From a virus: a stretch of DNA of 64,000 bases. The translations under genes and the position numbers were made by a program. This document shows positions 1 to 64,000 of the stretch, piece after piece. Under the pieces are notes generated by a model. That model searched no databases. It was not told the origin of the DNA and saw only the letters and a list, made by a program, of their open reading frames with translations. The DNA lies in the IMG/VR virus record IMGVR_UViG_3300037264_004862, positions 58,825 through 122,824 of that record, one strand, 5' to 3'. The first letter of the stretch is position 1. Every line of letters starts with the position of its first letter.

Positions 1-192
1 ATCAGTTTTAGGGATGGCTGTAAATTCTCTTATAATTGGATCGATTGAATCATGAGCAACGATAAAATTATCTGCCGTAGGTGGATTAAATGAATAGAAA
101 CGTGATCTACCAAATGGTATCAGCTGCCAGTTCTCACCTAATATAGATTTAGCTAGGAGGCCAGTTATTCCACTACCTAATATGAAGTTCAC
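1..192 (-). CDS. N-terminus of a dinucleotide-binding (probably FAD) protein, partial
   Basis: Open frame of 64 codons running off the left edge. A GTG start at 192-190 overlaps the TGA stop of the preceding leftward gene (GTGA), which suggests translational coupling. The first residues read as a hydrophobic strand followed by LGSGITGLLA, the GxGxxG glycine-rich loop of a Rossmann-type FAD or NAD(P) fold at the extreme N-terminus. That placement is typical of FAD-dependent oxidoreductases and UDP-galactopyranose mutase-like flavoproteins. The rest of the protein lies outside the window, so the reaction cannot be named. Confidence 0.55.
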   Translation of the reverse strand, partial: MNFILGSGITGLLAKSILGENWQLIPFGRSRFYSFNPPTADNFIVAHDSIDPIIREFTAIPKTD

Positions 193-587
193 AGAATGTA
201 GTTATCAGTTGAGATCCGACCCTCTGCAATTGGATCCACAAATGGGCCAGTACCTTCAATTGAAGCAGGTGCTTTTAGGTGCAAAATAATCTCGGGCGGA
301 GCGGCCATTTCTTGTTCGATAGTCTGAACTTGTGGCATTGATGCAGGTGTACAAGACTTGCACTCTGGGCACTTTAAATCGACACCATCATATAAATCTG
401 CAGGGCTAAATTTAATCAATTGAGCACAATGAGGACAAGTCGTCATATATTTAGATGGTTTGGCTGGATCTCCAGACGAATCACGACCAAAAGAGTCAAT
501 AGGAACCTTTTCCCACTCGATTGGACGCGCTTGAACCGACTCTTCTTTAATGATTATAGTTATAAGATCGAAAGTAACATTACTCAT
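189..587 (-). CDS. Hypothetical zinc-ribbon protein
   Basis: 132-residue protein of unknown function. It has one treble-clef or zinc-ribbon-like metal site: CPHC near residue 51 and CPEC near residue 73, spaced about 20 residues. The C-terminal half is rich in Pro, Ala and acidic residues and looks disordered. The spacing and the F-x-P after the first CxxC resemble the zinc ribbon in the 154-residue protein at 29932-30396, so the two may be distant paralogues (inference). The start overlaps the end of the upstream leftward gene by 4 nt (ATGA), placing it in the polymerase operon. Confidence 0.7.
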   Translation of the reverse strand: MSNVTFDLITIIIKEESVQARPIEWEKVPIDSFGRDSSGDPAKPSKYMTTCPHCAQLIKFSPADLYDGVDLKCPECKSCTPASMPQVQTIEQEMAAPPEIILHLKAPASIEGTGPFVDPIAEGRISTDNYIL

Positions 588-1024
588 GACCAGTCTCCTT
601 TACTCTTTGCGGCTTTTCTGGTTTCCATTGCCATATTTGCAAATTGGCCGAAACAAGTATCGTCTGCATTAAAATCCATATAATTACGGGAAACCTTGGG
701 CTTCTCTACATTACGGTCAACATCCACTCTATGTATCAACATCCTATGATAATTAAACTTGCCCCTTAGGACTGCAGTACAGAAATCACATTTGATAGTA
801 TTTGGCGATATAGCCTTAGCTATGTTTTGTTTAACCTTATCTTCAGCATTAGTATAGCATTTTTCACAAACATCGACATCAAGGTCTTTAGCACCCTGAA
901 CAACTCGCAAAACCGCAGAGTCAACCGAAACAATACTAGATTCAAATGAATAATAAATGAATTGGTCCTTGTAGGTCGTTCCACAAATATCACAACAAAT
1001 ACCGTCTTTAGTCTTTAATAGCAT
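584..1024 (-). CDS. Hypothetical cysteine-pair (zinc-binding) protein
   Basis: 146 residues with three CxxC pairs: CDIC near residue 11, CEKC near 53 and CDFC near 80. This is consistent with one or two zinc sites. No family is recognised. Its ATG overlaps the TAA stop of the upstream polymerase C-half gene by one base (TAATG), and its end overlaps the next gene by 4 nt, so it is probably translated from the same leftward transcript. Function unknown. Confidence 0.7.
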   Translation of the reverse strand: MLLKTKDGICCDICGTTYKDQFIYYSFESSIVSVDSAVLRVVQGAKDLDVDVCEKCYTNAEDKVKQNIAKAISPNTIKCDFCTAVLRGKFNYHRMLIHRVDVDRNVEKPKVSRNYMDFNADDTCFGQFANMAMETRKAAKSKGDWS

Positions 1025-3438
1025 TATGCATTCGACCTATCCAACGGAATCACAATGCTTCCATTTTTAAGATTGAAACTTTTAAATTTTTCTTTCCAGA
1101 CTACCCTCATACGTACACCATGCCCTTCTTTGAAGGCGTCCTCGCCATTAGATGCAAGGTCGTCGCGCCAGACCATCACTCTAACATTTTCAACGCCGTC
1201 TGTGACAATAAGCTCACCGAATTCGGTGTTTTTACGTCTTAACGAAAATTTATCGATATAAACTTCTAAAATGCCAGATTTTTTAGCCGAGGCTATAGAA
1301 GCTTCAGTATCATGTACATATAAATCCATCGGAGAATGACAAGTATAACCAAGATAAGCTCGTTCAAAAGTCAATAGTTCTTCTAAGTTGAAATCATCAG
1401 ATATTGCCATAACTTGGTCACGCGTAAGCTGCAAATTTTTAGCGATTTCCCAAGTAGCTTCATCATAGCTATCTGGAAGTTTGAGTTCTGCTTTTGGCCA
1501 TGGCGTTTTTGGCGTCCATTTTGCAATTTTAGGCGGCAATACTTTACGTTTGGGGTATTGTGTATAAAATTCTTTAGCTTGACGCTGCCGTTCGGTTTCA
1601 ATGGCCGTTAACGGCCAAGCATACGTACATTTAATAAGTTTTCTTATTTGTTTGCTGTCTTCATCGGTGCCATACTCATATTGATACCAAAGCCATGTAG
1701 CTTTACGATTTTTGTGTTGCTTATCGAATGCGCCTAGTTTAATTAGGCGCTCACATACAGTTTTACCTTTACCATTTTTAACAATAAAGTCGTCAATGTC
1801 AGTGTAAATACTACGGTTGGCTGCCATTGTTTCAGCCATCTTCCCATCCATGTTCTTAATGCTCGTTAGACCTGGAGTAACAACTTCTTCGTTCACTGAG
1901 AACTTAAGAGTAAGCTTATCACAATCAATAGATCCGAATTTGACACCTTCAGCGCGCGCATTACCCATATACTTGGCTAGCTTCATGCTGTCACAATCAG
2001 ACATAACCGCTGCCCACCACTCAGCTGGATAATAAGCTTTTAAATATAAGCATCGTTGTGCTATAATGATGTAAGCAGTAGCGTGGGATTTATTAAAGGC
2101 ATATCGGCCGAATGTTTCCATTTTATCCCACCATTCAGCCGCTTTTTCTTTGCCAAGAGTATTACATGCGCCTGCAAGCCACTTTTCTTTAACTGCCGGA
2201 AGTTTTTCTTTAATTTTCTTAGCGACGGCTTTTCTTGCCGCTTCAGCCTCTGGTACAGTAAATCCTCCTAAACCACGCCAAATATCAGCTAATTGCTCCT
2301 GGTATACAACTACGCCAAAAGTACTTTTCAGCTTTTCTTTAATAGTTGGATCCTCACCATTTTCCCATTCCTCCTCACCATCACGTCTCTTAACGTAGGT
2401 CTCAATCATCGGCATAGGGCCCGGACGGCCCAATGACGTATAGACAACCAAATCGTCAAAACTTTTAACGCCATTCATGAGAATACGTTTCGCTAGTTCC
2501 GTTTCGAACTGGAAGACGGTTTCTGTTCTTAATTGCCTAGCTAACTCTAATGCGCCTTGGTCATTAAGTAAGATTGGATTTTTATTACCATCAACATCAA
2601 TTTTCCAACCTGCGCGGTCCACTTCAGGATCAATATCAGTCCATTCAATAGTTACACCACGATTGGCTTTAATTAGTTCTAGACATGTTTTGATCCATAA
2701 CAACGTCCTCAATCCTAGAATATCGAATTTTACGAATCCCATCTTCGAGAGCTGTGATGAAATGCTTTCAGTCCAAGCACTGGTCCAGCGCCCGCTGCAT
2801 AAAGTCAAAGGTACATGATCCTTAATTGGCACATTTGATATAATAATACCACCCGCGTGGCGACCTTGTGCCTTGATACCACCTACCATTCGGTAAGCCA
2901 TATCAACTATCTCTTTATGTTCAATGGCGTACTTATGGAATTCCTGATAGTCTTTAATAGCATCTGTTAATTTTAAGTCGTCAAATTCGTCTGGCAAAAT
3001 TTTAGTGAGGGCCATAATGGCGTCGAGGTCGCCCCCGAGGGCACGTACTGTGTCTTGTAAGGCCAATTTTGGTTTATAGGTCTGCCACAACCCTACGCTG
3101 CAGACCTTATCGTGACCATAAACACTTGCGGCATATGTCTCAACTTTTTCTCGAGTACCAGGCAAAAGATCAATGTCAACATCCGGAAAGTCAGTCTCAT
3201 ACTTGATATTATGTGGAATGTTTTCTTTAATTGGGTCGATAGAAGTGATACCCAATAGGTAAGGCAAAACCATACCATTCTTATTATGATTATATTTATT
3301 TTTTGAGAAACTAAGCCACTTGTCCTCAGCGCCTTGTTTTTCAATTTCTGAGAATTCGAATTTTAGGCGATCATGATAGACTTTAGATAATGGCTTACAT
3401 TTAGTTTCAGCTTCAATTTTAAGCTCTGTCCAAGTCAT
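1024..3438 (-). CDS. DNA polymerase III alpha-like, C-terminal (catalytic) half
   Basis: 804 residues covering the palm, fingers and C-terminal OB-fold of a family C (DnaE-type) replicative polymerase, without a PHP domain. The catalytic aspartates are present: FPDVDID at 84-90 (D86 and D88 match the PDxD pair of DnaE) and KFDILGL around D239. A DnaE-typical AFNKSHATAY segment and a C-terminal nucleic-acid-binding OB-like region follow. Residues about 20-80 look like a worn copy of the segment that precedes the active site in DnaE (LLGITSIDPI is retained) but lack the GPxRGS loop. The N-terminal half is encoded by a separate gene at 4256-5698, two small genes upstream. Together they probably form the phage replicase. 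The start overlaps the upstream RNase H-like gene by 4 nt. Confidence 0.9.
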   Translation of the reverse strand: MTWTELKIEAETKCKPLSKVYHDRLKFEFSEIEKQGAEDKWLSFSKNKYNHNKNGMVLPYLLGITSIDPIKENIPHNIKYETDFPDVDIDLLPGTREKVETYAASVYGHDKVCSVGLWQTYKPKLALQDTVRALGGDLDAIMALTKILPDEFDDLKLTDAIKDYQEFHKYAIEHKEIVDMAYRMVGGIKAQGRHAGGIIISNVPIKDHVPLTLCSGRWTSAWTESISSQLSKMGFVKFDILGLRTLLWIKTCLELIKANRGVTIEWTDIDPEVDRAGWKIDVDGNKNPILLNDQGALELARQLRTETVFQFETELAKRILMNGVKSFDDLVVYTSLGRPGPMPMIETYVKRRDGEEEWENGEDPTIKEKLKSTFGVVVYQEQLADIWRGLGGFTVPEAEAARKAVAKKIKEKLPAVKEKWLAGACNTLGKEKAAEWWDKMETFGRYAFNKSHATAYIIIAQRCLYLKAYYPAEWWAAVMSDCDSMKLAKYMGNARAEGVKFGSIDCDKLTLKFSVNEEVVTPGLTSIKNMDGKMAETMAANRSIYTDIDDFIVKNGKGKTVCERLIKLGAFDKQHKNRKATWLWYQYEYGTDEDSKQIRKLIKCTYAWPLTAIETERQRQAKEFYTQYPKRKVLPPKIAKWTPKTPWPKAELKLPDSYDEATWEIAKNLQLTRDQVMAISDDFNLEELLTFERAYLGYTCHSPMDLYVHDTEASIASAKKSGILEVYIDKFSLRRKNTEFGELIVTDGVENVRVMVWRDDLASNGEDAFKEGHGVRMRVVWKEKFKSFNLKNGSIVIPLDRSNA

Positions 3439-3824
3439 TTAGCCTCTGCTTTTACCATTTCCTGTAATGCTTTCATTGTAGTTGCTTTGCCAATCGTAAC
3501 TTTCAGATTTGTAAATGGATCGGCGGCCTTCCGTGTACGCTCTACTAAATCGATATTACGCTCAGCTTTGGCTTTATAGTTACCTTTCTCATTCTTCTCC
3601 ATAAGCCGAGGAACATAAGAATTACAAGATTCTAATTCTATTTCTGGCTTGTTATCTTTAATGGCCTTTAAAGCATATTCTAATGCATAAAGCTCAGCTA
3701 GATTAGTGGTAGCCTTATTTAGTTTAATTGTTTTGATATATTCTTGGTCGCCACTCTTTAACCATATACCAAAGGCAGCCTTATCTTTAGAGGCATAACC
3801 ATAAAACTGTCCTGTGATCTTCAT
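3435..3824 (-). CDS. RNase H-fold protein, probably catalytically impaired
   Basis: 129 residues with the RNase HI layout: a glycine-rich first hairpin (YGYASKDKAAFGIWL), helix A with TTNLAELYALEYAL, a strand followed by SYVPRL, and an N-x-x-x-x-V helix near the end. In active RNase HI four carboxylates bind metal. Here the helix A glutamate is kept, but the first-strand Asp is not evident and the TDSxYV position reads SCNSYV, so Cys replaces Asp. That suggests a structural or binding role rather than primer removal (inference). It lies between the two halves of the split polymerase with 4-nt overlaps on both sides. Confidence 0.6.
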   Translation of the reverse strand: MKITGQFYGYASKDKAAFGIWLKSGDQEYIKTIKLNKATTNLAELYALEYALKAIKDNKPEIELESCNSYVPRLMEKNEKGNYKAKAERNIDLVERTRKAADPFTNLKVTIGKATTMKALQEMVKAEAK

Positions 3825-4249
3825 TTTCTTTCCTTTTCCTTTACTTCTTTAAGCACTGCCATGCATTTACTAACATAATCAAGTGCCCATTGTTTGTAAG
3901 CAAATACTTCGTTTGGAGCTGGTGTAACTACTGGTAGTACTACATTTAGCTGTTTCGCATATGCCTGTATAGCTTCCTGCATTCCACGCAATGGTACAGT
4001 AATTAACCTTACCAAATCGTCGGCCATTAAAGCTTTCACATTAACTGGGGTATTTTCATCGAGATTTTCTACGGCAAGCTTAGCTACGTCTATCCATTTG
4101 AAATAATATTTTGTCAATGCAATATCAGTCTGGTCATTAGACGGAAGATTGCCTACCCATAGAGATGACATAGCAGTTACTTGGGCAGCTTCGGCCAATA
4201 ACGTCATCAGCATCTCTTTGTTAATTTCTTGCTGCTGTTGGTTTTCCAT
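3821..4249 (-). CDS. Hypothetical protein between the polymerase halves
   Basis: 142 residues, mostly predicted helical, with a Gln-rich N-terminus and a basic C-terminus. No family is recognised. It starts 6 nt after the stop of the polymerase N-half gene (TGAGGAATTATG, where GAGGA supplies the ribosome site) and overlaps the RNase H-like gene. Its invariant position inside the replicase operon makes a replisome accessory role possible, but nothing in the sequence shows it. Confidence 0.65.
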   Translation of the reverse strand: MENQQQQEINKEMLMTLLAEAAQVTAMSSLWVGNLPSNDQTDIALTKYYFKWIDVAKLAVENLDENTPVNVKALMADDLVRLITVPLRGMQEAIQAYAKQLNVVLPVVTPAPNEVFAYKQWALDYVSKCMAVLKEVKEKERK

Positions 4250-4255
4250 AATTCC

Positions 4256-5698
4256 TCACATATCAACCTTCAACATGAATCCACCTCGACTTGGTGACAA
4301 AAAGCGGTCGAAACTCAAACCCCATTTCAGTGGATCCATATCATGTATGCCCAGAAGGTAACATACTAAGCTACCTCCAGCCGACCCTCGCGCAGGACCA
4401 ACATCCCAACTGTTATCTCTGGCGTGTTGAACAAGATTACGGGTGATCAAGAAGTATGATGAGAATTTCTTCTCAATAATCCTACTAAGCTCTATGCGTA
4501 TTTGCTCTTTATAGGTTACCATTTTACTATCAATTAAATAACGATTTTCACACTTATGAAGCCCTTTATGTATGAGAGATTGGGCTACAAGTTTTTGGAT
4601 CATCTCATCGGCGCCTTGAATTTCTGGAAGCTTAGGTGATAGATCAGGCGCAAAAGCTGAACACTTTTCTGAAATGGCCATCGTATTATCACAGACTCGC
4701 TCGAACCAGTTTATGTTGTCGTATTTATCATATCCCTGTTCAACATAAATCTGCCTAAACTGAGCTCGATTCTTGAAAAACCCTTCATCAGAATCAACAT
4801 GGAACAAATTCGGATCAGTAACCAAAGTATTCTGTTCAACTGCCATCATTGTCTTTTGTAGTTCAAAATCACGGCGATGAAGGTAATGCAAATCGCCTGT
4901 CATTACCGCTGGAATTTCAAGCTTTTTAGATATATCAGACATCTGATAGAAGACCTCTCGAGCGCCTTCGATTGATTCTCCTGGAATTTGAAGTTCAATA
5001 TAGAAATCATCACCAAAGACATCACGCATTTTCTTAGTATAATCAATTGCTTTCCGGTAATAGTTTATCGTGCCAATTTTATTGTTCTTAGCTTTTTCTT
5101 TATGGGCAAGACGGAGCTCATGACAAATTGGACCATTCAAACATCCCGACAATACTATCAAACCTTCACGGTACTTGATTAACTGTTCCATCCAAGTACG
5201 TGGCTTATTGTAGTACAATCCCATCTCGTATGCTTCATGCATTAGAGCAATAAGATTACGGTAACCCGTCATGTTCTTACAAATGACTGTAAGATGTCTA
5301 TTTCTTCTGTACCTGTCCACGAATTCAGGATCAGTAACCTTGAGAGTAGCAAGACTAATATCTTTTGCTTGCCATTCTTGCATCTTTTGGTGATAGTCAT
5401 TGAAGTAAATTTCACAGGCTCCAATAAACTTTATATTGTGTTCTTGGGCCGCCCAATATGCATCTGGTAGGCCTGCGAGACTTCCATGATCACTTAATGC
5501 AAATGACTTCATGCCCAACTGTTTGGCTCTTATAATATATTGTTCTGGAGTTCCTACTCCGTCGAGAGTCGAATACAAACTATGAGCGTGAAGGTGACAA
5601 AAATCTGTAGGGCCAGCATATTTTACCTCAGCCTCCGCAGATTGCTCAAGCTCCTTTGTGACTTCTTTCTGCTGTTCTTCGCTTAATAGCTCACTCAT
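4256..5698 (-). CDS. DNA polymerase III alpha-like, N-terminal (PHP and GS-loop) half
   Basis: 480 residues matching the N-terminal third of DnaE. The PHP domain shows HLHAHS at 35-40, SDHG at 69-72, GACE at 93-96 and a later TGDLHY, so most PHP metal ligands appear intact and a PHP nuclease is possible. It ends with the DnaE loop GPARGSAGGS at about 434-443, then LLGIHDMDPL and RFLSPSR. The active-site PDxD motif expected next is degenerate (MLKVDM) and the protein stops there. The polymerase catalytic aspartates are on the separate C-half at 1024-3438, so both products are presumably needed for one active enzyme. The end overlaps nothing; the start overlaps the upstream gene by 8 nt. Confidence 0.9.
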   Translation of the reverse strand: MSELLSEEQQKEVTKELEQSAEAEVKYAGPTDFCHLHAHSLYSTLDGVGTPEQYIIRAKQLGMKSFALSDHGSLAGLPDAYWAAQEHNIKFIGACEIYFNDYHQKMQEWQAKDISLATLKVTDPEFVDRYRRNRHLTVICKNMTGYRNLIALMHEAYEMGLYYNKPRTWMEQLIKYREGLIVLSGCLNGPICHELRLAHKEKAKNNKIGTINYYRKAIDYTKKMRDVFGDDFYIELQIPGESIEGAREVFYQMSDISKKLEIPAVMTGDLHYLHRRDFELQKTMMAVEQNTLVTDPNLFHVDSDEGFFKNRAQFRQIYVEQGYDKYDNINWFERVCDNTMAISEKCSAFAPDLSPKLPEIQGADEMIQKLVAQSLIHKGLHKCENRYLIDSKMVTYKEQIRIELSRIIEKKFSSYFLITRNLVQHARDNSWDVGPARGSAGGSLVCYLLGIHDMDPLKWGLSFDRFLSPSRGGFMLKVDM

Positions 5699-6014
5699 TT
5701 TTAGGGTCCGACATCATTTTAAGTACTTCTTCTAATGGTAATATAGCCGAACTATCGAAATTAATTTGTTTTGGGTTTTGTATAAAACTAAAAAACTGTT
5801 TCTTGTCTACTGGCTTCCAACATTTAACTTTACTATAATAATCGTCACTTGATTGTATTTGTACCCAAATTATCCCAAAGCGTTCTCTAAATTCATAAAC
5901 ATTACCAGTAGATGACATAAGGACGTGAAAACCTGCACCAAAAAAATTATAAAGAATATCATACTCACCAGGTTCTCTATAGAACATAACATATGGAGGC
6001 GGCATCTGCGGCAT
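5691..6014 (-). CDS. Hypothetical protein, paralogue of its upstream neighbour
   Basis: 107 residues of unknown function. The body aligns over most of its length with the C-terminal half of the adjacent 184-residue protein (6040-6594). Shared features are FFG near the start, a VxxLxx strand, a W-x-Q pair, an FxxF segment, QIxF, and EVLKxMxxPxN at the end. This points to tandem duplication. An AGGT ribosome site precedes the ATG. The end overlaps the polymerase N-half gene by 8 nt. Confidence 0.7.
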   Translation of the reverse strand: MPQMPPPYVMFYREPGEYDILYNFFGAGFHVLMSSTGNVYEFRERFGIIWVQIQSSDDYYSKVKCWKPVDKKQFFSFIQNPKQINFDSSAILPLEEVLKMMSDPKNE

Positions 6015-6039
6015 TTATACCTGTTTGATTATAATTTAC

Positions 6040-6594
6040 TTAAGGCTTTGGAGGTGAATTCTCAGGTTTCGCCATACGTTTCAAGACTTCAGCTTTATTA
6101 AGCTTAGTGCCTAAAAATACAATTTGTTCACTATTGGCGAAAGCTAAGAATTCTTCACGATCATAGGCTGCCCAACTATTCAGAGTTTCTTGGAGCCAAA
6201 CCATATTAAGCTTGTCCATGAATGGCACAAAGCGCGCTCCACCATCAGTTTCATCAAGAATTACTAATGCATGAACCTCGGGACCAAAAAAATCACCCAG
6301 AATATCAGCTTTCTCTTTGCCTTTAGTGATTGTGGTTGTAACATTAAAAGTATTAGTAGTATTAAAATAAGTGCTGCCCGAAGCACCATAAGGAGGACAA
6401 GTCATAATGTTACAATTACAACCTCCCCAGCCCATTCCACCACATATACCGCAATTATTCCCACTACCCATATTGTTTGTGTTATCTGAAACCCATGATT
6501 TCACATTACTCAATTGAGATGCGGTAAATTTATAATTTATAGCACCCAACATTGGCTTCGAATAAGGGTCGCCACAAGCATTATCTGAAGGCAT
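6040..6594 (-). CDS. Hypothetical protein with Gly/Cys-rich insert
   Basis: 184 residues. The middle (about 42-72) is a Gly/Asn/Cys-rich stretch with CGICGG, CNCN and a further Cys, possibly a metal-binding or low-complexity linker. It is followed by a Thr/Asn-rich segment and then a domain shared with the 107-residue neighbour (FFGPEVHALV ... EVLKRMAKPEN). A good ribosome site (AAAGAGGT) precedes the ATG. No function is recognised. Confidence 0.7.
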   Translation of the reverse strand: MPSDNACGDPYSKPMLGAINYKFTASQLSNVKSWVSDNTNNMGSGNNCGICGGMGWGGCNCNIMTCPPYGASGSTYFNTTNTFNVTTTITKGKEKADILGDFFGPEVHALVILDETDGGARFVPFMDKLNMVWLQETLNSWAAYDREEFLAFANSEQIVFLGTKLNKAEVLKRMAKPENSPPKP

Positions 6595-6634
6595 AATAAA
6601 ACCTCTTTCTATTAATTATATACTATGTAAAACT

Positions 6635-7093
6635 TTAGAAGGAACCGTAATCTGTTTCTGGATCAAGATCAGAAATGCCATACTGGTCTTTAGTAGCGTC
6701 GATACCTTCCCATTCAGATGCCCCTAATGCTTCTAGTACACCTGCTAGAACTGGTTTCATATTAGGCGGTACATTTATCTCTTGTTGAGTTTTTTGAGCT
6801 AAACCTAAAGTCCATCGATTAAGCACTTCGCGTTCCACGACTGTAATTTCTAAAGCGTTTATCCAATCTTCTATTTCAGCTGGAGTTGCACTTTTTAGAT
6901 AATCTATGATCGGCCCATGATCTTTATTGACAGGGTGTTCAATAATATTAATGAAGGAATCAAGGCTTTCAGTTACTATACCAAAAGTCTTGGCCATTTT
7001 GTTTTCGAATATGGTATAGTCAGTTTTCTTAATTTGATCTTTAGGATTCAAAGAATCATCAATTCTCTTGAATAGATCGTCGAATGTATCCAC
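6635..7093 (-). CDS. Hypothetical acidic protein
   Basis: 152 residues, acidic, mostly predicted helical, with an Asp-rich tail (SDLDPETDYGSF). No recognisable family or motif. It is co-directional with the co-chaperonin gene immediately upstream (9 nt gap). Confidence 0.65.
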   Translation of the reverse strand: MDTFDDLFKRIDDSLNPKDQIKKTDYTIFENKMAKTFGIVTESLDSFINIIEHPVNKDHGPIIDYLKSATPAEIEDWINALEITVVEREVLNRWTLGLAQKTQQEINVPPNMKPVLAGVLEALGASEWEGIDATKDQYGISDLDPETDYGSF

Positions 7094-7102
7094 GAAGTAT
7101 TT

Positions 7103-7477
7103 TTACTGACCATCGCTCTTACTACATTCAGAAAGCGTTACTCCTTTAAGAGTTTTGGCCTTCTTCATACAACATTCTTCTTCATCGTGCCCAACGACCG
7201 CGACGATAACACGCTCAGTTATCATAACATACTTTTCTGAGCCAACTGATATCTCATCGCCAGTATGGGCAGGAAGTTGAACAAGATCTCCTACCTGGAC
7301 TTCAGGTGGGATAGGAGCCCCATCAGAAAACAATCCACGGCCTACTGCCATTACTTTGGCTGTGCGAAATTTGTTCGAAGTTTTAGGCAAAAGTAGGCCA
7401 CTTGGGGTCGTTTCTTCAGTTTCAAAAACCTTAACGATAACGCGGTCACTTAATGGTTTAATTGGGAAAGTATTCAT
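7103..7477 (-). CDS. groES-like: GroES-type co-chaperonin (Cpn10)
   Basis: 124 residues from the ATG at 7477, chosen because AGAGGA lies 7 nt upstream and because the protein then begins like GroES (FPIKPLSDRVIVK). It has the Cpn10 features in order: N-terminal beta strand, mobile loop (TTPSGLLLP), roof loop region (GRGLFSDGAP), VGDLVQLP, and a C-terminal strand ending ERVIVAVVG. Phage co-chaperonins such as T4 gp31 cap host GroEL to fold the capsid protein, and that role is expected here. After residue 95 there is an unusual 28-residue tail with a Cys pair and one more Cys. The same frame is open upstream to an ATG at 7570 that touches the previous stop (TAAATG). Confidence 0.85.
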   Translation of the reverse strand: MNTFPIKPLSDRVIVKVFETEETTPSGLLLPKTSNKFRTAKVMAVGRGLFSDGAPIPPEVQVGDLVQLPAHTGDEISVGSEKYVMITERVIVAVVGHDEEECCMKKAKTLKGVTLSECSKSDGQ

Positions 7478-7570
7478 TTTAGATTCCTCTATAATATTTA
7501 CAATTGGATAAGATTTGATTAAATGGCAACCGTATCCACACCAATCTTTTAATGTATGTGGACAGCTCAT

Positions 7571-7870
7571 TTAGTTCTTGTCAATGAATCGTTCTAGCAC
7601 GCGATAAATTTTATCATCGAGACTGTCGCGCAGTTTTTGAGGTACCATGAGATACCAACGCCCAATGATTTGGGCTTCCACTATAGAAATGAGGAATGAA
7701 TCATATGAATTTTTCTTTATCATTGTGCCTATAGCTTTATAGACCTTATTGCAAAATTTATTATCGATATCCGTGCGTTGAGGAGACTCTACAAACATAA
7801 ACCAGTCATGAACCGTTTCACATTCTTTAATATCTAATGGTAACTTCTTTGCCCTTGTTCGCATAGCCAT
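7571..7870 (-). CDS. Hypothetical small protein
   Basis: 99 residues, basic N-terminus (TRAKKLPLD), otherwise helical and of unknown function. GGAAT precedes the ATG, and a TATAAATA box lies about 18 nt upstream on the same strand, so this may be the first gene of a late-type leftward transcript. Residue 3 is also Met and could be the true start. Confidence 0.65.
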   Translation of the reverse strand: MAMRTRAKKLPLDIKECETVHDWFMFVESPQRTDIDNKFCNKVYKAIGTMIKKNSYDSFLISIVEAQIIGRWYLMVPQKLRDSLDDKIYRVLERFIDKN

Positions 7871-7887
7871 TAATTCCGTTGTTGATA

Positions 7888-7895
7888 TATTTATA
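7888..7895 (-). promoter_or_regulatory. T4-late-promoter-like TATAAATA box
   Basis: On the minus strand the octamer TATAAATA reads 7895 to 7888. This is the exact T4 late promoter -10 consensus recognised by gp55-type sigma factors, and a gp55-like gene is present at 27068. Transcription would start a few bases before the SD of the 99-residue gene. AT-richness makes chance occurrence possible. Confidence 0.45.
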
Positions 7896-7938
7896 TATAA
7901 ATCTACATTTGCTCGTTTTCAGTAATTATACAATGAGG

Positions 7939-7954
7939 ATGCATTAACATGCAT
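7939..7954. terminator. Short perfect hairpin across the nuclease stop codon
   Basis: ATGCAT, TAAC loop, ATGCAT. The 6-bp perfect stem overlaps the TAA stop of the leftward nuclease gene. It lacks a U-run on either side, so it may be a processing or stabilising hairpin rather than an intrinsic terminator. Confidence 0.3.
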
Positions 7955-8465
7955 GTTCAATGTCATATAATTTTTGGCGCCATGCATCAACTATTGGTTT
8001 TAAAGCAATCCGACATTGAGTTAAATCAGCAGCTATAAAAGGTTTAATATGAAAAAATTTCCAATTTTTATAGAATTCACGACTTAATATTAGTTCTTCT
8101 CTTTGTTTATCATCTTCTATTATATGTTCAGGCCCATCTATTTCAATAAATATTTTAAGCTTAGTAATAGCAAAGTCTGGTTGCCTAAACGTTTTCTCGA
8201 CGCCTACAACTTTCTCTCTTTCAAATCGAATTTTATACTGTATTAATAGATTGAAAACATTACTAACACCTTTGGGCCATCGTGTTTTGTTTTTTATTGC
8301 ATATTCATGATTTTCAAATTTACTATCCATTCTTTCTTGTCGTCGTCTAACTCTACCTTTTTGTTCTAATATTATTTTGGCTTCTTGTTGTTTTTTAAAT
8401 TTAATAATTTGCCACTTCTTCTTTATTGCCAATTCTTCCCCAATTTTCTTCCAGTATCCATCCAT
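7944..8465 (-). CDS. DUF559/Vsr-like PD-(D/E)XK endonuclease, probably a mobile gene
   Basis: 173 residues from the ATG at 8465; the frame is open a few codons further to TTG at 8483. The N-terminal half is highly basic and likely binds DNA. The C-terminal half has RQPDFAI, then IFIEIDGPEH and a following REELILSREF helix. This is the D ... ExD core of DUF559/very-short-patch-repair type restriction-fold nucleases. Such genes often spread as free-standing homing endonucleases in phages. No good SD is visible. It sits at the end of the leftward block beside a hairpin-rich segment of different composition, which fits an inserted element (inference). Confidence 0.65.
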   Translation of the reverse strand: MDGYWKKIGEELAIKKKWQIIKFKKQQEAKIILEQKGRVRRRQERMDSKFENHEYAIKNKTRWPKGVSNVFNLLIQYKIRFEREKVVGVEKTFRQPDFAITKLKIFIEIDGPEHIIEDDKQREELILSREFYKNWKFFHIKPFIAADLTQCRIALKPIVDAWRQKLYDIEHAC

Positions 8466-8534
8466 AGCTGTTAAATACACCAAAAGCTTGTCCCCAGAAC
8501 CAGGTGGAGGGGAGAAATAGGTGCTTCAAACAAC

Positions 8535-8960
8535 CTATTCTTGCTTCTTATTGCCGAATTGGGGGGACCCAACCGTCATTGGAAACGAATTTTGCTGACA
8601 GATTCCCGTTAGATGTGTCGTTTTTGTCGTATCCCCAGAACCAAGCAACAAAGCACCTACGACTGCATGAAGGAATTGTAGATCAGCGTCTCTATCCTTC
8701 ATGTGGAAGGGAGTGTATTCTCCGACATTCTCAAATTCATGAGAACAACGGGGTACTACACTCCCTTTAGGATGGCTCATGGTACAACCATCCAGACCAA
8801 CCCGGCACAGTGGCCTATAACCACTTTTACTAACTGGTATTGTTTGGTAAGCTATATCAATAATGGATTTTAACTTAAACTTCTTAATATTAAGGTACCC
8901 GGTGTTAATGGGACTAGCGCCCCCACCGTACGGCACACAATGTTCAATATGAGTAGACAT
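8535..8960 (-). CDS. Doubtful open frame in the hairpin-rich region
   Basis: 141-codon frame starting with ATG but without an SD. The predicted product is Cys/His/Gly-rich, matches nothing recognised, and contains the whole nested hairpin within its coding sequence. It could equally be a by-product of a GC-richer structured RNA. Treat as hypothetical. Confidence 0.3.
   Translation of the reverse strand: MSTHIEHCVPYGGGASPINTGYLNIKKFKLKSIIDIAYQTIPVSKSGYRPLCRVGLDGCTMSHPKGSVVPRCSHEFENVGEYTPFHMKDRDADLQFLHAVVGALLLGSGDTTKTTHLTGICQQNSFPMTVGSPQFGNKKQE
8707..8767. other. Nested 11-bp plus 6-bp hairpin
   Basis: Outer perfect stem AAGGGAGTGTA (8707-8717) with TACACTCCCTT (8757-8767). Inner perfect stem TTCTCA (8728-8733) with TGAGAA (8740-8745). 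They are separated by nearly symmetric internal loops of 10 and 11 nt. Perfect nesting of this kind is unlikely in ordinary coding sequence and suggests a folded RNA or a protein-binding cruciform. Confidence 0.6.
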
Positions 8961-8996
8961 TATCCGTAATATGTACAGCAGCCAAATTTACTAGAG

Positions 8997-9542
8997 ATGA
9001 AATTAAGATTATTATCTGAGGAATCCTCAGATAATCTTTTAGAAGACCCTAGGTGGTTCATGGATACCATTACTCGCCTTGCTATACCAGTAGATTATCA
9101 GCTAGCCAAGGATAGAATCAAACAAGAGGTTGATTCTATTGGCGGGTTTGGTAATGACGATCGTTCTATGAATAATATATTTGAAGCCATTCAGAAATCA
9201 TGGCTTTGTGCTAGAATTAATGTAGAAGACTATCAGCAATATTTCCAAAAACCAGTCGGTGAGTTCCATGCTGATGATGAATTTGGTGGCGGGTTTGGTA
9301 CTAATAAGCGAGTAATAAAAGTCAATGATAAGAGTATCATTGTGACTTTGAGGATGAATTATGGCGATACCGACCGCATTACTGGTGAAGGTACGTTTCC
9401 TAAAGACATTGTCGCCACGTTGCAAAAAACTTATACCGACAATAAGTTAATTATATTACAGGCGCTTGACTCATACCTTAGAGACAATGGAAGTAGCATT
9501 AGAGAGAAATTTGGCTTGAGGATCCCAGTTCACGGTATGTAA
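8997..9542 (+). CDS. FHxDDxF-family protein 1 (LxE leader)
   Basis: 181 residues, first of five tandem paralogues. It begins MKLRLLSE, a short leader ending in LSE, and carries EFHADDEF at about residues 89-96. A later TFPKDIVATL aligns with the WPPE/MPxE segments of its siblings. Function unknown. The leader resembles T4 capsid-targeting leaders that are cut after (L/I)-x-E by the prohead protease, so this may be a protein packaged in the head (inference). First gene of the rightward block; only a weak SD (AGAG) is present. Confidence 0.7.
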   Translation: MKLRLLSEESSDNLLEDPRWFMDTITRLAIPVDYQLAKDRIKQEVDSIGGFGNDDRSMNNIFEAIQKSWLCARINVEDYQQYFQKPVGEFHADDEFGGGFGTNKRVIKVNDKSIIVTLRMNYGDTDRITGEGTFPKDIVATLQKTYTDNKLIILQALDSYLRDNGSSIREKFGLRIPVHGM

Positions 9543-9543
9543 C

Positions 9544-9969
9544 ATGAAACTCACTAAACTATTTTTGGAAGCTACTGATCCTCAACTATTAACACAATGG
9601 TGGGAAGGACTGAAATATATTAGGCACCAAATTTCTAAGAGGTTTAAAGGTTATAGAACCATCATTAAACAATTACAATTTGAAGACCCTGAATTGGTTA
9701 AGAATGCATTTAATAATTTTATGGAAATAACTACTCCATTAATAGTTTATGTGTTATCTGGATCACTTAAAAATTTGCCACAAACAGCGCCTCCAGAATT
9801 AGAATTTCATGTTGATGACCAGTTTTCTAGGGAAAACATGGCTGTTGAGGTAAAGATTTTCCCTGATGGTGTTGAATCTGAACTAGCTATGCCTCAAGAA
9901 ATTAAAGATTACCTAGTTCATATAGTAAACAGACAGAAAGCGTCTTTATACGACGCATTAGATTTATGA
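9544..9969 (+). CDS. FHxDDxF-family protein 2 (LxE-type leader)
   Basis: 141 residues, starting 1 nt after the previous gene. The leader is MKLTKLFLEA. The family motif EFHVDDQFS is at about 87-95, and the C-terminal AMPQEIKDYL segment matches the equivalent part of siblings 4 and 1. Outside these landmarks the paralogues are very divergent. The end overlaps the next gene by 4 nt (ATGA). Function unknown. Confidence 0.7.
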   Translation: MKLTKLFLEATDPQLLTQWWEGLKYIRHQISKRFKGYRTIIKQLQFEDPELVKNAFNNFMEITTPLIVYVLSGSLKNLPQTAPPELEFHVDDQFSRENMAVEVKIFPDGVESELAMPQEIKDYLVHIVNRQKASLYDALDL

Positions 9970-10826
9970 AACTTTCTACTTTATCTGAGGCACTTCATCC
10001 ACGCCTGAAGGCCACTATGGCAGAAATCAATGCTGATTTAATAAAGGCGTTGGTTTCGTCAGGTGTAAAATTTACACCTGACTCAGATGTTGAATTGAAG
10101 TATAGCGCAGGAGGGTTTCCTGCAGGATGGAATGTTGGTACATTAGAAATTGATAGCGCTACTCATACAATATGGGCGAATTTTAATGGACAAGTAGGGG
10201 TAGCTATCGAATATACACTACCAAACCGTTGGTATACACCGGCAGAACTAATTGCTACATCACAACGTAGAGCTAAACGCGAAGTGACATTCAAAGCCAA
10301 GCCAGAAGCAAATCGATTAGTAAGCATGTTAAAAAAATTTGGGCAACCAATATCTGCCTATTTTAGACCACCTAGTAATCCTGCAAAATCAACTTATGAC
10401 GAAGGTTGGTATAAAAGTACAGATGCTCTGTGGCGCGGTCGACCCGAGCTCGGGATGGGGGATGGCATTATTGAATACATTAAAACACATAATCTAACAT
10501 CAGAAGCTATTGAAAAGTTAAAAGATTCATTTTCAATGTCTGTAATGCCCCAGCGTTGGAAGCAGGTTCAAGAGAAAGCTGGAGTAATACTTCCAGAAGA
10601 ACCACAGAATTTAGAATTCCATACAGATGATAGTTTTTCACGTGATGATGTTTTTTTGTTAATTAATAAGGATGTGATATCGCTTACTGATTGGCGTGCA
10701 CAGTTCAAACCCATAACTGTTGTGACTTGGTGGCCACCAGAAATAACAAATGCTTTACGTCAAGTATGGCAAGACGCTTATGATGAATTTCTTACTAGCA
10801 TCGAAAAAGCGAAGAAACAACCATGA
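9966..10826 (+). CDS. FHxDDxF-family protein 3 (LSE|A leader)
   Basis: 286 residues, the longest sibling. The leader MKLSTLSEA is an ideal match to the T4 prohead protease rule L-x-E before Ala. The family motif EFHTDDSFS lies about residues 218-226, followed by VVTWWPPEI, which is shared with sibling 5 (VTWWPPEA). The extra N-terminal 150 residues have no recognised domain. Overlaps its neighbours by 4 nt on both sides, so the array is probably one translationally coupled operon. Confidence 0.7.
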   Translation: MKLSTLSEALHPRLKATMAEINADLIKALVSSGVKFTPDSDVELKYSAGGFPAGWNVGTLEIDSATHTIWANFNGQVGVAIEYTLPNRWYTPAELIATSQRRAKREVTFKAKPEANRLVSMLKKFGQPISAYFRPPSNPAKSTYDEGWYKSTDALWRGRPELGMGDGIIEYIKTHNLTSEAIEKLKDSFSMSVMPQRWKQVQEKAGVILPEEPQNLEFHTDDSFSRDDVFLLINKDVISLTDWRAQFKPITVVTWWPPEITNALRQVWQDAYDEFLTSIEKAKKQP

Positions 10827-11260
10827 AACTTATAAATTTGTCTGAAACATCTAGTAGTCCATCTGAGATGGCGGAAGCACTCAGGTGGATATCGGTGCTT
10901 AAGCCATATATGAGACAAGCGACAGTTGGAAAAGCTAAGAAATATGTCGCGCAATTGAAATATGATATGTCAAGATCATATTTCAATGATCCTATACATG
11001 GTTTAGCATCATCTTGGTATGAAATTATGTTGTTCATCCCTAATGATGTATTAAACCATTTATTACAAAGTCGCGAAATAAGTTTCCATGCTGACGATGA
11101 GTTTGATGACAGCGACCATAATTTCTATTGTATTAGAATTCAACCTAGTCTTTATCCACCTATTAGCACCGATATCCCAATGTCTATGCCTCCATTAGTC
11201 CAGAAATATTTATTACGATCAGCTATAGATTTTAGAGAAGAACTCAAATCGATGATATGA
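10823..11260 (+). CDS. FHxDDxF-family protein 4 (LSE leader)
   Basis: 145 residues. The leader is MKLINLSET. The family motif SFHADDEFD sits near residue 90, then SMPPLVQKYL in the position of the siblings' MPxE/WPPE segment. Overlaps both neighbours by 4 nt. Function unknown. Confidence 0.7.
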   Translation: MKLINLSETSSSPSEMAEALRWISVLKPYMRQATVGKAKKYVAQLKYDMSRSYFNDPIHGLASSWYEIMLFIPNDVLNHLLQSREISFHADDEFDDSDHNFYCIRIQPSLYPPISTDIPMSMPPLVQKYLLRSAIDFREELKSMI

Positions 11261-11862
11261 AGCTTAATTATTTATTTGAAGATCAGTATCGAAAAGGCGA
11301 ACGAAGAGGCGAAGAAACCTTCGGACCTCCAATGAGATTGACTAACTTATTTGAATCTAATTTACATGAAGAAGTTACTGATTTGTTGATTAAATATGAC
11401 ACTTATTTAAGTGTTGAATATCCATCAACTCATTGGCAAGCTAATTATGGAATGCGCCATATTGTAAGCGACATAACACAAGAAATCATATCACATACTT
11501 TACGTCCATCTGGTATGCAATTTCATGAGAAATATCAACAACGAATGGACGAGACAAATCATTTAGTTCTTACGCTTCATAAATGGCGATATGACGGAAA
11601 TAAATTTGGTAATGATTTAGAGGCTATTGGATGCAGTTTTATTGAACCACCATCTGAACCACAATTCCACGTAGATGACCAATTTAGTGAACGTTTCCCT
11701 GAAGGAGAATCTAGTGAATATATTAAAGTTGATGCTAATAGCATCAACAGCAGTAAAGGCCCAGTAACATGGTGGCCACCAGAAGCATTACAAGCATTAT
11801 ATGATTTTCGTATTAGTTTAATCAATAAAGTTAAGCAAGAACTTACTTATAGCTCAAAGTAA
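11257..11862 (+). CDS. FHxDDxF-family protein 5 (doubled leader)
   Basis: 201 residues. It has two leader-like starts: MKLNYLFED at residue 1 and MRLTNLFES at residue 26. Either the leader is duplicated or translation can begin at the second ATG (11332). The family motif QFHVDDQFS is near residue 133 and VTWWPPEA follows, closest to sibling 3. The first start overlaps the upstream stop (ATGA), favouring it. The gene ends 3 nt before the convergent deformylase gene. Confidence 0.7.
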   Translation: MKLNYLFEDQYRKGERRGEETFGPPMRLTNLFESNLHEEVTDLLIKYDTYLSVEYPSTHWQANYGMRHIVSDITQEIISHTLRPSGMQFHEKYQQRMDETNHLVLTLHKWRYDGNKFGNDLEAIGCSFIEPPSEPQFHVDDQFSERFPEGESSEYIKVDANSINSSKGPVTWWPPEALQALYDFRISLINKVKQELTYSSK

Positions 11863-11865
11863 TTT

Positions 11866-12366
11866 TTATGGTCGCTTATTGCGTAGAATTCGGAGTGCTA
11901 CTTCGTTACGTCTTAAATCAGCCTGGGTCATTCGTTCTATAAATAGCATGCCTTCGATATGATCCATTTCGTGTTGAATGGCTCTAGCACCTAGATCAAC
12001 GAAGTGTTCTTTAACATGGCCAATAGGAGTTTCGGCTTCTAGTATAGTTTCTTGGTATCTTTTGATTTTAGCGTTTATATTTGGGAAGCTTAAACAACCT
12101 TCTGTGTCTGATATAAGAGGACCATCATTTTTAATAACAGGATTAAAATAAACGCGTTCTGCGTTTTTATTTGTCGGATCACCTGTTATATTTATTATAA
12201 AAAGCTTTACACCCCATCCAATTTGAGAAGCGGCCAGTCCTATGCCACCAATTTGATACATAAGTTTAAACATTTCTTCTACTTTGGCGATCTCATCGTG
12301 GGCGTAAATTTTTATTGGAATATTAGTATTGATTAATCTATAATCAGGATACAATAACACTTTCAT
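11866..12366 (-). CDS. def-like: Peptide deformylase
   Basis: 166 residues with all three deformylase motifs: GIGLAASQIG at 41-50 (motif 1), EGCLS at 89-93 with the metal-binding Cys, and QHEMDH at 131-136 (HExxH, two His ligands and the catalytic Glu). The enzyme removes the formyl group from N-terminal Met of new proteins. Phage deformylases are known in other large phages and cyanophages. The only leftward gene between the paralogue array and the actin-like region. It converges with the array and ends 3 nt from it. Confidence 0.93.
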   Translation of the reverse strand: MKVLLYPDYRLINTNIPIKIYAHDEIAKVEEMFKLMYQIGGIGLAASQIGWGVKLFIINITGDPTNKNAERVYFNPVIKNDGPLISDTEGCLSFPNINAKIKRYQETILEAETPIGHVKEHFVDLGARAIQHEMDHIEGMLFIERMTQADLRRNEVALRILRNKRP

Positions 12367-12416
12367 ATTAATATATTAACTTAAATACTGTAGATAATTC
12401 AAAGGTAATAAGGATA

Positions 12417-12722
12417 ATGTTTAAATGGCTAAAGCGTCTATTAGGGTGTGAATCTTCGTCAAATAATATTCATGTATACCTTCATGTTGATGGTAAATTG
12501 AGAATAGAAAATGAAGCGAGATCCGGAAATACCATTATGGCTAACAAAGGATCTGTCGACCCTAATGCTACCTTTAAAACACCAGATGGAAATAGAGAAC
12601 CAGCTCGAAATTTTGAGGCAGATATCACGCCTGGGCTCTTTGCCGACACACGAGAGACAGAAGCTAGTTTCGGGACTGAAGTTGAATTACCTCCCAAGAG
12701 CGATAAGGGCTCGGGTATTTAG
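12417..12722 (+). CDS. Hypothetical small protein upstream of the actin-like gene
   Basis: 101 residues. A basic, hydrophobic N-terminus (MFKWLKRLLGC) could be a membrane-contact helix or lipid-attachment-like start; the rest is polar and Gly/Pro/Glu-rich. It has an AAGGA site before the ATG, and a CTTAAATA box (12380-12387) about 30 nt upstream may be its promoter. It lies 34 nt before the actin-like gene, so the two may act together. No family recognised. Confidence 0.6.
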   Translation: MFKWLKRLLGCESSSNNIHVYLHVDGKLRIENEARSGNTIMANKGSVDPNATFKTPDGNREPARNFEADITPGLFADTRETEASFGTEVELPPKSDKGSGI

Positions 12723-12756
12723 ATATCTAAGGAACCTATCTTATAGGAGTGGAATT

Positions 12757-13788
12757 ATGAAATGTTTAGGACTTGATATAGGCACAAAGAATATCGTACT
12801 TGCTGATCGGCGTACAGGTAAACTGAAATTCAAAAGGGAAGTTAATGGTTTCGTCGATATTATTAAGGGCGATGGTTTCATTAAACAAATGTTGCTCTCC
12901 CAAGGTATTCCATTTATTGAAAGAGATGATAAATTTACGGCGCTTGGGTGTAAAGCAGAAGATATAGCCTATCACTTTGGTAAAGTTTTACGTCGTCCAA
13001 TGGAGAATGGTGTATTGGCTGTAGGTGAAGAAGAAGCCATGAAGATCATGGCTGTGATTATTAAAAGTTTAATTGGTAAGATGGACGACGATGCTATTAT
13101 TTATTACTGTATTCCGGCCCCGGCTTTAAATGAAACGGTCAATGTACGTTATCACCAGAAAGTCGTCCAAGCCATTTTAGATTCTTATAAATCTTCTGAA
13201 GGGGCTACAATTAAGGCCTACCCAATTAATGAAGCACGTTCTATTGTGATTTCGCAGATACCCGATCGTACGGGGATTGGCATATCTTGGGGTGCAGGCA
13301 TGGTTAATGTCTCATATTGTTTATTCGGCCTACCAATCTATGAATTCTCGTTGGTCGGTTCGGGTGATTGGATTGATATGGAAAGTGCTCGTGTCACCGG
13401 AAATTTAGAAAAAACCGATGGACGCGATAAACCAAAGGCCTTAGTGTCAAAGGCTAAGGAGAAAGTTAATTTAGGCGGCCCACTACCAGAAACCAACCTT
13501 GAGAAGGCTATTTATATTAATTACCAAATTCTAATTGAAAATGTAGCCAAAGGTATTGCTGATGGTTTCCGCCAAAATGAACAGAAAGCGCGCGCCGACA
13601 AGCCAATGCCAATAGTTGTGGCAGGCGGTACTTCGATGCCAGCAGGATTTTTAGATATGTTTAAGAGTGTTTTCGCAATTCAAAAAATGCCATTTGAGAC
13701 TGGCGAAGTTAAACGTGCTGATGAACCATTATATGCTATCGCTGAAGGATGCTTAATTGCTAGTGAATTACATGATGGTAACGTGTAA
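12757..13788 (+). CDS. Actin/ParM-like ATPase
   Basis: 343 residues from ATG 12757, chosen because AGGAGT lies 6 nt upstream and the protein then opens with the phosphate-1 motif LGLDIGTKN. The longer open frame upstream merely overlaps the previous gene. A phosphate-2-like segment (GIGISWGAGMVNVS) and an adenosine motif (VVAGGTSMPAGF) complete an actin/Hsp70/ParM-type nucleotide fold. Relatives form filaments for plasmid or phage DNA positioning or cell shape. The phosphate-2 position where actins have Asp carries Ser, so hydrolysis chemistry may differ. Partner genes for a ParR-type adaptor are not obvious. Confidence 0.7.
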   Translation: MKCLGLDIGTKNIVLADRRTGKLKFKREVNGFVDIIKGDGFIKQMLLSQGIPFIERDDKFTALGCKAEDIAYHFGKVLRRPMENGVLAVGEEEAMKIMAVIIKSLIGKMDDDAIIYYCIPAPALNETVNVRYHQKVVQAILDSYKSSEGATIKAYPINEARSIVISQIPDRTGIGISWGAGMVNVSYCLFGLPIYEFSLVGSGDWIDMESARVTGNLEKTDGRDKPKALVSKAKEKVNLGGPLPETNLEKAIYINYQILIENVAKGIADGFRQNEQKARADKPMPIVVAGGTSMPAGFLDMFKSVFAIQKMPFETGEVKRADEPLYAIAEGCLIASELHDGNV

Positions 13789-13805
13789 ACAAATACAGGC
13801 CGTAA

Positions 13806-15761
13806 ATGAAGATGGTAACGCCTAAGCAAGTCATAAAATTACCGCTTATTGGTGTCAAGGACGGAGATCAAGTCCAAGACGAATTTGGTAATATATTCGA
13901 ATTTGATACTGAATTAAAAACTTGGATTTGTAAAGGGGTCAAACAAGAACCATCATTAGTAACAACTGAGCAAGCCGGATTGGTGACACCATCAATTTTT
14001 GAAGAATTATCATTGATTAAGATATTGAAAGGTCGTGGTGTCAGTTTTGATAGTTTTAAGATTGATGCTGGTGACCTTAATCCTTATTTTTATTTCTTTT
14101 ATTCATCAGATAATTTAATTAGATTTTTTCCGGAAGGCCCAAATCAACTAAGGTTAGAAATAGATCGTAATAAACTATTACAAAAATTAACTAGTCAATG
14201 TTGTGTTGGACCTAAAGGCAAACAAGGTCTCCAAGGGCTATTTGGCCATGCTGGTAAACCGGCCAATAATGAAATCTTTCAGTTACCTATAAGTACTACT
14301 AATCGTATATTCAAATTTGATACTGAAGTTGCCACGCCAATAAATACGCCGATATCATTGCGTATCTTTAGTGATACGACTCAGGTGATTGAGTTTTTAA
14401 TTCCAATAAATGCTGGTAGCACAGGCAATGATATTACTATCGTAGTGGTTGAAAATGGTCCGGAAGTTGAAATGTCTTCATTGTTTATTAATTTTGAAGC
14501 ATCAACTAATAGATTAAATGGTTCAATAACATTTACTAGTGGTGCTGACGATATTTCGATTTGGAAATATAAAGCTCGCCAAAAAGGTATTAATGGCGAT
14601 TCTGGTTCTGATGGTCTTCCGTTTTTTGAAATTGTAGAGCAATTTTTTGACGATCCTCTTCTTAGGTCTAATGATGCAATTGTCTCATTACGTAAACCGA
14701 ATACTAGTGATAACATATTATTCATTAAAAAATCGCTATTTAATGAAGTGTGTACTTCAAATTTATTGCCATCAACAACATTACCACGTGGTAAAATAAC
14801 GCAAGCTACATTTACAGGTATTCGTGTGACTTTAAGCCAATGTAAGGACGTTGGTAAGTACAAGTTTGTTCCTGATTTATTTGATGCTCCGCCATTGAAT
14901 TTACCAGCTTGGACGCCAACTCCAGACTGCTGTAATGCTTCATTCTGTAATGTTCGCAATTTTAATTGGTTTGATAAGGTAGATCCACAACTCACATTTA
15001 ATATCGAACAAGAACCATGTCTACCGGAACAATGCTGTCAAGAAGACTTTTTCTGGTGTCCTAATGTGGGTGATAATCCATGTCCAGTAGAAGGTGATAT
15101 TAATCCACCAGTTAAATTCATACGTTTTAGTTCATCTAGTTCTAGTTCATCGGATAATTCTAGTTCATCAAGTTCTACGACGTCAGTACATTCATCTGAA
15201 GGGTCGCCTACGCCGCCTTCACCAACTCCACCGGTAATGTTAGGGACTTCATCGTCTTCAATGTCTTCCCAATCTCAGTCTTCTCAGGCGCCTGATGGAT
15301 TTGTATGTGATCTTCCACAAGTTTCGAGTGTATCGAGCTCATCTGATTCTAGTGCATCCAATTTGAGCTTAGAATCAAGTGTATCTAGTGCGTCAAGTAC
15401 ATCGAGCTCATCTGATTCTAGTGCATCTGGTGCATCTAATTCTAGTGCGTCAAGTGCGTCAAGTGCATCTAATTCTAGTGCGTCAAGTGCGTCAAGTGCA
15501 TCTAATTCTAGTGCGTCAAGTGCGTCAAGTGCATCTAATTCTAGTGCGTCAAGTGCGTCAAGTGCGTCAAGTGCATCTAGTGCATCTAATTCTAGTGCGT
15601 CAAGTGCGTCAAGTGCGTCAAGTGCATCTAATTCTAGTGCGTCAAGTGCATCTAGTGCATCTAATTCTAGTGCGTCAAGTGCGTCAAGTGCATCTAGTGC
15701 ATCTAATTCTAGTGCGTCAAGTGCGTCAAGTTTGAGCTCAGAATCTAGTCAGTCGATATAA
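13806..15761 (+). CDS. Serine-rich-repeat virion or adhesin-like protein
   Basis: 651 residues. The N-terminal part opens with VKDGDQVQDEFGN, typical of phage structural proteins. The middle has short collagen-like stretches (GPKGKQGLQG and GINGDSGSDG), then a Cys-rich zone (about 370-430). A Ser-rich linker with Pro-Thr follows. The last 130 residues are almost only Ser, Ala and Asn in 11-residue units (NSSASSASSAS). No signal peptide or membrane anchor is visible. The composition resembles the heavily O-glycosylated stalks of bacterial serine-rich-repeat adhesins, and the gene is followed directly by a glycosyltransferase island. It may be a displayed fibre or fibre-like surface protein (inference). 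Residue 3 is an alternative Met start. Confidence 0.75.
   Translation: MKMVTPKQVIKLPLIGVKDGDQVQDEFGNIFEFDTELKTWICKGVKQEPSLVTTEQAGLVTPSIFEELSLIKILKGRGVSFDSFKIDAGDLNPYFYFFYSSDNLIRFFPEGPNQLRLEIDRNKLLQKLTSQCCVGPKGKQGLQGLFGHAGKPANNEIFQLPISTTNRIFKFDTEVATPINTPISLRIFSDTTQVIEFLIPINAGSTGNDITIVVVENGPEVEMSSLFINFEASTNRLNGSITFTSGADDISIWKYKARQKGINGDSGSDGLPFFEIVEQFFDDPLLRSNDAIVSLRKPNTSDNILFIKKSLFNEVCTSNLLPSTTLPRGKITQATFTGIRVTLSQCKDVGKYKFVPDLFDAPPLNLPAWTPTPDCCNASFCNVRNFNWFDKVDPQLTFNIEQEPCLPEQCCQEDFFWCPNVGDNPCPVEGDINPPVKFIRFSSSSSSSSDNSSSSSSTTSVHSSEGSPTPPSPTPPVMLGTSSSSMSSQSQSSQAPDGFVCDLPQVSSVSSSSDSSASNLSLESSVSSASSTSSSSDSSASGASNSSASSASSASNSSASSASSASNSSASSASSASNSSASSASSASSASSASNSSASSASSASSASNSSASSASSASNSSASSASSASSASNSSASSASSLSSESSQSI
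15438..15730 (+). repeat. 33-bp tandem repeat array encoding Ser/Ala/Asn units
   Basis: Tandem units of 33 bp (AAT TCT AGT GCG TCA AGT GCG TCA AGT GCA TCT) with insertions or deletions of 9-bp sub-units (TCA AGT GCG), inside the serine-rich gene. Near-identity of the units at DNA level implies recent expansion and likely length variation between relatives. It is a coding microsatellite, not a CRISPR array: there are no spacers. Confidence 0.95.
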
Positions 15762-15763
15762 AT

Positions 15764-16444
15764 ATGCATGGATTTAAAAGTGTGTTTAAAGTCATTGAAG
15801 CTGATGTAAATGCTCGGCGTTCGGATTATTCTATATTGGAAGTTCATAATGTAGCAATTGGTCGAGCCTTCCCAGGATCGATGGATTTTATTGATCAGAA
15901 TATATCAATAACAGTAGGTCCAATTAATGTGTCGAAGACTGGTTCTGATTCGGCAGATGGTCCAGTTGGTCGTGGACATTATTACCCACAATTAGAAGAT
16001 TTTATAATAACCACTTATTGTGTTGATCCATTAACGCCAGTTAGGACAGATACGTTTAGTGGAGGGTTCTTGTTTATAGCAAGAACTACAGATGCATATA
16101 ATAGGCGTCAAGTGTTTTTTAGAAGTAAGTTCAAATCAGCTTCTATTATTGATAATGTTATTAATAGTTTATGGTTAAAAGAATTAACTAAATTCGCTCC
16201 TGACGGCATAATTGATGTTGATTTAACATCAAGCCTTGATGTCCATTATTATATCAACCGTTATAGTTTCATTTATAATATGGTAGGTAATGTGACGATT
16301 TATTATTCAAATCTTGATGAGAATGGAAAACTCGTAGGATTTAATAGTGATTTTAGTAATGATCTAGTTGGGAGTGGCGGTACCAATTTCGATGATGTAG
16401 CGTCTGATAATAGGTTCAATATTCCTCCTGGTTGTAATAGCTAA
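15764..16444 (+). CDS. Hypothetical protein, probably structural
   Basis: 226 residues, beta-rich with many Asp/Asn/Ser and a glycine-rich tail. No recognised family. It begins 2 nt after the serine-rich gene and is probably its partner (for example a fibre cap, attachment or chaperone), but this rests only on position. A TATAAATA octamer overlaps its start codon. Confidence 0.6.
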   Translation: MHGFKSVFKVIEADVNARRSDYSILEVHNVAIGRAFPGSMDFIDQNISITVGPINVSKTGSDSADGPVGRGHYYPQLEDFIITTYCVDPLTPVRTDTFSGGFLFIARTTDAYNRRQVFFRSKFKSASIIDNVINSLWLKELTKFAPDGIIDVDLTSSLDVHYYINRYSFIYNMVGNVTIYYSNLDENGKLVGFNSDFSNDLVGSGGTNFDDVASDNRFNIPPGCNS

Positions 16445-16451
16445 ATAAGAT

Positions 16452-17762
16452 GTGAAGCTAGCTATTATTGTTGTAAGTCAACTTGATTCTCTGCATCAGC
16501 TTCATAAATATCTTTCAAAATATAAGCTTGCTACTATTGATCAAACTCCTTCAGATCATGACATAGTATTACATCTCAATACACAAGACCAACAGAAGGT
16601 CATTCAATATGCTTCGTTCTTAAAACTTTATAATTATGATATAAGGTCAATTATCATAGATGATACATTAACCGATTATAAATCGATCTTATCACAATTA
16701 GAGTGTTTTAATATAAGCAATATAATTATCGGCAAGGATAGGCTTACAAACGATGCATTTATGCAGTCAGTAGTAAAACAAGTTATGTTTATTGAACCAG
16801 TTACTGAACTTGTGATGCCGGTTTGTAGTTTACATGATATAATGCCACCACAAGGGGAAAATAAGGATATAAGTGACTTTTCGAAGCAACGTCATGGCCG
16901 TCAAGTGCATGAAGGCCATCAGATTGGGAAATATTTGCAGCCTCCTCCAATGTTGTTTAGTCGCGATGGACACAATGTTTGGATGGGTGATATGTATAAA
17001 GGCGAAAGCGCTTTCTTAATTTTAGGGGGCCCGAGTTTTTCTAAAATTGATAAGGCCAAACTAGACCAAGCTGGCGTATTGACTATGGGAGTTAATAATT
17101 CTGCCAAGACATATCGGCCTAATTTATGGATATCGGTGGATGACCCAACTCATTTTATGAAGTCAATATGGTTCGATTCGAAGATTACTAAGTTCGTGCC
17201 GTACTCTCATAGTGAGAAGGCTCTTTTTGATAACGAAACTTGGACAGAAATGGCCATTAAAGTAGGTGATTGTCCTAATGTTTGGTTCTATAAACGCAAT
17301 GAACATTTTATTGCCAAACAATTCTTGTTTGAAGACACTGTGAACTGGGGCAACCATAAGGATCATGGTGGTGGGCGTAGTGTGATGTTAGCAGCTATTC
17401 GTGTTTTGTTCTACCTTGGAATTAGAAACATCTATTTATTAGGTTGTGATTTCAAAATGGATGAAAGTACTAAATATCATTTCGACCAAGATAGAGCGGA
17501 AGGATCTATTAAAGGTAATAATTCAACCTATGAATTGCTAGTTGATAGGTTTACACAACTTAAACCAATATTTGAAATTAATGGTTTAAATATTTATAAT
17601 TGTAATTCTGATTCTGCTTTGAAAGTTTTTCCGTTTGTTGATTTCGAGCAAGCTATTAAAACATCTACTATCAGAATTCCAACTAATTTAAAACAAGAGA
17701 GAACCATTGGGCTTTACGAACGCACTAAAAAAAACAAAAAGAACAAACATGAATCTAAATGA
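16452..17762 (+). CDS. DUF115/MAF-like glycosyltransferase-associated protein
   Basis: 436 residues from a GTG start. Residues about 1-130 form a Rossmann-like domain of unknown type. From about 180 the protein reads as DUF115 (MptE/motility accessory factor) type: SAFLILGGPSFSKID, LTMGVNNSAKTYRPNLWISVDDP, a GGGRSVMLAA helix and IYLLGCDF. MAF proteins glycosylate flagellin Ser/Thr with nonulosonic acids. A similar role on the neighbouring Ser-rich protein is an inference. AAATA lies 4 nt before the GTG and no SD is visible. The C-terminus is very basic and overlaps the next gene by 14 nt. Confidence 0.6.
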   Translation: MKLAIIVVSQLDSLHQLHKYLSKYKLATIDQTPSDHDIVLHLNTQDQQKVIQYASFLKLYNYDIRSIIIDDTLTDYKSILSQLECFNISNIIIGKDRLTNDAFMQSVVKQVMFIEPVTELVMPVCSLHDIMPPQGENKDISDFSKQRHGRQVHEGHQIGKYLQPPPMLFSRDGHNVWMGDMYKGESAFLILGGPSFSKIDKAKLDQAGVLTMGVNNSAKTYRPNLWISVDDPTHFMKSIWFDSKITKFVPYSHSEKALFDNETWTEMAIKVGDCPNVWFYKRNEHFIAKQFLFEDTVNWGNHKDHGGGRSVMLAAIRVLFYLGIRNIYLLGCDFKMDESTKYHFDQDRAEGSIKGNNSTYELLVDRFTQLKPIFEINGLNIYNCNSDSALKVFPFVDFEQAIKTSTIRIPTNLKQERTIGLYERTKKNKKNKHESK

Positions 17763-18471
17763 TATCACTGTGGTTATAGCAATTGATGCTAGGCATCTTG
17801 AAGAATTAAAATATACATGGCCTACTTGGATGAAATTTAAGCCCGAAATGTCAACCCTTAAAAAGATTGTGATTTATGATAAACATCAATTAACTTTCGA
17901 TAAATTAGCAATATTTAATGGTCATGATGTCAGATTTATACCATGGGATATGCCAAATACCGATCAGCGTGAGAAAATGTTGACTTCTTTAGTTAAGATC
18001 CCGGCTACTGAAGTTGATACCAAATGGTATCTTAAAATCGACGTCGATACTATTGCTACCGCGCCGGGACAATGGATTAAAGATGAATGGTTTACTGCCG
18101 ATCCTGTCTATATAGCACATAGTTGGGGATTCAGTAAACCAGCCGATGTTCTCAAGCGTTTAGATGATTGGGGAGATACTATTTCTGAGCTTAGTAAATT
18201 TCCGCGTTTGAATATTACGTATGATTCGAAGATGTCGAGAGTGTTTTCGAAGCGGATTACGTCTTGGTGCTTCTTTGGTCGAACTGATTGGACTCGTAAG
18301 ATTTGGGGCATGTGTAATGGAAAATTGCCAGTTCCATCTCAAGACACATTAATGTATCATTGTGCTACTCGACTAGGCGAGCATACAGTGCGTACAAACA
18401 TGAAGGATCTTGGGTGGGGACATTTTAGGCTGCGCACTTTAAAAGCAATGAACAAGGAATTACTTAAATGA
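17749..18471 (+). CDS. GT-A-fold glycosyltransferase
   Basis: 240 residues from ATG 17749 (14 codons into the open frame; an in-frame GTG-type start further up would overlap the previous gene more). A Rossmann-like start (ITVVIAIDARHLEEL) and KIDVDTIA near residue 105 supply a DxD metal/sugar-nucleotide motif. A hydrophobic core and a late GWGHFR segment are typical of GT-A enzymes. Substrate unknown. Part of the glycosylation island and overlaps the next gene by 4 nt. Confidence 0.65.
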   Translation: MNLNDITVVIAIDARHLEELKYTWPTWMKFKPEMSTLKKIVIYDKHQLTFDKLAIFNGHDVRFIPWDMPNTDQREKMLTSLVKIPATEVDTKWYLKIDVDTIATAPGQWIKDEWFTADPVYIAHSWGFSKPADVLKRLDDWGDTISELSKFPRLNITYDSKMSRVFSKRITSWCFFGRTDWTRKIWGMCNGKLPVPSQDTLMYHCATRLGEHTVRTNMKDLGWGHFRLRTLKAMNKELLK

Positions 18472-19277
18472 GTGCTGGTGTTATTTACTATAATGTAGGT
18501 GAATCATGCGTTGTAAGGTTATTGGTTTCAATTTATAGCCTAAAGCGGCATTATAATGGCCCTATTACTATTATATCTGAAGGTGTAGAATCGGACGCCT
18601 TATGTTCTAAAGTGGCCCAAACAATGAATGTTACACTTAAACATGCAATTTTTGATACCAATGGTCCAAAAAATCATCCGTTTCTAGCTAAAACTAAAAT
18701 CAATCAGGTGGCACCTTATGATTATAATGTTTTCATTGATGCCGATACGTTAGTAGTTGGTAGGATAGATGAATTATTCAATACAGCCCAGTTTACTATC
18801 ACTAGAATGGCAGAATGGTCCACAAATGGCACTAAAATTTCACATAGGATTAAAAATTGGTCAAATATTTGCCCTGACTTAATAGAGCCCGCTTTGAATT
18901 ACAAAAAGGCCATTAATACAGGAATTTTTGCGTTCGTACGAGATGCTACCATATTTAATGAATGGTATGGCCTCACGCTTAAAAACCGTGACACATTCAT
19001 TCCTGATGAAATTAGTTGTCAATTGTTGCTACCTAAACATTCGCATAATTTATTAGATTGTAGATTCAATTGGTCTTGTAAATATGGTCCTGATATAGAT
19101 GATATTCGAATCATTCATTTTCATGGTAGAAAACATTGTAGGCCTGGATTACCATTTAATGCCGACAAATGGGTGAAAGTGTATAATGAAGTTGTGAATC
19201 AGAATCTTGCGGATGTTTGCCAATGGCAGCCAGCTAAAGACAGAATGTTATATAAATATCTTAAATCTAATGAATAA
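18468..19277 (+). CDS. GT8-like glycosyltransferase
   Basis: 269 residues. The N-terminus (GVIYYNVGESCVVRLLVSIYSL) resembles GT8 family enzymes that begin with a strand binding nucleotide-sugar. NVFIDADTLVVG near residue 88 gives the DxD motif. A later AINTGIFAFVRD and IIHFHGRKH are typical GT8 acceptor/metal motifs. It probably transfers a hexose from a nucleotide sugar. Substrate not predictable. Overlaps both neighbours. Confidence 0.75.
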   Translation: MSAGVIYYNVGESCVVRLLVSIYSLKRHYNGPITIISEGVESDALCSKVAQTMNVTLKHAIFDTNGPKNHPFLAKTKINQVAPYDYNVFIDADTLVVGRIDELFNTAQFTITRMAEWSTNGTKISHRIKNWSNICPDLIEPALNYKKAINTGIFAFVRDATIFNEWYGLTLKNRDTFIPDEISCQLLLPKHSHNLLDCRFNWSCKYGPDIDDIRIIHFHGRKHCRPGLPFNADKWVKVYNEVVNQNLADVCQWQPAKDRMLYKYLKSNE

Positions 19278-19908
19278 ACTTTCTATTTGTTTTACTGTTA
19301 AAAATAGAAGTAAAATAGCCAATAGAGAAATATTTCCTCAGACTATCAAATCAATAGTTGAGCATAGCTCTCCTGGCGAACCGATTGAAGTCGTAGTGTC
19401 TGATTGGCTTTCGACTGATTGGCCATTAGTTGAATGGATTTATGATTATGCTAAACATGTACCCATTAAAGTAGTTAATATAGATCAATGTGGATTTAAT
19501 AGAGGCATTGGCTTAAATTTGTCGGCCCAGAACTCATCTGGGAATATACTGTTTTTTAATGATGCTGATATTTTGGTCGATAGAGCTACGCTAGATTTGG
19601 CATTTAGGTGCATTACAGATAAAATAGCCTTCTTCCCACGTGTTAGAAAGACTACATCATATGGCCATCTTATTGTGAGAGAAGATAAACGTTGGCTTAG
19701 AGGATTTGGAGTGGCAATTGTATTGCGTGAATGGTGGGAACGAGCAGGATTATATAAGAGTTTCTGGTATACAGCTGATAATTGGGGCGGCGAAGACAAC
19801 CAATTTCATGATGATATAAAGACCCTTAATATAAAAATTGAACGTCCTAAAATGGATAATTTGGTCCATCAATGGCATCCACGGAAAGTAATTTATGAAC
19901 AGCTTTGA
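19270..19908 (+). CDS. GT2-like glycosyltransferase
   Basis: 212 residues from ATG 19270, which overlaps the previous stop. It opens like a GT2 enzyme (LSICFTVKNRSKIA), has ILFFNDADILVD near residue 90 as DxD-type motif, and WGGEDNQFHDD near residue 175, matching the ED catalytic-base region of chondroitin-type and galactosyltransferase-like GT2 enzymes. Overlaps the next gene by 14 nt. Confidence 0.75.
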   Translation: MNKLSICFTVKNRSKIANREIFPQTIKSIVEHSSPGEPIEVVVSDWLSTDWPLVEWIYDYAKHVPIKVVNIDQCGFNRGIGLNLSAQNSSGNILFFNDADILVDRATLDLAFRCITDKIAFFPRVRKTTSYGHLIVREDKRWLRGFGVAIVLREWWERAGLYKSFWYTADNWGGEDNQFHDDIKTLNIKIERPKMDNLVHQWHPRKVIYEQL

Positions 19909-20611
19909 AATTTGTATACAGCAATATTCGTTCACAAAGCGTTGTTGGTGGCAATTAAGCAGTTTAGCTCAACAAATCAATAAGACTAATATTTTGTATA
20001 AACTCAACATTCATAAAAATGACCCATTTTACAAACTAAATAAGCATTTAATTAGTACGTTTCAGAGTCTTGTAAATTTGAAGGTCAAGATTTGGGATGA
20101 TGAACGATTTTTTAAACGTGGTGATGTGCGTAATTTAGACTTAAAAGAAGCGACTAAACAGTGGATTATTTATGCAGATGCAGATGTGGTATTTCATCCG
20201 ACATTCTTCAGTATGATTAATACGATATCTCTAAAGATTGATAAAATGAACGTTATTTCACGATTTAATACTTCTATTGATGATGGTTATAGTTTAGTAG
20301 ATTCTCAACGCTATGAGGGCCAACCTATTAAAAAAGTCGTTGATAGGATAACAAAATATCCATTGCGACAAAGTTGTTCTATAGGGGCTGGTTATTTTCA
20401 GTTAGTTAATGTCAATTTTATTAGAAGTAAAGGTTTTAATTATAGTGAGCGGTCAGATAGTGCATTGAATTCTAAGCGCGGACCGTCATACCGATCGGAT
20501 CGACATCTTAGATCACTTATGGGATTGAACAAAATAGAAATAGCGCCTCTTTACCATATAAATCATTATCGTCTAAAAGATCATAAAGATGTAAGGTTGG
20601 CATGCCAATGA
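19895..20611 (+). CDS. GT-A-fold glycosyltransferase
   Basis: 238 residues. WIIYADADVVFHP near residue 90 is a DxD motif in the usual strand-loop context. A later SIGAGYFQLVN and a basic RSDRHLRS segment could form the acceptor site. The N-terminal region (SFTKRCWWQLSSLAQQ) is like enzymes that scan an aglycone rather than a classical GT2 start. Donor and acceptor unknown. The end overlaps the methyltransferase gene. Confidence 0.65.
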   Translation: MNSFEICIQQYSFTKRCWWQLSSLAQQINKTNILYKLNIHKNDPFYKLNKHLISTFQSLVNLKVKIWDDERFFKRGDVRNLDLKEATKQWIIYADADVVFHPTFFSMINTISLKIDKMNVISRFNTSIDDGYSLVDSQRYEGQPIKKVVDRITKYPLRQSCSIGAGYFQLVNVNFIRSKGFNYSERSDSALNSKRGPSYRSDRHLRSLMGLNKIEIAPLYHINHYRLKDHKDVRLACQ

Positions 20612-21168
20612 ATTATTTCAAAAAAGTGGTACAATCCAATGTTCCTAACGGATTTAGACGTAAGGTTCTTATTGATGGTGGATTTTATATTGGACAATAT
20701 ACTGAAGCCTACCTAAGCAAGAATCCTGGATTTGAAGTATGGGCTTTTGATCCAATTAAAATAGATTCACAATTTCTGAGTCGCGTACATTTTATTAATC
20801 AAGCAATATGGATAAAAGATGAGATAAAATCTTTCTATTTAAGCCACCGTGCAGATGCTGCATCATTAATAGACACTAGAGCAGTAGATATCGGTCGTAG
20901 TATCAAAGTCGACTGCGTTGATTTCAGTTATTGGTTAAAACAGAATTTTACTAAAGATGATTATATTCATCTTAAGCTTGATATAGAGGGTGCTGAATAT
21001 CAAGTATTACAGAAAATGATCGATGATGGGTCAATTGATTTAATTAGTGAATTGGTGTGCGAATGGCACATTAAAATTAGCCGCCAGCCCAATCAAGAAT
21101 TACATAAATCATTGAAGCAACAATTGTTATCATGCAACAATATAAGATTATTAAAGGATTGGAGATGA
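20602..21168 (+). CDS. FkbM-family methyltransferase
   Basis: 188 residues. VLIDGGFYIGQYT near residue 22 is the SAM-binding glycine loop. KLDIEGAEYQVLQKMI near residue 132 is the FkbM hallmark. FkbM enzymes O-methylate sugars and other small acceptors and are frequent in glycan-modification loci. It probably caps or decorates the glycan made by the neighbours (inference). Start either at 20602 (with AAGGT upstream) or at 20608, which overlaps the preceding stop. Confidence 0.85.
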   Translation: MPMNYFKKVVQSNVPNGFRRKVLIDGGFYIGQYTEAYLSKNPGFEVWAFDPIKIDSQFLSRVHFINQAIWIKDEIKSFYLSHRADAASLIDTRAVDIGRSIKVDCVDFSYWLKQNFTKDDYIHLKLDIEGAEYQVLQKMIDDGSIDLISELVCEWHIKISRQPNQELHKSLKQQLLSCNNIRLLKDWR

Positions 21169-21227
21169 AGTTTTCAAAGGACTGGCATAGGAGACATAAA
21201 AACCAAGTTTTTATTAGGAAAATATGA
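21165..21227 (+). CDS. 20-codon bridging mini-ORF
   Basis: Starts MKFSKDWH and is strongly basic. Its ATG overlaps the FkbM stop (ATGA), and its TGA overlaps the start of the next glycosyltransferase (ATATGA). It therefore fills the gap exactly and could carry ribosomes from one gene to the next. Whether the peptide itself matters is unknown. Confidence 0.35.
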   Translation: MKFSKDWHRRHKNQVFIRKI

Positions 21228-21964
21228 AAACTTTAATATTTCTGTGTGGTTATGATGATTTTTATTTTAAATTGGCCAATATGGCCGCTCACACCATAAG
21301 GTTATCAGGTTATACCCAAGATATTGTTATCTTTACTATTGATGATCGCAAATCGAATTATGCAATATGTCTTAATTTGGCCACCCACTCTGAGTCTAAT
21401 CTAATTATTACACCCAAACAAGGCGCATTCTTCCATGCTAAATTATGTGAACCGTTTGGTCATTCGAAGTATAAGAAACAGTATGATTATTTCATGATCA
21501 AAACACTACCTGGGTCCATTATTAAGAAAGAAGATTATGATTTTATTCTTTATATGGATTCTGATATGTTGGTACATTCACCATTGGACAACATTTTTGC
21601 GTATAAAACTATCGTCTCTGATTATAATAGTAAGAATGCCTTTAGAGACATTAAAGGACTTACGAAGCACCTTTTACCAGAAGAGGTTATCGTAGCAAAG
21701 AATTTAACTGGAATCGGAGGAGGTGCTTTTGGTGTACCATCAAGTCATTATAGGTTTTATGATGATTATAGAAAAATTTATCTCCAATATATTAATGAAA
21801 TTCCGCATGATCAGCCTGCACTGACGATGACTATGATTAGGTATTACGGTGATTACAAAGTAGAGAAGCTCCCTAATCGTGCATATTGGATTCATTATTG
21901 GGGGTATCGTAAGGAACAGATGGTTACTGAGTATAATAAGACATACGCTGGTCGTAATCTATGA
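21224..21964 (+). CDS. GT8-like glycosyltransferase
   Basis: 246 residues with an AGGAAA ribosome site. ILYMDSDMLVHSPLDNIF near residue 107 gives the DxD motif and its GT8-like context. GIGGGAFGVP and a late AYWIHYWG, with His in the usual metal-ligand region, fit the fold. Last gene of the island. Its end overlaps sbcD by 4 nt, so glycan and DNA-repair genes share a transcript. Confidence 0.75.
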   Translation: MKTLIFLCGYDDFYFKLANMAAHTIRLSGYTQDIVIFTIDDRKSNYAICLNLATHSESNLIITPKQGAFFHAKLCEPFGHSKYKKQYDYFMIKTLPGSIIKKEDYDFILYMDSDMLVHSPLDNIFAYKTIVSDYNSKNAFRDIKGLTKHLLPEEVIVAKNLTGIGGGAFGVPSSHYRFYDDYRKIYLQYINEIPHDQPALTMTMIRYYGDYKVEKLPNRAYWIHYWGYRKEQMVTEYNKTYAGRNL

Positions 21965-23055
21965 AAATTTTAATAACTAGTGATGTGCATTTTGGCGTGC
22001 CAGGAAAACTGGAGCATTCTATATGGGCAGTTAAAGTAATGAGAGAGTATGCCCATCATAATAATATAGAAGTAATTTTGGTTCTAGGCGATTTGTTTCA
22101 TGATAGGAGTAGTTTAAATATTCAAGTTCTTACTAAAGCCTATGACTTCTTTGATGAAACTGATAAGAGTTATAACCAGGAGTGGCTGGCTTTTCCTGGC
22201 AACCACGACTTGTACCTCAAAAATTCATGGAAAGTAAATTCAGTACGACCTCTTAATCGTTTAGTGACTATAATCGAAGATATTAAGGCTATTAATATTG
22301 GGAGTCGTAGGTTTTGGATTCTTCCATTTGTCCATTATGAGTCTGCTTATATGCAGGTAGTTCGTGCAATTGAAAAGAAAGCATCTCCAGAAGATATTTT
22401 ATTAACTCATATTGGAGTCCATGGAGCTACGTTGAATGAGTGTTTCTTATTAAAAAATTGGAGCTTAGTGGACTTCTCGGGCACTATTTTCAGGCGTGTA
22501 TATTCTGGTCATTTTCATTGCATGCAGCAGGTTGGCGATAAAACTTGGTATCCGGGCAGTCCGATCCCATTCAGGTTTGATGAAGGACAGGTAGAACATG
22601 GATTCTTGGAATTTGATACTGAATCTTGTGAACATAAATTCATAAAGACCTTTGAAGCTGGGAAGTTATTGCTTCCAAATGAAATTCCAGCACCGGATTT
22701 TATAACCTGTATGGATACTTCGGCCGATCAAATCGATACAACTAACCGGAACGTACGCGTGGTTTTATCTCGAGATTATACCAATAATGAACTGATGGGC
22801 CTGAGGCAGATGCTGACTGATAAGGGTGCATTATCGGTGAAGTGGCAGAAAATGGCACAGGCCGAAGACAAAGACATGCAAGCCTCGACTGCATCCAATA
22901 TGGGCGATGGACATACTTTATTTCAAAATTGGTTGGATCACGATAAACCCGAGCACTTCGATAAAGGTTCTCTAGCATCACTAAATAAACTAGTGATAGA
23001 AGAAGGTATGGAGAGACTTTCTAGTACCGAGGAACCAGATGCCGAACCCGCTTAA
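21961..23055 (+). CDS. sbcD-like: SbcD/Mre11-like nuclease (T4 gp47-like)
   Basis: 364 residues of the calcineurin-like phosphoesterase fold. The metal-binding motifs appear in order: SDVHFG at 7-12, LGDLFHDR near 42, FPGNHDL near 78, LLTHIGVHG near 154 and YSGHFH near 181. With SbcC it processes DNA ends and hairpins. T4 gp46/gp47 are needed for recombination-dependent replication and host DNA breakdown. The C-terminal 110 residues are a less conserved cap/SbcC-binding region. Overlaps sbcC by 17 nt. Confidence 0.93.
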   Translation: MKILITSDVHFGVPGKLEHSIWAVKVMREYAHHNNIEVILVLGDLFHDRSSLNIQVLTKAYDFFDETDKSYNQEWLAFPGNHDLYLKNSWKVNSVRPLNRLVTIIEDIKAINIGSRRFWILPFVHYESAYMQVVRAIEKKASPEDILLTHIGVHGATLNECFLLKNWSLVDFSGTIFRRVYSGHFHCMQQVGDKTWYPGSPIPFRFDEGQVEHGFLEFDTESCEHKFIKTFEAGKLLLPNEIPAPDFITCMDTSADQIDTTNRNVRVVLSRDYTNNELMGLRQMLTDKGALSVKWQKMAQAEDKDMQASTASNMGDGHTLFQNWLDHDKPEHFDKGSLASLNKLVIEEGMERLSSTEEPDAEPA

Positions 23056-25186
23056 AATCAGCAAGTTAGCCTGGGCTAACTTCATGAGTTATGGCGACTA
23101 TGAAACGTTGCTTGAATTAGACTCTCTAGGACCAGCCTTAATAGTCGGCCAAAAGGAGGGCCGCAAGGAGGAATCAAATGGTGTGGGTAAGACCACCATT
23201 ACTACGGCAATAATTTGGTGTCTATTTGGTCGTACTCCTAGAAAAGCTGCCCCGGGTGATAAAGTTATAAACTTTTATACTAAGGGTCAATGCTATGTCA
23301 GAATTACTACTGCTGATGGTTGGGTCATCACTAGAACACGTGGTATTAATGGGCATGACGACTTGTTGGTTCATAAAGATGGTGAAGACATAACGCTGTC
23401 CACAAACAAGAATGCCCAAACGCTGTTGAAAAAACTCTTTAATCTAGATTACGACATATTCGTGGCTAGTATCTTCTTCGGTCAGCGTACTGAACCATTT
23501 TTAACGATGAGCGATCAGAAGCGCAAGGCCGCTCTTGAACGCCTTTTGGGCCTGAATCGTCTTAATGTCTGGGGCGATGTAGCTAGAGAATATAAGACAA
23601 CTGCTGAGCTAGAGCAACAGAAGATTAAAGCTTTGTCAGAAGTTCGTGTGATTGATATCACTAATACTAAAGAACAAATTCATCTTACGCATAAGCAGGC
23701 TGATGAATTCGAAATAAGTCGTGCTACTCTCGTGAAGACTCTAAGAACAGAAATATTAGAAGTGGCTACCAAACTCAAGCCGTTGATGATGGTTAATATT
23801 AGTGAACTGCAATCTAAATATAATCAGCAGGAGTCAAAGCGGAAGAATTTGAGCGACAAAAAGTTACAGCTAGACCACGCTATTGCAACCAATAAACAAT
23901 TGAGTACCGAAGTTATAAATCTTGAGAATATTGGAAACCAGCAGAAACTACGTCTGGCGTCTTTAAGTGATATTGATGTCGATCTCTTGAAGAAGCAACA
24001 TAAGCAAGCCGATATAGACGAGCAAACCAAAATAAGTCACCAAAATATAATTAATGGTTTAATATTGAGCCAGCACAAAATTGAACAGAAAATCCAGCAA
24101 CTCTTCAGCGATCTTAAAGATTGGAATGGTAAAACAGGAACTAGTTGTCCATCATGTAAACAGCTTATTTCCCCTGAACATGCAGAAGCTATATGCAAAC
24201 CTTATAGCATTCAAGCTAAGGAATTAGGTAAAGAGCTCTTACAAATTAAAGGGCGCACTAAGGAACACCAACAGCAGATGGATGCTATTGTGATTAGTCG
24301 TCCTATAATTTCAGTTGCTGCTGCAATGCGTGATACTGAAGAACGTCGTGCGATAAATGAGAATTTGCAGAATCTTAGAGCTCAGGTTGACGATATCTTC
24401 AAGCGTATGGTAAAATTACGAGATTTGAATATAAAACTTAGTGCAGATATTGAGCAGACAATCACTGATCTTTCTAAATCCGACGTTTCGACTCAACTCG
24501 AGACAGCTAAGCAACAAATGGCTTTGAGAGATCAGTTGAAAATTAAACTAGGCTTCTTGGATTCTAGATTGAAAGAAGAGAAAATCCGTGATAACTCTTA
24601 TAATGCTATGGTGAAGACGTTTGAAGTCGAATTAGATAGAGCAGAAATAGACCTTAGCCAACACTTAACCAAAATTGCGGAACTTGATGACAAGATTAAA
24701 TCGTACGATTATATTAGGCACAGTTACCATGACCGGAACAAGATCAAGATGTTCATTCTAACTGGTTTGATTCCGTATCTCAATGCACGTATTGAGTATT
24801 ATTTGAATGCATTTGAATGTGATCTAACGCTTAAATTTACTTCTACGCTCTCCGTAGAAACTTCTAGGTGGGATTATGACTTGCATTCTGGCGGTCAACA
24901 GAAACGTATTGATTTGGCAATAATGTTCGCTCTTTATGATCTATATATTTCAATGTATGGTCAGCAATGTAATGTGATGGTTCTCGATGAGGTCGATGGC
25001 GCTCTAGATCCATATGGTGTGCGGATGTTTGTGGATATCATTAACAACGACTTCGCCGGGGAGCGCCCTGATAAACCAAGTACTATATTAATCATAAGCC
25101 ACAAGAATGACATGGTAGATCAGTTTGCTACCCAAATATTAGTATCCCAGGATGCTGATGATTTCTCCCATATTCTTAAGGGATAG
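23039..25186 (+). CDS. sbcC-like: SbcC/Rad50-like ATPase (T4 gp46-like)
   Basis: 715 residues. Walker A is GVGKTT at 48-53 after an unusually charged loop. The long central coiled coil carries the zinc hook CPSCK at 370-374. The ABC signature HSGGQQKR is near 617 and Walker B VMVLDEVDGALDP near 646-658. ATP-driven partner of the SbcD nuclease; the hook dimerises two molecules. Shorter than bacterial SbcC because of shorter coils, as usual for phage gp46. Confidence 0.95.
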   Translation: MPNPLKISKLAWANFMSYGDYETLLELDSLGPALIVGQKEGRKEESNGVGKTTITTAIIWCLFGRTPRKAAPGDKVINFYTKGQCYVRITTADGWVITRTRGINGHDDLLVHKDGEDITLSTNKNAQTLLKKLFNLDYDIFVASIFFGQRTEPFLTMSDQKRKAALERLLGLNRLNVWGDVAREYKTTAELEQQKIKALSEVRVIDITNTKEQIHLTHKQADEFEISRATLVKTLRTEILEVATKLKPLMMVNISELQSKYNQQESKRKNLSDKKLQLDHAIATNKQLSTEVINLENIGNQQKLRLASLSDIDVDLLKKQHKQADIDEQTKISHQNIINGLILSQHKIEQKIQQLFSDLKDWNGKTGTSCPSCKQLISPEHAEAICKPYSIQAKELGKELLQIKGRTKEHQQQMDAIVISRPIISVAAAMRDTEERRAINENLQNLRAQVDDIFKRMVKLRDLNIKLSADIEQTITDLSKSDVSTQLETAKQQMALRDQLKIKLGFLDSRLKEEKIRDNSYNAMVKTFEVELDRAEIDLSQHLTKIAELDDKIKSYDYIRHSYHDRNKIKMFILTGLIPYLNARIEYYLNAFECDLTLKFTSTLSVETSRWDYDLHSGGQQKRIDLAIMFALYDLYISMYGQQCNVMVLDEVDGALDPYGVRMFVDIINNDFAGERPDKPSTILIISHKNDMVDQFATQILVSQDADDFSHILKG

Positions 25187-25189
25187 ATC

Positions 25190-25200
25190 AAATATACAAT
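25190..25200 (+). promoter_or_regulatory. AAATA element directly before the start codon
   Basis: AAATATACAAT then ATG, with a 6-nt spacer and no SD. The same arrangement occurs before other genes (see the finding on AAATA starts). It resembles the right half of a T4 late promoter, which would place transcription start at or near the ATG. Confidence 0.35.
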
Positions 25201-25728
25201 ATGGCAGATAAATTTTTCGTCGATAAAATTAAGCGCGTTTTCAATGACGAATATTTGAGACGTAATCTCATCAAGTATTTTGTTGATAAAGGGTTTGATA
25301 ATTTCAATAAGAAGCTATACGCGCCGATTGTTCAGGATTTGCCATATTTAGTGCCAGAATTAGTAAATAAGATCGAAGTTGTTCCTTTCGTGAAGGAGTC
25401 CAACCCAGCTACTGGCCAAGTTAATATAGGTTGGAATTTCTTTGTCCTTGGTACTAATCGTATTGATCTTGGAGATTCTCTTCATAATAATATGAATGAG
25501 TTCCATCAAGCTTTGAATGGACCACCACCCAGCGGCGCTTATAATGCCCTGAAAACACCAAAAGAAATCATTGATTTTATTATGTTAGTATTAAAAAATA
25601 GCGCTTCAGGTATGGTTCAACCGCAACCACATGGAATGACGGTAACAATGCCCAACAGGCCAATCAATAGACCTCGTATGGGTCCAACTGCTTCAAGTAG
25701 CTATTACGAGAAGAGTCGCCCAGTCTAA
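25201..25728 (+). CDS. Hypothetical protein
   Basis: 175 residues. N-terminal helices with many Lys/Asn, a central NIGWNFFVLGTNRIDLGDS strand-turn region and a Pro/Met-rich tail (PQPHG ... RPINRPRMGP). No family recognised. Its stop overlaps that of the convergent 65-residue gene (4 nt shared). Confidence 0.65.
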   Translation: MADKFFVDKIKRVFNDEYLRRNLIKYFVDKGFDNFNKKLYAPIVQDLPYLVPELVNKIEVVPFVKESNPATGQVNIGWNFFVLGTNRIDLGDSLHNNMNEFHQALNGPPPSGAYNALKTPKEIIDFIMLVLKNSASGMVQPQPHGMTVTMPNRPINRPRMGPTASSSYYEKSRPV

Positions 25729-25922
25729 AGACCGGCGTCGATATAATAGTTTTCACCACATGCACAGCGGACATTTTGTATTTGTCCTATGCTTGTGTTG
25801 GTAAAAGTAAAGGTAATACCACCACCGATCGCGCCGTGGTATTTCCCACGTATTGAGCATTTGTGAGTTTTGATCCAATCGTTGATTGGCTTTTCGTGCT
25901 CTTCGTCAATGGTGAATACCAT
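25725..25922 (-). CDS. Hypothetical small protein
   Basis: 65 residues. It has a Cys at 23 and RCACGENYYIDAG at the end, which may form a small metal site. A glycine-rich turn (GAIGGGITFTF) suggests a compact beta fold. Its ATG overlaps the TAA of the upstream sigma-like gene. Confidence 0.6.
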   Translation of the reverse strand: MVFTIDEEHEKPINDWIKTHKCSIRGKYHGAIGGGITFTFTNTSIGQIQNVRCACGENYYIDAGL

Positions 25923-27019
25923 TATTTCACCATAATGTCCATTGCCAGACAGTGTAGCTTGATGTTTTCGCGCATTGCATCGATATCCTTAATATCCTTA
26001 TTAAGATAATTAGCAAGATTAGCTCTATGAAGCTTATCAGTCCCAAAACGCTCGATGTAGTCCTGAGGCGTGTCGACGATGAGATCAAATAATCTCTGAG
26101 CATCACCAGAGAGACGTCCACGTAGAAGATCTAGGTTCTCATTGCCACTAGTTGGAGGTTCTATACGGGATAGTGCCTTATGTTCGCAATGGTCGCGATG
26201 GCTGGCTTCAGTTTCGACGCTGGTACTACCGCTGTCCAAGCTAGTGTACTTGGCATAGACCTTTTCGACAATTTGATAACTGATCGTCTGTGGGACCTCA
26301 AGGATAGAAACCACATTTATAGAAGTCCACCCTAAGCTGATTTGAACGCCGTATGATTCGAACTCATGCTTGATTTCTTGGAGTTTTTGAATGGTCTTAA
26401 TAGGTAGAAGACCAGTCTCACAACGAATAACGTTATGCTCCATATCAATGGATTCTAGTTTGTGAGGATAATTCTTGATTGTGTTCAAAGCAGCAGCGAT
26501 CGCTTTGGTGGCGATGTCGGAAGCGTTGCCTTCTTCAGTCCGTGCTTCTTTAATAGAAGGTGGTTTGTTCTCTCTGAGAATTTGACGTAGGTAATTAAAC
26601 ATTACAGACTGAAAAAATTTCTTACGTTTAATTGGATCATTGGCAATTTGTGGTTTGGGGGACCATTTGATGACGAGATTGATATTACAATCTGGGCATT
26701 TCTCCGTTTTAGTCTTTGATGTAACAAAGTGCCTCTCGCACTTTGTGCATTCTCTAGATTCGTGGAATAGCACCATCAGAGCTGCCTTCCAAAAGGTGAT
26801 TTGGCAATCTTGTTTACCGACTTCAATATCCTTATATTCGTTACCGATAGTTCGTCCAAGGGCCATACAAAATTCCATTTTTTGGCCCTGAATGTTTGGG
26901 TCCTCCCAAGCTGTTTTCATTAGGGCATCTACTTCCTTCATCTCATCCTTGGTTAGGAGTTTGGCAGTTTCGTTCATCAATGAACCGCGTAGAAAAAGCC
27001 GCGCAAGTTGGTTGCTCAT
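25922..27019 (-). CDS. Sigma-like protein with inserted zinc ribbon (putative)
   Basis: 365 residues with a good SD (GTGAGG). The N-terminal 150 residues look like a sigma region 2-type helical bundle: QITFWKAALMVLF ... KRKKFFQSVMFNYLRQILRENK. It is split by a zinc ribbon (CTKC ... CPDC, about 94-114). The last 60 residues (SGDAQRLFDLIV ... LHRANLANYL) look like a helix-turn-helix region 4. The middle is unrecognised. It is divergent from the gp55-like gene, so the two may share a control region and compete for host RNA polymerase (inference). It could instead be another DNA-binding regulator. Confidence 0.4.
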   Translation of the reverse strand: MSNQLARLFLRGSLMNETAKLLTKDEMKEVDALMKTAWEDPNIQGQKMEFCMALGRTIGNEYKDIEVGKQDCQITFWKAALMVLFHESRECTKCERHFVTSKTKTEKCPDCNINLVIKWSPKPQIANDPIKRKKFFQSVMFNYLRQILRENKPPSIKEARTEEGNASDIATKAIAAALNTIKNYPHKLESIDMEHNVIRCETGLLPIKTIQKLQEIKHEFESYGVQISLGWTSINVVSILEVPQTISYQIVEKVYAKYTSLDSGSTSVETEASHRDHCEHKALSRIEPPTSGNENLDLLRGRLSGDAQRLFDLIVDTPQDYIERFGTDKLHRANLANYLNKDIKDIDAMRENIKLHCLAMDIMVK

Positions 27020-27067
27020 ATATCCTCACTTTAAGTATTTTAGTTACACAAATTAATAGGAGCTACA

Positions 27068-27445
27068 ATGGTTAAGAAATCGTACGTCGACTCTAAAGCG
27101 CTTGAAAATCATTGGACATCTTGGCTGGACAATAAAGGCGATGAATCGTGGAAAGCTTTGCTTGATGGAATCTATAAAATTTGTTATGGGGTTGCTATCC
27201 ATTTTCATCCTAAAGATGACGATGAACATAATGAACTCGCACATGAGGCTTTTATACTTACTGTAGACAAAATCAAAGATGGAAGGCTGAAATTTACTCC
27301 TGGTAAGGCTCCAGTTTTTAATCTGTTGACTACTACGGTGTTCAGACATCTTTACTCCAAAATGAATAAAGATTCTCGTCGCAAAGTCGTACTTGCCAAT
27401 TTCAAACAAAAGCTTATTGATGATCATGCGTTCGAAACGGAATAA
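27068..27445 (+). CDS. gp55-like: T4 gp55-like late sigma factor
   Basis: 125 residues with TAGGAG upstream. It keeps the sigma region 2 core: an acidic helix (DDDEHNELAHEAFILTVDKI), the FTPGKAPVFNLLTTTVFRHLYS segment and a basic NKDSRRK tail. That matches the small region 2-only late sigmas of T4-like phages, which direct host RNA polymerase to TATAAATA promoters with help from the sliding clamp. Expected to switch on the structural genes to the right. No gp33 homologue was recognised in the window. Confidence 0.7.
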   Translation: MVKKSYVDSKALENHWTSWLDNKGDESWKALLDGIYKICYGVAIHFHPKDDDEHNELAHEAFILTVDKIKDGRLKFTPGKAPVFNLLTTTVFRHLYSKMNKDSRRKVVLANFKQKLIDDHAFETE

Positions 27446-27480
27446 ATCACAGGATAGACCAGCACACAATAATAGCGTAT

Positions 27481-27491
27481 AAATATACTGT
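27481..27491 (+). promoter_or_regulatory. AAATA element directly before a GTG start
   Basis: AAATATACTGT then GTG, spacer 6 nt, within TATAAAATATAC (a near match to TATAAATA). No SD. Same layout as at 25190 and 34616. Confidence 0.4.
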
Positions 27492-28478
27492 GTGGATTAC
27501 CGGGCTCAGAGAAAACCGCCTGTTCAGCGTGTTCATGTAAAAGTACATGCTGTATCTCGGCCACCGATTCCACGAAATGTACAGTCTGTGACTGTGAAAC
27601 CTATTATAATGCTTCCTAAAAGTGCTAGGAAGCATTCAGTACAATCTGTATTTAATCCACCATTGGCGCCCACTTTAATACAAAAGCCTATTGAGGTGCA
27701 AGTACGTCCTCTAATAGCGCCTGTCAGAGAGTTTAAGAAGAAACTTGGTAAGGGGTATATAAACCCTTTGGCCGTTCAACACAATAATTTATTGAAGGAA
27801 TATAAAGATTCAATTGACAGGTTGCGATGTGTTGGTAATACTAAGATTCTGGCTATAGTGGCGTGTGGTCCATCTATATTAGAAGCCGATCTTGAAAAAT
27901 TGAAGGACCAACCTAATATTGACCTTATGTGTATTAACAAGCCTGATAAGAGGCTTTGGCCTACACCATATTGGATGTTCTGTGATCAAAGTCAATTTGC
28001 CCGCAATAAAGACATATGGGAGCATTATGATGGGCAAGTCATTAATGCATCATCTGTTAGAGCTCGACATAGACGCCAAATCCTAATTAAGAGTATATCG
28101 GGACGAGGCTTTTCACGTGATTTAGGTAAAGGATTTTATATTGGCCGCTCATCTACTTATGCCGCTATGCAAGTGGCGCTTTGGATGAATTATAGCAGAA
28201 TATATATATTTGGGGTCGATATGTGTGCGGTGGATGGTAAATTGCATTTTTATGGCAAAAATCCTGATGTCGATGATACAAATCGTATACAGCGTTTTGA
28301 CAGGGAAGCTGAAAGCTATCTCTATGCAGCCACTAATGTATTAAAACCTGAAGATAGAGAACGTTTTGTATTTTGTAGTAGTTTTAATAAATATAATTTT
28401 GTTGATTATTATCGACGCTTGCACCAAAAGAAGGCAGTTGATATAATATTAGAGGAAGCATTAAAGCTTAGGAGATAA
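27492..28478 (+). CDS. Second DUF115/MAF-like protein
   Basis: 328 residues from GTG. The first 100 residues are basic, Pro/Val-rich and probably disordered. The rest is DUF115-like: ILAIVACGPSILEADLEKL, DLMCINKPDKRLWPTPYWMFCD, GRSSTYAAMQVALW and IYIFGVDMCAVDGKLHFYG. It aligns in layout with the C-terminal domain of the 436-residue protein at 16452. Possibly glycosylates another phage or host protein (inference). Confidence 0.6.
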   Translation: MDYRAQRKPPVQRVHVKVHAVSRPPIPRNVQSVTVKPIIMLPKSARKHSVQSVFNPPLAPTLIQKPIEVQVRPLIAPVREFKKKLGKGYINPLAVQHNNLLKEYKDSIDRLRCVGNTKILAIVACGPSILEADLEKLKDQPNIDLMCINKPDKRLWPTPYWMFCDQSQFARNKDIWEHYDGQVINASSVRARHRRQILIKSISGRGFSRDLGKGFYIGRSSTYAAMQVALWMNYSRIYIFGVDMCAVDGKLHFYGKNPDVDDTNRIQRFDREAESYLYAATNVLKPEDRERFVFCSSFNKYNFVDYYRRLHQKKAVDIILEEALKLRR

Positions 28479-28479
28479 T

Positions 28480-28677
28480 ATGACAGATGACAAAGGACAC
28501 AAAGGAGCCAAGCAGGATTTTGGCGCTTCTAAAAAGACCGATAAAGGTGCTCACGGTGGGGGCAACCAATATCATGATATAAAATTGAAATATCCAAAAT
28601 TTGCCTTAGGTGAGGGATTCAAGCATAAGGATAAACCTGGGAAGAGTACTGGTGGTAATAGCATCCCAGAGAAATAA
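28480..28677 (+). CDS. Small Lys/Gly-rich protein
   Basis: 65 residues, about a quarter Lys, plus Gly and His; no hydrophobic core, probably disordered. It has an SD (TAGGAGA) and starts 2 nt after the upstream gene. It could be a nucleic-acid-binding or packaged basic protein, but that rests on composition only. Confidence 0.6.
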   Translation: MTDDKGHKGAKQDFGASKKTDKGAHGGGNQYHDIKLKYPKFALGEGFKHKDKPGKSTGGNSIPEK

Positions 28678-28698
28678 CCATAGCCTGTAAATAAGGCT

Positions 28699-29277
28699 AT
28701 GAAGAATCTATTGCGAGGCACTAGGGTCTACTTAGCTGGTGTTGTCGAGGCAGATCCTATTGGCGCTGTGACTTGGCGTCAAGAAATTACAGACAGGCTT
28801 TCCAAATACGATATACAAATTTATAATCCTCTTGTGAAGCCAGATTGGCTTCCAGAGTATTCTAGAGTAGATGTGCAAGTCTATAAGGACGTTCTGGCTG
28901 GTAAACAGCCTAGAATTGAGATGGATTTGCCAACGGTGTTTGAAGCTAATACTGCTATCCGTAGGATTTGTTTAAGAATGATATCGTCCTGTGATTGGGT
29001 CATTTGCCATATGCCTAAGGTCTTCACTGCGGGTACATGGGAAGAGTTGTATCTTGCAGCACAATTAGAGAAGCCAGTTTTATTTCATCTACCGGATGGG
29101 ATACCTCCAACTTGGGCTCTTCCAATCTTTGCTAATGCCGATACGATGAAAGAGACATATTTTAATAATTGGGATGTTTTGTTCGATCACATCGATAAAC
29201 TAGATAATGGAACTGCTCCAATGGATCCATATAAGTGGTTGTCGGTTTGTTATACTCCAGAATGTTTGGTGAAATAA
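28699..29277 (+). CDS. Nucleoside 2-deoxyribosyltransferase-like protein
   Basis: 192 residues. VYLAGVVEADPIG near the N-terminus, an NP turn, an acidic D-x-P region (EMDLPTVFEANTA), CDWVICHMP and GTWEELYLAA (catalytic Glu position) followed by EKPVLFHLP match the NDT fold. NDTs swap bases on deoxyribosides. With PurZ-like and DeoC-like neighbours this could take part in making or salvaging unusual deoxynucleotides (inference). AAATA lies 5 nt before the ATG. Confidence 0.6.
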   Translation: MKNLLRGTRVYLAGVVEADPIGAVTWRQEITDRLSKYDIQIYNPLVKPDWLPEYSRVDVQVYKDVLAGKQPRIEMDLPTVFEANTAIRRICLRMISSCDWVICHMPKVFTAGTWEELYLAAQLEKPVLFHLPDGIPPTWALPIFANADTMKETYFNNWDVLFDHIDKLDNGTAPMDPYKWLSVCYTPECLVK

Positions 29278-30032
29278 TGTTTACAACTAGATTCGAAATT
29301 AATGTAATTCATCCTAAATCTAATCCAATTGAGGCGGTTGATTTTGCTTCCCGGTATGCTTGTCCTGCGATTGTTACAGTCCCAGAGATGGTTGCTCCTT
29401 TTATAGCTGCTAGGTCTATACGTCGGGCTTTGTTTAAAGTAATCGTTGCAGTTGATCTCCCAAACGGGAATAATTTTGCTATGCAAAAATTGCGCGACTT
29501 GGGACCTGATGCTTTAGCTGCTGATGGATTTGATATTGTAGCGTCCCCTAAAAGGAATGCCAAAGAAGCTTTAAACGAAGTTAAATTACTCACTGACTTC
29601 ATTCGTACCATGAATCCTTTGGCTGATATCAGATGGTCGCTCGGAGCTCTCGATAGGTCTGAAGTTGATTATATAGAACATATTAAGAGTGTGTTAAAAG
29701 TGCCTTGTAATTTTCTGCGTACCGATCATCGTACTTATTATCCTAATATTAAAGTCGATGACCATAAACGGATTGTTGAATCAATCAGAAAATTTATTGG
29801 AGTTCCAATTAAAGTTTCTGGTAATGTCGATATTACTACTTATCGTGCTTTTGAGCATGATAAATCAATTAGGTTCGATGTGACGCTTGATCAGGCTCAG
29901 TCTTTAATAAAAGCGCCACACGAAAACAATAATGAGCAAAAAACGCAAGAAAAATTATCAGAGCAAAAAACGTCCCAACAATCGATTGACGGCGAAAAAG
30001 TCGTCGGCACATTGGGTCAAGATGTCGAGTGA
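29277..30032 (+). CDS. DeoC-like TIM-barrel protein with altered active site
   Basis: 251 residues from ATG 29277, which overlaps the previous TAA. The order of strands fits deoxyribose-phosphate aldolase: AIVTVPEMV, KVIVAVDLPNG, GFDIVAS, IRWSLGALDRSEV, CNFLRTDHR, then IKVSGNVD. The Schiff-base Lys of DeoC (in FxKTSTG) reads Arg here (FLRTDH), while the second Lys (KxSG) is kept. Aldolase activity is therefore doubtful. A hydrophilic C-terminal tail (about 35 residues) overlaps the next gene. Confidence 0.45.
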   Translation: MFTTRFEINVIHPKSNPIEAVDFASRYACPAIVTVPEMVAPFIAARSIRRALFKVIVAVDLPNGNNFAMQKLRDLGPDALAADGFDIVASPKRNAKEALNEVKLLTDFIRTMNPLADIRWSLGALDRSEVDYIEHIKSVLKVPCNFLRTDHRTYYPNIKVDDHKRIVESIRKFIGVPIKVSGNVDITTYRAFEHDKSIRFDVTLDQAQSLIKAPHENNNEQKTQEKLSEQKTSQQSIDGEKVVGTLGQDVE

Positions 30033-30396
30033 TTCTATAACTGATGGGTTTGCTTGTCCTTTTTGCCAAGCAAAAAATTCATTTAAGCCTTCATCGTGGG
30101 ATAAAGTGGGTTATGTTCCTATCATATGTGTGAAATGTTCTAATTTGTTTTGGGCTAGAATACCTAAAGTCGATGCTGAATTAACTGTAGTGAATAGGGT
30201 TCCTGTATTTAAAGTCCAAATTCCTGAATTAGAATTAGATACTTGGGTTATTATCGTAAATAAACAACATGTTAAACATTTGGAGCCGGGACGGATTACT
30301 AAATGTGATCATAAGCATTATCGTGTAGAATTTAACGACGGTGTTCAGATTTGGATGCCTCAGCATTGGGTGGAAAGGTTACCATTTGATCCATAA
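29932..30396 (+). CDS. Zinc-ribbon protein with basic N-terminus
   Basis: 154 residues if started at 29932, in which case its first 30 very basic residues (SKKRKKNYQSKKRP) overlap the preceding gene by about 100 nt. The alternative ATG at 30022 leaves 124 residues. CPFC and CVKC (about 25 residues apart) form a zinc ribbon resembling that of the 132-residue protein at 189-587. The C-terminal 50 residues look like a small beta-barrel (PGRITKCDHKHYRVEF) as in KOW/SH3-like RNA or DNA-binding folds. Possibly a nucleic-acid-binding regulator. Confidence 0.55.
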   Translation: MSKKRKKNYQSKKRPNNRLTAKKSSAHWVKMSSDSITDGFACPFCQAKNSFKPSSWDKVGYVPIICVKCSNLFWARIPKVDAELTVVNRVPVFKVQIPELELDTWVIIVNKQHVKHLEPGRITKCDHKHYRVEFNDGVQIWMPQHWVERLPFDP

Positions 30397-30440
30397 ATAC
30401 ACTGGGTCGATATGTGGATCGGTATTGCCATGGAAATGAA

Positions 30441-31172
30441 ATGATTATAGCAAGCATAGACATTGAGGCGACAGGATTAGAAGAAACCAGTGAAATAGTT
30501 GAGCTTGGGTTAGTGGTTATGGAAACCACTAACCGCATGATTATGGCCATGCATTCTGATTTGTATAAGACTGAAGGGTGGTCTGATGAAGCCGAAGCAA
30601 TTCACCGTATTGATCGAACATCAGCTGATCAAGGTTTAATTACGTCTGACCCTTGGGAGCTAATTGCTCATTATAACCCTGTTGCTATGGTCGCGCATAA
30701 TGCTGAATATGATAAGCGATTAGCTATTCGTAGGTGGCCTAAATTTGGGCAAATTCCATGGATTTGTACACATAGAGATTTGCCCCATGAACGATTTATT
30801 AATAAAGTAAGTTCTAATCGACTCCAACACTTAGCTGTCGATTATGGATTCGATGCTGGTAGAAGGCATCGAGCATTATTCGATGCTTTGCTATGTTGTG
30901 AAATAGCTGCTATGCATGACCTTGAAAGCATATTGAAGACTGTTAATGAACCACGTTTCTCTATAATGGCATGGTTCGAAGGAAGACCTGATTTCAATGA
31001 TAAGGATTTTCAACTTCAGAAGGAGTATCTGAAGAAAGCAGGATTTAAGTGGGATGGAGACAATTGGATTAAGTCTAATGTTGTTGAATCTGTCACACAG
31101 AAGTATATTGCTCTAGCAACAGTGAAACCGCATTGGAAAACGAGAGTCGTTTCAGTCGATAAACAGAACTAA
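30441..31172 (+). CDS. DnaQ-like DEDD 3'-5' exonuclease
   Basis: 243 residues from ATG 30441 (GGAAA upstream; the frame continues up to GTG 30414). ExoI IASIDIEATGL has D7 and E9, ExoII is AHNAEYDKRL, ExoIII is HRALFDALL with His and Asp, giving a complete DEDDh set. The family C polymerase of this phage has no exonuclease domain of its own, so this may be its epsilon-like proofreader (inference). The C-terminal 70 residues contain FKWDGDNWIK, a short beta motif seen in some phage exonucleases. Confidence 0.85.
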   Translation: MIIASIDIEATGLEETSEIVELGLVVMETTNRMIMAMHSDLYKTEGWSDEAEAIHRIDRTSADQGLITSDPWELIAHYNPVAMVAHNAEYDKRLAIRRWPKFGQIPWICTHRDLPHERFINKVSSNRLQHLAVDYGFDAGRRHRALFDALLCCEIAAMHDLESILKTVNEPRFSIMAWFEGRPDFNDKDFQLQKEYLKKAGFKWDGDNWIKSNVVESVTQKYIALATVKPHWKTRVVSVDKQN

Positions 31173-31242
31173 ATGAATTAGAATTTGATATTATTAATCA
31201 TAGAATTGATAAATAATTTTGGTTCGGTACCAAGGAGGAATT

Positions 31243-32364
31243 ATGCAAACGGGTAAATTTAATTGTGTCGTTGATTCTGCTTGGGGCAGCTCTGCGAAGG
31301 GCGCGGCTTCAACTCGCCTTGTTGATATTTATAATGTTGGACATATATCGGCAAATAATTATCCAAATGCTGGCCATACGGCAATTGTGAATGGTGAAAA
31401 GTTTATTGCCAAAGTGCTACCAACAGCTTCAATCTTATCTAAAATTAAAAGCCATAAATTGGGTGTATGGATTGGCCCAAACTCTGGGTTTGACCTAAAA
31501 CAATTTAACTTAGAGCTCCAACAAACCATGTATGGCGCTAAAGATATTAATATCCATGAGCGCGCAACGATTGTAGAAGATCGCCATGTTATGATGGAAA
31601 GACCAGGGGGACTTCAATCAACTGAATACATATCATCAACGATGTCTGGATCCGGTGCTGCTTATACTGAGAAGGCTATGAGACGTCCAGATGTGAAACT
31701 AGCACGTGATGTTTTTAATACACTTAAGCCTTTTGAATTTATCAATAGAGTTCGTGAGAAATTAAATAGTGGTGAGACTTTTTGTCATGAGGTTTCACAA
31801 GGGTTTGCATTATCAGTTAATCATGGCACCCATTATCCTTATTGCACGTTTAGAGACTGTACACCCCAACAGGCAGTAGCAGATTTTGGTATAACACCAC
31901 AGTTAGTTGGTGATATATATCTCAATGTGAGGTCATTCCCAATACGAGTAGGCAATAATTATCGTGACGGTGTCCAGACTGGGTATTCTGGTGATTGTAT
32001 GTCCGATCAAATTGAAATGACATGGGAACAAATTGGCAAAGAAGCTGAAATGCCTGGCCACGAAGTTGCTGTCTTGGCTGAAAAAGAGCGCACTACTGTG
32101 ACTAAGAAGATTAGACGCACGTTTACTATGTCTTGGCAATTATTGCTAGAGTCAGCGATATTTTGTGGTGCCACCAAACAGATATTGAATTTCCCACAAT
32201 ATTTACATTGGTCGGCATATAAAGTACGTGGTGGACGTGAACAGCGTTCTAAACTACACCATAAAGTTAGGGCTTTTATCGATAAAATGGAAGAGGTTGC
32301 TCAAATTCCTGTTGTTATGGTTGGTACTGGCCCCAACCATGAAGACTATATATTTCTTGATTGA
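31243..32364 (+). CDS. purZ-like: PurZ-type adenylosuccinate synthetase-like enzyme
   Basis: 373 residues from ATG 31243, preceded by a very strong AAGGAGGA. The P-loop reads WGSSAKG at 14-20, whereas bacterial PurA has WGDEGKG. The catalytic Asp is Ser, as in phage PurZ. PNAGHT at 41-46 with the catalytic His is kept. Downstream YPYCT-RDCTP, FPIRVGN, MTWEQIG and TTVTKKIRR resemble phage PurZ more than PurA. PurZ joins dGMP and Asp on the way to 2-aminoadenine (Z), which replaces A in some phage genomes. DatZ, MazZ and DpoZ partners are not in the window. Confidence 0.8.
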   Translation: MQTGKFNCVVDSAWGSSAKGAASTRLVDIYNVGHISANNYPNAGHTAIVNGEKFIAKVLPTASILSKIKSHKLGVWIGPNSGFDLKQFNLELQQTMYGAKDINIHERATIVEDRHVMMERPGGLQSTEYISSTMSGSGAAYTEKAMRRPDVKLARDVFNTLKPFEFINRVREKLNSGETFCHEVSQGFALSVNHGTHYPYCTFRDCTPQQAVADFGITPQLVGDIYLNVRSFPIRVGNNYRDGVQTGYSGDCMSDQIEMTWEQIGKEAEMPGHEVAVLAEKERTTVTKKIRRTFTMSWQLLLESAIFCGATKQILNFPQYLHWSAYKVRGGREQRSKLHHKVRAFIDKMEEVAQIPVVMVGTGPNHEDYIFLD

Positions 32365-32368
32365 TTTT

Positions 32369-32773
32369 ATGAAGATGACAGTAGGTACTGGAGTTTATGC
32401 TGATTTCCCAACTATTAATGGAAACATTTATACTAAAGGCCTTATACAAAAGTTCATTAAGAATGACCAGCTTCAGCAATTATTGGCAGATGGCAAAATT
32501 GTAGGCGGAATTATGGATCCGACTTCTTGTAAACCAGTAGGTGACGTCATTACACATCGTGTTCTGAGTGTTGCTCTATACAATGATGAGATTGTAGTTG
32601 AGATTGACGTAATTAATCCAGAACCACTCAAACGCTTGAAATATCCTCAGGCCGCTATAGTTCTATCTAGCCCACAAGCGAGGCGTAATGGCCAAACATA
32701 TACAGAGGAAAGCGATTTCCATCAAGTGAAAGCAGTGCATCTCCGTGAAAGCCCTGTTTTTAAGGGGTCATAA
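32369..32773 (+). CDS. Possible degenerate prohead-protease-like (gp21-fold) protein
   Basis: 134 residues from ATG 32369 (upstream codons overlap the PurZ-like gene). FPTINGNIYTKGLI, VGGIMDP, VITHRVLSVAL and VVEIDVI follow the order of strands in T4 gp21-type prohead proteases (NxNGRxY, GELxHP, ISHxV). The catalytic His region reads GIMDP and no candidate Ser nucleophile is obvious. It may be a non-enzymatic relative or an unrelated small structural protein. Confidence 0.3.
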   Translation: MKMTVGTGVYADFPTINGNIYTKGLIQKFIKNDQLQQLLADGKIVGGIMDPTSCKPVGDVITHRVLSVALYNDEIVVEIDVINPEPLKRLKYPQAAIVLSSPQARRNGQTYTEESDFHQVKAVHLRESPVFKGS

Positions 32774-32979
32774 TGAATATTAATGAGGCTGTGATTAGAA
32801 TACGAAAGGCTGGTACGTCTAATGTCCGTGTTCTTCCTATGGACGATCAGTCTTTTACGGGGCTGCATAGAATCGAAATTCGGGACCAAGGTGCTTGGGT
32901 TATGGTTGTTGAAGGCCTTGAGAAAAATATGGCTGAAAACTTAGTACAGCAAGCTATCAAAAAGGTTATCTTAGGATAG
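32773..32979 (+). CDS. Hypothetical small protein
   Basis: 68 residues, alternating short strands and a C-terminal helix (MAENLVQQAIKKVI). No family. Its ATG overlaps the previous TAA (TAATG). Confidence 0.6.
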   Translation: MNINEAVIRIRKAGTSNVRVLPMDDQSFTGLHRIEIRDQGAWVMVVEGLEKNMAENLVQQAIKKVILG

Positions 32980-33126
32980 TATGCCACGTCAAATGTTATC
33001 ATAGTTAACATATTCACATAGTTTAATAATATTACTCCAAGCAAATCTACAATGAGGGTAGAAAAAACTCATGGTGGGTTTCCCTCAGGCAATTTTCACA
33101 ACAGTGCCGCGAGGAGGTGTTTAACA
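32980..33126 (+). promoter_or_regulatory. Leader region of a separately expressed gene
   Basis: 147 bp without a gene, long for this compact genome. It is AT-rich to about 33050, then more GC-rich, ending in GAGGAGGTG, a near-perfect ribosome site. CCTCAGGC (33082 onward) can pair in part with GCCGCGAGG next to the SD, so the site may be structured. A promoter is expected here but no consensus box is certain. Confidence 0.4.
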
Positions 33127-33540
33127 ATGGCCAGTCAACCAGCGAATCCTACGATCTTGGTGCAGTACACCGTTCGCTCGTATCGCGATGGAGTGAGACA
33201 CGATGCAGTGCTTGCATTGCTAGGTGGTGTCCTCGGTGGTGGTATGCGAGATCTGAAGATGTCCGTGCCTGGAGACGAGGTACTCATGGATGAGACTCGT
33301 GAAGCTCTAGGTGCAGGAGAATCCGCTATCCTGAATACGTCCCTTACAGTGGGTCGTACGACAGGTCTCCCAGTGGTTCGTCACTTTAAGACCGTGACGA
33401 CTGCGAAGGATGCAGTGGATAATGCAACGTTTGGCACAAATCTCGGAGTGCCGAAGCGTATTGGTAGAGACGTGTTCTTCTATAAGAATGACGCTAATCT
33501 CACCGCTGATCTTCATGCTCAGCTACGTGGCGTCCACTAA
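33127..33540 (+). CDS. Hypothetical GC-richer, probably highly expressed protein
   Basis: 137 residues from ATG 33127, chosen because GAGGAGGTG lies 7 nt upstream; the open frame extends further up without an SD. Codon use differs from all neighbours: every Lys is AAG, Val is mostly GTG, and Cys is absent. There is a glycine-rich segment (LLGGVLGGGM), then a beta-rich part. It has its own leader and hairpin terminator, so it forms a single-gene unit. No family recognised. Candidates are an abundant virion, coat-like or host-takeover protein. Confidence 0.7.
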   Translation: MASQPANPTILVQYTVRSYRDGVRHDAVLALLGGVLGGGMRDLKMSVPGDEVLMDETREALGAGESAILNTSLTVGRTTGLPVVRHFKTVTTAKDAVDNATFGTNLGVPKRIGRDVFFYKNDANLTADLHAQLRGVH

Positions 33541-33561
33541 ATGACGTCGGAATAGGAACTA

Positions 33562-33597
33562 AAGACCCCCGGTAGTCGAAAGGTTACCGGGGGTCTT
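33562..33597 (+). terminator. Strong hairpin terminator
   Basis: Perfect 13-bp GC-rich stem AAGACCCCCGGTA (33562-33574) with TACCGGGGGTCTT (33585-33597), 10-nt loop. Followed by ATCATAT rather than a clean U-run, so it may also act as an mRNA 3' stabiliser. Lies 21 nt after the GC-richer gene. Confidence 0.75.
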
Positions 33598-33693
33598 ATC
33601 ATATCTGTAATCTAATCTTTTAACTTATGGCATTTATGTAATTGGTTTTTATATTGGATATACGTACTTAAAATGGGACTAATTGGAGGAACG

Positions 33694-34608
33694 ATGTCCG
33701 AAACACCAGAAATCATTTCACGCATTGTAGTACCTGAATTAGAAGCGATTCTTGGCCAATCTTTTCCAATTTTGGATAATGGTTTTATTAGAGTTATAGA
33801 CTATATGGGATCTGATGAATCAATAGTTCAAGCAGCTCGAGTTTCATACGGTAAAGGCACAAAGAAAGTCCATGAGGACGAAGGGCTTATTCGATATTTA
33901 ATACGACACCACCATTCAACACCGATAGAGATGTGTGAAATTAAATTTCACATTAGAATACCGATGGACCATTGGCGACAGATGATCAGACATCGAACAG
34001 CTTCTGTTAATGAATATTCAACAAGATACAGTGAAGCAATTGATGATACTCAAAAAACATTGCCTGGCGAGTGGCGTATTCAAGCTATTGGTAATCGTCA
34101 AGGGAGTAACGGTCGGCTTGATAAATTTGTAGGTACTAAGTTATCAAATAGAGAATCTCGAATCCACAAACTTATTCGCAAAGAATATGAGCACCGTCTT
34201 GAGCTAGGTGTTGCTCGCGAGCAGGCTCGCAAAGATTTGCCTCTATCAACTTACACTGAAGCTTACTGGAAAATAGATCTTCATAATCTTTTGCATTTCT
34301 TGGCGCTGAGAATGGATTCTCATGCCCAGCTTGAAATCAGAAGTTATGCAAACGTCATGGGAGAAATAATTAGTAAATGGGTCCCCTATACTTGGCAAGC
34401 ATTCCTAGATTATCGATATAATGCTATGAATTTATCTTCTAGAGATAAGGCTGTAATCAAAGCACTAAATCAAAGTGATTTTAACTATGCTGCCAAGGAG
34501 CTAGCGGAAAATTATGGGTGGCTCAAAGCAGGTAAACCGGCTAAAAACCGCGAACGTGAGGAATTTGAATCCAAGATCTTAGATCTTGGAATGTCTGTAC
34601 CTTGGTAA
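33694..34608 (+). CDS. thyX: Flavin-dependent thymidylate synthase ThyX
   Basis: 304 residues from ATG 33694 (GGAGGA 4 nt upstream). The ThyX signature RHRx7S is present as R99-H-R101 ... S109, followed by RYS. The later LRMDSHAQLEIRSYA matches the FAD/dUMP-binding helix. It makes dTMP from dUMP with methylenetetrahydrofolate and FAD. With the class II RNR at the right end it supplies dNTPs. Longer than average ThyX because of an insert around 120-150 and a C-terminal tail. Confidence 0.95.
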   Translation: MSETPEIISRIVVPELEAILGQSFPILDNGFIRVIDYMGSDESIVQAARVSYGKGTKKVHEDEGLIRYLIRHHHSTPIEMCEIKFHIRIPMDHWRQMIRHRTASVNEYSTRYSEAIDDTQKTLPGEWRIQAIGNRQGSNGRLDKFVGTKLSNRESRIHKLIRKEYEHRLELGVAREQARKDLPLSTYTEAYWKIDLHNLLHFLALRMDSHAQLEIRSYANVMGEIISKWVPYTWQAFLDYRYNAMNLSSRDKAVIKALNQSDFNYAAKELAENYGWLKAGKPAKNREREEFESKILDLGMSVPW

Positions 34609-34615
34609 TGGTGGC

Positions 34616-34626
34616 AAATATATGGT
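34616..34626 (+). promoter_or_regulatory. AAATA element directly before the start codon
   Basis: AAATATATGGT then ATG at 34627, spacer 6 nt, no SD. First gene of the late structural block; candidate late promoter with little or no leader. Confidence 0.35.
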
Positions 34627-35199
34627 ATGTTATACGCAAGTTCTACACGCAAACCAAATCAGATGGGGCCAGTCGCAGACAAACAGATACCTTTTATTGT
34701 GTATGCCAGCTATCCATCATCTGTTGTATCAACTGTCGGCTTTAGGCGTAGATTTGAAGTTTATCGCGACCTTGAAAAAGGTTCAATTATAGTAGAAGAT
34801 GCGTTGTTAGACGCTGGTTTCAATATTGCTACCCCAATTGCTTTTACGCTTCAGGTGGCCCAACAGCCAGCTAGATTCACTATTGTTGGCTTTGCTAGTG
34901 AAGGCGATTTGCTTGGTACGGCCGCCGGAGACCCAGTCGTCGATGAAGGTCTTCAACCTCAAACTTGGTTAATCCACAGTGGTACCATCGATGGTGAAAA
35001 GACTGAAGTTAAGCAACCGGTTCAAGGCAATCAGTCTTGGGGTGATGATCCTACCTCTACAAATCGTAATTATGCTGCGACTTTGAAGTCTGCTCTTGAA
35101 GCATCTGCTCCGGGTCTTAATATCTTCTATATGGAAATCAATGGCGTTAAGTATGGACAGATCCCAAATCGCCATGGATTCCAGAGCTTTACTTCATAA
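34627..35199 (+). CDS. Putative virion protein upstream of the neck genes
   Basis: 190 residues, beta-rich, with FEVYRDLEKGSIIVED and a Gly/Ala-rich middle. No family recognised. First gene of the rightward structural region, 18 nt after thyX. A structural role is inferred from position. Confidence 0.55.
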   Translation: MLYASSTRKPNQMGPVADKQIPFIVYASYPSSVVSTVGFRRRFEVYRDLEKGSIIVEDALLDAGFNIATPIAFTLQVAQQPARFTIVGFASEGDLLGTAAGDPVVDEGLQPQTWLIHSGTIDGEKTEVKQPVQGNQSWGDDPTSTNRNYAATLKSALEASAPGLNIFYMEINGVKYGQIPNRHGFQSFTS

Positions 35200-35235
35200 G
35201 TTGGCCTAGAGGGCTCTAAGATTGGCATCCTATTA

Positions 35236-36027
35236 ATGCATAAGTATGGTGTAGTCATAGGGACGTGTGGCTCTGCACCAATAGTCGATCTTAATATCAA
35301 TAATATCAAACATTTATTGGGTAATGTTCCTATATTAATAAATGACGATGCTAGTGGCACAGAGTTTTCTACAATTGCACGAAAACAGAAGTGTTCACTG
35401 CATGTTAATTCTAAACACTATGGCCATGTGATTGGTGATCTGACTGCTTTTGCTAATGGTCTAGAATGGGCAATCGATAATAAAATAAAGATCTTAATTA
35501 AGGTCTCACGTAAGTTGCTTTTTAGGTGCGACATTCGAAAACATATAGAGAAAGTGGCTAAAGTTAATCCCAAATTTGAATGCATCTCGGCTAATTATTA
35601 TAATTTCGGATATATAACTTCATTGTTTGTTATGCATACTGAACGATTTTCCCATAAGCATCTGGGCGCTATAAAGCAATCTATTAAAACTGAGACATAT
35701 CCAATTGAGTATGAATCACATAAAAGAAGGTTAATAGTTGATGGGTTGTACACAAGACATACACAGAAAATGAATCAAGAGCTATATTTTAGACATTGTC
35801 TTAAAGTGAATCCAATATTATTAAACTGGTGGCAGCATAGGTTGTTTGTTTGGGGTGGTTTAAGGCATCTTAGTTTACGTAATGAAACATTTACAAATTT
35901 GCCATACACATTTGAAAATTTAACAATGAAAGGCCAGTTTATGATACATCATAAGTCATTGGAAATATATAAGGCTTTAAGTGTTAAGTATGGGTTATCG
36001 TATTCAAAAAATGAGTTATCACTTTAG
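35236..36027 (+). CDS. Glycosyltransferase-like protein within the structural block
   Basis: 263 residues. The N-terminus (GVVIGTCGSAPIVDL ... VPILINDDASGTEF) resembles a GT2-type donor domain with NDDAS at the first acidic site. KILIKVSRKLLF replaces the usual DxD strand, so activity is uncertain. It sits between two virion genes, an odd place for an enzyme, which suggests late acquisition or virion glycosylation (inference). No SD is clear. Confidence 0.4.
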   Translation: MHKYGVVIGTCGSAPIVDLNINNIKHLLGNVPILINDDASGTEFSTIARKQKCSLHVNSKHYGHVIGDLTAFANGLEWAIDNKIKILIKVSRKLLFRCDIRKHIEKVAKVNPKFECISANYYNFGYITSLFVMHTERFSHKHLGAIKQSIKTETYPIEYESHKRRLIVDGLYTRHTQKMNQELYFRHCLKVNPILLNWWQHRLFVWGGLRHLSLRNETFTNLPYTFENLTMKGQFMIHHKSLEIYKALSVKYGLSYSKNELSL

Positions 36028-36060
36028 AGTGGTAAGTATAACCTAATACAAACATAATGT

Positions 36061-36852
36061 ATGGCCATTTTAGGTCCGGCTCAACTTCCTGTTATATTGA
36101 AAGTGGATTCAAATCCACTTAAGTTTCATGCAATAAGTCAGCTTGGTCACCCAGTAGTCAATGTTGAACTAATGGAACCTCAAATGGAACAGGTACTTCG
36201 TTCTACAGGTGACTGGATAGCTCAATACTTTCCGCTTGAAGAAAAATATGCTTTTTTTATGACTCAACCGCTTCAAGCCGAATATCCAATTCCACCAGAT
36301 GCTTATTGGATTAGAAAAGTGAGTTGGGATCCAGCTATTACGCGTATCGATAATATATTCGGTGCGGAAAGCTTTTTGTTTAACATTGGAAACATTTCAG
36401 GCATCCAAAACATGCTTGTTGATTACCATTTGTTGCAATCATATAGAAAATTTAGTCAGCGGATCTTGAGTAACGAAGGCCAATGGGAATTTAAAGTTGA
36501 GTCGGGCACAATTCGTCTGTTCCCAGTGCCAAAGGGTTCTTTCCCAGTTGTGGTTGAATATCTACCATCAGTTAATGAGTTCAAATCTGCACAAGCTCGA
36601 GAGGTAACATATCGTGCATTTTTGGCTCAAATGAAAATTGCATTAGGCCATGCGCGTAGAAAATTTGCCAATATTCCTGGACCAGATGGTAGTGCCATCA
36701 ATTTCGATGGTGATGCACTGGTCAATGAAGGTACTGAAGCATATATAAAAGCCCAAGAAGATGCAATATTACTCGGAGAACCTCTTGGAATCCACGTTTG
36801 GAATTGGTTATTACCACTTATTATACCATTTCTTGGTTCATCGATTCTATAA
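36061..36852 (+). CDS. gp13-like: Neck protein, T4 gp13-like
   Basis: 263 residues. LGHPVVNVEL near residue 29 and the C-terminal INFDGDALVNEGTEAYIKAQEDAILLGEPLGI follow the T4 gp13 pattern (LGAPIINVEL; TIDGQRLIEEA ... LLDPPFGI). gp13 with gp14 closes the head-tail joint after packaging. The gp14-like and gp15-like genes follow in order, which supports the call. Confidence 0.7.
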   Translation: MAILGPAQLPVILKVDSNPLKFHAISQLGHPVVNVELMEPQMEQVLRSTGDWIAQYFPLEEKYAFFMTQPLQAEYPIPPDAYWIRKVSWDPAITRIDNIFGAESFLFNIGNISGIQNMLVDYHLLQSYRKFSQRILSNEGQWEFKVESGTIRLFPVPKGSFPVVVEYLPSVNEFKSAQAREVTYRAFLAQMKIALGHARRKFANIPGPDGSAINFDGDALVNEGTEAYIKAQEDAILLGEPLGIHVWNWLLPLIIPFLGSSIL

Positions 36853-36929
36853 AAGTCATTATTGGTGGTAAGAATGCTGTAAGGCTTGAAGACATCTCGC
36901 ATTTGTTATAACTCAAATATATTACGTCA

Positions 36930-37289
36930 ATGATAACTATTGCTAATAAATTGGCAGTAAGAGCCGGTAATATCATATCCATACCTGGATGTGAACCACT
37001 TAGTGGATTTAGCTCCAATACTCTTGCAGCCAATATGAGCTGCAAGTCATCGGTTATTACGCTTGGGGCAGCCCTTGAGGCAATTCCAGGCTCTACAGTT
37101 GAAATGAGTTTTAATCCTAAGATGTTTTATTTCGTACTGCCTGAAGGTCCTCCTACAGTATTCGGTTGCAATACTTGTGATAGTGGTATAGATTGGTATC
37201 AAATTCTTCGTGACGCCTCAATTCCATTACAACCCCAAGAACCAAATGTTCCGGGTCCATGTGATGCATTCCCGATTCCGAGGTGTTAA
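36930..37289 (+). CDS. Hypothetical Cys-containing small virion protein
   Basis: 119 residues with six or more Cys (MSCKSS, GCNTCDSG, GPCDAF, PRC at the end) and Pro-rich C-terminus. Intracellular phage proteins are rarely this Cys-rich, so it may be surface-exposed and disulphide-bonded or metal-binding. AAATA lies 10 nt before the ATG. Its last base overlaps the next start. Confidence 0.55.
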   Translation: MITIANKLAVRAGNIISIPGCEPLSGFSSNTLAANMSCKSSVITLGAALEAIPGSTVEMSFNPKMFYFVLPEGPPTVFGCNTCDSGIDWYQILRDASIPLQPQEPNVPGPCDAFPIPRC

Positions 37290-38608
37290 TGGACCAGATT
37301 GAAAAATTCCGTTTTGCATTACGTCAGCATCTTACTGAAGCTGCACGCTCTCAGTCAGTTATTCTTATGGCTGTTTTCCCGGGTGGTCGGAATGCTGAAT
37401 TTGAATCATATTTGAAAGTCGTAGGGCTTGATAGAAGCGTAGGGCGTGAACAAGATGGGCTTGGCGTTAAAGACGATGAAAAACGTAAAGCTATGCAAGC
37501 ACGCCCAGACGTAGGTGAATTTAGTGCCCAATCTGATCCAGACGCTGGAGCTTGGAAAGTTGTCGGACTCCCAGAGAAAGGCGAGTTTGGTAGAGATAAG
37601 CCGTCTCCATGGGAACTTTTTATGGATTGGTTATGGAAGTCTCTTAGAGAAAAAGGTTTAAATCCTTCACCTTATTTAGGTTTCGGAGATGCTAAGAAGA
37701 AAGATACTAAGTTAAGCCCACAACAGAAGCGCCAACGCAAATATGGTGTTGCTGTCAAGGTCCCATCTGAAACTGATCCAGCGGTAGTTTCAAAATATGC
37801 TTTTGCATGGCCATCTAAACAATACGCTGGTAGTGGCAAGATTCCTGGTGCGGGTTTTGATGTTCGTAAGGACATCACAATCGCCATTAGTTCAATGGGC
37901 ACTGATATTGATGCAACTTCTAAGAAATTTAACGAAATTTTGAAGATGATACCTCTCCCTCAAGGCTTTAAGATTGATTTCGATGCCAATAACTATCGAT
38001 GGAATATTCTTGTAGATATTGCGGTAGATGAACCTGAAGGCTGGGAAAACAGGTTGACTAACATCACTGCGTTTAAACGTGAGAATCGTGAAAAGTGGAT
38101 TGGTGCCATTCAAGAACTGGCGGCTGGTAGAACTAACTCAGCGCAATTGGCTCCTTTGGTTCGGGCTTTTTTAGTTGTAAAGCATGGCTTCCAACCGCCA
38201 TTTAATGTTGACACTCTATCACAAGAAGATTTTGATAAGGCGATTGATATTATAAATAATACTAAATTAGATGATGTTGTCAAGTTCGCACAAGAGACGT
38301 CCCGCGCCGCCCCTACTCTCTTTCAAAAGACAGGCAAAGATGTATTGCGCAACAAGTTGGTTGACCGTTGGAATCAAGTTGTCCAAGACTTAGCTAATCA
38401 AGGTGGAACTGAAGCGTACGTTGTCCAAGTAGCGCTGGCTGATTATATGACTCAAAAAGGTGGGTTCTCAGATCCGTTTGAGCCTGAAATGTTATCGCCT
38501 GGGGTACTCTCAAAGGCCATCATTCAAGCTGGGAAGCTGTCATTTGACGAGCTTCGTCCATTTACAGAATCAATAATTCGCATCATCAATCGCATCATCA
38601 AATCGTAA
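37289..38608 (+). CDS. Hypothetical late protein with LTE|A leader
   Basis: 439 residues from ATG 37289 (GAGGTG upstream). The N-terminal helix ends in HLTEAAR, an L-x-E before Ala like the leaders of the paralogue array. Mixed charged helices and an N-terminal half rich in Lys/Pro follow, with no recognised domain. It lies between gp13-like and gp14-like genes and may be a head/neck component. Confidence 0.6.
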   Translation: MDQIEKFRFALRQHLTEAARSQSVILMAVFPGGRNAEFESYLKVVGLDRSVGREQDGLGVKDDEKRKAMQARPDVGEFSAQSDPDAGAWKVVGLPEKGEFGRDKPSPWELFMDWLWKSLREKGLNPSPYLGFGDAKKKDTKLSPQQKRQRKYGVAVKVPSETDPAVVSKYAFAWPSKQYAGSGKIPGAGFDVRKDITIAISSMGTDIDATSKKFNEILKMIPLPQGFKIDFDANNYRWNILVDIAVDEPEGWENRLTNITAFKRENREKWIGAIQELAAGRTNSAQLAPLVRAFLVVKHGFQPPFNVDTLSQEDFDKAIDIINNTKLDDVVKFAQETSRAAPTLFQKTGKDVLRNKLVDRWNQVVQDLANQGGTEAYVVQVALADYMTQKGGFSDPFEPEMLSPGVLSKAIIQAGKLSFDELRPFTESIIRIINRIIKS

Positions 38609-38632
38609 TGCTTCTCTGTGGTTTAATGATAC

Positions 38633-38645
38633 AAATATACTGTAG
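38633..38645 (+). promoter_or_regulatory. AAATA element directly before the start codon
   Basis: AAATATACTGTAG then ATG at 38646; spacer 8 nt, no SD. Shares AAATATACTGT with the site at 27481. Confidence 0.4.
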
Positions 38646-39257
38646 ATGATACACAATTTCAACGCCCAGCATGAACAATATATTAGTATAGATAGCATAC
38701 CTGAATTTAGAACTGCAGTAGAAAAACAACTTACTCCATTATCGATTTATGATCATAGTAAGCCAGATATTGCTTACGCTGAAAGAATGGCAGAAGAAGT
38801 TATTAATATCTCGGGAGCTTGGATTACTGTCTTTTTAAAACAACCGAAAGGCGATTCTCCGGAATTAGAAGTCTGGGATGAAGATGCTGACCCAATCTAT
38901 TTAGCCGGTAAGAAAATGAAGGCGTGGTTTAAACCGGAACCAATATTGGCCGAACTCACTCGTTGGGGTATCGATAAGCCGATCAGGATTACTGTCGCTT
39001 TCGCCCGTACAACGCTGATTAAAGAGCCTAATATTGGTATGAGGTTATTGCTGCCTGGTGATGTTATTGAAGCTCCCTACAACTTACCATCCGTGACGGA
39101 TCAGGGACCTTTACGTTTTAGAATCTTGAATTCGTCACAAGAAGGATTTTTCCAATATCGCTGGCTTTATGTAAAGTCAATTTGTGAATTGCTAACTGGT
39201 GATAAAGCGTTGAAAGTCAGGACCGATAATCGAAAGAATCCACAAACACCAAGATGA
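38646..39257 (+). CDS. gp14-like: Neck protein, T4 gp14-like (putative)
   Basis: 203 residues. AERMAEEVINISGAWITVFL, then an LLLPGDVIEAPYN strand, LRFRILNSSQEGFFQYRWLYV and a final basic tail follow the order seen in T4 gp14 (ESIQMRGVECYYV; GDLIYFP; FEINWVEPYDPFYQ). Sequence identity is low, so the call leans on order and gene context. Confidence 0.5.
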   Translation: MIHNFNAQHEQYISIDSIPEFRTAVEKQLTPLSIYDHSKPDIAYAERMAEEVINISGAWITVFLKQPKGDSPELEVWDEDADPIYLAGKKMKAWFKPEPILAELTRWGIDKPIRITVAFARTTLIKEPNIGMRLLLPGDVIEAPYNLPSVTDQGPLRFRILNSSQEGFFQYRWLYVKSICELLTGDKALKVRTDNRKNPQTPR

Positions 39258-39264
39258 AAGTAAG

Positions 39265-39675
39265 ATGAAAGTAAAAAGCTTAAAACAGTTACGTGCTGAG
39301 TTGACTAAAAGCGTGCAGCGTGCGGCGAGCGCTGTCCTTGAAGGATTATCTGAGCATGTGAGGTTAACTGTTATTAACGATTATGTTAAGCGTGTTCAGC
39401 AATTACACTATCCATTGCATAATCCTAAAACGCGTGCAGTAATGGATAGCATGCCACCCAAAGAGATAGCAGCTGCTATTAAACGCATAATATCTCCAGA
39501 GAAAGCTATGGTATATGTGCCGTCAGGTACTGATGCCGATAAATCGGCTCGCATGCAAGAATTGTATGGTGGCAAGCCTTGGCAAAAAATTAGAATTGAA
39601 ATGCAGAATTTAGAAAATGTTAATGCTGTATTAAATTTAATAGGATTGAAAGGCATTAAAGCAATACCAAGATAA
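39265..39675 (+). CDS. Hypothetical neck/tail-region protein
   Basis: 136 residues, basic and helical (SLKQLRAELTKSVQRAASAVLEGL) with a GTDADKSARMQELYGG loop. No family recognised. Starts 8 nt after the gp14-like gene; two tandem ATGAAAGTA copies flank the stop, and the second is the likely start. Confidence 0.55.
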   Translation: MKVKSLKQLRAELTKSVQRAASAVLEGLSEHVRLTVINDYVKRVQQLHYPLHNPKTRAVMDSMPPKEIAAAIKRIISPEKAMVYVPSGTDADKSARMQELYGGKPWQKIRIEMQNLENVNAVLNLIGLKGIKAIPR

Positions 39676-39688
39676 TTAGGAATTTAAA

Positions 39689-40531
39689 TTGTCTGTATAT
39701 GAATTTGTGTTCTCTCCTCAACAAAACCGGAATTTGGGCCCGGAGAGGGACCCACTTATAACTCCGGTTCTTCCACAACAGCCCGAATTAGAAGAGAAGG
39801 ACGAATTAATTAATAATGATATAAATCTTAATCAACCAGAAGATGTAAGGGCAGTCCTAGTACGTGGTTTTTATGCTATGGACGCTGGCATAAAAGCTTA
39901 CTTTGAGGATATTCAAGTACCAACTAAAGATGATGTACGTGCTCTTACGGTTCGCATCGCCGGTGGAGATAAGACTTTCTTACAATGGAGTCAAGATTTG
40001 CATTCAGGGCGCATTGCTTTACCTGTAATGTCAATCAATCGTAGTGGATGGCGTTTTAATGTTGATAAATTTAGTCCCCCATATATAAACATGGGACGTA
40101 GATTCGCCAATGCTGATGGGTCAAGGATGGTATTAACATATCGTCCATGGCCAGCTTTAATTGACTATAGCCTTTCGGTGTGGGCTGAGCGTAAACGTGA
40201 CATTGAAAATATTGCATATCAAATTCAAACTAGATTTAATCCATTAGCTGAATTTAGGATAGAGGATGAATCAGGATTGCGTGGATATGTACAATTGCGT
40301 TTTGGAGATGTTGTCGATAATTCAGATATAGATATTGGTGCTGAAGAATTATCGAAAGTAAGATATGATTTCAGTGTGACAATGGAAGGGTGGCTACCAT
40401 TGCCGGAAAAGATACTTCCGACGACACTTGGCAAGGCTGTATCCTTGCATGAGATGAATGGTAAGTTTCTTGAAGCTCTAAATTCTAATGGGACGATAGT
40501 CCAAGATTTCTTTAAGAGCGCTGGAAAATAA
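39689..40531 (+). CDS. gp15-like: Tail completion/sheath terminator, T4 gp15-like
   Basis: 280 residues from TTG 39689 (TAGGAA upstream). RPWPALIDYSLSVWAERKRDIENIAYQIQTRF resembles the gp15 segment PSPIKMIYELSIFTRYEDDMFQIVEQIL, and VRYDFSVTMEGWLPLPEK the gp15 WSLTFEVNGWMYPP. gp15 caps the tail tube and sheath and binds the neck. Position between gp14-like and sheath genes fits. Confidence 0.65.
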   Translation: MSVYEFVFSPQQNRNLGPERDPLITPVLPQQPELEEKDELINNDINLNQPEDVRAVLVRGFYAMDAGIKAYFEDIQVPTKDDVRALTVRIAGGDKTFLQWSQDLHSGRIALPVMSINRSGWRFNVDKFSPPYINMGRRFANADGSRMVLTYRPWPALIDYSLSVWAERKRDIENIAYQIQTRFNPLAEFRIEDESGLRGYVQLRFGDVVDNSDIDIGAEELSKVRYDFSVTMEGWLPLPEKILPTTLGKAVSLHEMNGKFLEALNSNGTIVQDFFKSAGK

Positions 40532-40543
40532 TGGAGATATAAA

Positions 40544-40813
40544 ATGGTAAAGAGACATTTATCGCAGCGTGAGCTGGCACAAGTGAAAAGTGACACAAAT
40601 GGTTTTGTTACGGTTTACAACCGTACTGCAAATCAACCAGTGTTTATTCAGTTGCGTGCCCCTAAGGGAGTTGATTTTTATCTCGGTGAACAAACAATTA
40701 TTTTGCATGTTGGAAAGACCGCTAAATTTCCTGTATCGCGGTTATATCGAGAGCAGATTATTAATCATACCAAAGCTGGACGTATTAAAATTTTGTCTGG
40801 TACCCTTGATTAA
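40544..40813 (+). CDS. Hypothetical small protein before the sheath gene
   Basis: 89 residues with a GGAGAT site. Beta-rich with IQLRAPKGVDFYLGEQTIILHVGKTA. No family recognised. May be a small tail accessory protein. Confidence 0.55.
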   Translation: MVKRHLSQRELAQVKSDTNGFVTVYNRTANQPVFIQLRAPKGVDFYLGEQTIILHVGKTAKFPVSRLYREQIINHTKAGRIKILSGTLD

Positions 40814-40883
40814 TAACTTGGCGTCAAAAATATTTTGAATTGATAAGGCGCGTTAACTTAATAGGCGCTGGAGGATTATAGAA

Positions 40884-43727
40884 ATGGCCGTCTTTCTGTC
40901 GCCAGGGGTTTATCCCCGCGAAATAGACCTGAGTGCAATCCCAACTAATGTTGGGCCACTAAGGCCTGTATTTATCGGCACGGCGAAAAAGGGTCCGGTT
41001 AACGTACCCACATTCGTGTCGAATTCTCAGCAGTTTATTGATACGTTTGGTGACCCAATCACCGAATCTCCGATGGGCTTTGCGGTCCTCAATTACATGG
41101 AAGAGGGCAATCAAGCTTACATTTTACGTGTTGGTGTTGAGTGCGAAGAAGGTCAAGTAGATGAACTCGCAAGCATATGCATCGACACAAGCGGCGCTCG
41201 AGTGGACGGTTGGGGCCGTATTCCATTTTTCACTGGCATTGATCATGGTCGTATTTTGCTTCGTGTTCCAAGTACAGAGGCTCCTTATGAATTCCATGAT
41301 GACGCTATCACTAATATCGATTATAATGATATTGATGTAAGCTCTACAGCCGGTCCTACTACAGCTACTTTAGACTTTACGGGTGCTGGACTGAGCGATG
41401 CGTATACTGATCCAATTGATGATACATTTACAGTTTTAATTACTCAGAGCCCTGATCCATTAACTGGCTCAACTGTTGATGGAGCTAAGTTCCAAGTTAT
41501 TCGGAATAGTGATGGTGTTGTTACCAATTCTGGTACAGTTACTGAGAGCGTGCCCGGGACATCAGATCCAATCCAATGTGGCACAGGCGATGATGACAAC
41601 GGCCTAATTTTTGCTATTGTTGTAACTGGCTCTAGTCCAATTGAACAGGATGATACTTTCACGTTCCAAGTCCAACCTGACAACCGTGCATTTTCATTCT
41701 CGGTTGAAGGTGGGGTTGCGACTCCATTCACGTTTGGTACAATTTCATTCACTGACGTCGATACGTTCGTGGATGCATTTAACGTCATAGTTGGAGCTGG
41801 TGAAGATTATCAGGCGTTGAACGTTGGTGGTGTTCCTGAAGCTGTGACAGACACTGCGGGCGATAGAATTCAACTTATGACATCAGAGGCGTGGGCCCTT
41901 GAAGTTGGGTCTTCGCTTTTTGCGTATGATATTCCACGCAGCTTCTTGTTAGGTAGTGATCCAGGACCATTCAATATTACTAGTCAGAACAATAGGGTTA
42001 AGATCTCTAGCATTGAGGCTACTGTAACGACTGATTTAGAGATTTCTGTTCCTAATGGTCTAGGACAAAGTTCCGCAAATATTGCGTCAGCTTTGCATTT
42101 AGGTGGTATTCATCTTGGAAAGCGTTACTTTGATAGTTTCGCTCTTCAGGTTTCTGCTACTGATTCGTTAGTAGCAGTGGTAGCATCTGATGATGCTATG
42201 CTTTCTACTTTGAAGATGCAGGCTAATTTCTCTAATATTAAAACGTTAAGATTTGCAGAGGAAATTGATCTTCCATACCCATATACTCGCAATTTCCGTG
42301 GGTTCTCGGACCCACGTGTTTCATTGCCAGATGCCGGTGAAATTACTCCTTCAACACCATTGAGCTGCGAGACAGCGCCATTGAGTGATGAATGTGCTGC
42401 CGACTCCGACTATTTTGCAAATATTGTCGGTTGGTTGATTGCTAAGACTCCAGGCACATGGGTAGATGATCTTAGGGTAACTCTTTCGATTTATAATGAC
42501 ACTGGAAACCGCTATTCAATCAGGATCTTCCAGAACGGCATTGAAGTAAGTCGCGTTGATGACGTGAGCTTTGATCCACGTGAAGAAAGATATGTAGCTA
42601 ACGTCCTAAATTCAGGTAGCACTCTTGGTGGTGTCAACGGCAATGAATTTATTGAATGGGAATCACGCCCATCGTTCTTGAACAATGACCCAACTGATTT
42701 GGGGACTTTTGAAGTTCGAAACCCAACCGCATTTAATAGCCGTGCGTTTACAGGGCAGGCCAACGGTATTCCAATTGACGCTACGTTCAGCTCAGAACTG
42801 GATAGGGCAATTATTGGTAATCCGGCTACTTCAACTGGATTGTTTGCTTTCCAGAATCCAGAGGTCTTTGATATCAATCTACTAAGCATTCCAGGCAACA
42901 GCTCGGGTGCCGTAATTGGTCAAGCATTGCAGCTCTGCGAAAGCCGTGGTGATGTGCTATTCCTAGTCGATCCCCCATTTGGTCTCAGGCCACAACAGGT
43001 GGTCGATTGGCATAACGGTATGTTGTTCAGCGACTTGTCGGCTGCGATAAATTCTAGTTATGGCGCTCTCTATTGGCCATGGCTGAAGATATTTAATCAA
43101 TTCTCTGGTGAAGAACTCTTTGTTCCGCCATCTGGTTTCGTGGCTGGTGTGTTCTCCAGAACCGCACGTGAGCGTGAACAGTGGTTTGCACCTGCGGGTC
43201 TCCAACGTGGTCATTTGCTGACGGCTTTGGATGTTGAATTTAATGCTACTCAGGGCGAACGTGATCTATTGTACGGTTCCGGGAACGCAGTGAACCCAAT
43301 TGTTAAGTTCCCACAAGATGGGATTACGGTCTTTGGACAACGCACCCTACAGCGTCGTGCAACGGCTTTAGATCGTGTCAACGTCCGTATGTTGTTGATA
43401 TTCCTAAAGAAGAACTTAACTAGGTTGTTGAGATTCTTCCTATTTGAACCAATTGACAGGTTGTTATTTGCGGAAGTCAGAGCGGCTATTACGCCATTCT
43501 TAGAAGACGTTATGGCCCGTAGAGGTTTACAGGCGTTTAAGGTCATTTGCGACGAAACAAACAACACTCCGGAAAGAATCGACCGGAATGAGTTGCATGT
43601 TTCGATCCTCCTTAAGCCCACAAGAGCGGCTGAATTTATCATATTGAACCTCGTGATCCTCCGCACTGATCAAAGCTTTGCAGCCGAAGAAGTTTTGGCG
43701 GCAGCAGGCGTGGTCACCGGAGTCTAA
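40884..43727 (+). CDS. gp18-like: Contractile tail sheath protein, gp18-like
   Basis: 947 residues with TGGAGGA upstream. The N-terminus FLSPGVYPREIDLS and VGPLRPVFIGTAKKGP is the classic sheath handshake start. The C-terminus (DGITVFGQRTLQRR, RVNVRMLLIFLKKNL, LHVSILLKPTRAAEFIILNL) is the conserved polymerisation core. It is some 290 residues longer than T4 gp18 (659). The extra material lies in the middle (about 120-500) and is likely a surface-exposed domain. Confidence 0.97.
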   Translation: MAVFLSPGVYPREIDLSAIPTNVGPLRPVFIGTAKKGPVNVPTFVSNSQQFIDTFGDPITESPMGFAVLNYMEEGNQAYILRVGVECEEGQVDELASICIDTSGARVDGWGRIPFFTGIDHGRILLRVPSTEAPYEFHDDAITNIDYNDIDVSSTAGPTTATLDFTGAGLSDAYTDPIDDTFTVLITQSPDPLTGSTVDGAKFQVIRNSDGVVTNSGTVTESVPGTSDPIQCGTGDDDNGLIFAIVVTGSSPIEQDDTFTFQVQPDNRAFSFSVEGGVATPFTFGTISFTDVDTFVDAFNVIVGAGEDYQALNVGGVPEAVTDTAGDRIQLMTSEAWALEVGSSLFAYDIPRSFLLGSDPGPFNITSQNNRVKISSIEATVTTDLEISVPNGLGQSSANIASALHLGGIHLGKRYFDSFALQVSATDSLVAVVASDDAMLSTLKMQANFSNIKTLRFAEEIDLPYPYTRNFRGFSDPRVSLPDAGEITPSTPLSCETAPLSDECAADSDYFANIVGWLIAKTPGTWVDDLRVTLSIYNDTGNRYSIRIFQNGIEVSRVDDVSFDPREERYVANVLNSGSTLGGVNGNEFIEWESRPSFLNNDPTDLGTFEVRNPTAFNSRAFTGQANGIPIDATFSSELDRAIIGNPATSTGLFAFQNPEVFDINLLSIPGNSSGAVIGQALQLCESRGDVLFLVDPPFGLRPQQVVDWHNGMLFSDLSAAINSSYGALYWPWLKIFNQFSGEELFVPPSGFVAGVFSRTAREREQWFAPAGLQRGHLLTALDVEFNATQGERDLLYGSGNAVNPIVKFPQDGITVFGQRTLQRRATALDRVNVRMLLIFLKKNLTRLLRFFLFEPIDRLLFAEVRAAITPFLEDVMARRGLQAFKVICDETNNTPERIDRNELHVSILLKPTRAAEFIILNLVILRTDQSFAAEEVLAAAGVVTGV

Positions 43728-43746
43728 TATAAGGTGAGGAATCAAA

Positions 43747-44280
43747 ATGCCAGGATTTAACATTGGCGGCGGTCGCGATGGTAATGAACCAAGTAACGTT
43801 GCCGAAACTCGCCGTAAGCATAGGTGGCTCTTCGAAGTTGTTGGCCCTATCCAACGTGAAGCTTTGTTGTTCTTACAGAAGGCCTCTAGGCCAAATTTTA
43901 AGTATGAAGAAGCAATAATGCACCATGACCAAGAACAGGCCTATTTTGCTGGCAAGCAATCTTGGGAACCAATAACATTGTCTTGGTATGATGCTGAACA
44001 GAACCCAGACGTTTCTAAACAGCTTCATAATTGGATAGTGACAGTAACAACGGGTGGACTTGGTGCAGGTGGAGGCGCAGTGACCGTCGCAGTTCCTAGT
44101 GCTTACAAGAAAGAAGCAAAATTGTCTATGACTAACGGCGCTGGAGCACCAACAGAGACTTGGACACTAAAAGGTGTATGGCCACAACAAACCAATTGGG
44201 GCGATTTGGATTACACTAATACTGAAATTCAATTGGTTGAAGTTACTATGCGTTTTGACCGTGCAATCAAGGATCTTTAA
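43747..44280 (+). CDS. gp19-like: Tail tube protein, gp19-like
   Basis: 177 residues with AAGGTGAGG upstream. PGFNIGGGRDG at the start, HRWLFEVVGP, KQSWEPITLSWYD and a C-terminal LVEVTMRFDRA fit the T4 gp19 fold. It polymerises as the inner tube beneath the sheath. Confidence 0.9.
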   Translation: MPGFNIGGGRDGNEPSNVAETRRKHRWLFEVVGPIQREALLFLQKASRPNFKYEEAIMHHDQEQAYFAGKQSWEPITLSWYDAEQNPDVSKQLHNWIVTVTTGGLGAGGGAVTVAVPSAYKKEAKLSMTNGAGAPTETWTLKGVWPQQTNWGDLDYTNTEIQLVEVTMRFDRAIKDL

Positions 44281-44298
44281 TCTTTCTGATTAAATAAA

Positions 44299-44323
44299 CC
44301 ATAACTAGTAAACATAGTTATGG
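44299..44323 (+). promoter_or_regulatory. Hairpin occluding the start of the second tube gene
   Basis: Perfect 9-bp stem CCATAACTA (44299-44307) with TAGTTATGG (44315-44323), 7-nt loop. The right arm contains the ATG at 44320. Folding would hide that start and leave the in-frame ATG at 44329 accessible, or make initiation depend on upstream translation. Confidence 0.5.
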
Positions 44324-44871
44324 ACTATATGCCAGGATTTAACATTTCAGGTAGCCGAGAAAAAGGTGAGTCTGGCGTTACTGTAGAAATATTTCGTAAT
44401 CACCGTTGGCGTATCGTATCTCTTGGTGCAGATGGTGTTGATGGTGGTGTTATAAACAGAGATAACCTGATATATGCTAAAAGCTTACAGTTGCCTGAAT
44501 TTAATGTCGAAGAAGAAATGGTAACTGGTGCGGCTATCAAATACAAATTTGCTAAGATTGTAAATTGGGGCGATGTTGTGGTGACCTTCTATGACGTAGA
44601 GGGTGTTTATAGTGGGCTTATGACGTGGCAAGGTAAAGTTTATACTTCACAAAAGGGTATCGGTATTGCAGACGATTACAAGAAAGAATGCCGATTTCAG
44701 ATGACTGATGGTGCTGGTAAAGAAGCTGGTCCGCTGTACGTTTTAAAAGGTAGCTGGCCCAAAGTAATTAATCATAGCACTCTATCATACGAAGACACTG
44801 AGTTAAAATTAATAAATTTAACACTGTCGTATGATTGGGCTGAAATAAGATTCCTCACTCGTGCTCAATAG
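44320..44871 (+). CDS. Second tail tube-like protein (gp19 paralogue)
   Basis: 183 residues (180 if started at ATG 44329). Begins PGFNISGSREKG like the tube protein, with NHRWRIVSLG and the C-terminal KLINLTLSYDWAEI matching the first gene's LVEVTMRFDRA. Divergent enough to have a separate role, such as tube initiator, terminal ring or minor tube. No SD; start overlaps a hairpin. Confidence 0.8.
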   Translation: MDYMPGFNISGSREKGESGVTVEIFRNHRWRIVSLGADGVDGGVINRDNLIYAKSLQLPEFNVEEEMVTGAAIKYKFAKIVNWGDVVVTFYDVEGVYSGLMTWQGKVYTSQKGIGIADDYKKECRFQMTDGAGKEAGPLYVLKGSWPKVINHSTLSYEDTELKLINLTLSYDWAEIRFLTRAQ

Positions 44872-44912
44872 TCATCTCTAAACAGTAAATATTTAATCAT
44901 AGGAGTTATAAT

Positions 44913-45824
44913 ATGTCTGAACCACATGGTCCAGGAGCGACGCCAGGGGTTGATGTTACCAAGAGGCCACAAGATGTCCTTGATATGGTCTTGCAACTTC
45001 CGCAAGATACAGTTCTTCCTTGGGAAGAAATTGTTTTGCCAAGTAAGGGGCTGTATTATGATGGTGCAATACCAGATGGGCGAGTTAAAGTCCGTCCAAT
45101 GGGCTTAGAAGCTGAAAAAGTTCTAGCTACTCAACGTCTTGCACAGAGTGGAAAGTCTATCGATTGGCTCTTCCGTAAATGTGTTCAATTTCCAGATGGA
45201 AAATTCGATCCAATTAATCTTCTGGTGGGCGATAGGGTTTTTCTTCTTTACTACTTGCGCGGTATCACTCATGGTAATGAATATGAATATATTATAAAAT
45301 GTAGTAATGAAGATTGTGGTAAACCAAGCACACAAATCTACGATTTGAATTTATTGCAAAGCACCATTACTGTTCCAGACAAGGATTTAGGGTCAGAGCC
45401 GTTTAAGGTTGTTTTGCCGCATCTTTCTAAATTAACCAATGCTGATTTCTGGGTTAAAGTCCGTTTCATGCGCGGATATGATCTACAATCAATTATGAAT
45501 CAGCGTCGTACCACTAAGAAGGTCCAAAGCATGGGACGTCCAATTAACACCCAGGCCCCCGAAATGATTGACGATACTCTAGAAGAGAATCTTAATCTAT
45601 TGATTGTTGAGGCGATGGGTTCAGAGGATCGTACTAAAATCCACCAACTTGTGAGCAAGATGCACTCGGTTGATACGGCTACTATTCGTGAATTCTTGAG
45701 AAAGAATTCTCCAGGTATCGATGCAACAGTTACAATCAATTGTTCTGATTGTAACAATGAAATGAAGATGGAGTTGCCCATTACTGAAAGCTTTTTTCGC
45801 CCAACGGTCCGCAGAAACTCTTGA
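44913..45824 (+). CDS. gp26-like: Baseplate hub assembly protein, T4 gp26-like
   Basis: 303 residues with an AGGAG site. LPSKGLYYDG, GRVKVRPMG and LLYYLRGITHGNEY are typical of the T4 baseplate (gp26) family. Two Cys pairs (KCSNEDCG and NCSDCNNE) give a zinc-binding module. The C-terminal GSEDRTKIHQLVSKMHSVD ... IREFLRKNSPGID is conserved in this family. A small downstream frame reads into it in the +1 frame across a run of six T. Confidence 0.75.
   Translation: MSEPHGPGATPGVDVTKRPQDVLDMVLQLPQDTVLPWEEIVLPSKGLYYDGAIPDGRVKVRPMGLEAEKVLATQRLAQSGKSIDWLFRKCVQFPDGKFDPINLLVGDRVFLLYYLRGITHGNEYEYIIKCSNEDCGKPSTQIYDLNLLQSTITVPDKDLGSEPFKVVLPHLSKLTNADFWVKVRFMRGYDLQSIMNQRRTTKKVQSMGRPINTQAPEMIDDTLEENLNLLIVEAMGSEDRTKIHQLVSKMHSVDTATIREFLRKNSPGIDATVTINCSDCNNEMKMELPITESFFRPTVRRNS
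45792..45798 (+). other. Candidate +1 frameshift site (TTTTTTC)
   Basis: The gp26-like frame reads AGC TTT TTT CGC. The +1 frame is open from 45766 through the 62-codon gene. A tRNA-Phe slipping from TTT to TTC keeps full pairing and would give a fusion of 295 plus 77 codons (about 372 residues). Confidence 0.45.
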
Positions 45825-45843
45825 GGAAGAGTTTTGGCACCTG

Positions 45844-46032
45844 ATGGAGCAGGCATTTCTTCTCAAGCATTATGGAAACATAAGCTTGGATGAAATGCGG
45901 ACAATGACGGGAGAAGAGCGAAATTGGTGGCTCCAACGCCTGGATAAAGAACACAAGAAAGAGAAGGATACCACGAGGTCGGGGAATGTTCCTGGAAAGC
46001 CATCATCTATACCGGGAGCGCCTCCTATATAA
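45844..46032 (+). CDS. Small tail-assembly protein, possibly expressed by frameshift
   Basis: 62 residues if started at ATG 45844. The frame is open another 26 codons upstream, giving AQRSAETLEEEFWHLMEQ, which reads as real protein. GNISLDEMRTMTGEERNWWLQRLDKE resembles the small partner proteins (gp51 type and tail chaperones) that follow the gp26 or chaperone gene. No well-placed SD for the ATG: the nearest GAGGA is about 15 nt away. It may be made only as an extension of the gp26-like protein. Confidence 0.6.
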   Translation: MEQAFLLKHYGNISLDEMRTMTGEERNWWLQRLDKEHKKEKDTTRSGNVPGKPSSIPGAPPI

Positions 46033-46045
46033 GCAAAGATAGAAT

Positions 46046-46807
46046 ATGGCCAATTCGCCTAGAATATCTGCCCGTACAGGTGGGATAGTCGATCTTAATG
46101 TGACATTTTATCGCAATGGCGTTGCGGAAGAACCATTTGCAATAAGACGTATTGATATTTATGAAGGATCGGAGAAGCCTGAAAATTTGATTGCTCAAAT
46201 CCCTATCGTTGATCCCACCGATTCGGCGTATCCTGCCCCTTTAGGTAGAGTAGGAACTGGTTCATTTGTGTTATCAATGGATATACCAATAACATTTAAT
46301 GCACCGGCGGTTTATTTAGATGTGTGGCGTTTTGTCGGCAATGATCCAGGAACTGGTGGCGATCTTAATGATGAAACATTATGGTCATCTCAGTGTAATA
46401 AATTCTGGGTTTTCCCTGATGGTTTTTATCTTGACGATGGGTTGGTTGTCCCTCGCTTCGGATTCGAAGCTCTTGACAAAACTTTTAAAAAACCTGAAAT
46501 TCGTAGCTTAGAGGTTGGTTTAATGCCATTGCCATTATACGACTTTGATTTTAATCGTATAGCACCGATTATTCCACAACTTAAGGCTCTTATTACGATA
46601 CAAACTGAAAATTGTGAAGTGTTGGTTGATAGAGATCCTTGTCGTATTGGTGTTCGCCAAGGCAGTTATAGAACCAATCCATTTGTTGTACAATATCTAC
46701 TTGATACTAATAACTTTCTTACTGGCACGTATGTTTACCGGATAACTCTACTTCTTCCAAATGGGGAGACTAGAGTATCGGATGATATGAGAATTACAGT
46801 CCATTAA
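46046..46807 (+). CDS. Hypothetical virion protein
   Basis: 253 residues, beta-rich with RTGGIVDLNVTFYRNG and many aromatic residues; possibly an immunoglobulin-like or baseplate decoration protein. No SD; the ATG is in AATATG. Convergent with the next leftward gene, with only 1 nt between them. Confidence 0.6.
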   Translation: MANSPRISARTGGIVDLNVTFYRNGVAEEPFAIRRIDIYEGSEKPENLIAQIPIVDPTDSAYPAPLGRVGTGSFVLSMDIPITFNAPAVYLDVWRFVGNDPGTGGDLNDETLWSSQCNKFWVFPDGFYLDDGLVVPRFGFEALDKTFKKPEIRSLEVGLMPLPLYDFDFNRIAPIIPQLKALITIQTENCEVLVDRDPCRIGVRQGSYRTNPFVVQYLLDTNNFLTGTYVYRITLLLPNGETRVSDDMRITVH

Positions 46808-46808
46808 T

Positions 46809-47312
46809 CTATTTCTCGCGATATCGAACCCATTTATTCTTAAGCGGCTTAAAGACTGCCTCAAATCGCAGGAACTTGTTATAGCTTGCGGATGGGTCTT
46901 GTCCGTGATATAAGTTATACTTAATGTCATCGCTTAATATTTGTTGTTCTAGTGAATACCAACATTCAAATGAACAATGTTTATATTTAGAGACATTGTT
47001 ACATTGAGGTTTTATAATCAAACGTTTTGCTTCTTCATATCTGCTGTGTTGTATTAGATAGTTATATTCTCTATATCGACCTATAATAATAGCAGGTCTA
47101 CAATAGTTTATAAATCTTCCAATCCAGATGGTTGGAATATTGCGTTGGGAAGACATTTGTGTATATTTAGGGTAGTATTGATCATAGAAGGTATCCCAAG
47201 ACATTCCAGGCCATACCCCGATCCATTTCTCATCACCCATAAATAATAATAGTGTACCTTGGTCTGTTTTGAAAATTTCGCCTTGATATCCAGGTATGTA
47301 GACAGTTTTCAT
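46809..47312 (-). CDS. Hypothetical protein on the opposite strand
   Basis: 167 residues, rich in Tyr/Trp/Arg, no recognised motif. The N-terminus reads VYIPGYQGEIFKTDQG. A leftward gene isolated among rightward tail genes is typical of a morphon or mobile insertion. Function unknown. Confidence 0.55.
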   Translation of the reverse strand: MKTVYIPGYQGEIFKTDQGTLLLFMGDEKWIGVWPGMSWDTFYDQYYPKYTQMSSQRNIPTIWIGRFINYCRPAIIIGRYREYNYLIQHSRYEEAKRLIIKPQCNNVSKYKHCSFECWYSLEQQILSDDIKYNLYHGQDPSASYNKFLRFEAVFKPLKNKWVRYREK

Positions 47313-47363
47313 ATCGGCATCGTACGTATATGACTATAATGGCAACAATAATAAGCAATAATC

Positions 47364-48335
47364 ATGTCAGTTAACATACGTCCTGATCAGATAGAAACTT
47401 GGATAGCTAGACATTTTGAGTATAAGCGTCGTAAGAATGGTGCAGAGCTCCTTATTAACAATCCATTTGATGGTGATACTAAATTTAAGTTTAATATTAA
47501 TACCGTCAAGGGAGTGTGCCATGATTGGCGTCCGGGCCACCAGCAAAATGATGGCCCTTTCATAAGGCTCGTCCAACATTTTAAACACATATCGTTCTAC
47601 GAGGCTCTCCGTGACATTTGCGGACATGAAGTAGACCTAAGATCAATATTTAGGCAAGCGAGAGCCAAGGAAATACCAGCGGAAGAACAGGAAATAGTTC
47701 CAGATGTGAATCTGCCTGTTTCTGCTAAGCCTTTCCGCTCTGAGGATACTGGTATCCTTCGTCGAGTTGCTTTAAACTATTTGGCTTCTAGGGGTATATC
47801 TTTTGAAACTGCTTGTAAATATAATCTTCATTATGGTGTTAATAAGATATATTTCCCATATCACGAATATGGGGTTCAAGTGTATTGGCAGGCAAGGTCA
47901 ATACATAGTAAGACCTTCGAGTTTCCTGATTTGGCCGTAACCCAATTGGGTAAGGAGAACTATTTATATGGGTTTGATAATGCTGAACCTGGTCAGGCTT
48001 TAATAGTTTGTGAATCTATAATCTGCGCCATTACACTTGGTGATGGTGCTACTGCTTCTGGTGGTGCCAGTATGAGTAAAAATCAGTGCAAGAAGATACG
48101 AGCTATAGGTCCTAGTGAAGTGATTTTGGCGCCTGATAGGGACTTTGAGGGTATATCTTCAATATTAAAGAACGCTGAGCTCGTACAGTCTATCTGTGAT
48201 GCCGATGTGATGTTCATAATTCCACCTTTGCCACATAAAGATTGGAACGACATGTGGCGTGAGAATCCACGAAAATATATTGCCTCTTGTGCTTTGCCTG
48301 CTACAGCTGTGAACATTAACAAGTTCATAGTATAG
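47364..48335 (+). CDS. DnaG-like primase lacking most zinc ligands
   Basis: 323 residues. The N-terminus keeps the framework of the DnaG zinc domain (NNPFDGDTKFKFN, then a DGPFIRLVQHF helix and FYEALRDICG) but the metal-binding Cys/His set (CPFH and CFGCG in DnaG) is reduced to CHDW at 52-55. The Toprim domain is intact: VCES with E217, a glycine-rich ASGGASMS and APDRD with D258 and D260. It makes RNA primers for the lagging strand, as T4 gp61 does. No helicase partner is visible here. Confidence 0.75.
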   Translation: MSVNIRPDQIETWIARHFEYKRRKNGAELLINNPFDGDTKFKFNINTVKGVCHDWRPGHQQNDGPFIRLVQHFKHISFYEALRDICGHEVDLRSIFRQARAKEIPAEEQEIVPDVNLPVSAKPFRSEDTGILRRVALNYLASRGISFETACKYNLHYGVNKIYFPYHEYGVQVYWQARSIHSKTFEFPDLAVTQLGKENYLYGFDNAEPGQALIVCESIICAITLGDGATASGGASMSKNQCKKIRAIGPSEVILAPDRDFEGISSILKNAELVQSICDADVMFIIPPLPHKDWNDMWRENPRKYIASCALPATAVNINKFIV

Positions 48336-48346
48336 CTTCTTACACG

Positions 48347-49216
48347 TCAAGATTGTTGATGCGGATGATGCGGACAATTTCCATGTTGCCATTTGGCTTT
48401 ATTGCAATTCGAGCATAGAAGTTGAATGTCTGATGGTAGTGTTTCAAGTATAACATAAATATGTTCACCATTTTTATGTCTAATGGCTCCATCACCATTA
48501 GTATGGTCCAATTCTAAAAAAGCCCAGTTAGATTCACCACAACAGATACATTGTTTACCATAGTGGTCAATTATGCGTATACGTAATTCTCTCCAATGTC
48601 GTTTTCTATTGGTTGTCGGTAGTGATGGTTCTAATTGATGTGGGCATGTTCCGTAATGGCTTTTGGCCCTGTTGCAATTAGAACATAATAGTTGGATTAT
48701 AGATGGATAGTTGTTGCTCACTATCCATCTACATAAGGTCTCACTGTTTTTCCCGATTAACTTCCTGTGTTCTGCGCCATTGCTGTTGACATGATCTAAT
48801 TCTAAGAATTCAGTGACAACTTCTCCACAACAGATGCATTTTGCGCCATAATGATTGATTATTTTGGCTCGTAGATGATGGGCATCAGATTTAACTTTAG
48901 TATTATGTCTGATCTTACATTTTGGGCATCTATAATTTTCATTGGATTTTAATACATTACCACAATCAACGCACAATTTGTTTTGTTTTCTTGATTGATA
49001 TAGCATCATACGTGCTAAAGCAGGAGCTTTTCTGCAATTTGAACAATATACAGTATCGGTAATGGGTTGTTTACCGCATTTTGGGCATAAGCCCATGTTT
49101 TTTCTTAATGTGCGTATATCACGGTGTTGTTTATTGTTTTTATCACGGCAAGATTTGCATGAGGTATATAATTCATTATCGATTGGGCTATGACATATAC
49201 GACATTTTACAATCAT
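48347..49216 (-). CDS. Tandem HNH-type zinc protein, probably a homing endonuclease
   Basis: 289 residues. Residues 1-110 hold four CxxC pairs (CRIC, CKSC, CPKC, CSNC, then CVDC and CPKC). Two copies of one module follow: CICCGE, FLELDH, IQLLCSNCN, CPH, first near 140-205 and again near 225-285. This is the HNH (H-N-C variant) metal finger, duplicated. It is leftward, convergent with the primase gene (11 nt apart) and inserted between rightward genes, as expected of a homing nuclease. Confidence 0.75.
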   Translation of the reverse strand: MIVKCRICHSPIDNELYTSCKSCRDKNNKQHRDIRTLRKNMGLCPKCGKQPITDTVYCSNCRKAPALARMMLYQSRKQNKLCVDCGNVLKSNENYRCPKCKIRHNTKVKSDAHHLRAKIINHYGAKCICCGEVVTEFLELDHVNSNGAEHRKLIGKNSETLCRWIVSNNYPSIIQLLCSNCNRAKSHYGTCPHQLEPSLPTTNRKRHWRELRIRIIDHYGKQCICCGESNWAFLELDHTNGDGAIRHKNGEHIYVILETLPSDIQLLCSNCNKAKWQHGNCPHHPHQQS

Positions 49217-49265
49217 AATATCAATAAAATATATTTTACTGAGCCATTTTGGCTACAATATCATA

Positions 49266-49544
49266 ATGACACTATCCTGGCTTCAATACCAGAACGGAAA
49301 TAAGTCGAAATATTATTTGGTTTTGATACTACTGGAACTTGAAGATCGGTATGTTGCTCTTATAACACAAAATATAGACAATACTGAAATTCAACGTATT
49401 AGGAAGAGCCTAAAAGAATTGGATAGTTACGATACTGCAGATAAAATCAAGTGGTTTAGGCATAATATTTCTAGTTATAATAAAGCGTACAGAGAGTTCA
49501 AGAAGAAACAAACTAAAATCGATAATGTCTTCGACTTGAAATAA
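49266..49544 (+). CDS. Hypothetical small protein
   Basis: 92 residues, basic and helical, Tyr/Lys-rich (FRHNISSYNKAYREFKKKQTK). No family recognised. Lies 4 nt before the hub-like gene. Confidence 0.5.
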   Translation: MTLSWLQYQNGNKSKYYLVLILLELEDRYVALITQNIDNTEIQRIRKSLKELDSYDTADKIKWFRHNISSYNKAYREFKKKQTKIDNVFDLK

Positions 49545-49548
49545 TTAA

Positions 49549-50775
49549 ATGGGTGAGCCTAAAGCGACACATAAACCAATTATCGAATTATCCATAGATG
49601 GTGGAGCTGATATTGGTTTTAATATGCAGAAATTCGAATGGGCTAGTTTTGTAAATGGTGGCTATATTGTTAGAGGCAAAGTTTACGATCCATATTTTAA
49701 TATTTTGAAGAATTTAGCCACAAAAGGCTACCTTAAAGATGGTCGCGTAAAAGAAACACCAGTTAAATTCAAATTAAAATGGTCGAATGGTGATGAGACT
49801 ACCGAACGTACAGCATTTATGACAACTCTTGCTGCTAGTGGCAAGAACGAATCTGGTACTATAGAATTTATTGGCATTGATCCACCAAGTTATTATCTGA
49901 ATGAGGGCACTGCCGATGGTAAGGTTTACAAAGGTAATGTTTCAGGTGTCATTAAACAAGTCGTAAACGAATTTGCTCCCAATATTAATGTAGAAGTTAC
50001 TGAGACCGACGACAATAAAGAAAATCTTTGGTATATGATGCGTCAAGATCCAAAAACCTTTATTAGGTCGATGTTGGATTGGTCGGCTGGCGTCACCCCT
50101 AAGAAAACACATTGGGTGGTTGCTAGTGTCGATAAGAAATTGATTATAAAAGAGCAAGCTGCATTAGAATCTAAAGATTATGGAGTTTATCATGTTAACA
50201 GAAATGGAACTACTGGTAAGGATGTACTGAGCTATGAAGTATTGGCAGATAACTCCATAAGTCCTCTTCAGACTAAGCTGATCACATCTGGGATTTCGGC
50301 AATTTCAGGCGAATTTTTAGACAAAATATCTGATTCTGGTGAACAGAAAGTCTTTGTAAAAGATGAGAATACTCAGAACAAAGTGAACGTCGATATTACT
50401 CAAACCCAAGGTTTTAAGAAACCCGATAAGAAGTGGGCTACTGCTGTAATGGCGATACCTGAACATAGTGCTGGCGAATTAGGTATACAATATAATAAGT
50501 ATATTGATGGCCGCGCTCGCGGACTGTTTTTGAATATGTTGAATTTAGTTATGCGGATGCGTTTAAAAGTTACCGGGGAATATATGTTCGACGATAGTAG
50601 TAAACTTGGAGTAGCTAAATGCACAGTTAGCTGGAAAGATATTGATGGAGAGCCGTATTTCCTATCTGGAAAATGGTTAATTTACGGTTTTCATCACGTT
50701 ATGACTGTTAATGTTTGGAGTACTGATCTCTATTTGGCGCGTCTTGACTTTGATGCTTCTGCTAAGAAGGTCTAA
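49549..50775 (+). CDS. gp27-like: Baseplate hub-like protein (gp27/gpD type, putative)
   Basis: 408 residues. The start has many beta strands (IIELSIDGGADIGFNM), a FIRSMLDWSAG helix and a C-terminal barrel (TGEYMFDDSSKLGVAKCTVSW, FHHVMTVNVWSTDLYLARL). This fits the hub/late-control D fold: two barrels and a linker of about 400 residues. It lies directly before the tape measure, as expected. Assignment is by architecture and position. Confidence 0.5.
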   Translation: MGEPKATHKPIIELSIDGGADIGFNMQKFEWASFVNGGYIVRGKVYDPYFNILKNLATKGYLKDGRVKETPVKFKLKWSNGDETTERTAFMTTLAASGKNESGTIEFIGIDPPSYYLNEGTADGKVYKGNVSGVIKQVVNEFAPNINVEVTETDDNKENLWYMMRQDPKTFIRSMLDWSAGVTPKKTHWVVASVDKKLIIKEQAALESKDYGVYHVNRNGTTGKDVLSYEVLADNSISPLQTKLITSGISAISGEFLDKISDSGEQKVFVKDENTQNKVNVDITQTQGFKKPDKKWATAVMAIPEHSAGELGIQYNKYIDGRARGLFLNMLNLVMRMRLKVTGEYMFDDSSKLGVAKCTVSWKDIDGEPYFLSGKWLIYGFHHVMTVNVWSTDLYLARLDFDASAKKV

Positions 50776-53700
50776 TGGCTGATATTAATACTTATGCTCT
50801 AGGTTTGGAATTCCAACTGCAGGCCCAGCCAGCTATAGATGCTATCCATAAAATGGTTAGTGCATCTACTGATTTGGCGACTGCCTTAGCCAAAGCCGGA
50901 AAAGCATTAGATACTAAGCATAATGTAGAAATGTTAGAATGGACAAAAGAAGCCCAGCAACAACTGGAAATGCATACTACTGCTACCATGCATGCCGAAA
51001 TAGCATATATGCGTGCGATGGAAGAAAGTGGAATTAAAGAGGCCGTCTCTGCTAAAGCTGCTCTTGAGCATGCTGAGAAAATTAAAGAACTTAAAAAAAC
51101 TTTGGACCTTGCTAAAGACGCATATCAGGAATTTATTGATGAACATGATTCTGCATTCTTCAAAGATGAACTCAAATTAATGGGCAAGCGTGACAAAGCA
51201 CTGAAACAATTTGAGGGACAAATTAAGAATAATACTGAAGCCATCCAGAAGCAGCTCAAACCAGTTAAGGATTTGGGTTCGTGGTTTGGTAATTTAACAT
51301 CAGAAGCTGGACAATTGGTACAAGTTGTTCGTAAGCTTACTGGTGAATATGGCGCAATGGGTGCAGTATTATTCTTAATTGGTAACGGCATTAAGAATGT
51401 AATGAGTATTCAAGATGCGTATGCTAAATCAACATTCAAGTTAATTGGTACACAAAAACAGTTTATTGATACTACTTTGAGATTGAAGGGCGTGTTGGGT
51501 ATCAGCACTAAAGAAGCTTTAAGTTCTGTGCAGGCCATAGCCAAAGTTGGGTTCTCTGCGGCCAAAGAAGGCACGAATGGCATTAATGCTTTAACTGAAG
51601 CCAATGCGAAATTCCATTTAGCTACTGGGGTTTCCACTGCTACTACAGCTCGTTTTCAGCGTGAGCTGGGTGTTTTGTTAGGTAGCAATGAAGCAGCTAC
51701 TAAGCAATTGGGTGAAATTTCACAGGCCATGCGCGCGAGCGGACTATCTGCTGAGCAAACTGAGACGTTGATGGGCGATTTATCTAAACAGATGCAGAAA
51801 CTAGCATTTGAAATGAGCCCAAAATTTGCCGCTGATTATGCGCAAGAAATGGTGAAATTATCCGCAGCTTTTAATAAAACAGGTGGTTCTGCTGAAGCAG
51901 TTGCGACTCAATTTAATGAAGTTTTTAAGAGTAATCTTGATGCTACCAAATCGTTTATGAAGGCAGGCGCAGTTTTTGATAGCACTGCTAGTGCAGCCGA
52001 CAATGTCAGTAGGTACCTGGTTGGTGTTGATGCGCTTGTTAAAGAATATGGCGGCTCATCTAATATTACTACTGGCGTATTAATGAGAGCCCTTGGTGTA
52101 AATGAAGATTTTGCTGAAAGCTTGCGGCGGATGGCAGTTGAAGCTGGGCAGGCTGGCAAGACTATAACACAATTCGGTTCAAGTATAACTAGTGGTGCCA
52201 ATCTTACAAGAGATGCAGCCGAAGCACAGGAGCCTTTCGGCGTTAAATTAAGCATGTTATGGCATAAGTTTGAGAAAATTTGGGACATTTTAGCGGCTCG
52301 TGTGATACCAATTTTGGGGTTTTTTGTTGATAAAATAATTTGGGTCATTGACAAAATTGTACAATTCCATGATTGGCTCGCGAAGGTAAGCCCTGTAGCT
52401 ATGTATCTTTTTGAAGCGATTTTATTTGGTGTAGTGGCCCTTGTTGCACTGAAAGGCCCAATTGCTTTTGTTGCTAAACTGTATGGTATATTAAAAACTG
52501 CGCTTTTGGGCATATTTAAGCCGTTAGCTATGACCAATCAGGCTATGGCAGTCGCTAAAACAAGCTCTGTTGGTGCTGGGGCTGGCATTAGATCATTTAT
52601 GGTTGGTTTTGCTGAAGGCTTAAAGGCTCTTGGCAATGCGCAAGCAGCGAAAGGCGCTTTAGTTTTGGGTCTATTAAGTGTTTTGGTAGTTGGTTCGTTG
52701 ATCCTGCTTGCTTTTGCGATGGGAAAATTGGGCATTACAGGTAAAGACATGATTTTTGCTGCAGGTGCAATAGTAATCATGGCAGCAGCTATGTGGGTTA
52801 TGTCGTTTGCCATTACAGCATTGGGCAGTGCAGGCCTGGCAGCTGCTATTGGTGCTGCTATACTAATCGCTGTGATGTTGGCACTTGGTGTAGCCACTAT
52901 GCTTGCGGGTATTGGTATAGGATTTATGGCAAAAGGCTTTGCTGAGTTATTTAAAGCTATCCCTAATATTCAAACGTTCTTAGTGGTTATAGTAGGCCTG
53001 ACTCTAGCTTTGCCTCTAATGGCTGTAGGCATCGCAGCTTTAGGTGTGACAATAGCTGCTATGGCACCATTGATTTTATTGGGTTTCATAGCATTAGGGT
53101 TAGCAGCAGCTATAGCATGGACCATAATGCCAATATTTACTGCTTTTGGGGCGTCTTTAATGGTTATCAGCACTGCATTGGCAATGATCGGTTCCGGGAC
53201 AGGTGCTTCGTTAATAAGCTTGGCTATTGGTATTACTGCATTTATGGGTGCATTGCTTGGTATTGCGGTAGCTGGTGCGGTAGGTGGTATTGGTAAGTTA
53301 TTTGGTGTTAAGAGCCCACTTGCACAAGCGCAAGAAATAGCAGGGGCTATGTACGCTATAGCACTTCCAGCTTCTGCTCTCGCTGGATCATTTGATAAGA
53401 TATCCAAAATTGGTGATATTTTTAAACCATTTATTGATAGTACATTGGGCCGCAAAGCGGAAATAGCAGAGGCGGCAGTGATGATTATGACGCTTGCTAC
53501 GCAAGTAGCAGCAGCACGGAAGCTTATGGGTGACGGTGTGGTTTCGCCTTTTGCACCCATATTGTTTAGGGCTGAACCAGTTAAGAAACCATTAATTACT
53601 GAAGATACTGCTCGCAAGATCCGCGATGAACGTAATCAGTCATTAATGGTCGAAAATACTAGGAACACTAACGAATCTATTAAGAAAGTTGTTGATAAAC

Positions 53701-53816
53701 TTGATCAGGATACATTGAAAGAATTGGTAATTTTCTTAAAGGAATGGTTACCGAAAATTGCTACGGGCGATAAAGATACTGGAGGATTAGCTAGTGCAGC
53801 TAATCAGTGGATGTAA
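50775..53816 (+). CDS. Tape measure protein
   Basis: 1013 residues, overlapping the previous stop by one base. N-terminal 200 residues are long charged helices and coiled coil. The middle is Ala/Gly/Thr-rich. Residues about 540-850 hold repeated hydrophobic helices (ALVLGLLSVLVVGSLILLAF, IVIMAAAMWVMSFAITAL and more) that insert in the host membrane in tape measure proteins. By the usual 0.15 nm per residue, this gives a tail of roughly 150 nm, minus any trimmed ends. T4 gp29 has 590 residues, so the tail should be longer than T4's. Confidence 0.92.
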   Translation: MADINTYALGLEFQLQAQPAIDAIHKMVSASTDLATALAKAGKALDTKHNVEMLEWTKEAQQQLEMHTTATMHAEIAYMRAMEESGIKEAVSAKAALEHAEKIKELKKTLDLAKDAYQEFIDEHDSAFFKDELKLMGKRDKALKQFEGQIKNNTEAIQKQLKPVKDLGSWFGNLTSEAGQLVQVVRKLTGEYGAMGAVLFLIGNGIKNVMSIQDAYAKSTFKLIGTQKQFIDTTLRLKGVLGISTKEALSSVQAIAKVGFSAAKEGTNGINALTEANAKFHLATGVSTATTARFQRELGVLLGSNEAATKQLGEISQAMRASGLSAEQTETLMGDLSKQMQKLAFEMSPKFAADYAQEMVKLSAAFNKTGGSAEAVATQFNEVFKSNLDATKSFMKAGAVFDSTASAADNVSRYLVGVDALVKEYGGSSNITTGVLMRALGVNEDFAESLRRMAVEAGQAGKTITQFGSSITSGANLTRDAAEAQEPFGVKLSMLWHKFEKIWDILAARVIPILGFFVDKIIWVIDKIVQFHDWLAKVSPVAMYLFEAILFGVVALVALKGPIAFVAKLYGILKTALLGIFKPLAMTNQAMAVAKTSSVGAGAGIRSFMVGFAEGLKALGNAQAAKGALVLGLLSVLVVGSLILLAFAMGKLGITGKDMIFAAGAIVIMAAAMWVMSFAITALGSAGLAAAIGAAILIAVMLALGVATMLAGIGIGFMAKGFAELFKAIPNIQTFLVVIVGLTLALPLMAVGIAALGVTIAAMAPLILLGFIALGLAAAIAWTIMPIFTAFGASLMVISTALAMIGSGTGASLISLAIGITAFMGALLGIAVAGAVGGIGKLFGVKSPLAQAQEIAGAMYAIALPASALAGSFDKISKIGDIFKPFIDSTLGRKAEIAEAAVMIMTLATQVAAARKLMGDGVVSPFAPILFRAEPVKKPLITEDTARKIRDERNQSLMVENTRNTNESIKKVVDKLDQDTLKELVIFLKEWLPKIATGDKDTGGLASAANQWM

Positions 53817-54379
53817 TGCCATTTCAACTTAGTAGTATTGATAATCAGGTTAATGAAGAGGCTTTGATAGAGCTTATTCGTGATCCTAATCCTGTATCAG
53901 GATTTATTGGCGATGCTACTAGAGTGCCTATCCAATTTCCGCCTCATGTTATAGATGATACTAAATCTGCAAATTGGACTGAGGAACCAATTGCCACTTT
54001 TGAACCTCTGGCAATCTGGACTGGGTCTCTGCCGAGGAAAATTTCAGTTGAGCTTACTTACATAGTGACAGGTAAATCATTTTCAACTTTAAGTATACCA
54101 ATAATATGTCAAAATTTCAAGGCATATTTCTATCGTAGTATTCAAAGTACCACTATCCCTATTGTTAAAATGAAAATTTATAATCATATGACATCACCAG
54201 GTTCAACTTGGCGGTTGTTAGATGTTGGTATATCACATGGTGAAACTATTATTAACGATGGAAGTGGCACTTTTCCATTATTAACTAAAATCAAATTTGG
54301 GGCGGCTTTGGTTACTAATATTGATGGTAAGATGAAATTACAGAATCTTCCTAAAAAACCATTATCAAGTTGGTATTAA
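53816..54379 (+). CDS. Baseplate-tube junction protein (putative)
   Basis: 187 residues from ATG 53816, which overlaps the tape measure stop (TAATG). Beta-rich with FEPLAIWTGSLPRKISVELTYIVTGK and a YRSIQS-type repeat. In T4-like order, gp48/gp54 (tube initiation) follow the tape measure, and this location fits. No motif confirms it. Confidence 0.5.
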   Translation: MPFQLSSIDNQVNEEALIELIRDPNPVSGFIGDATRVPIQFPPHVIDDTKSANWTEEPIATFEPLAIWTGSLPRKISVELTYIVTGKSFSTLSIPIICQNFKAYFYRSIQSTTIPIVKMKIYNHMTSPGSTWRLLDVGISHGETIINDGSGTFPLLTKIKFGAALVTNIDGKMKLQNLPKKPLSSWY

Positions 54380-54381
54380 TT

Positions 54382-54702
54382 ATGTCTATTGCACCAGATC
54401 ATCAATCACGATTTCGATTCTCAACTCCCATTGTGACACTTGAGGGTCGTGAGACATTTGCATTGATGTCAAAGCATTTCTTTTTAAATCCGGCAAATTT
54501 AACTGACGATCAGGTCCAATCAATTGAAATTACTCCTGAGCTTGCAGGTAGGCCATGGCTTATAGCCGATCAACTATACAATTCACCAATATTGGATTGG
54601 GTAATAGTATTATTTAATAAACCATTAAATCCGGTCAATTGGCCACTTATTGGAACAGTAATTAAAGCACCAATACAAAGTGTTGTATTGCCTAACGTTT
54701 AA
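54382..54702 (+). CDS. gp53-like: Baseplate wedge protein, T4 gp53-like
   Basis: 106 residues from ATG 54382. RPWLIADQLYNSPILDWVIVLFNKPLNPVNWP is the gp53/LysM-like segment (short helix, YxSPxLxWVILLxN, then NPxxWP). gp53 joins wedges around the hub. Confidence 0.7.
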   Translation: MSIAPDHQSRFRFSTPIVTLEGRETFALMSKHFFLNPANLTDDQVQSIEITPELAGRPWLIADQLYNSPILDWVIVLFNKPLNPVNWPLIGTVIKAPIQSVVLPNV

Positions 54703-54703
54703 T

Positions 54704-57223
54704 ATGGGTGATAATCTAGATCGCGTTTTTCAGAAATTCTTCAATGAGCGGACAGAAAACCTTTTTGACCGCTTTGATGGTTTATATCGTGGCATAGTTG
54801 AAGAGACTAACGACCCACTTAGAATTGGTCGTATCCGCGTCCGTATTCCAGAATTGCACAACAAAGACGTTAAACGTGATGAGTTACCTTGGGCCGCTCC
54901 CGCCTTCCCGTTTGGTGGTAAAGGTTGTGGATGGTGGGGAAGTCCAATGATTGGTGATGTAATTTTTGTTCAATTCGAAAAGAATCATCCCTATGCCCCA
55001 CTTTGGGTCGGAGCTGCCACACCCACTAGAAGAAAATTTTATCCTTTACAGTCAATCCATGGCCAAACACCATTGGCTGTAAACGATCAAGGCCAACCAG
55101 CCGATTCTCCATCTGATTTTCAGAAGGAATATCTTCCAAAAGATGAACGCCCAATGACGGTTGGTGTCCGTGATCGATATGGCACTTTTTTCATGTTAAG
55201 CTCAGTAGGCTTTTTCCCAAAGGAGCACGAAGAGCAGGCTGCGAATGCTGGCACAGATGCTGTAGCTAAATCAGCGTATAAAGCTGCCCGTGCGGCTCCA
55301 ACGGAAAATGATCCAGATATCAAACATGCCGTTATTCATACTAAGTATGGTCATACTTTCATTTTAAGTGATACTGGCTATGATTGGAAAAAAGAATTTA
55401 AAGGTGACCATCAAGCCGATGAATCATTTGAGATCAGCAGATATAAATACCTGCAGAAATTTTTTAACGAAGACAAACCTAAAGATCGTGACCAGAGGAG
55501 AATTGAACTTCGTACTCGGTATGGCCATAAATTCGAAATGCGTGATGTGGGTTGGAAGAAAAATAGGCCCGGAGAATTTGAAAAACAAGCCGAATTAGCC
55601 AAAGGTTCTGAAGACGAACGTTGGGTGAAGTTACGTACTAAAGGTGGTCATGTTATTCAATCTATTGATAAGGGTAATGACCCAATATCAGATAAGTTTG
55701 TCAAGCAACTTCTGAAGACCGATAAAGGTTCTGATCTAGACGGCGAGAATGAGGTAGAATTTAAAAATGATGCAAGACAAATCCGTTTGGTTACTCGTCA
55801 TGGCCATAAGATCGCCATTGATGACCGTGGATCAGATAAACAAGATGCCTTAGGTAAAGGAGAACCACGTGGTAATGGGCTGTTAATTAAGACGCGCCGT
55901 GGATTTACTGTTGACGCTAATGATAAAGATCCAGCAAACCGTTTGTTGATTTGTTCGCCAAATTCGCAGGTCATTGATATAAATGATCGTTTTGGTTATA
56001 CAATGATATCCACTGACACAGCTAAAAAAATCCCTGAAGAATTTAAAGGTCTTAAGAATAATGAGTTTTCTAAAACAGTTGCTCTTACGATGGACCCTGA
56101 AAAGACATCATTTTGTTTAAAGCTTGATAAGACCAATCGTTATGTTAGTTTAAAAACTCCCGAAGGTCAAGGACTAGAAATGCGCGATGGTGGCGCACCT
56201 TGTGCAAGTTTTACTGAAACTACGGGGCCTGACGATCGTGGTATGTGGATGTCACGCGATCATAATAGAGCAGTATGGCGTAGTAAGAACAACGATATGT
56301 ATATTGTTCTTGACGATGGAAAACAATTAATTCTCATTAAAAATGAGACCGACAAAATACAAATATTTGCAAAAGGAAATGTGGAAGTCATATCAGATGC
56401 TGATATATGTTTAAAGGCTAAGAAAAACATTTCATTAAAGGCTGGTGGCCAAATTAATATGGAGGCTGCTGGTGGAACTCAATTTACTGTGAGAGCTGGT
56501 CATTGTGGCACAAATGATGAGTTGCGTGCTGGGCGAGTAAACTGTATTTCGATGTATGGATTACATGAAGTCATTGATATACCACAACACCCTCTTGGAC
56601 CGGCTCCAACAGGGGCTGCTACTGGTTGTACGCCTTGTGATCCACAAGAAGAGAAGGTAGATATTCGTAAGCCTAAACCATTCAATATTGAACGTAACTG
56701 CGCACCTAACAAATTACAAGCCACCCCAGTACCACCATCTACATTCAGTGGCGGCGGCGGCGGATTTAATATGCCACCTCCATCTCCTTCGACACCTCCC
56801 CCGCCAAGTCCATTTGCGCCTTCGGATACACCGAATGTGACGGTGCTCCCAGAACCGACGTTGTCAGACCCTCTATCACCATCGGGTGGTGCATTGTTTT
56901 ATGGCACATCTAATGTCTTTAAAGTGGAAATTACCGAATTCGGTATTAGATTGAACTCGTTCGCTAATAATGAAAATGAGCCACCTGCCACTGATGCTAA
57001 GAAGATTACTCTATTCTTTAATACCTTATTGGCAGCCGACGCCGCCGAGGAAGCTAAGAAAATACATGGTGGCCTTGCAATCATTTATAGAATCACTGGT
57101 GTTCCACAGGAGAATATTGAAAGCTTATTGACGTACTTCCCAGATAAACTTATAGCAGAATATCGCGGAGATATTCCTACTGAAGGCATCGAGTTCTTTG
57201 AAGAAGAACCGGCCACCACATAA
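54704..57223 (+). CDS. gp5-like: Central spike/hub protein, gp5-like with GH-repeat domain
   Basis: 839 residues from ATG 54704 (2 nt after the previous stop). Residues about 24-110 are the gp5/VgrG OB-fold (GRIRVRIPEL ... WGSPMIGDVIFVQFE). Residues about 150-430 carry repeats of an R-x-GH-x-(2-4)-DxG unit (KYGHTFIL, RYGHKFEMRD, KGGHVIQSID, RHGHKIAIDD). A beta-helix-like stretch follows with KNISLKAGGQINMEAAGG, then a Pro/Gly-rich linker (PPPSPSTPPPPSP) and a compact C-terminal domain. No lysozyme catalytic motif and no PAAR-type tip were seen. Confidence 0.85.
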   Translation: MGDNLDRVFQKFFNERTENLFDRFDGLYRGIVEETNDPLRIGRIRVRIPELHNKDVKRDELPWAAPAFPFGGKGCGWWGSPMIGDVIFVQFEKNHPYAPLWVGAATPTRRKFYPLQSIHGQTPLAVNDQGQPADSPSDFQKEYLPKDERPMTVGVRDRYGTFFMLSSVGFFPKEHEEQAANAGTDAVAKSAYKAARAAPTENDPDIKHAVIHTKYGHTFILSDTGYDWKKEFKGDHQADESFEISRYKYLQKFFNEDKPKDRDQRRIELRTRYGHKFEMRDVGWKKNRPGEFEKQAELAKGSEDERWVKLRTKGGHVIQSIDKGNDPISDKFVKQLLKTDKGSDLDGENEVEFKNDARQIRLVTRHGHKIAIDDRGSDKQDALGKGEPRGNGLLIKTRRGFTVDANDKDPANRLLICSPNSQVIDINDRFGYTMISTDTAKKIPEEFKGLKNNEFSKTVALTMDPEKTSFCLKLDKTNRYVSLKTPEGQGLEMRDGGAPCASFTETTGPDDRGMWMSRDHNRAVWRSKNNDMYIVLDDGKQLILIKNETDKIQIFAKGNVEVISDADICLKAKKNISLKAGGQINMEAAGGTQFTVRAGHCGTNDELRAGRVNCISMYGLHEVIDIPQHPLGPAPTGAATGCTPCDPQEEKVDIRKPKPFNIERNCAPNKLQATPVPPSTFSGGGGGFNMPPPSPSTPPPPSPFAPSDTPNVTVLPEPTLSDPLSPSGGALFYGTSNVFKVEITEFGIRLNSFANNENEPPATDAKKITLFFNTLLAADAAEEAKKIHGGLAIIYRITGVPQENIESLLTYFPDKLIAEYRGDIPTEGIEFFEEEPATT

Positions 57224-57237
57224 ATATACAATATACT
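57221..57237 (+). promoter_or_regulatory. TAAATA overlapping the upstream stop, before the start codon
   Basis: The TAA stop of the spike gene forms part of ACATAAATATAC, followed 11 nt later by ATG 57238. No SD. A CATAAATA box differs from the T4 late consensus by one base. Confidence 0.4.
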
Positions 57238-57957
57238 ATGATTTTACGTCACCCTACTGGATTGTATCAAGACGCCGGACAATTGCCATCAAATCCAAGT
57301 GATGTTGGTAATGTTACATTCGTTATATCAAACGATGTGCCGAAGCGTTCTAATGCACTCTTTATTCAGTTGCCCGTCTCAGAAGAAACCAGGCCAGCAC
57401 CAACGCCAATTTATGATGATGTCACACGTCGTGAGGGTTATGGCGAATTAGTTTATACCTTAGTGGAATCTAATCGTTCAGATCCGGGTACTAATAGAAA
57501 GCTGTTTGGTATTGGTGAGTTTTTAGAATTTGATACTGAAGATATAGTGCTCCCTGACCTTCTAGGGGTCCCACGTCAAGTTGATCTTCAACACAATACT
57601 AACGTACTTGATTATGCCGATGCTGGCTTAACCACCGCTGAAATTGATAGTATTGTTGTTTCTGCTACTCTTAAAAAGAAAGAGCTAGAAAACCAGGTGG
57701 CTGAATTACAGGTACAAGTGGACAATGAATCAACTGCTGCGATTGAGAACCAAAAGCGTATTAATGAAACTCGCAAATTGATATCTGCTGTGTCACAAAT
57801 TGTAGACACCAATAATACAATCTTGAAGAAACTTCAAGCTCGTGAATCAGATTTGTTGATCGAGAGAGATACTATAATGGCTCTGATTAATGAATTTAAT
57901 ACTCAATTGAAAGTGGCCTATGATCAATTAGTAAAGATTTCGGAGTTAGTACATTAA
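57238..57957 (+). CDS. Baseplate protein with C-terminal coiled coil
   Basis: 239 residues. Residues 1-130 are beta-rich and Pro/Thr-rich. From about 135 to the end the protein is a continuous heptad-type coiled coil (LKKKELENQVAELQVQV ...). This suits a trimeric or dimeric wedge component. No family recognised. Overlaps gp25-like by one base. Confidence 0.6.
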   Translation: MILRHPTGLYQDAGQLPSNPSDVGNVTFVISNDVPKRSNALFIQLPVSEETRPAPTPIYDDVTRREGYGELVYTLVESNRSDPGTNRKLFGIGEFLEFDTEDIVLPDLLGVPRQVDLQHNTNVLDYADAGLTTAEIDSIVVSATLKKKELENQVAELQVQVDNESTAAIENQKRINETRKLISAVSQIVDTNNTILKKLQARESDLLIERDTIMALINEFNTQLKVAYDQLVKISELVH

Positions 57958-58373
57958 TGAGATCAACATATTTTGGTTTTAATCCTCCATTTTTTAGGCC
58001 TGGTAGAGTTATGTCAGTGCAAACTGATGAACGTCTTATTAAGAACGATCTTATTCAGTTACTTTTAACATCACCAGGTGAGCGTGCTTTCAGGCCAGAA
58101 TTTGGTACTGAGCTTAGGCGTTCCACATTTGAGCCAATAGATACTTTTGCCATTGATACTCTGAGAGCATCAATAGCAGAATCAATTAGACAATTTGAGC
58201 CCCGTGTAAGTACTTCTGATATTGTAATTGAACGAGATGACAATAATAATCAGCTTAATATTAAAGTTTTTGCGGCTTTAACTATTGATCCAAATAGGAT
58301 ATTGGAACTAAATTTAACGATTCCGATAGGTCCAGCAGCTACTCCGGCACCTCCAGGACAGTTAGCGGTGTAA
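57957..58373 (+). CDS. gp25-like: Baseplate wedge protein, gp25-like
   Basis: 138 residues. LIKNDLIQLLLTSPGERAF, then RPEFGTELRRSTFEP, and FEPRVSTSDIVI with the EPR motif are the gp25/GpW signature. It nucleates sheath assembly on the baseplate. The N-terminal 20 residues are an extension; Met19 is a possible start. Confidence 0.9.
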   Translation: MRSTYFGFNPPFFRPGRVMSVQTDERLIKNDLIQLLLTSPGERAFRPEFGTELRRSTFEPIDTFAIDTLRASIAESIRQFEPRVSTSDIVIERDDNNNQLNIKVFAALTIDPNRILELNLTIPIGPAATPAPPGQLAV

Positions 58374-58374
58374 T

Positions 58375-60048
58375 ATGGCAGAAGAAACAATTTTTAGCCT
58401 CCCAACAGAGCCCGATGAATTCGGAGTGGTTCTTCCGCCAGCCGAATTACGTCGTATAAACTTTAGCGCGCTTGACTTTGTCACGATGCGCCGTGCTTTA
58501 GTTGAATATATTAAGACTTATTTCCCGAATGATTTTAATGATTTCGTTGCTAGCAATGGCGCGGTGATGTTTTTAGAATTGGTGGCTGCTGTTGGAAATA
58601 TTTTATCAGAACGCAGTGACATTCTTGTAGATGAGTCATTCTTACCAACAGCTCAGACCAAAGAAGCTGTTATTAACCATTTGCGTTTAATTAATCAGCA
58701 GATTAGACGTGCTACACCAGCGGTTGTTGATATAGAAGTCACTGTTCCTAATGCGGCGGCTACTCAAATTTCATTGATTCCTGGATTGAGATTTAACTTA
58801 ACTGGAGCGGACGGTTTTCCTTTAACATTTGAAATCTATAGAGCCCCGAATGACTTTAAAAGTAATATCATAATTCCACCAAATAAGCGTGGTGTCATCG
58901 CATTCGGTATTGAAGGCCGTTTTGCAGACCCAATCATTGTCGAATCTGCTGGTGGTCCAGATCAAGTTATTGAAATCTTAGATCGCAATGTGTTGGATGA
59001 TCCAATTACTGTTGAAGTTGTCACAGGCAATGATATCATTGAATATACTAGAGTCACTAATCTTGAACGATATTCTTCGAACGATTCTGCGTTCGAAGTA
59101 AGATTTGCTGAAGATCGGACTAATATTGTTTTTGGTGATGATAATGCTGGTAAATCGCCACTCGCCGGACAGACTATCACGGTCCGTTATCGTGTTGGTG
59201 GTGGCATTAGAGGTAGGATTGGTACTAATACAATTAATGAGACTAGGCCAATCACTCCACAAGCTCCAGCGAGTGCACCAGTTGAAGTCTTGTTTAGAAA
59301 TCCATCGCCTAGTTCGGGCGGATTAGATGAAGAGAGCTTAGACGCAGCAAAGGCACGTGCCCCTAAAGACGCAGCTACACTTAGCTCTGCGACAACTGGC
59401 GAAGATTATTCACAATTAGCTAAGTCATTTTCACATCCAGTGTTTGGTGCAGTGCTTAAAGCAGTTGCTGTTTTGCGTACTGGTGTCGAGAATGCGGCTA
59501 GCATAGCGCAACAAGTTATGGCTGCGGCTTCCATAGATGATGCTGTCAAAATTCTTGATGCCCAATTTATAAATCGGAATATTATTGAGTTATACGTCTT
59601 AGCAGAAGGACCAGATAGTATACCAGTTAAACCAAGTGCAGGCCTTAAACAAGGCTTGACGCAATTTTTTTCTGAGATTGCAGTACTCACTGACGAAGTA
59701 CGCGTACTTGATGGTGGGATTAAATCTGTTGACTTCAGAGCCAATGTTATCATGAGTAGAACCGCCGATGCTGGGACTATTCGTGAAGCAGTTAATGAAG
59801 TTATTGATGATTTTTTTGCTGTCAACAATTTTGATATTGGCCAAGCTTTATATATTAGTAAGCTCTATGAAACTATCCAGTCAGTCCCAGGTGTAAAGAC
59901 TGTCAAGATTTTTGAGCCTGCTGATGATATTATTTCAACAAAACAACTAGCTGTAGAAGGATCAGTTGGTGTAGGCTTCAATGAACTTATAACGCTTGGG
60001 AAGAAGAATGTCCTATTCTTCTTCGAACGTGGAGCAGCTGATCGTTAA
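58375..60048 (+). CDS. gp6-like: Baseplate wedge protein, gp6/gpJ-like
   Basis: 557 residues. LELVAAVGNILSERSDILVDESFLPTA, then RRATPAVVDIEVTVP, and VRYRVGGGIRGRIGTN followed by GLDEESLDAAKARAP give the gp6/J layout. VPGVKTVKIFEP lies near the end. It forms the inner ring of the baseplate. Starts 1 nt after gp25-like; its TAA is shared with the convergent gene's stop (TTAA). Confidence 0.92.
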   Translation: MAEETIFSLPTEPDEFGVVLPPAELRRINFSALDFVTMRRALVEYIKTYFPNDFNDFVASNGAVMFLELVAAVGNILSERSDILVDESFLPTAQTKEAVINHLRLINQQIRRATPAVVDIEVTVPNAAATQISLIPGLRFNLTGADGFPLTFEIYRAPNDFKSNIIIPPNKRGVIAFGIEGRFADPIIVESAGGPDQVIEILDRNVLDDPITVEVVTGNDIIEYTRVTNLERYSSNDSAFEVRFAEDRTNIVFGDDNAGKSPLAGQTITVRYRVGGGIRGRIGTNTINETRPITPQAPASAPVEVLFRNPSPSSGGLDEESLDAAKARAPKDAATLSSATTGEDYSQLAKSFSHPVFGAVLKAVAVLRTGVENAASIAQQVMAAASIDDAVKILDAQFINRNIIELYVLAEGPDSIPVKPSAGLKQGLTQFFSEIAVLTDEVRVLDGGIKSVDFRANVIMSRTADAGTIREAVNEVIDDFFAVNNFDIGQALYISKLYETIQSVPGVKTVKIFEPADDIISTKQLAVEGSVGVGFNELITLGKKNVLFFFERGAADR

Positions 60049-60326
60049 GATAGCTCAGATTCAATTTTCTCTCTGAATCTTCCCAATACATCGCTGAGTA
60101 ATTTAGCCGCATCGTAGAAGTGGCCACGATACATGATGGCTAAATCACCGGTTTTCGGATCACGAGCGATAGCGACAGCTGTGACTACCTGCTCGGTTTT
60201 CAGTAATGGACCAAAGACATCATTGATTTTTTCATCCAATGATTTCTCTGTAGTTTGTGATTGTTCAATGTTTGGAAGTGGCTCTTTCCCATCGAGAGAA
60301 TTCGTTTTTGTTTCTTTTTCGTTCAT
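60045..60326 (-). CDS. Hypothetical small protein
   Basis: 93 residues from ATG 60326. Hydrophilic N-terminal half, then AVAIARDPKTGDLAIMYRGHFYDAAKLL, a short strand-turn-strand-helix unit. No family recognised. Convergent with gp6-like and divergent from the next gene. Confidence 0.6.
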   Translation of the reverse strand: MNEKETKTNSLDGKEPLPNIEQSQTTEKSLDEKINDVFGPLLKTEQVVTAVAIARDPKTGDLAIMYRGHFYDAAKLLSDVLGRFREKIESELS

Positions 60327-60364
60327 AATCAATCAGTACCTAAATCTGTCAAAAGATAGTTGCG

Positions 60365-61012
60365 ATGATAAACCCAGACGAAACTAGTCTTATTTACGAT
60401 TGTTACCGTCGTGCTATGGCAAGTATAGGTATGAAGGTTCGCCTTCCAGCTGACACTGACCCATCAAAGACATATGCATATCGTGCCGTGGATAAATTTC
60501 TGCGTCAAACCAGAGAATGGGAAATGGACCCTGAGTTGGTCCGTGCGTTGGTACGTGAAGTGGTTTTGTATGGCAAACGCAATGGCTTACTGAGTAAAGG
60601 CACTGCTCTATTAAATATGAAGTCAGTATTACAAATATGTCATGACTATTTGTCTGGTGAAATCACTAAGACTGAATTATTACTTAGTGACATTGGGCGT
60701 ACTAAGTCTTTCATTGATCGCCATACAATTAATGATGATGTTATAAAGACGTTGGTAACTAGAATGAGAAGAGAAGGATACGCTAATCTCACCCAATGGT
60801 ACAGATCGGGAGAAATTCCAGTGAGCTTCATATCGATTTCAGTGGGTTGCCGTAAGGCATTAAATTTACTATCTCCTGATGAACGTTCGCTTTTCCCTTC
60901 TGATGAAAAATTATTACGTAACAGAATCAAAATTCTGAAGGATAAAAATCTAAGAGCGAATTTGGCAGAGATTATGAGTAAAGATTTACTAACTGCGGGC
61001 ATATTCGAATAG
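60365..61012 (+). CDS. Hypothetical helical protein
   Basis: 215 residues, mostly helical with many Arg/Lys and DELVRALVREVV-like segments; no recognised family. Lies 11 nt before the reductase gene and is probably cotranscribed. Confidence 0.6.
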   Translation: MINPDETSLIYDCYRRAMASIGMKVRLPADTDPSKTYAYRAVDKFLRQTREWEMDPELVRALVREVVLYGKRNGLLSKGTALLNMKSVLQICHDYLSGEITKTELLLSDIGRTKSFIDRHTINDDVIKTLVTRMRREGYANLTQWYRSGEIPVSFISISVGCRKALNLLSPDERSLFPSDEKLLRNRIKILKDKNLRANLAEIMSKDLLTAGIFE

Positions 61013-61023
61013 GTGGAGCAATA

Positions 61024-64000
61024 ATGAAAATCGCAAGACACTTTACAAAAGATAATGTTGACCCATTTCATTATATAAAATGGCGGGAGGCCAGCACTAC
61101 TATTAAGAACGAAAACACAGGTGAAATCGTTTATCATGTAGAAAATGCCGAGGTTCCCGCTCCGTTCTCACAGATCTCTCAAGACATTATTTTATCCAAA
61201 TATCTGCGTTTGACTGGCGTTCCATCTAAAACTGTTAAAGTGATAGAAACCACACCAACAGGCCGCCCCGTCCCTGTGTGGTTGCAGCGTTCTATTCCAG
61301 CTGAGGGGTGCCAATTCGGCGGTGAATCTAGCGCTAAACAAGTGTTTCACCGTTTAGCGGGATTCTGGACTTACTGGGGTTGGTGGAATAATTACTTCGA
61401 TAATGAAAGTGACGCCAAGGCATTCTATGATGAATCAATATATATGTTGGAATGCCAGCTTGTTGCACCTAATACACCTCAGTGGTACAATTCTGGTATT
61501 TATTGGGCATATGGTTTAACTGGTAAGAAGAAAGGCTTTTACAAAGCCAACCCATCTACTGGCATTGCGATTGAAACTGAGAATTCTTATGAATTTCCAG
61601 GCTTACATGCTTGTTTTATCAATAGTGTAGGTGATAATCTTTTTGAAGATGATGGCATTTTTACTACTATTGTTAACGAAGCTCGTGGTTTTGTTACTGG
61701 CGGCGGAACTGGCAGTAATTTCTCTGCTATAAGATCCAAATTCGAGAAATTGAGTAGTGGCAATCAGGCTACTGGTTTAATGAGTTTCCTGAAGATCTTT
61801 GATAGATCTGCGGGTGTTGTAAAATCAGGGTCTAGTCAACGGCGTGCTGCTAAGATGGTTATTGTTGATATGGACCATCCTGAAATTCCTGAATATATTG
61901 AATGGAAAGAAGTTGAAGAGCGTAAAGTTCAAGCTTTAGCTAACGGTGGCTTCGATGCCGGTTGGGAAGGCGAAGCTTATTCGACGGTGTCAGGTCAGAA
62001 TTCAAATAATTCTATTCGTATTCCAAACAAATTTATCGATGCTGTCGCCCGCGATCTCGACTGGAGTATGACTTCACGCACGACTGGCCAAGTTGTACGC
62101 ACGATGAAAGCTAGAGAGCTTTGGGGTAAGTTAACTAGGGCTGCTTGGGCCTCTGGTGATCCTGGCATTCAATTTGATGATATAATTCAAGAGTGGCATA
62201 CTTGTTCCAATGATGGTAAAATTAAAGCATCAAACCCATGCGCTGAATTCTTATTTAATGATGATACTGCTTGTAATCTTGCTACTCTAAACCTACAGCG
62301 CTTATTTGATTCGGTTGGTCAATTGAATATTGGTGATTTTCGATATGCTGTAAATCATTGGATGATGGTTCTTGATATTTCAATTGATGCTGCGCAACTG
62401 CCGACTAAAAGACTAGCTGAAGGAACATTGAAATATCGTACTACTGGTCTTGGTCATTCGGGTATTGGTGCTGTATTAATGAAGTCTGGTATTCCTTATG
62501 ATAGTGATCAGGCTTGTCATTTAATGGCTGCGATCAGTGCATTAATGTGTGGCGAAAGTTATGCTGCCAGCGCCAAGATGGCTAAGGCTCTTGGAGCTTT
62601 TCCACGTTATAATCACAATAAAGAAGTAATGCATCGTGTGATTCGGAACCATCAACGTGCTGCAACTGGGAACGCTTTCTCAAAATCAGACTATGAGAAA
62701 TTGACAGTTAAGCCTTGGGAGATTGATCATACACAAATTAATATTGATCTAAGTGTTGCCATTAAAGAGGCGTGGGATCAAGCTGCGATTGCAGGTGAGG
62801 CTTTTGGCTATCGTAACGCCTTTACGACATTAATTCAACCTTCGGGCACTGTTGGATTGTTATTGGGTTGTGATACTACTGCTATTGAGCCTGATTTCGG
62901 CATTGTTAAATTCAAGCGGTTGTCTGGTGGCGGTAGTATGAAGATAGTCAATGATTCTGTTGAGACTGCATTGGCCAATCTGGGTTATTCTGATTCACAA
63001 GTAGACGACATCATGTGCCATGTGCTGGGCAATAATACGCTAGAAGGTGCACCACATGTTAACAGGCAGTCGTTACTAGAACGTGGTATCACTGATCGTG
63101 ATATTGATGATATCGAAGGTGGATTAGGTAGCATCATTCAATTGCGTTATGCTGTTACTCTTAATAAATTGTCAGAAGACTCTCTACAAGCTTTAGGTCT
63201 TGATCGCAAGAAGGATGTTAACGTAAATGTTTTCAGCTTCATGGGATTCACTGCGGAACAATATATAGAAGCCAATCAGTGGATTTGTGGTTATGGTACG
63301 CTTGAAGGTGCGCCACATTTAAAGCCTGAACATTTACCAATTTTTGATTGTGCTAATCGCAGTGGTTATGGGTCACGTTTTATTAGGTGGGAAGCCCATG
63401 TTCGTGCTTGTTCGGCAGTATCACCATTTGTGAGTGGGGCCATTTCGAAGACTTTTAATATGCCAAAAGATGCAACAGAGAAAGATGTTGAATCTGTCTA
63501 TGGGATGGCTTTTGATGGTAGAAATGCTCGCAGTTATTGTCCAGGTGGTATTAAATGCTTTGCTATTTATCGTGATGGGTGTAAAGCTGCTCAGCCATTG
63601 AATAACCCGACTTCGATGGATTGGTGGTCTCCGTCAGAACGAGACAATAAGGCGTATTTCCGTGGCGAACGCAAACGCCCGCCGCGTAAGCGTGAACTAG
63701 TTGCCCATGAAATCACAATTTATGGCCGCGAAAAACAACATAAAGTAATTATCAAATTCGGTGAGTATGAAGATGGTAGTCTTTGTGAAGTCTGGATCGA
63801 CGTTTCTAAAGAAAATCCTGATTTTTTCTTGTCCATGAAATGGGCAGCAAGAGCTATATCTAATGCTATACAATATGGCCAGCCGATGCGTGAGATTGCG
63901 GACAGCTTCATCAATGAAGAAGGTGGTCCTGCAGGGCGCACGAACCATCCTTATATTACATATTGTTCTAGCATTCCCGATTTGGTGGTTAAGCTTGCAA
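61024..64000 (+). CDS. nrdJ-like: Adenosylcobalamin-dependent ribonucleotide reductase (class II), partial
   Basis: 992 codons, open to the window edge; ATG preceded by GGTGGAGC. It carries the RNR core: NTPQWYNSG near 150, GGGTGSNFS near 226, SFLKIFDRSAGVVKSG near 258, NPCAE at 404-408 (radical Cys406, Glu408) and PSGTVG at 606-611, then CDTTAIEPDF. The GS-loop-like and LKIFDRSAG segments match the B12-dependent NrdJ family, which needs no separate radical-generating subunit. Converts ribonucleotides to deoxyribonucleotides without oxygen dependence. The C-terminal Cys pair lies beyond the window. Confidence 0.93.
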   Translation, partial: MKIARHFTKDNVDPFHYIKWREASTTIKNENTGEIVYHVENAEVPAPFSQISQDIILSKYLRLTGVPSKTVKVIETTPTGRPVPVWLQRSIPAEGCQFGGESSAKQVFHRLAGFWTYWGWWNNYFDNESDAKAFYDESIYMLECQLVAPNTPQWYNSGIYWAYGLTGKKKGFYKANPSTGIAIETENSYEFPGLHACFINSVGDNLFEDDGIFTTIVNEARGFVTGGGTGSNFSAIRSKFEKLSSGNQATGLMSFLKIFDRSAGVVKSGSSQRRAAKMVIVDMDHPEIPEYIEWKEVEERKVQALANGGFDAGWEGEAYSTVSGQNSNNSIRIPNKFIDAVARDLDWSMTSRTTGQVVRTMKARELWGKLTRAAWASGDPGIQFDDIIQEWHTCSNDGKIKASNPCAEFLFNDDTACNLATLNLQRLFDSVGQLNIGDFRYAVNHWMMVLDISIDAAQLPTKRLAEGTLKYRTTGLGHSGIGAVLMKSGIPYDSDQACHLMAAISALMCGESYAASAKMAKALGAFPRYNHNKEVMHRVIRNHQRAATGNAFSKSDYEKLTVKPWEIDHTQINIDLSVAIKEAWDQAAIAGEAFGYRNAFTTLIQPSGTVGLLLGCDTTAIEPDFGIVKFKRLSGGGSMKIVNDSVETALANLGYSDSQVDDIMCHVLGNNTLEGAPHVNRQSLLERGITDRDIDDIEGGLGSIIQLRYAVTLNKLSEDSLQALGLDRKKDVNVNVFSFMGFTAEQYIEANQWICGYGTLEGAPHLKPEHLPIFDCANRSGYGSRFIRWEAHVRACSAVSPFVSGAISKTFNMPKDATEKDVESVYGMAFDGRNARSYCPGGIKCFAIYRDGCKAAQPLNNPTSMDWWSPSERDNKAYFRGERKRPPRKRELVAHEITIYGREKQHKVIIKFGEYEDGSLCEVWIDVSKENPDFFLSMKWAARAISNAIQYGQPMREIADSFINEEGGPAGRTNHPYITYCSSIPDLVVKLA

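Follow-up and report, generated by a model that had tools for sequence, protein, structure and literature searches.

Organization of the gene run and its serine-rich protein

The window (the whole stretch of 64,000 nucleotides analyzed here, from the virus record IMGVR_UViG_3300037264_004862) embeds a run of genes that begins with one coding for a serine-rich, fiber-like protein, followed, in this order, by a gene for a 226-aa protein, a DUF115 gene, GTa, GTb, GTc, GTd, an FkbM gene, GTe, and the homologs of Mre11 and Rad50 (Table 1). The genes downstream of the Ser-rich gene are all on the + strand and either overlap or are separated by gaps of less than 60 bp, in agreement with the first-pass annotation, which had described the island as codirectional and overlapping. 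The 226-aa gene, which separates the Ser-rich gene from DUF115, was absent from that annotation. Mre11 and Rad50 are a landmark and lie outside the proposed function. The starts of GTa (17749) and GTc (19270) differ from those of the longest ORFs and were chosen because of the comparison with L010, one of the relatives described below. No clear transmembrane segment was found in any of the island proteins; the promoter scan did not exceed chance level, and 12 terminator-like sites were counted vs 7.8 expected.

Table 1. Features of the gene run (positions refer to the window).
Feature	Position	Strand	Basis
Ser-rich fiber-like protein, 651 aa	13806..15761	+	ORF call, composition, N-terminal homolog in G022
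226-aa protein, function unknown	15764..16444	+	Conserved at this position in L002 and L010
DUF115/Maf_flag10 (PF01973)/Cst-II-like glycosyltransferase, 436 aa	16452..17762	+	Pfam, PHROGs, PDB profile, AlphaFold/Foldseek
GTa, predicted glycosyltransferase	17749..18471	+	Invariant DxD (D98/D100); GTb fusions in other phages
GTb, GT8/glycogenin-like glycosyltransferase	18468..19277	+	Invariant DxD (D91/D93); joined to DUF115 at four loci
GTc, GT2 family glycosyltransferase	19270..19908	+	PF00535 E 4.6e-5, just above cutoff
GTd, GT2-like glycosyltransferase	19895..20611	+	Invariant DxD (D95/D97); conserved in many core loci
FkbM-family methyltransferase	20602..21168	+	PF05050 E 1.8e-7, TIGR01444 E 4.5e-9
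GTe, predicted glycosyltransferase	21224..21964	+	DxD (D112/D114); 80% identical in L010; no family match
Mre11 and Rad50 homologs	21961..25186	+	End of the syntenic run in L002, L010, and G022; landmark only

The Ser-rich protein consists of an N-terminal domain (residues 1–430) with two short Gly-x-y collagen-like stretches and a Ser-rich tail (residues 431–651); serine accounts for 6.5% of the residues in the former and for 120 out of 221 (54%) in the latter. The protein starts with MKMVTPKQVIKLPLIGVK and ends with SSESSQSI. A 651-residue protein ending in more than 100 residues of repeats had been reported previously, and the ORF was indeed found, with an NSSASSAS array of 107 residues (545–651). 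The repeats had also been called nearly identical at the DNA level, which is correct if the unit length is allowed to vary: three units are identical 33-bp copies and the remaining ones are made up of the same 9-bp blocks in differing number. Neither a signal peptide nor a wall anchor is apparent (no hydrophobic 19-mer scores above 1.3), no family match places the protein in the virion, and no other protein of the same record has a Ser tail. Probing viral contigs with the N-terminal domain alone did not retrieve any relative, and the whole protein had no match among the INPHARED phages; the homolog of the N-terminal domain in G022 was found by searching the records behind the loci, not by the viral-contig scan. 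A predicted structure of the N-terminal domain (two sequences) was discarded, its mean pLDDT being 33.

Enzymes encoded downstream

The DUF115 protein matches PF01973 with an E-value of 4e-4 and 20.6 bits, below the curated cutoff of 34.6; we therefore refer to it as Maf-like rather than as a member of the family. The DUF115/MAF-like identity put forward in the first-pass annotation is nonetheless backed by phrog_4603 (“alpha-2,3-sialyltransferase”, E 6e-9), by a PDB profile match to Cst-II (E 0.001), and by structure comparison. The AlphaFold model has a pLDDT of 96–98 over most of residues 181–280, and its best natural match in Foldseek is Cst-II (2x62_A, prob 1.00), although a weak one (E 4.6e-3, TM 0.28/0.44); its BFVD matches are annotated as MptE-like/DUF115, with E-values down to 5e-7. 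In the hmmsearch alignment to Cst-II, no conserved residue lies opposite the GT42 catalytic His, at what we take to be its position. We propose the DUF115 protein as the initiating polypeptide O-glycosyltransferase, the transfer to protein Ser/Thr being inferred. INPHARED contains a single distant match to it (28% identity), in an uncultured 462-kb phage, and the 24.6-kb stretch around this match has no Ser-rich ORF.

As for the five glycosyltransferases listed in the first-pass annotation, family assignment holds for three, i.e., GTb (GT8), GTc, and GTd (both GT2); GTa and GTe lack a family match, and they are predicted glycosyltransferases on the basis of the conserved DxD and of their context only. 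The FkbM methyltransferase was confirmed (Table 1); its proposed role is sugar O-methylation, an accessory function occurring in few phages.

Phage glycosyltransferases acting on DNA are well known, and the same record contains a PurZ-like synthetase, which hints at an altered base; the enzymes might thus glycosylate modified bases of the phage genome. An assignment of this kind had been named in advance as one that would refute the glycosylation of a phage protein. Yet none of the island proteins matched a DNA glucosyltransferase family in Pfam or PHROGs (only a part of the ORFs of the record was scanned), and the thymidylate synthase of the record is ThyX (PF02511, E 5e-52), not of the pyrimidine hydroxymethylase type. 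Moreover, diaminopurine has no hydroxyl available for sugar attachment, and a Maf/Cst-II and GT8 set tied to Ser-rich proteins would be unexpected for DNA. We consider DNA hypermodification very improbable.

Distribution of the core and of serine-rich ORFs in other phages

The order Ser-rich gene, DUF115, Mre11, and Rad50 is preserved in three relatives (L002, L010, and L211/G022). L010 retains the entire run, while L002 retains the Ser-rich gene, the 226-aa gene, DUF115, GTa, GTb, Mre11, and Rad50, with a different repeat unit (SLSSQSPQSASS); in G022, an N-terminal homolog with its own Ser-rich segment precedes a divergent DUF115, Mre11, and Rad50. The replacement of the repeat unit between L002 and L010, with the Ser-rich composition retained, fits an acceptor role. 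The lack of co-conservation of the repeat gene and the island would also have counted as a refutation; the two are co-conserved in these relatives, and the core enzymes lie beside Ser-rich ORFs in many unrelated phages.

This core, defined as DUF115 plus GTb, mostly with GTa/GTd and often fused, was present in 29 of the 33 virus records searched. DUF115-GTb fusions occur in L031, L033, L035, and L047, and GTb-GTa fusions in many phages. Unrelated core-bearing phages have just two to five ORFs in common, as expected if these are the core, which would be almost the sole thing they share. We read the cassette as horizontally spread.

Very Ser-rich ORFs (at least 24 Ser in 40 residues) were found in 23 out of 27 core-bearing records; these records yielded 49 such ORFs in 1.60 Mb, and control virus DNA yielded 5 in 1.81 Mb. 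With a single ORF, the longest, retained per place, 40 remained in the core records and none in the controls, so that the five control ORFs may be alternative-frame reads. In L002 and L010, the same filter also removes the Ser-rich ORFs, which start at contig ends and are overlapped by a longer open frame; these were retained because they are syntenic. A Ser-rich ORF lies within ±10 kb in 19 of 27 core stretches vs 2 of 40 control stretches (Fisher p 1.4e-8, the records not being fully independent), and it is immediately upstream of DUF115 in L003, L024, L031, L035, and L047. Some of the proteins with Ser-rich segments are of virion type: in L003 (and only there) both the major head (capsid) protein and the major tail protein end in Ser-rich tails, the Ser-rich protein of L018 matches head decoration, and those of L028 and L040 match baseplate/virion structural families.

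G010 and G032, whose records were read whole, harbor the core and no ORF reaching 24 Ser in 40; no such ORF was found in G006 (74 kb, read whole) or in the 61 kb of G008 that were read, and in G004, G007, and G009 the Ser-rich ORFs are distant from the DUF115 gene. The presence of the enzymes without very Ser-rich ORFs in G010 and G032 would be compatible with enzymes directed at the surface of the host cell (for superinfection exclusion or a change of receptor), the Ser-rich tail being an unmodified flexible spacer. Lipid-linked sugars are possible substrates for soluble glycosyltransferases, and serotype-altering phage glycosyltransferases are known in general (cited in PMC12619734). Nevertheless, the island proteins have no clear transmembrane segment, so that neither a flippase nor a membrane transferase is encoded in the run; the affinities of the DUF115 enzyme are with Maf/Cst-II, and Maf modifies protein Ser/Thr; and it would be left unexplained why Ser-rich ORFs are associated with the core in unrelated phages. 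Host surface and phage DNA had both been named as alternative targets, and we rank both low, the former as unlikely.

The same two records, together with those in which the Ser-rich ORFs are distant from the core, might also indicate that the enzymes glycosylate other proteins (of the host, or of the virion via ordinary Ser/Thr sites), the Ser-rich proteins being a separate trait of the host group. The DUF115 search matched three Verrucomicrobia MAGs and one contig labeled Akkermansia among the bacterial contigs; a shared host group is thus possible and could contribute to the association. This explanation appears rather more doubtful still, given that a Ser-rich gene lies directly next to DUF115 time and again in phages that are otherwise unrelated and that the repeat unit is replaced between L002 and L010 without loss of the Ser-rich composition.

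Proposed glycosylation of virion proteins and comparison with known systems

In our opinion, the run probably represents a phage-encoded cassette for cytoplasmic O-glycosylation, which would act on Ser-rich extensions of virion proteins of the phage itself, in this case the 651-aa fiber-like protein. This reading starts from computed features (gene order, family and fold assignments, co-conservation, enzyme fusions, the Ser-rich ORF association, and the L003 Ser tails); there are no glycan data. Hence the idea that the island glycosylates the phage's own fiber-like protein, already advanced in the first-pass annotation, is supported by co-conservation and by the association as the leading hypothesis only, because glycosylation itself is unshown.

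What follows is inferred only, including the glycan itself, the sequence of the enzymatic steps, the sugar donor, and the presence of the window's Ser-rich protein in the virion. The Ser-rich protein would be made in the host cytoplasm, where the DUF115 enzyme would attach the first sugar to Ser from a host-made activated donor, presumably of the CMP-nonulosonate type according to family precedent. The DxD enzymes GTb (GT8) and GTa might then extend the first sugar, GTc, GTd, and GTe might attach further sugars, and FkbM might methylate the glycan. The product would be built into the virion as a sugar-coated brush, which could shield the particles, keep the appendage extended, or bind surfaces.

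To our knowledge, mycobacteriophages are the main documented case of phage virion glycosylation. In these, phage-encoded glycosyltransferases are reported to modify capsid and tail tube subunits at their C-termini (Freeman et al. 2023, Cell Host Microbe 31:1216, as cited in PMC12619734 and PMC10568470), to which the phage-encoded glycosyltransferases and the Ser-rich tails of the L003 major capsid and major tail proteins can be likened. Unlike them, the phages considered here have very long Ser-rich repeats, and the proposed acceptor in the window is a fiber-like protein adjoining the enzymes. The enzyme set (DUF115/Maf-Cst-II, GT8, and GT2) presumably also differs from that of mycobacteriophages. 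By analogy, the cassette is best read as having an outcome like that of virion glycosylation in mycobacteriophages, reached through a different set of enzymes, of the Maf/Cst-II type.

Maf flagellin glycosyltransferases have a central Maf_flag10 domain related to Cst-II and carry out cytoplasmic Ser/Thr O-glycosylation of a polymer-forming surface protein (PMC4065374, PMC11339370). The phage enzyme resembles them in its central domain, which matches PF01973 below the cutoff, and in the proposed cytoplasmic O-glycosylation of Ser; unlike Maf, the phage system lacks flagellin, a C-terminal helical bundle is not apparent, only a few of the phage DUF115 proteins have an additional alpha/beta domain at the N-terminus, and the enzyme is coupled to GT8/GT2 extension enzymes, with Ser-rich virion proteins as the proposed acceptors. 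With Cst-I/Cst-II (GT42) and phrog_4603 it shares a GPS motif and an LG..xxLxGxDF...Y.F motif, and a weak structure match favors a similar fold; overall identity to Cst-I/Cst-II is about 15%, and a conserved counterpart of the GT42 catalytic His is not evident.

Gram-positive serine-rich-repeat adhesins, to which the locus had been compared, rely on an accessory Sec system (SecA2/SecY2), GtfA/GtfB, a long signal peptide, and an LPXTG anchor. The analogy stands for the layout, i.e., a Ser-rich repeat substrate gene adjoining dedicated glycosyltransferase genes. It does not extend further: no long signal peptide, SecA2/SecY2, or LPXTG wall anchor is apparent, the island proteins lack clear transmembrane segments, the enzymes belong to other families (Maf/Cst-II, GT8, and GT2), and the protein is taken to be of virion rather than cell-wall type. 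We found no described system of Ser-rich phage proteins with glycosyltransferases in the literature, most subscription journals being outside the search.

The recurrence of the core enzymes beside Ser-rich virion-type proteins in many unrelated phages suggests a widespread, undescribed sugar-coating of particles. An evenly balanced possibility is that of a mobile “virion mucin” cassette, in which unrelated tailed phages would have repeatedly gained one Maf/Cst-II and GT8 (plus GT2) core, paired with capsid, tail, baseplate, or fiber proteins that have Ser-rich tails, to give a dense O-glycan brush. This, in turn, would imply that a Maf-like enzyme works on targets other than flagellin and that phage particles are commonly modified in a way that has gone unnoticed. 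If our reading is true, sugar-coated virions would be far commoner, built on a transferable enzyme set with repeat proteins as modular acceptors; glycobiology would gain a compact system for O-glycosylation in which the acceptor resembles a simple repeat of Ser, and the finding would bear on particle shielding, adsorption, and surface adhesion.

Organization and conservation of the gene run

The source IMG/VR virus record is 122,824 bases long, and the window represents positions 58825-122824 thereof. The window harbors genes for a contractile tail (a sheath, a baseplate hub and wedge proteins), pieces of a DNA polymerase, and Mre11/Rad50; therefore, this phage is a myovirus. The 651-aa ORF and the co-directional downstream genes described in the first-pass annotation are present as described there; a 226-aa gene absent from that annotation, and kept in the related contigs L002 and L010, lies between the Ser-rich gene and DUF115. 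The Ser-rich part of the 651-aa protein spans residues 431-651 (Ser 120/221), and its final 107 residues form an NSSASSAS array, encoded by identical 33-bp units and 9-bp blocks. Since the GTa and GTc starts were set by comparison with L010, neighboring genes from the Ser-rich gene to Rad50 overlap or are separated by gaps of less than 60 bp.

Moreover, the whole run is present in L010 (98 kb), with one extra methyltransferase-like gene, and a shortened one in L002 (54 kb), where the repeat unit differs (SLSSQSPQSASS) and the Ser-rich composition and location are unchanged. Both contigs begin within the repeats; thus, the N-terminal part of their Ser-rich proteins was unseen. Virus record G022 encodes a protein that is homologous to the N-terminal domain (E 2.5e-14) and bears its own Ser-rich segment; a divergent DUF115, Mre11, and Rad50 follow it.

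As for other features (see the table), the PurZ-like and lyase-like genes make a diaminopurine (Z) genome possible, and the GC-rich-looking stretches may reflect an insertion of foreign DNA or chimerism of the assembly.

Coordinates of the features in the window and the related loci
Feature	Location	Remarks
Split DNA polymerase	window 4256-5698 (-) and 1024-3438 (-)	two small ORFs in between; matches to phrog_405 columns 20-439 and 356-1051
Five tandem co-directional genes	window 8997-11862	products start MKL, common FHxDDxF-type motif; likely a paralogous array, no function assigned
Volactin-type actin-like protein	window 12511-13788	PF25216, E 2.5e-56; immediately upstream of the Ser-rich gene
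Ser-rich protein	window 13806-15761	
GTa start	window 17749	
GTc start	window 19270	
PurZ-like adenylosuccinate synthetase	window 31219-32364	NF038379, E 5e-54, under its cutoff
Tail sheath	window 40884-43727	
Adenylosuccinate lyase-like gene	L005:14301-15704	
Sugar genes outside the island	L005:8303-9235 (-), L005:18051-19031, L006:16-1875 (-)	NAD-dependent epimerase/dehydratase, GT1-like enzyme, double GT2 protein
ORFs appearing GC-rich	L004:14200-14900 and 17600-18450	left part of the record
Open frame of 1782 aa	L031:2-5347	68% serine; immediately upstream of a fused DUF115-GTb gene
SGYSGYSGT repeat protein	L196:10072-11409	record G032

Ser-rich ORFs in core-bearing phages

The genetic linkage between Ser-rich ORFs and the core (DUF115 and GTb, mostly with GTa/GTd) was observed well beyond these relatives. 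Very Ser-rich ORFs (24 or more serines within 40 residues) occur in 23 of the 27 core-bearing records, 49 ORFs in all (1.60 Mb read), versus five in control virus DNA, of which 120 random stretches supplied 1.01 Mb and 40 larger-phage stretches 0.80 Mb; counting only the longest ORF per place, the figures are 40 and 0. Such an ORF lies within ±10 kb of the core in 19/27 cases vs. 2/40 control stretches (p 1.4e-8, indicative only, the records not being all independent and the controls not host-matched). A Ser-rich gene directly precedes DUF115 in L003, L024, L031, L035, and L047; in L016 and L017, both Verrucomicrobia contigs, weaker Ser-rich ORFs occupy that place.

Several of these proteins are of virion types: Ser tails terminate both the major head and the major tail protein in L003, a Ser-rich ORF of L018 has a head-decoration match, and hits to baseplate/virion structural families were obtained for those of L028 and L040. 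The whole records G010 and G032 harbor the core and no ORF reaching the threshold; G032 is kin to G004, which does carry Ser-rich ORFs, and its SGYSGYSGT repeat protein is a possible alternative acceptor.

Enzymes, spread, and hosts of the core

The match of the DUF115-like protein to PF01973 is under the curated cutoff; it also matches phrog_4603 ("alpha-2,3-sialyltransferase", E 6e-9). Probing the PDB with a 29-sequence profile retrieved Campylobacter Cst-II (E 0.001), with a GPS and an LG..xxLxGxDF...Y.F motif. The catalytic domain of the AlphaFold model is confident, and Cst-II is its top natural PDB match, with weak scores; the central Maf_flag10 domain of the sole Maf crystal structure resembles Cst-II as well (PMC11339370). 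Family assignments were obtained for GTb (GT8/glycogenin match), GTc (GT2), GTd (match to GT2-type enzymes), and FkbM (confirmed); GTa and GTe have conserved DxD motifs, and a search for a family match found none for either. No clear transmembrane segments were found in the island proteins.

GTb relatives occur at 31 loci, and 29 of the 33 records from which the collected loci come harbor DUF115, the others being G011 (153 kb) and three 8-21 kb fragments. Fusions were observed between DUF115 and GTb (L031, L033, L035, and L047) and, in a single open frame, between GTb and GTa (L003, L014, L022, L025-L028, L034, L036, L038, and L039, as well as the bacterial contigs L015-L017). The all-against-all protein comparison revealed only 2-5 ORFs common to most phage pairs (counted, not listed), as many as the core by itself would account for, along with two clusters of related phages (G000/G001/G002/G022 and G004/G006/G032); thus, the core appears to transfer between unrelated phages.

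A scan for DUF115 across 84,980 species, each represented by a single genome, retrieved four contigs; three come from Verrucomicrobia MAGs, and the fourth carries the label Akkermansia. By eye, L018 looks like a prophage next to bacterial genes and L015-L017 look chromosomal. Only 3 of the 388 Verrucomicrobia genomes harbor the protein, which is therefore rare in these bacteria.

A putative O-glycosylation cassette

The cassette resembles bacterial SRR systems in its layout, although no counterpart of their long signal peptide and wall anchor is apparent on the Ser-rich protein. Its proposed action is like mycobacteriophage virion glycosylation, but glycans on virion subunits are a feature of that system, not shown here. 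Aeromonas Maf1 modifies flagellin in the cytoplasm (PMC4065374). The analysis demonstrates the genetic linkage, the gene fusions, and the family and fold relationships, while the reactions catalyzed, the sequence in which the enzymes act, and the function of the glycan are inferred. The data fit a phage-encoded O-glycosylation cassette acting on Ser-rich extensions of virion proteins.
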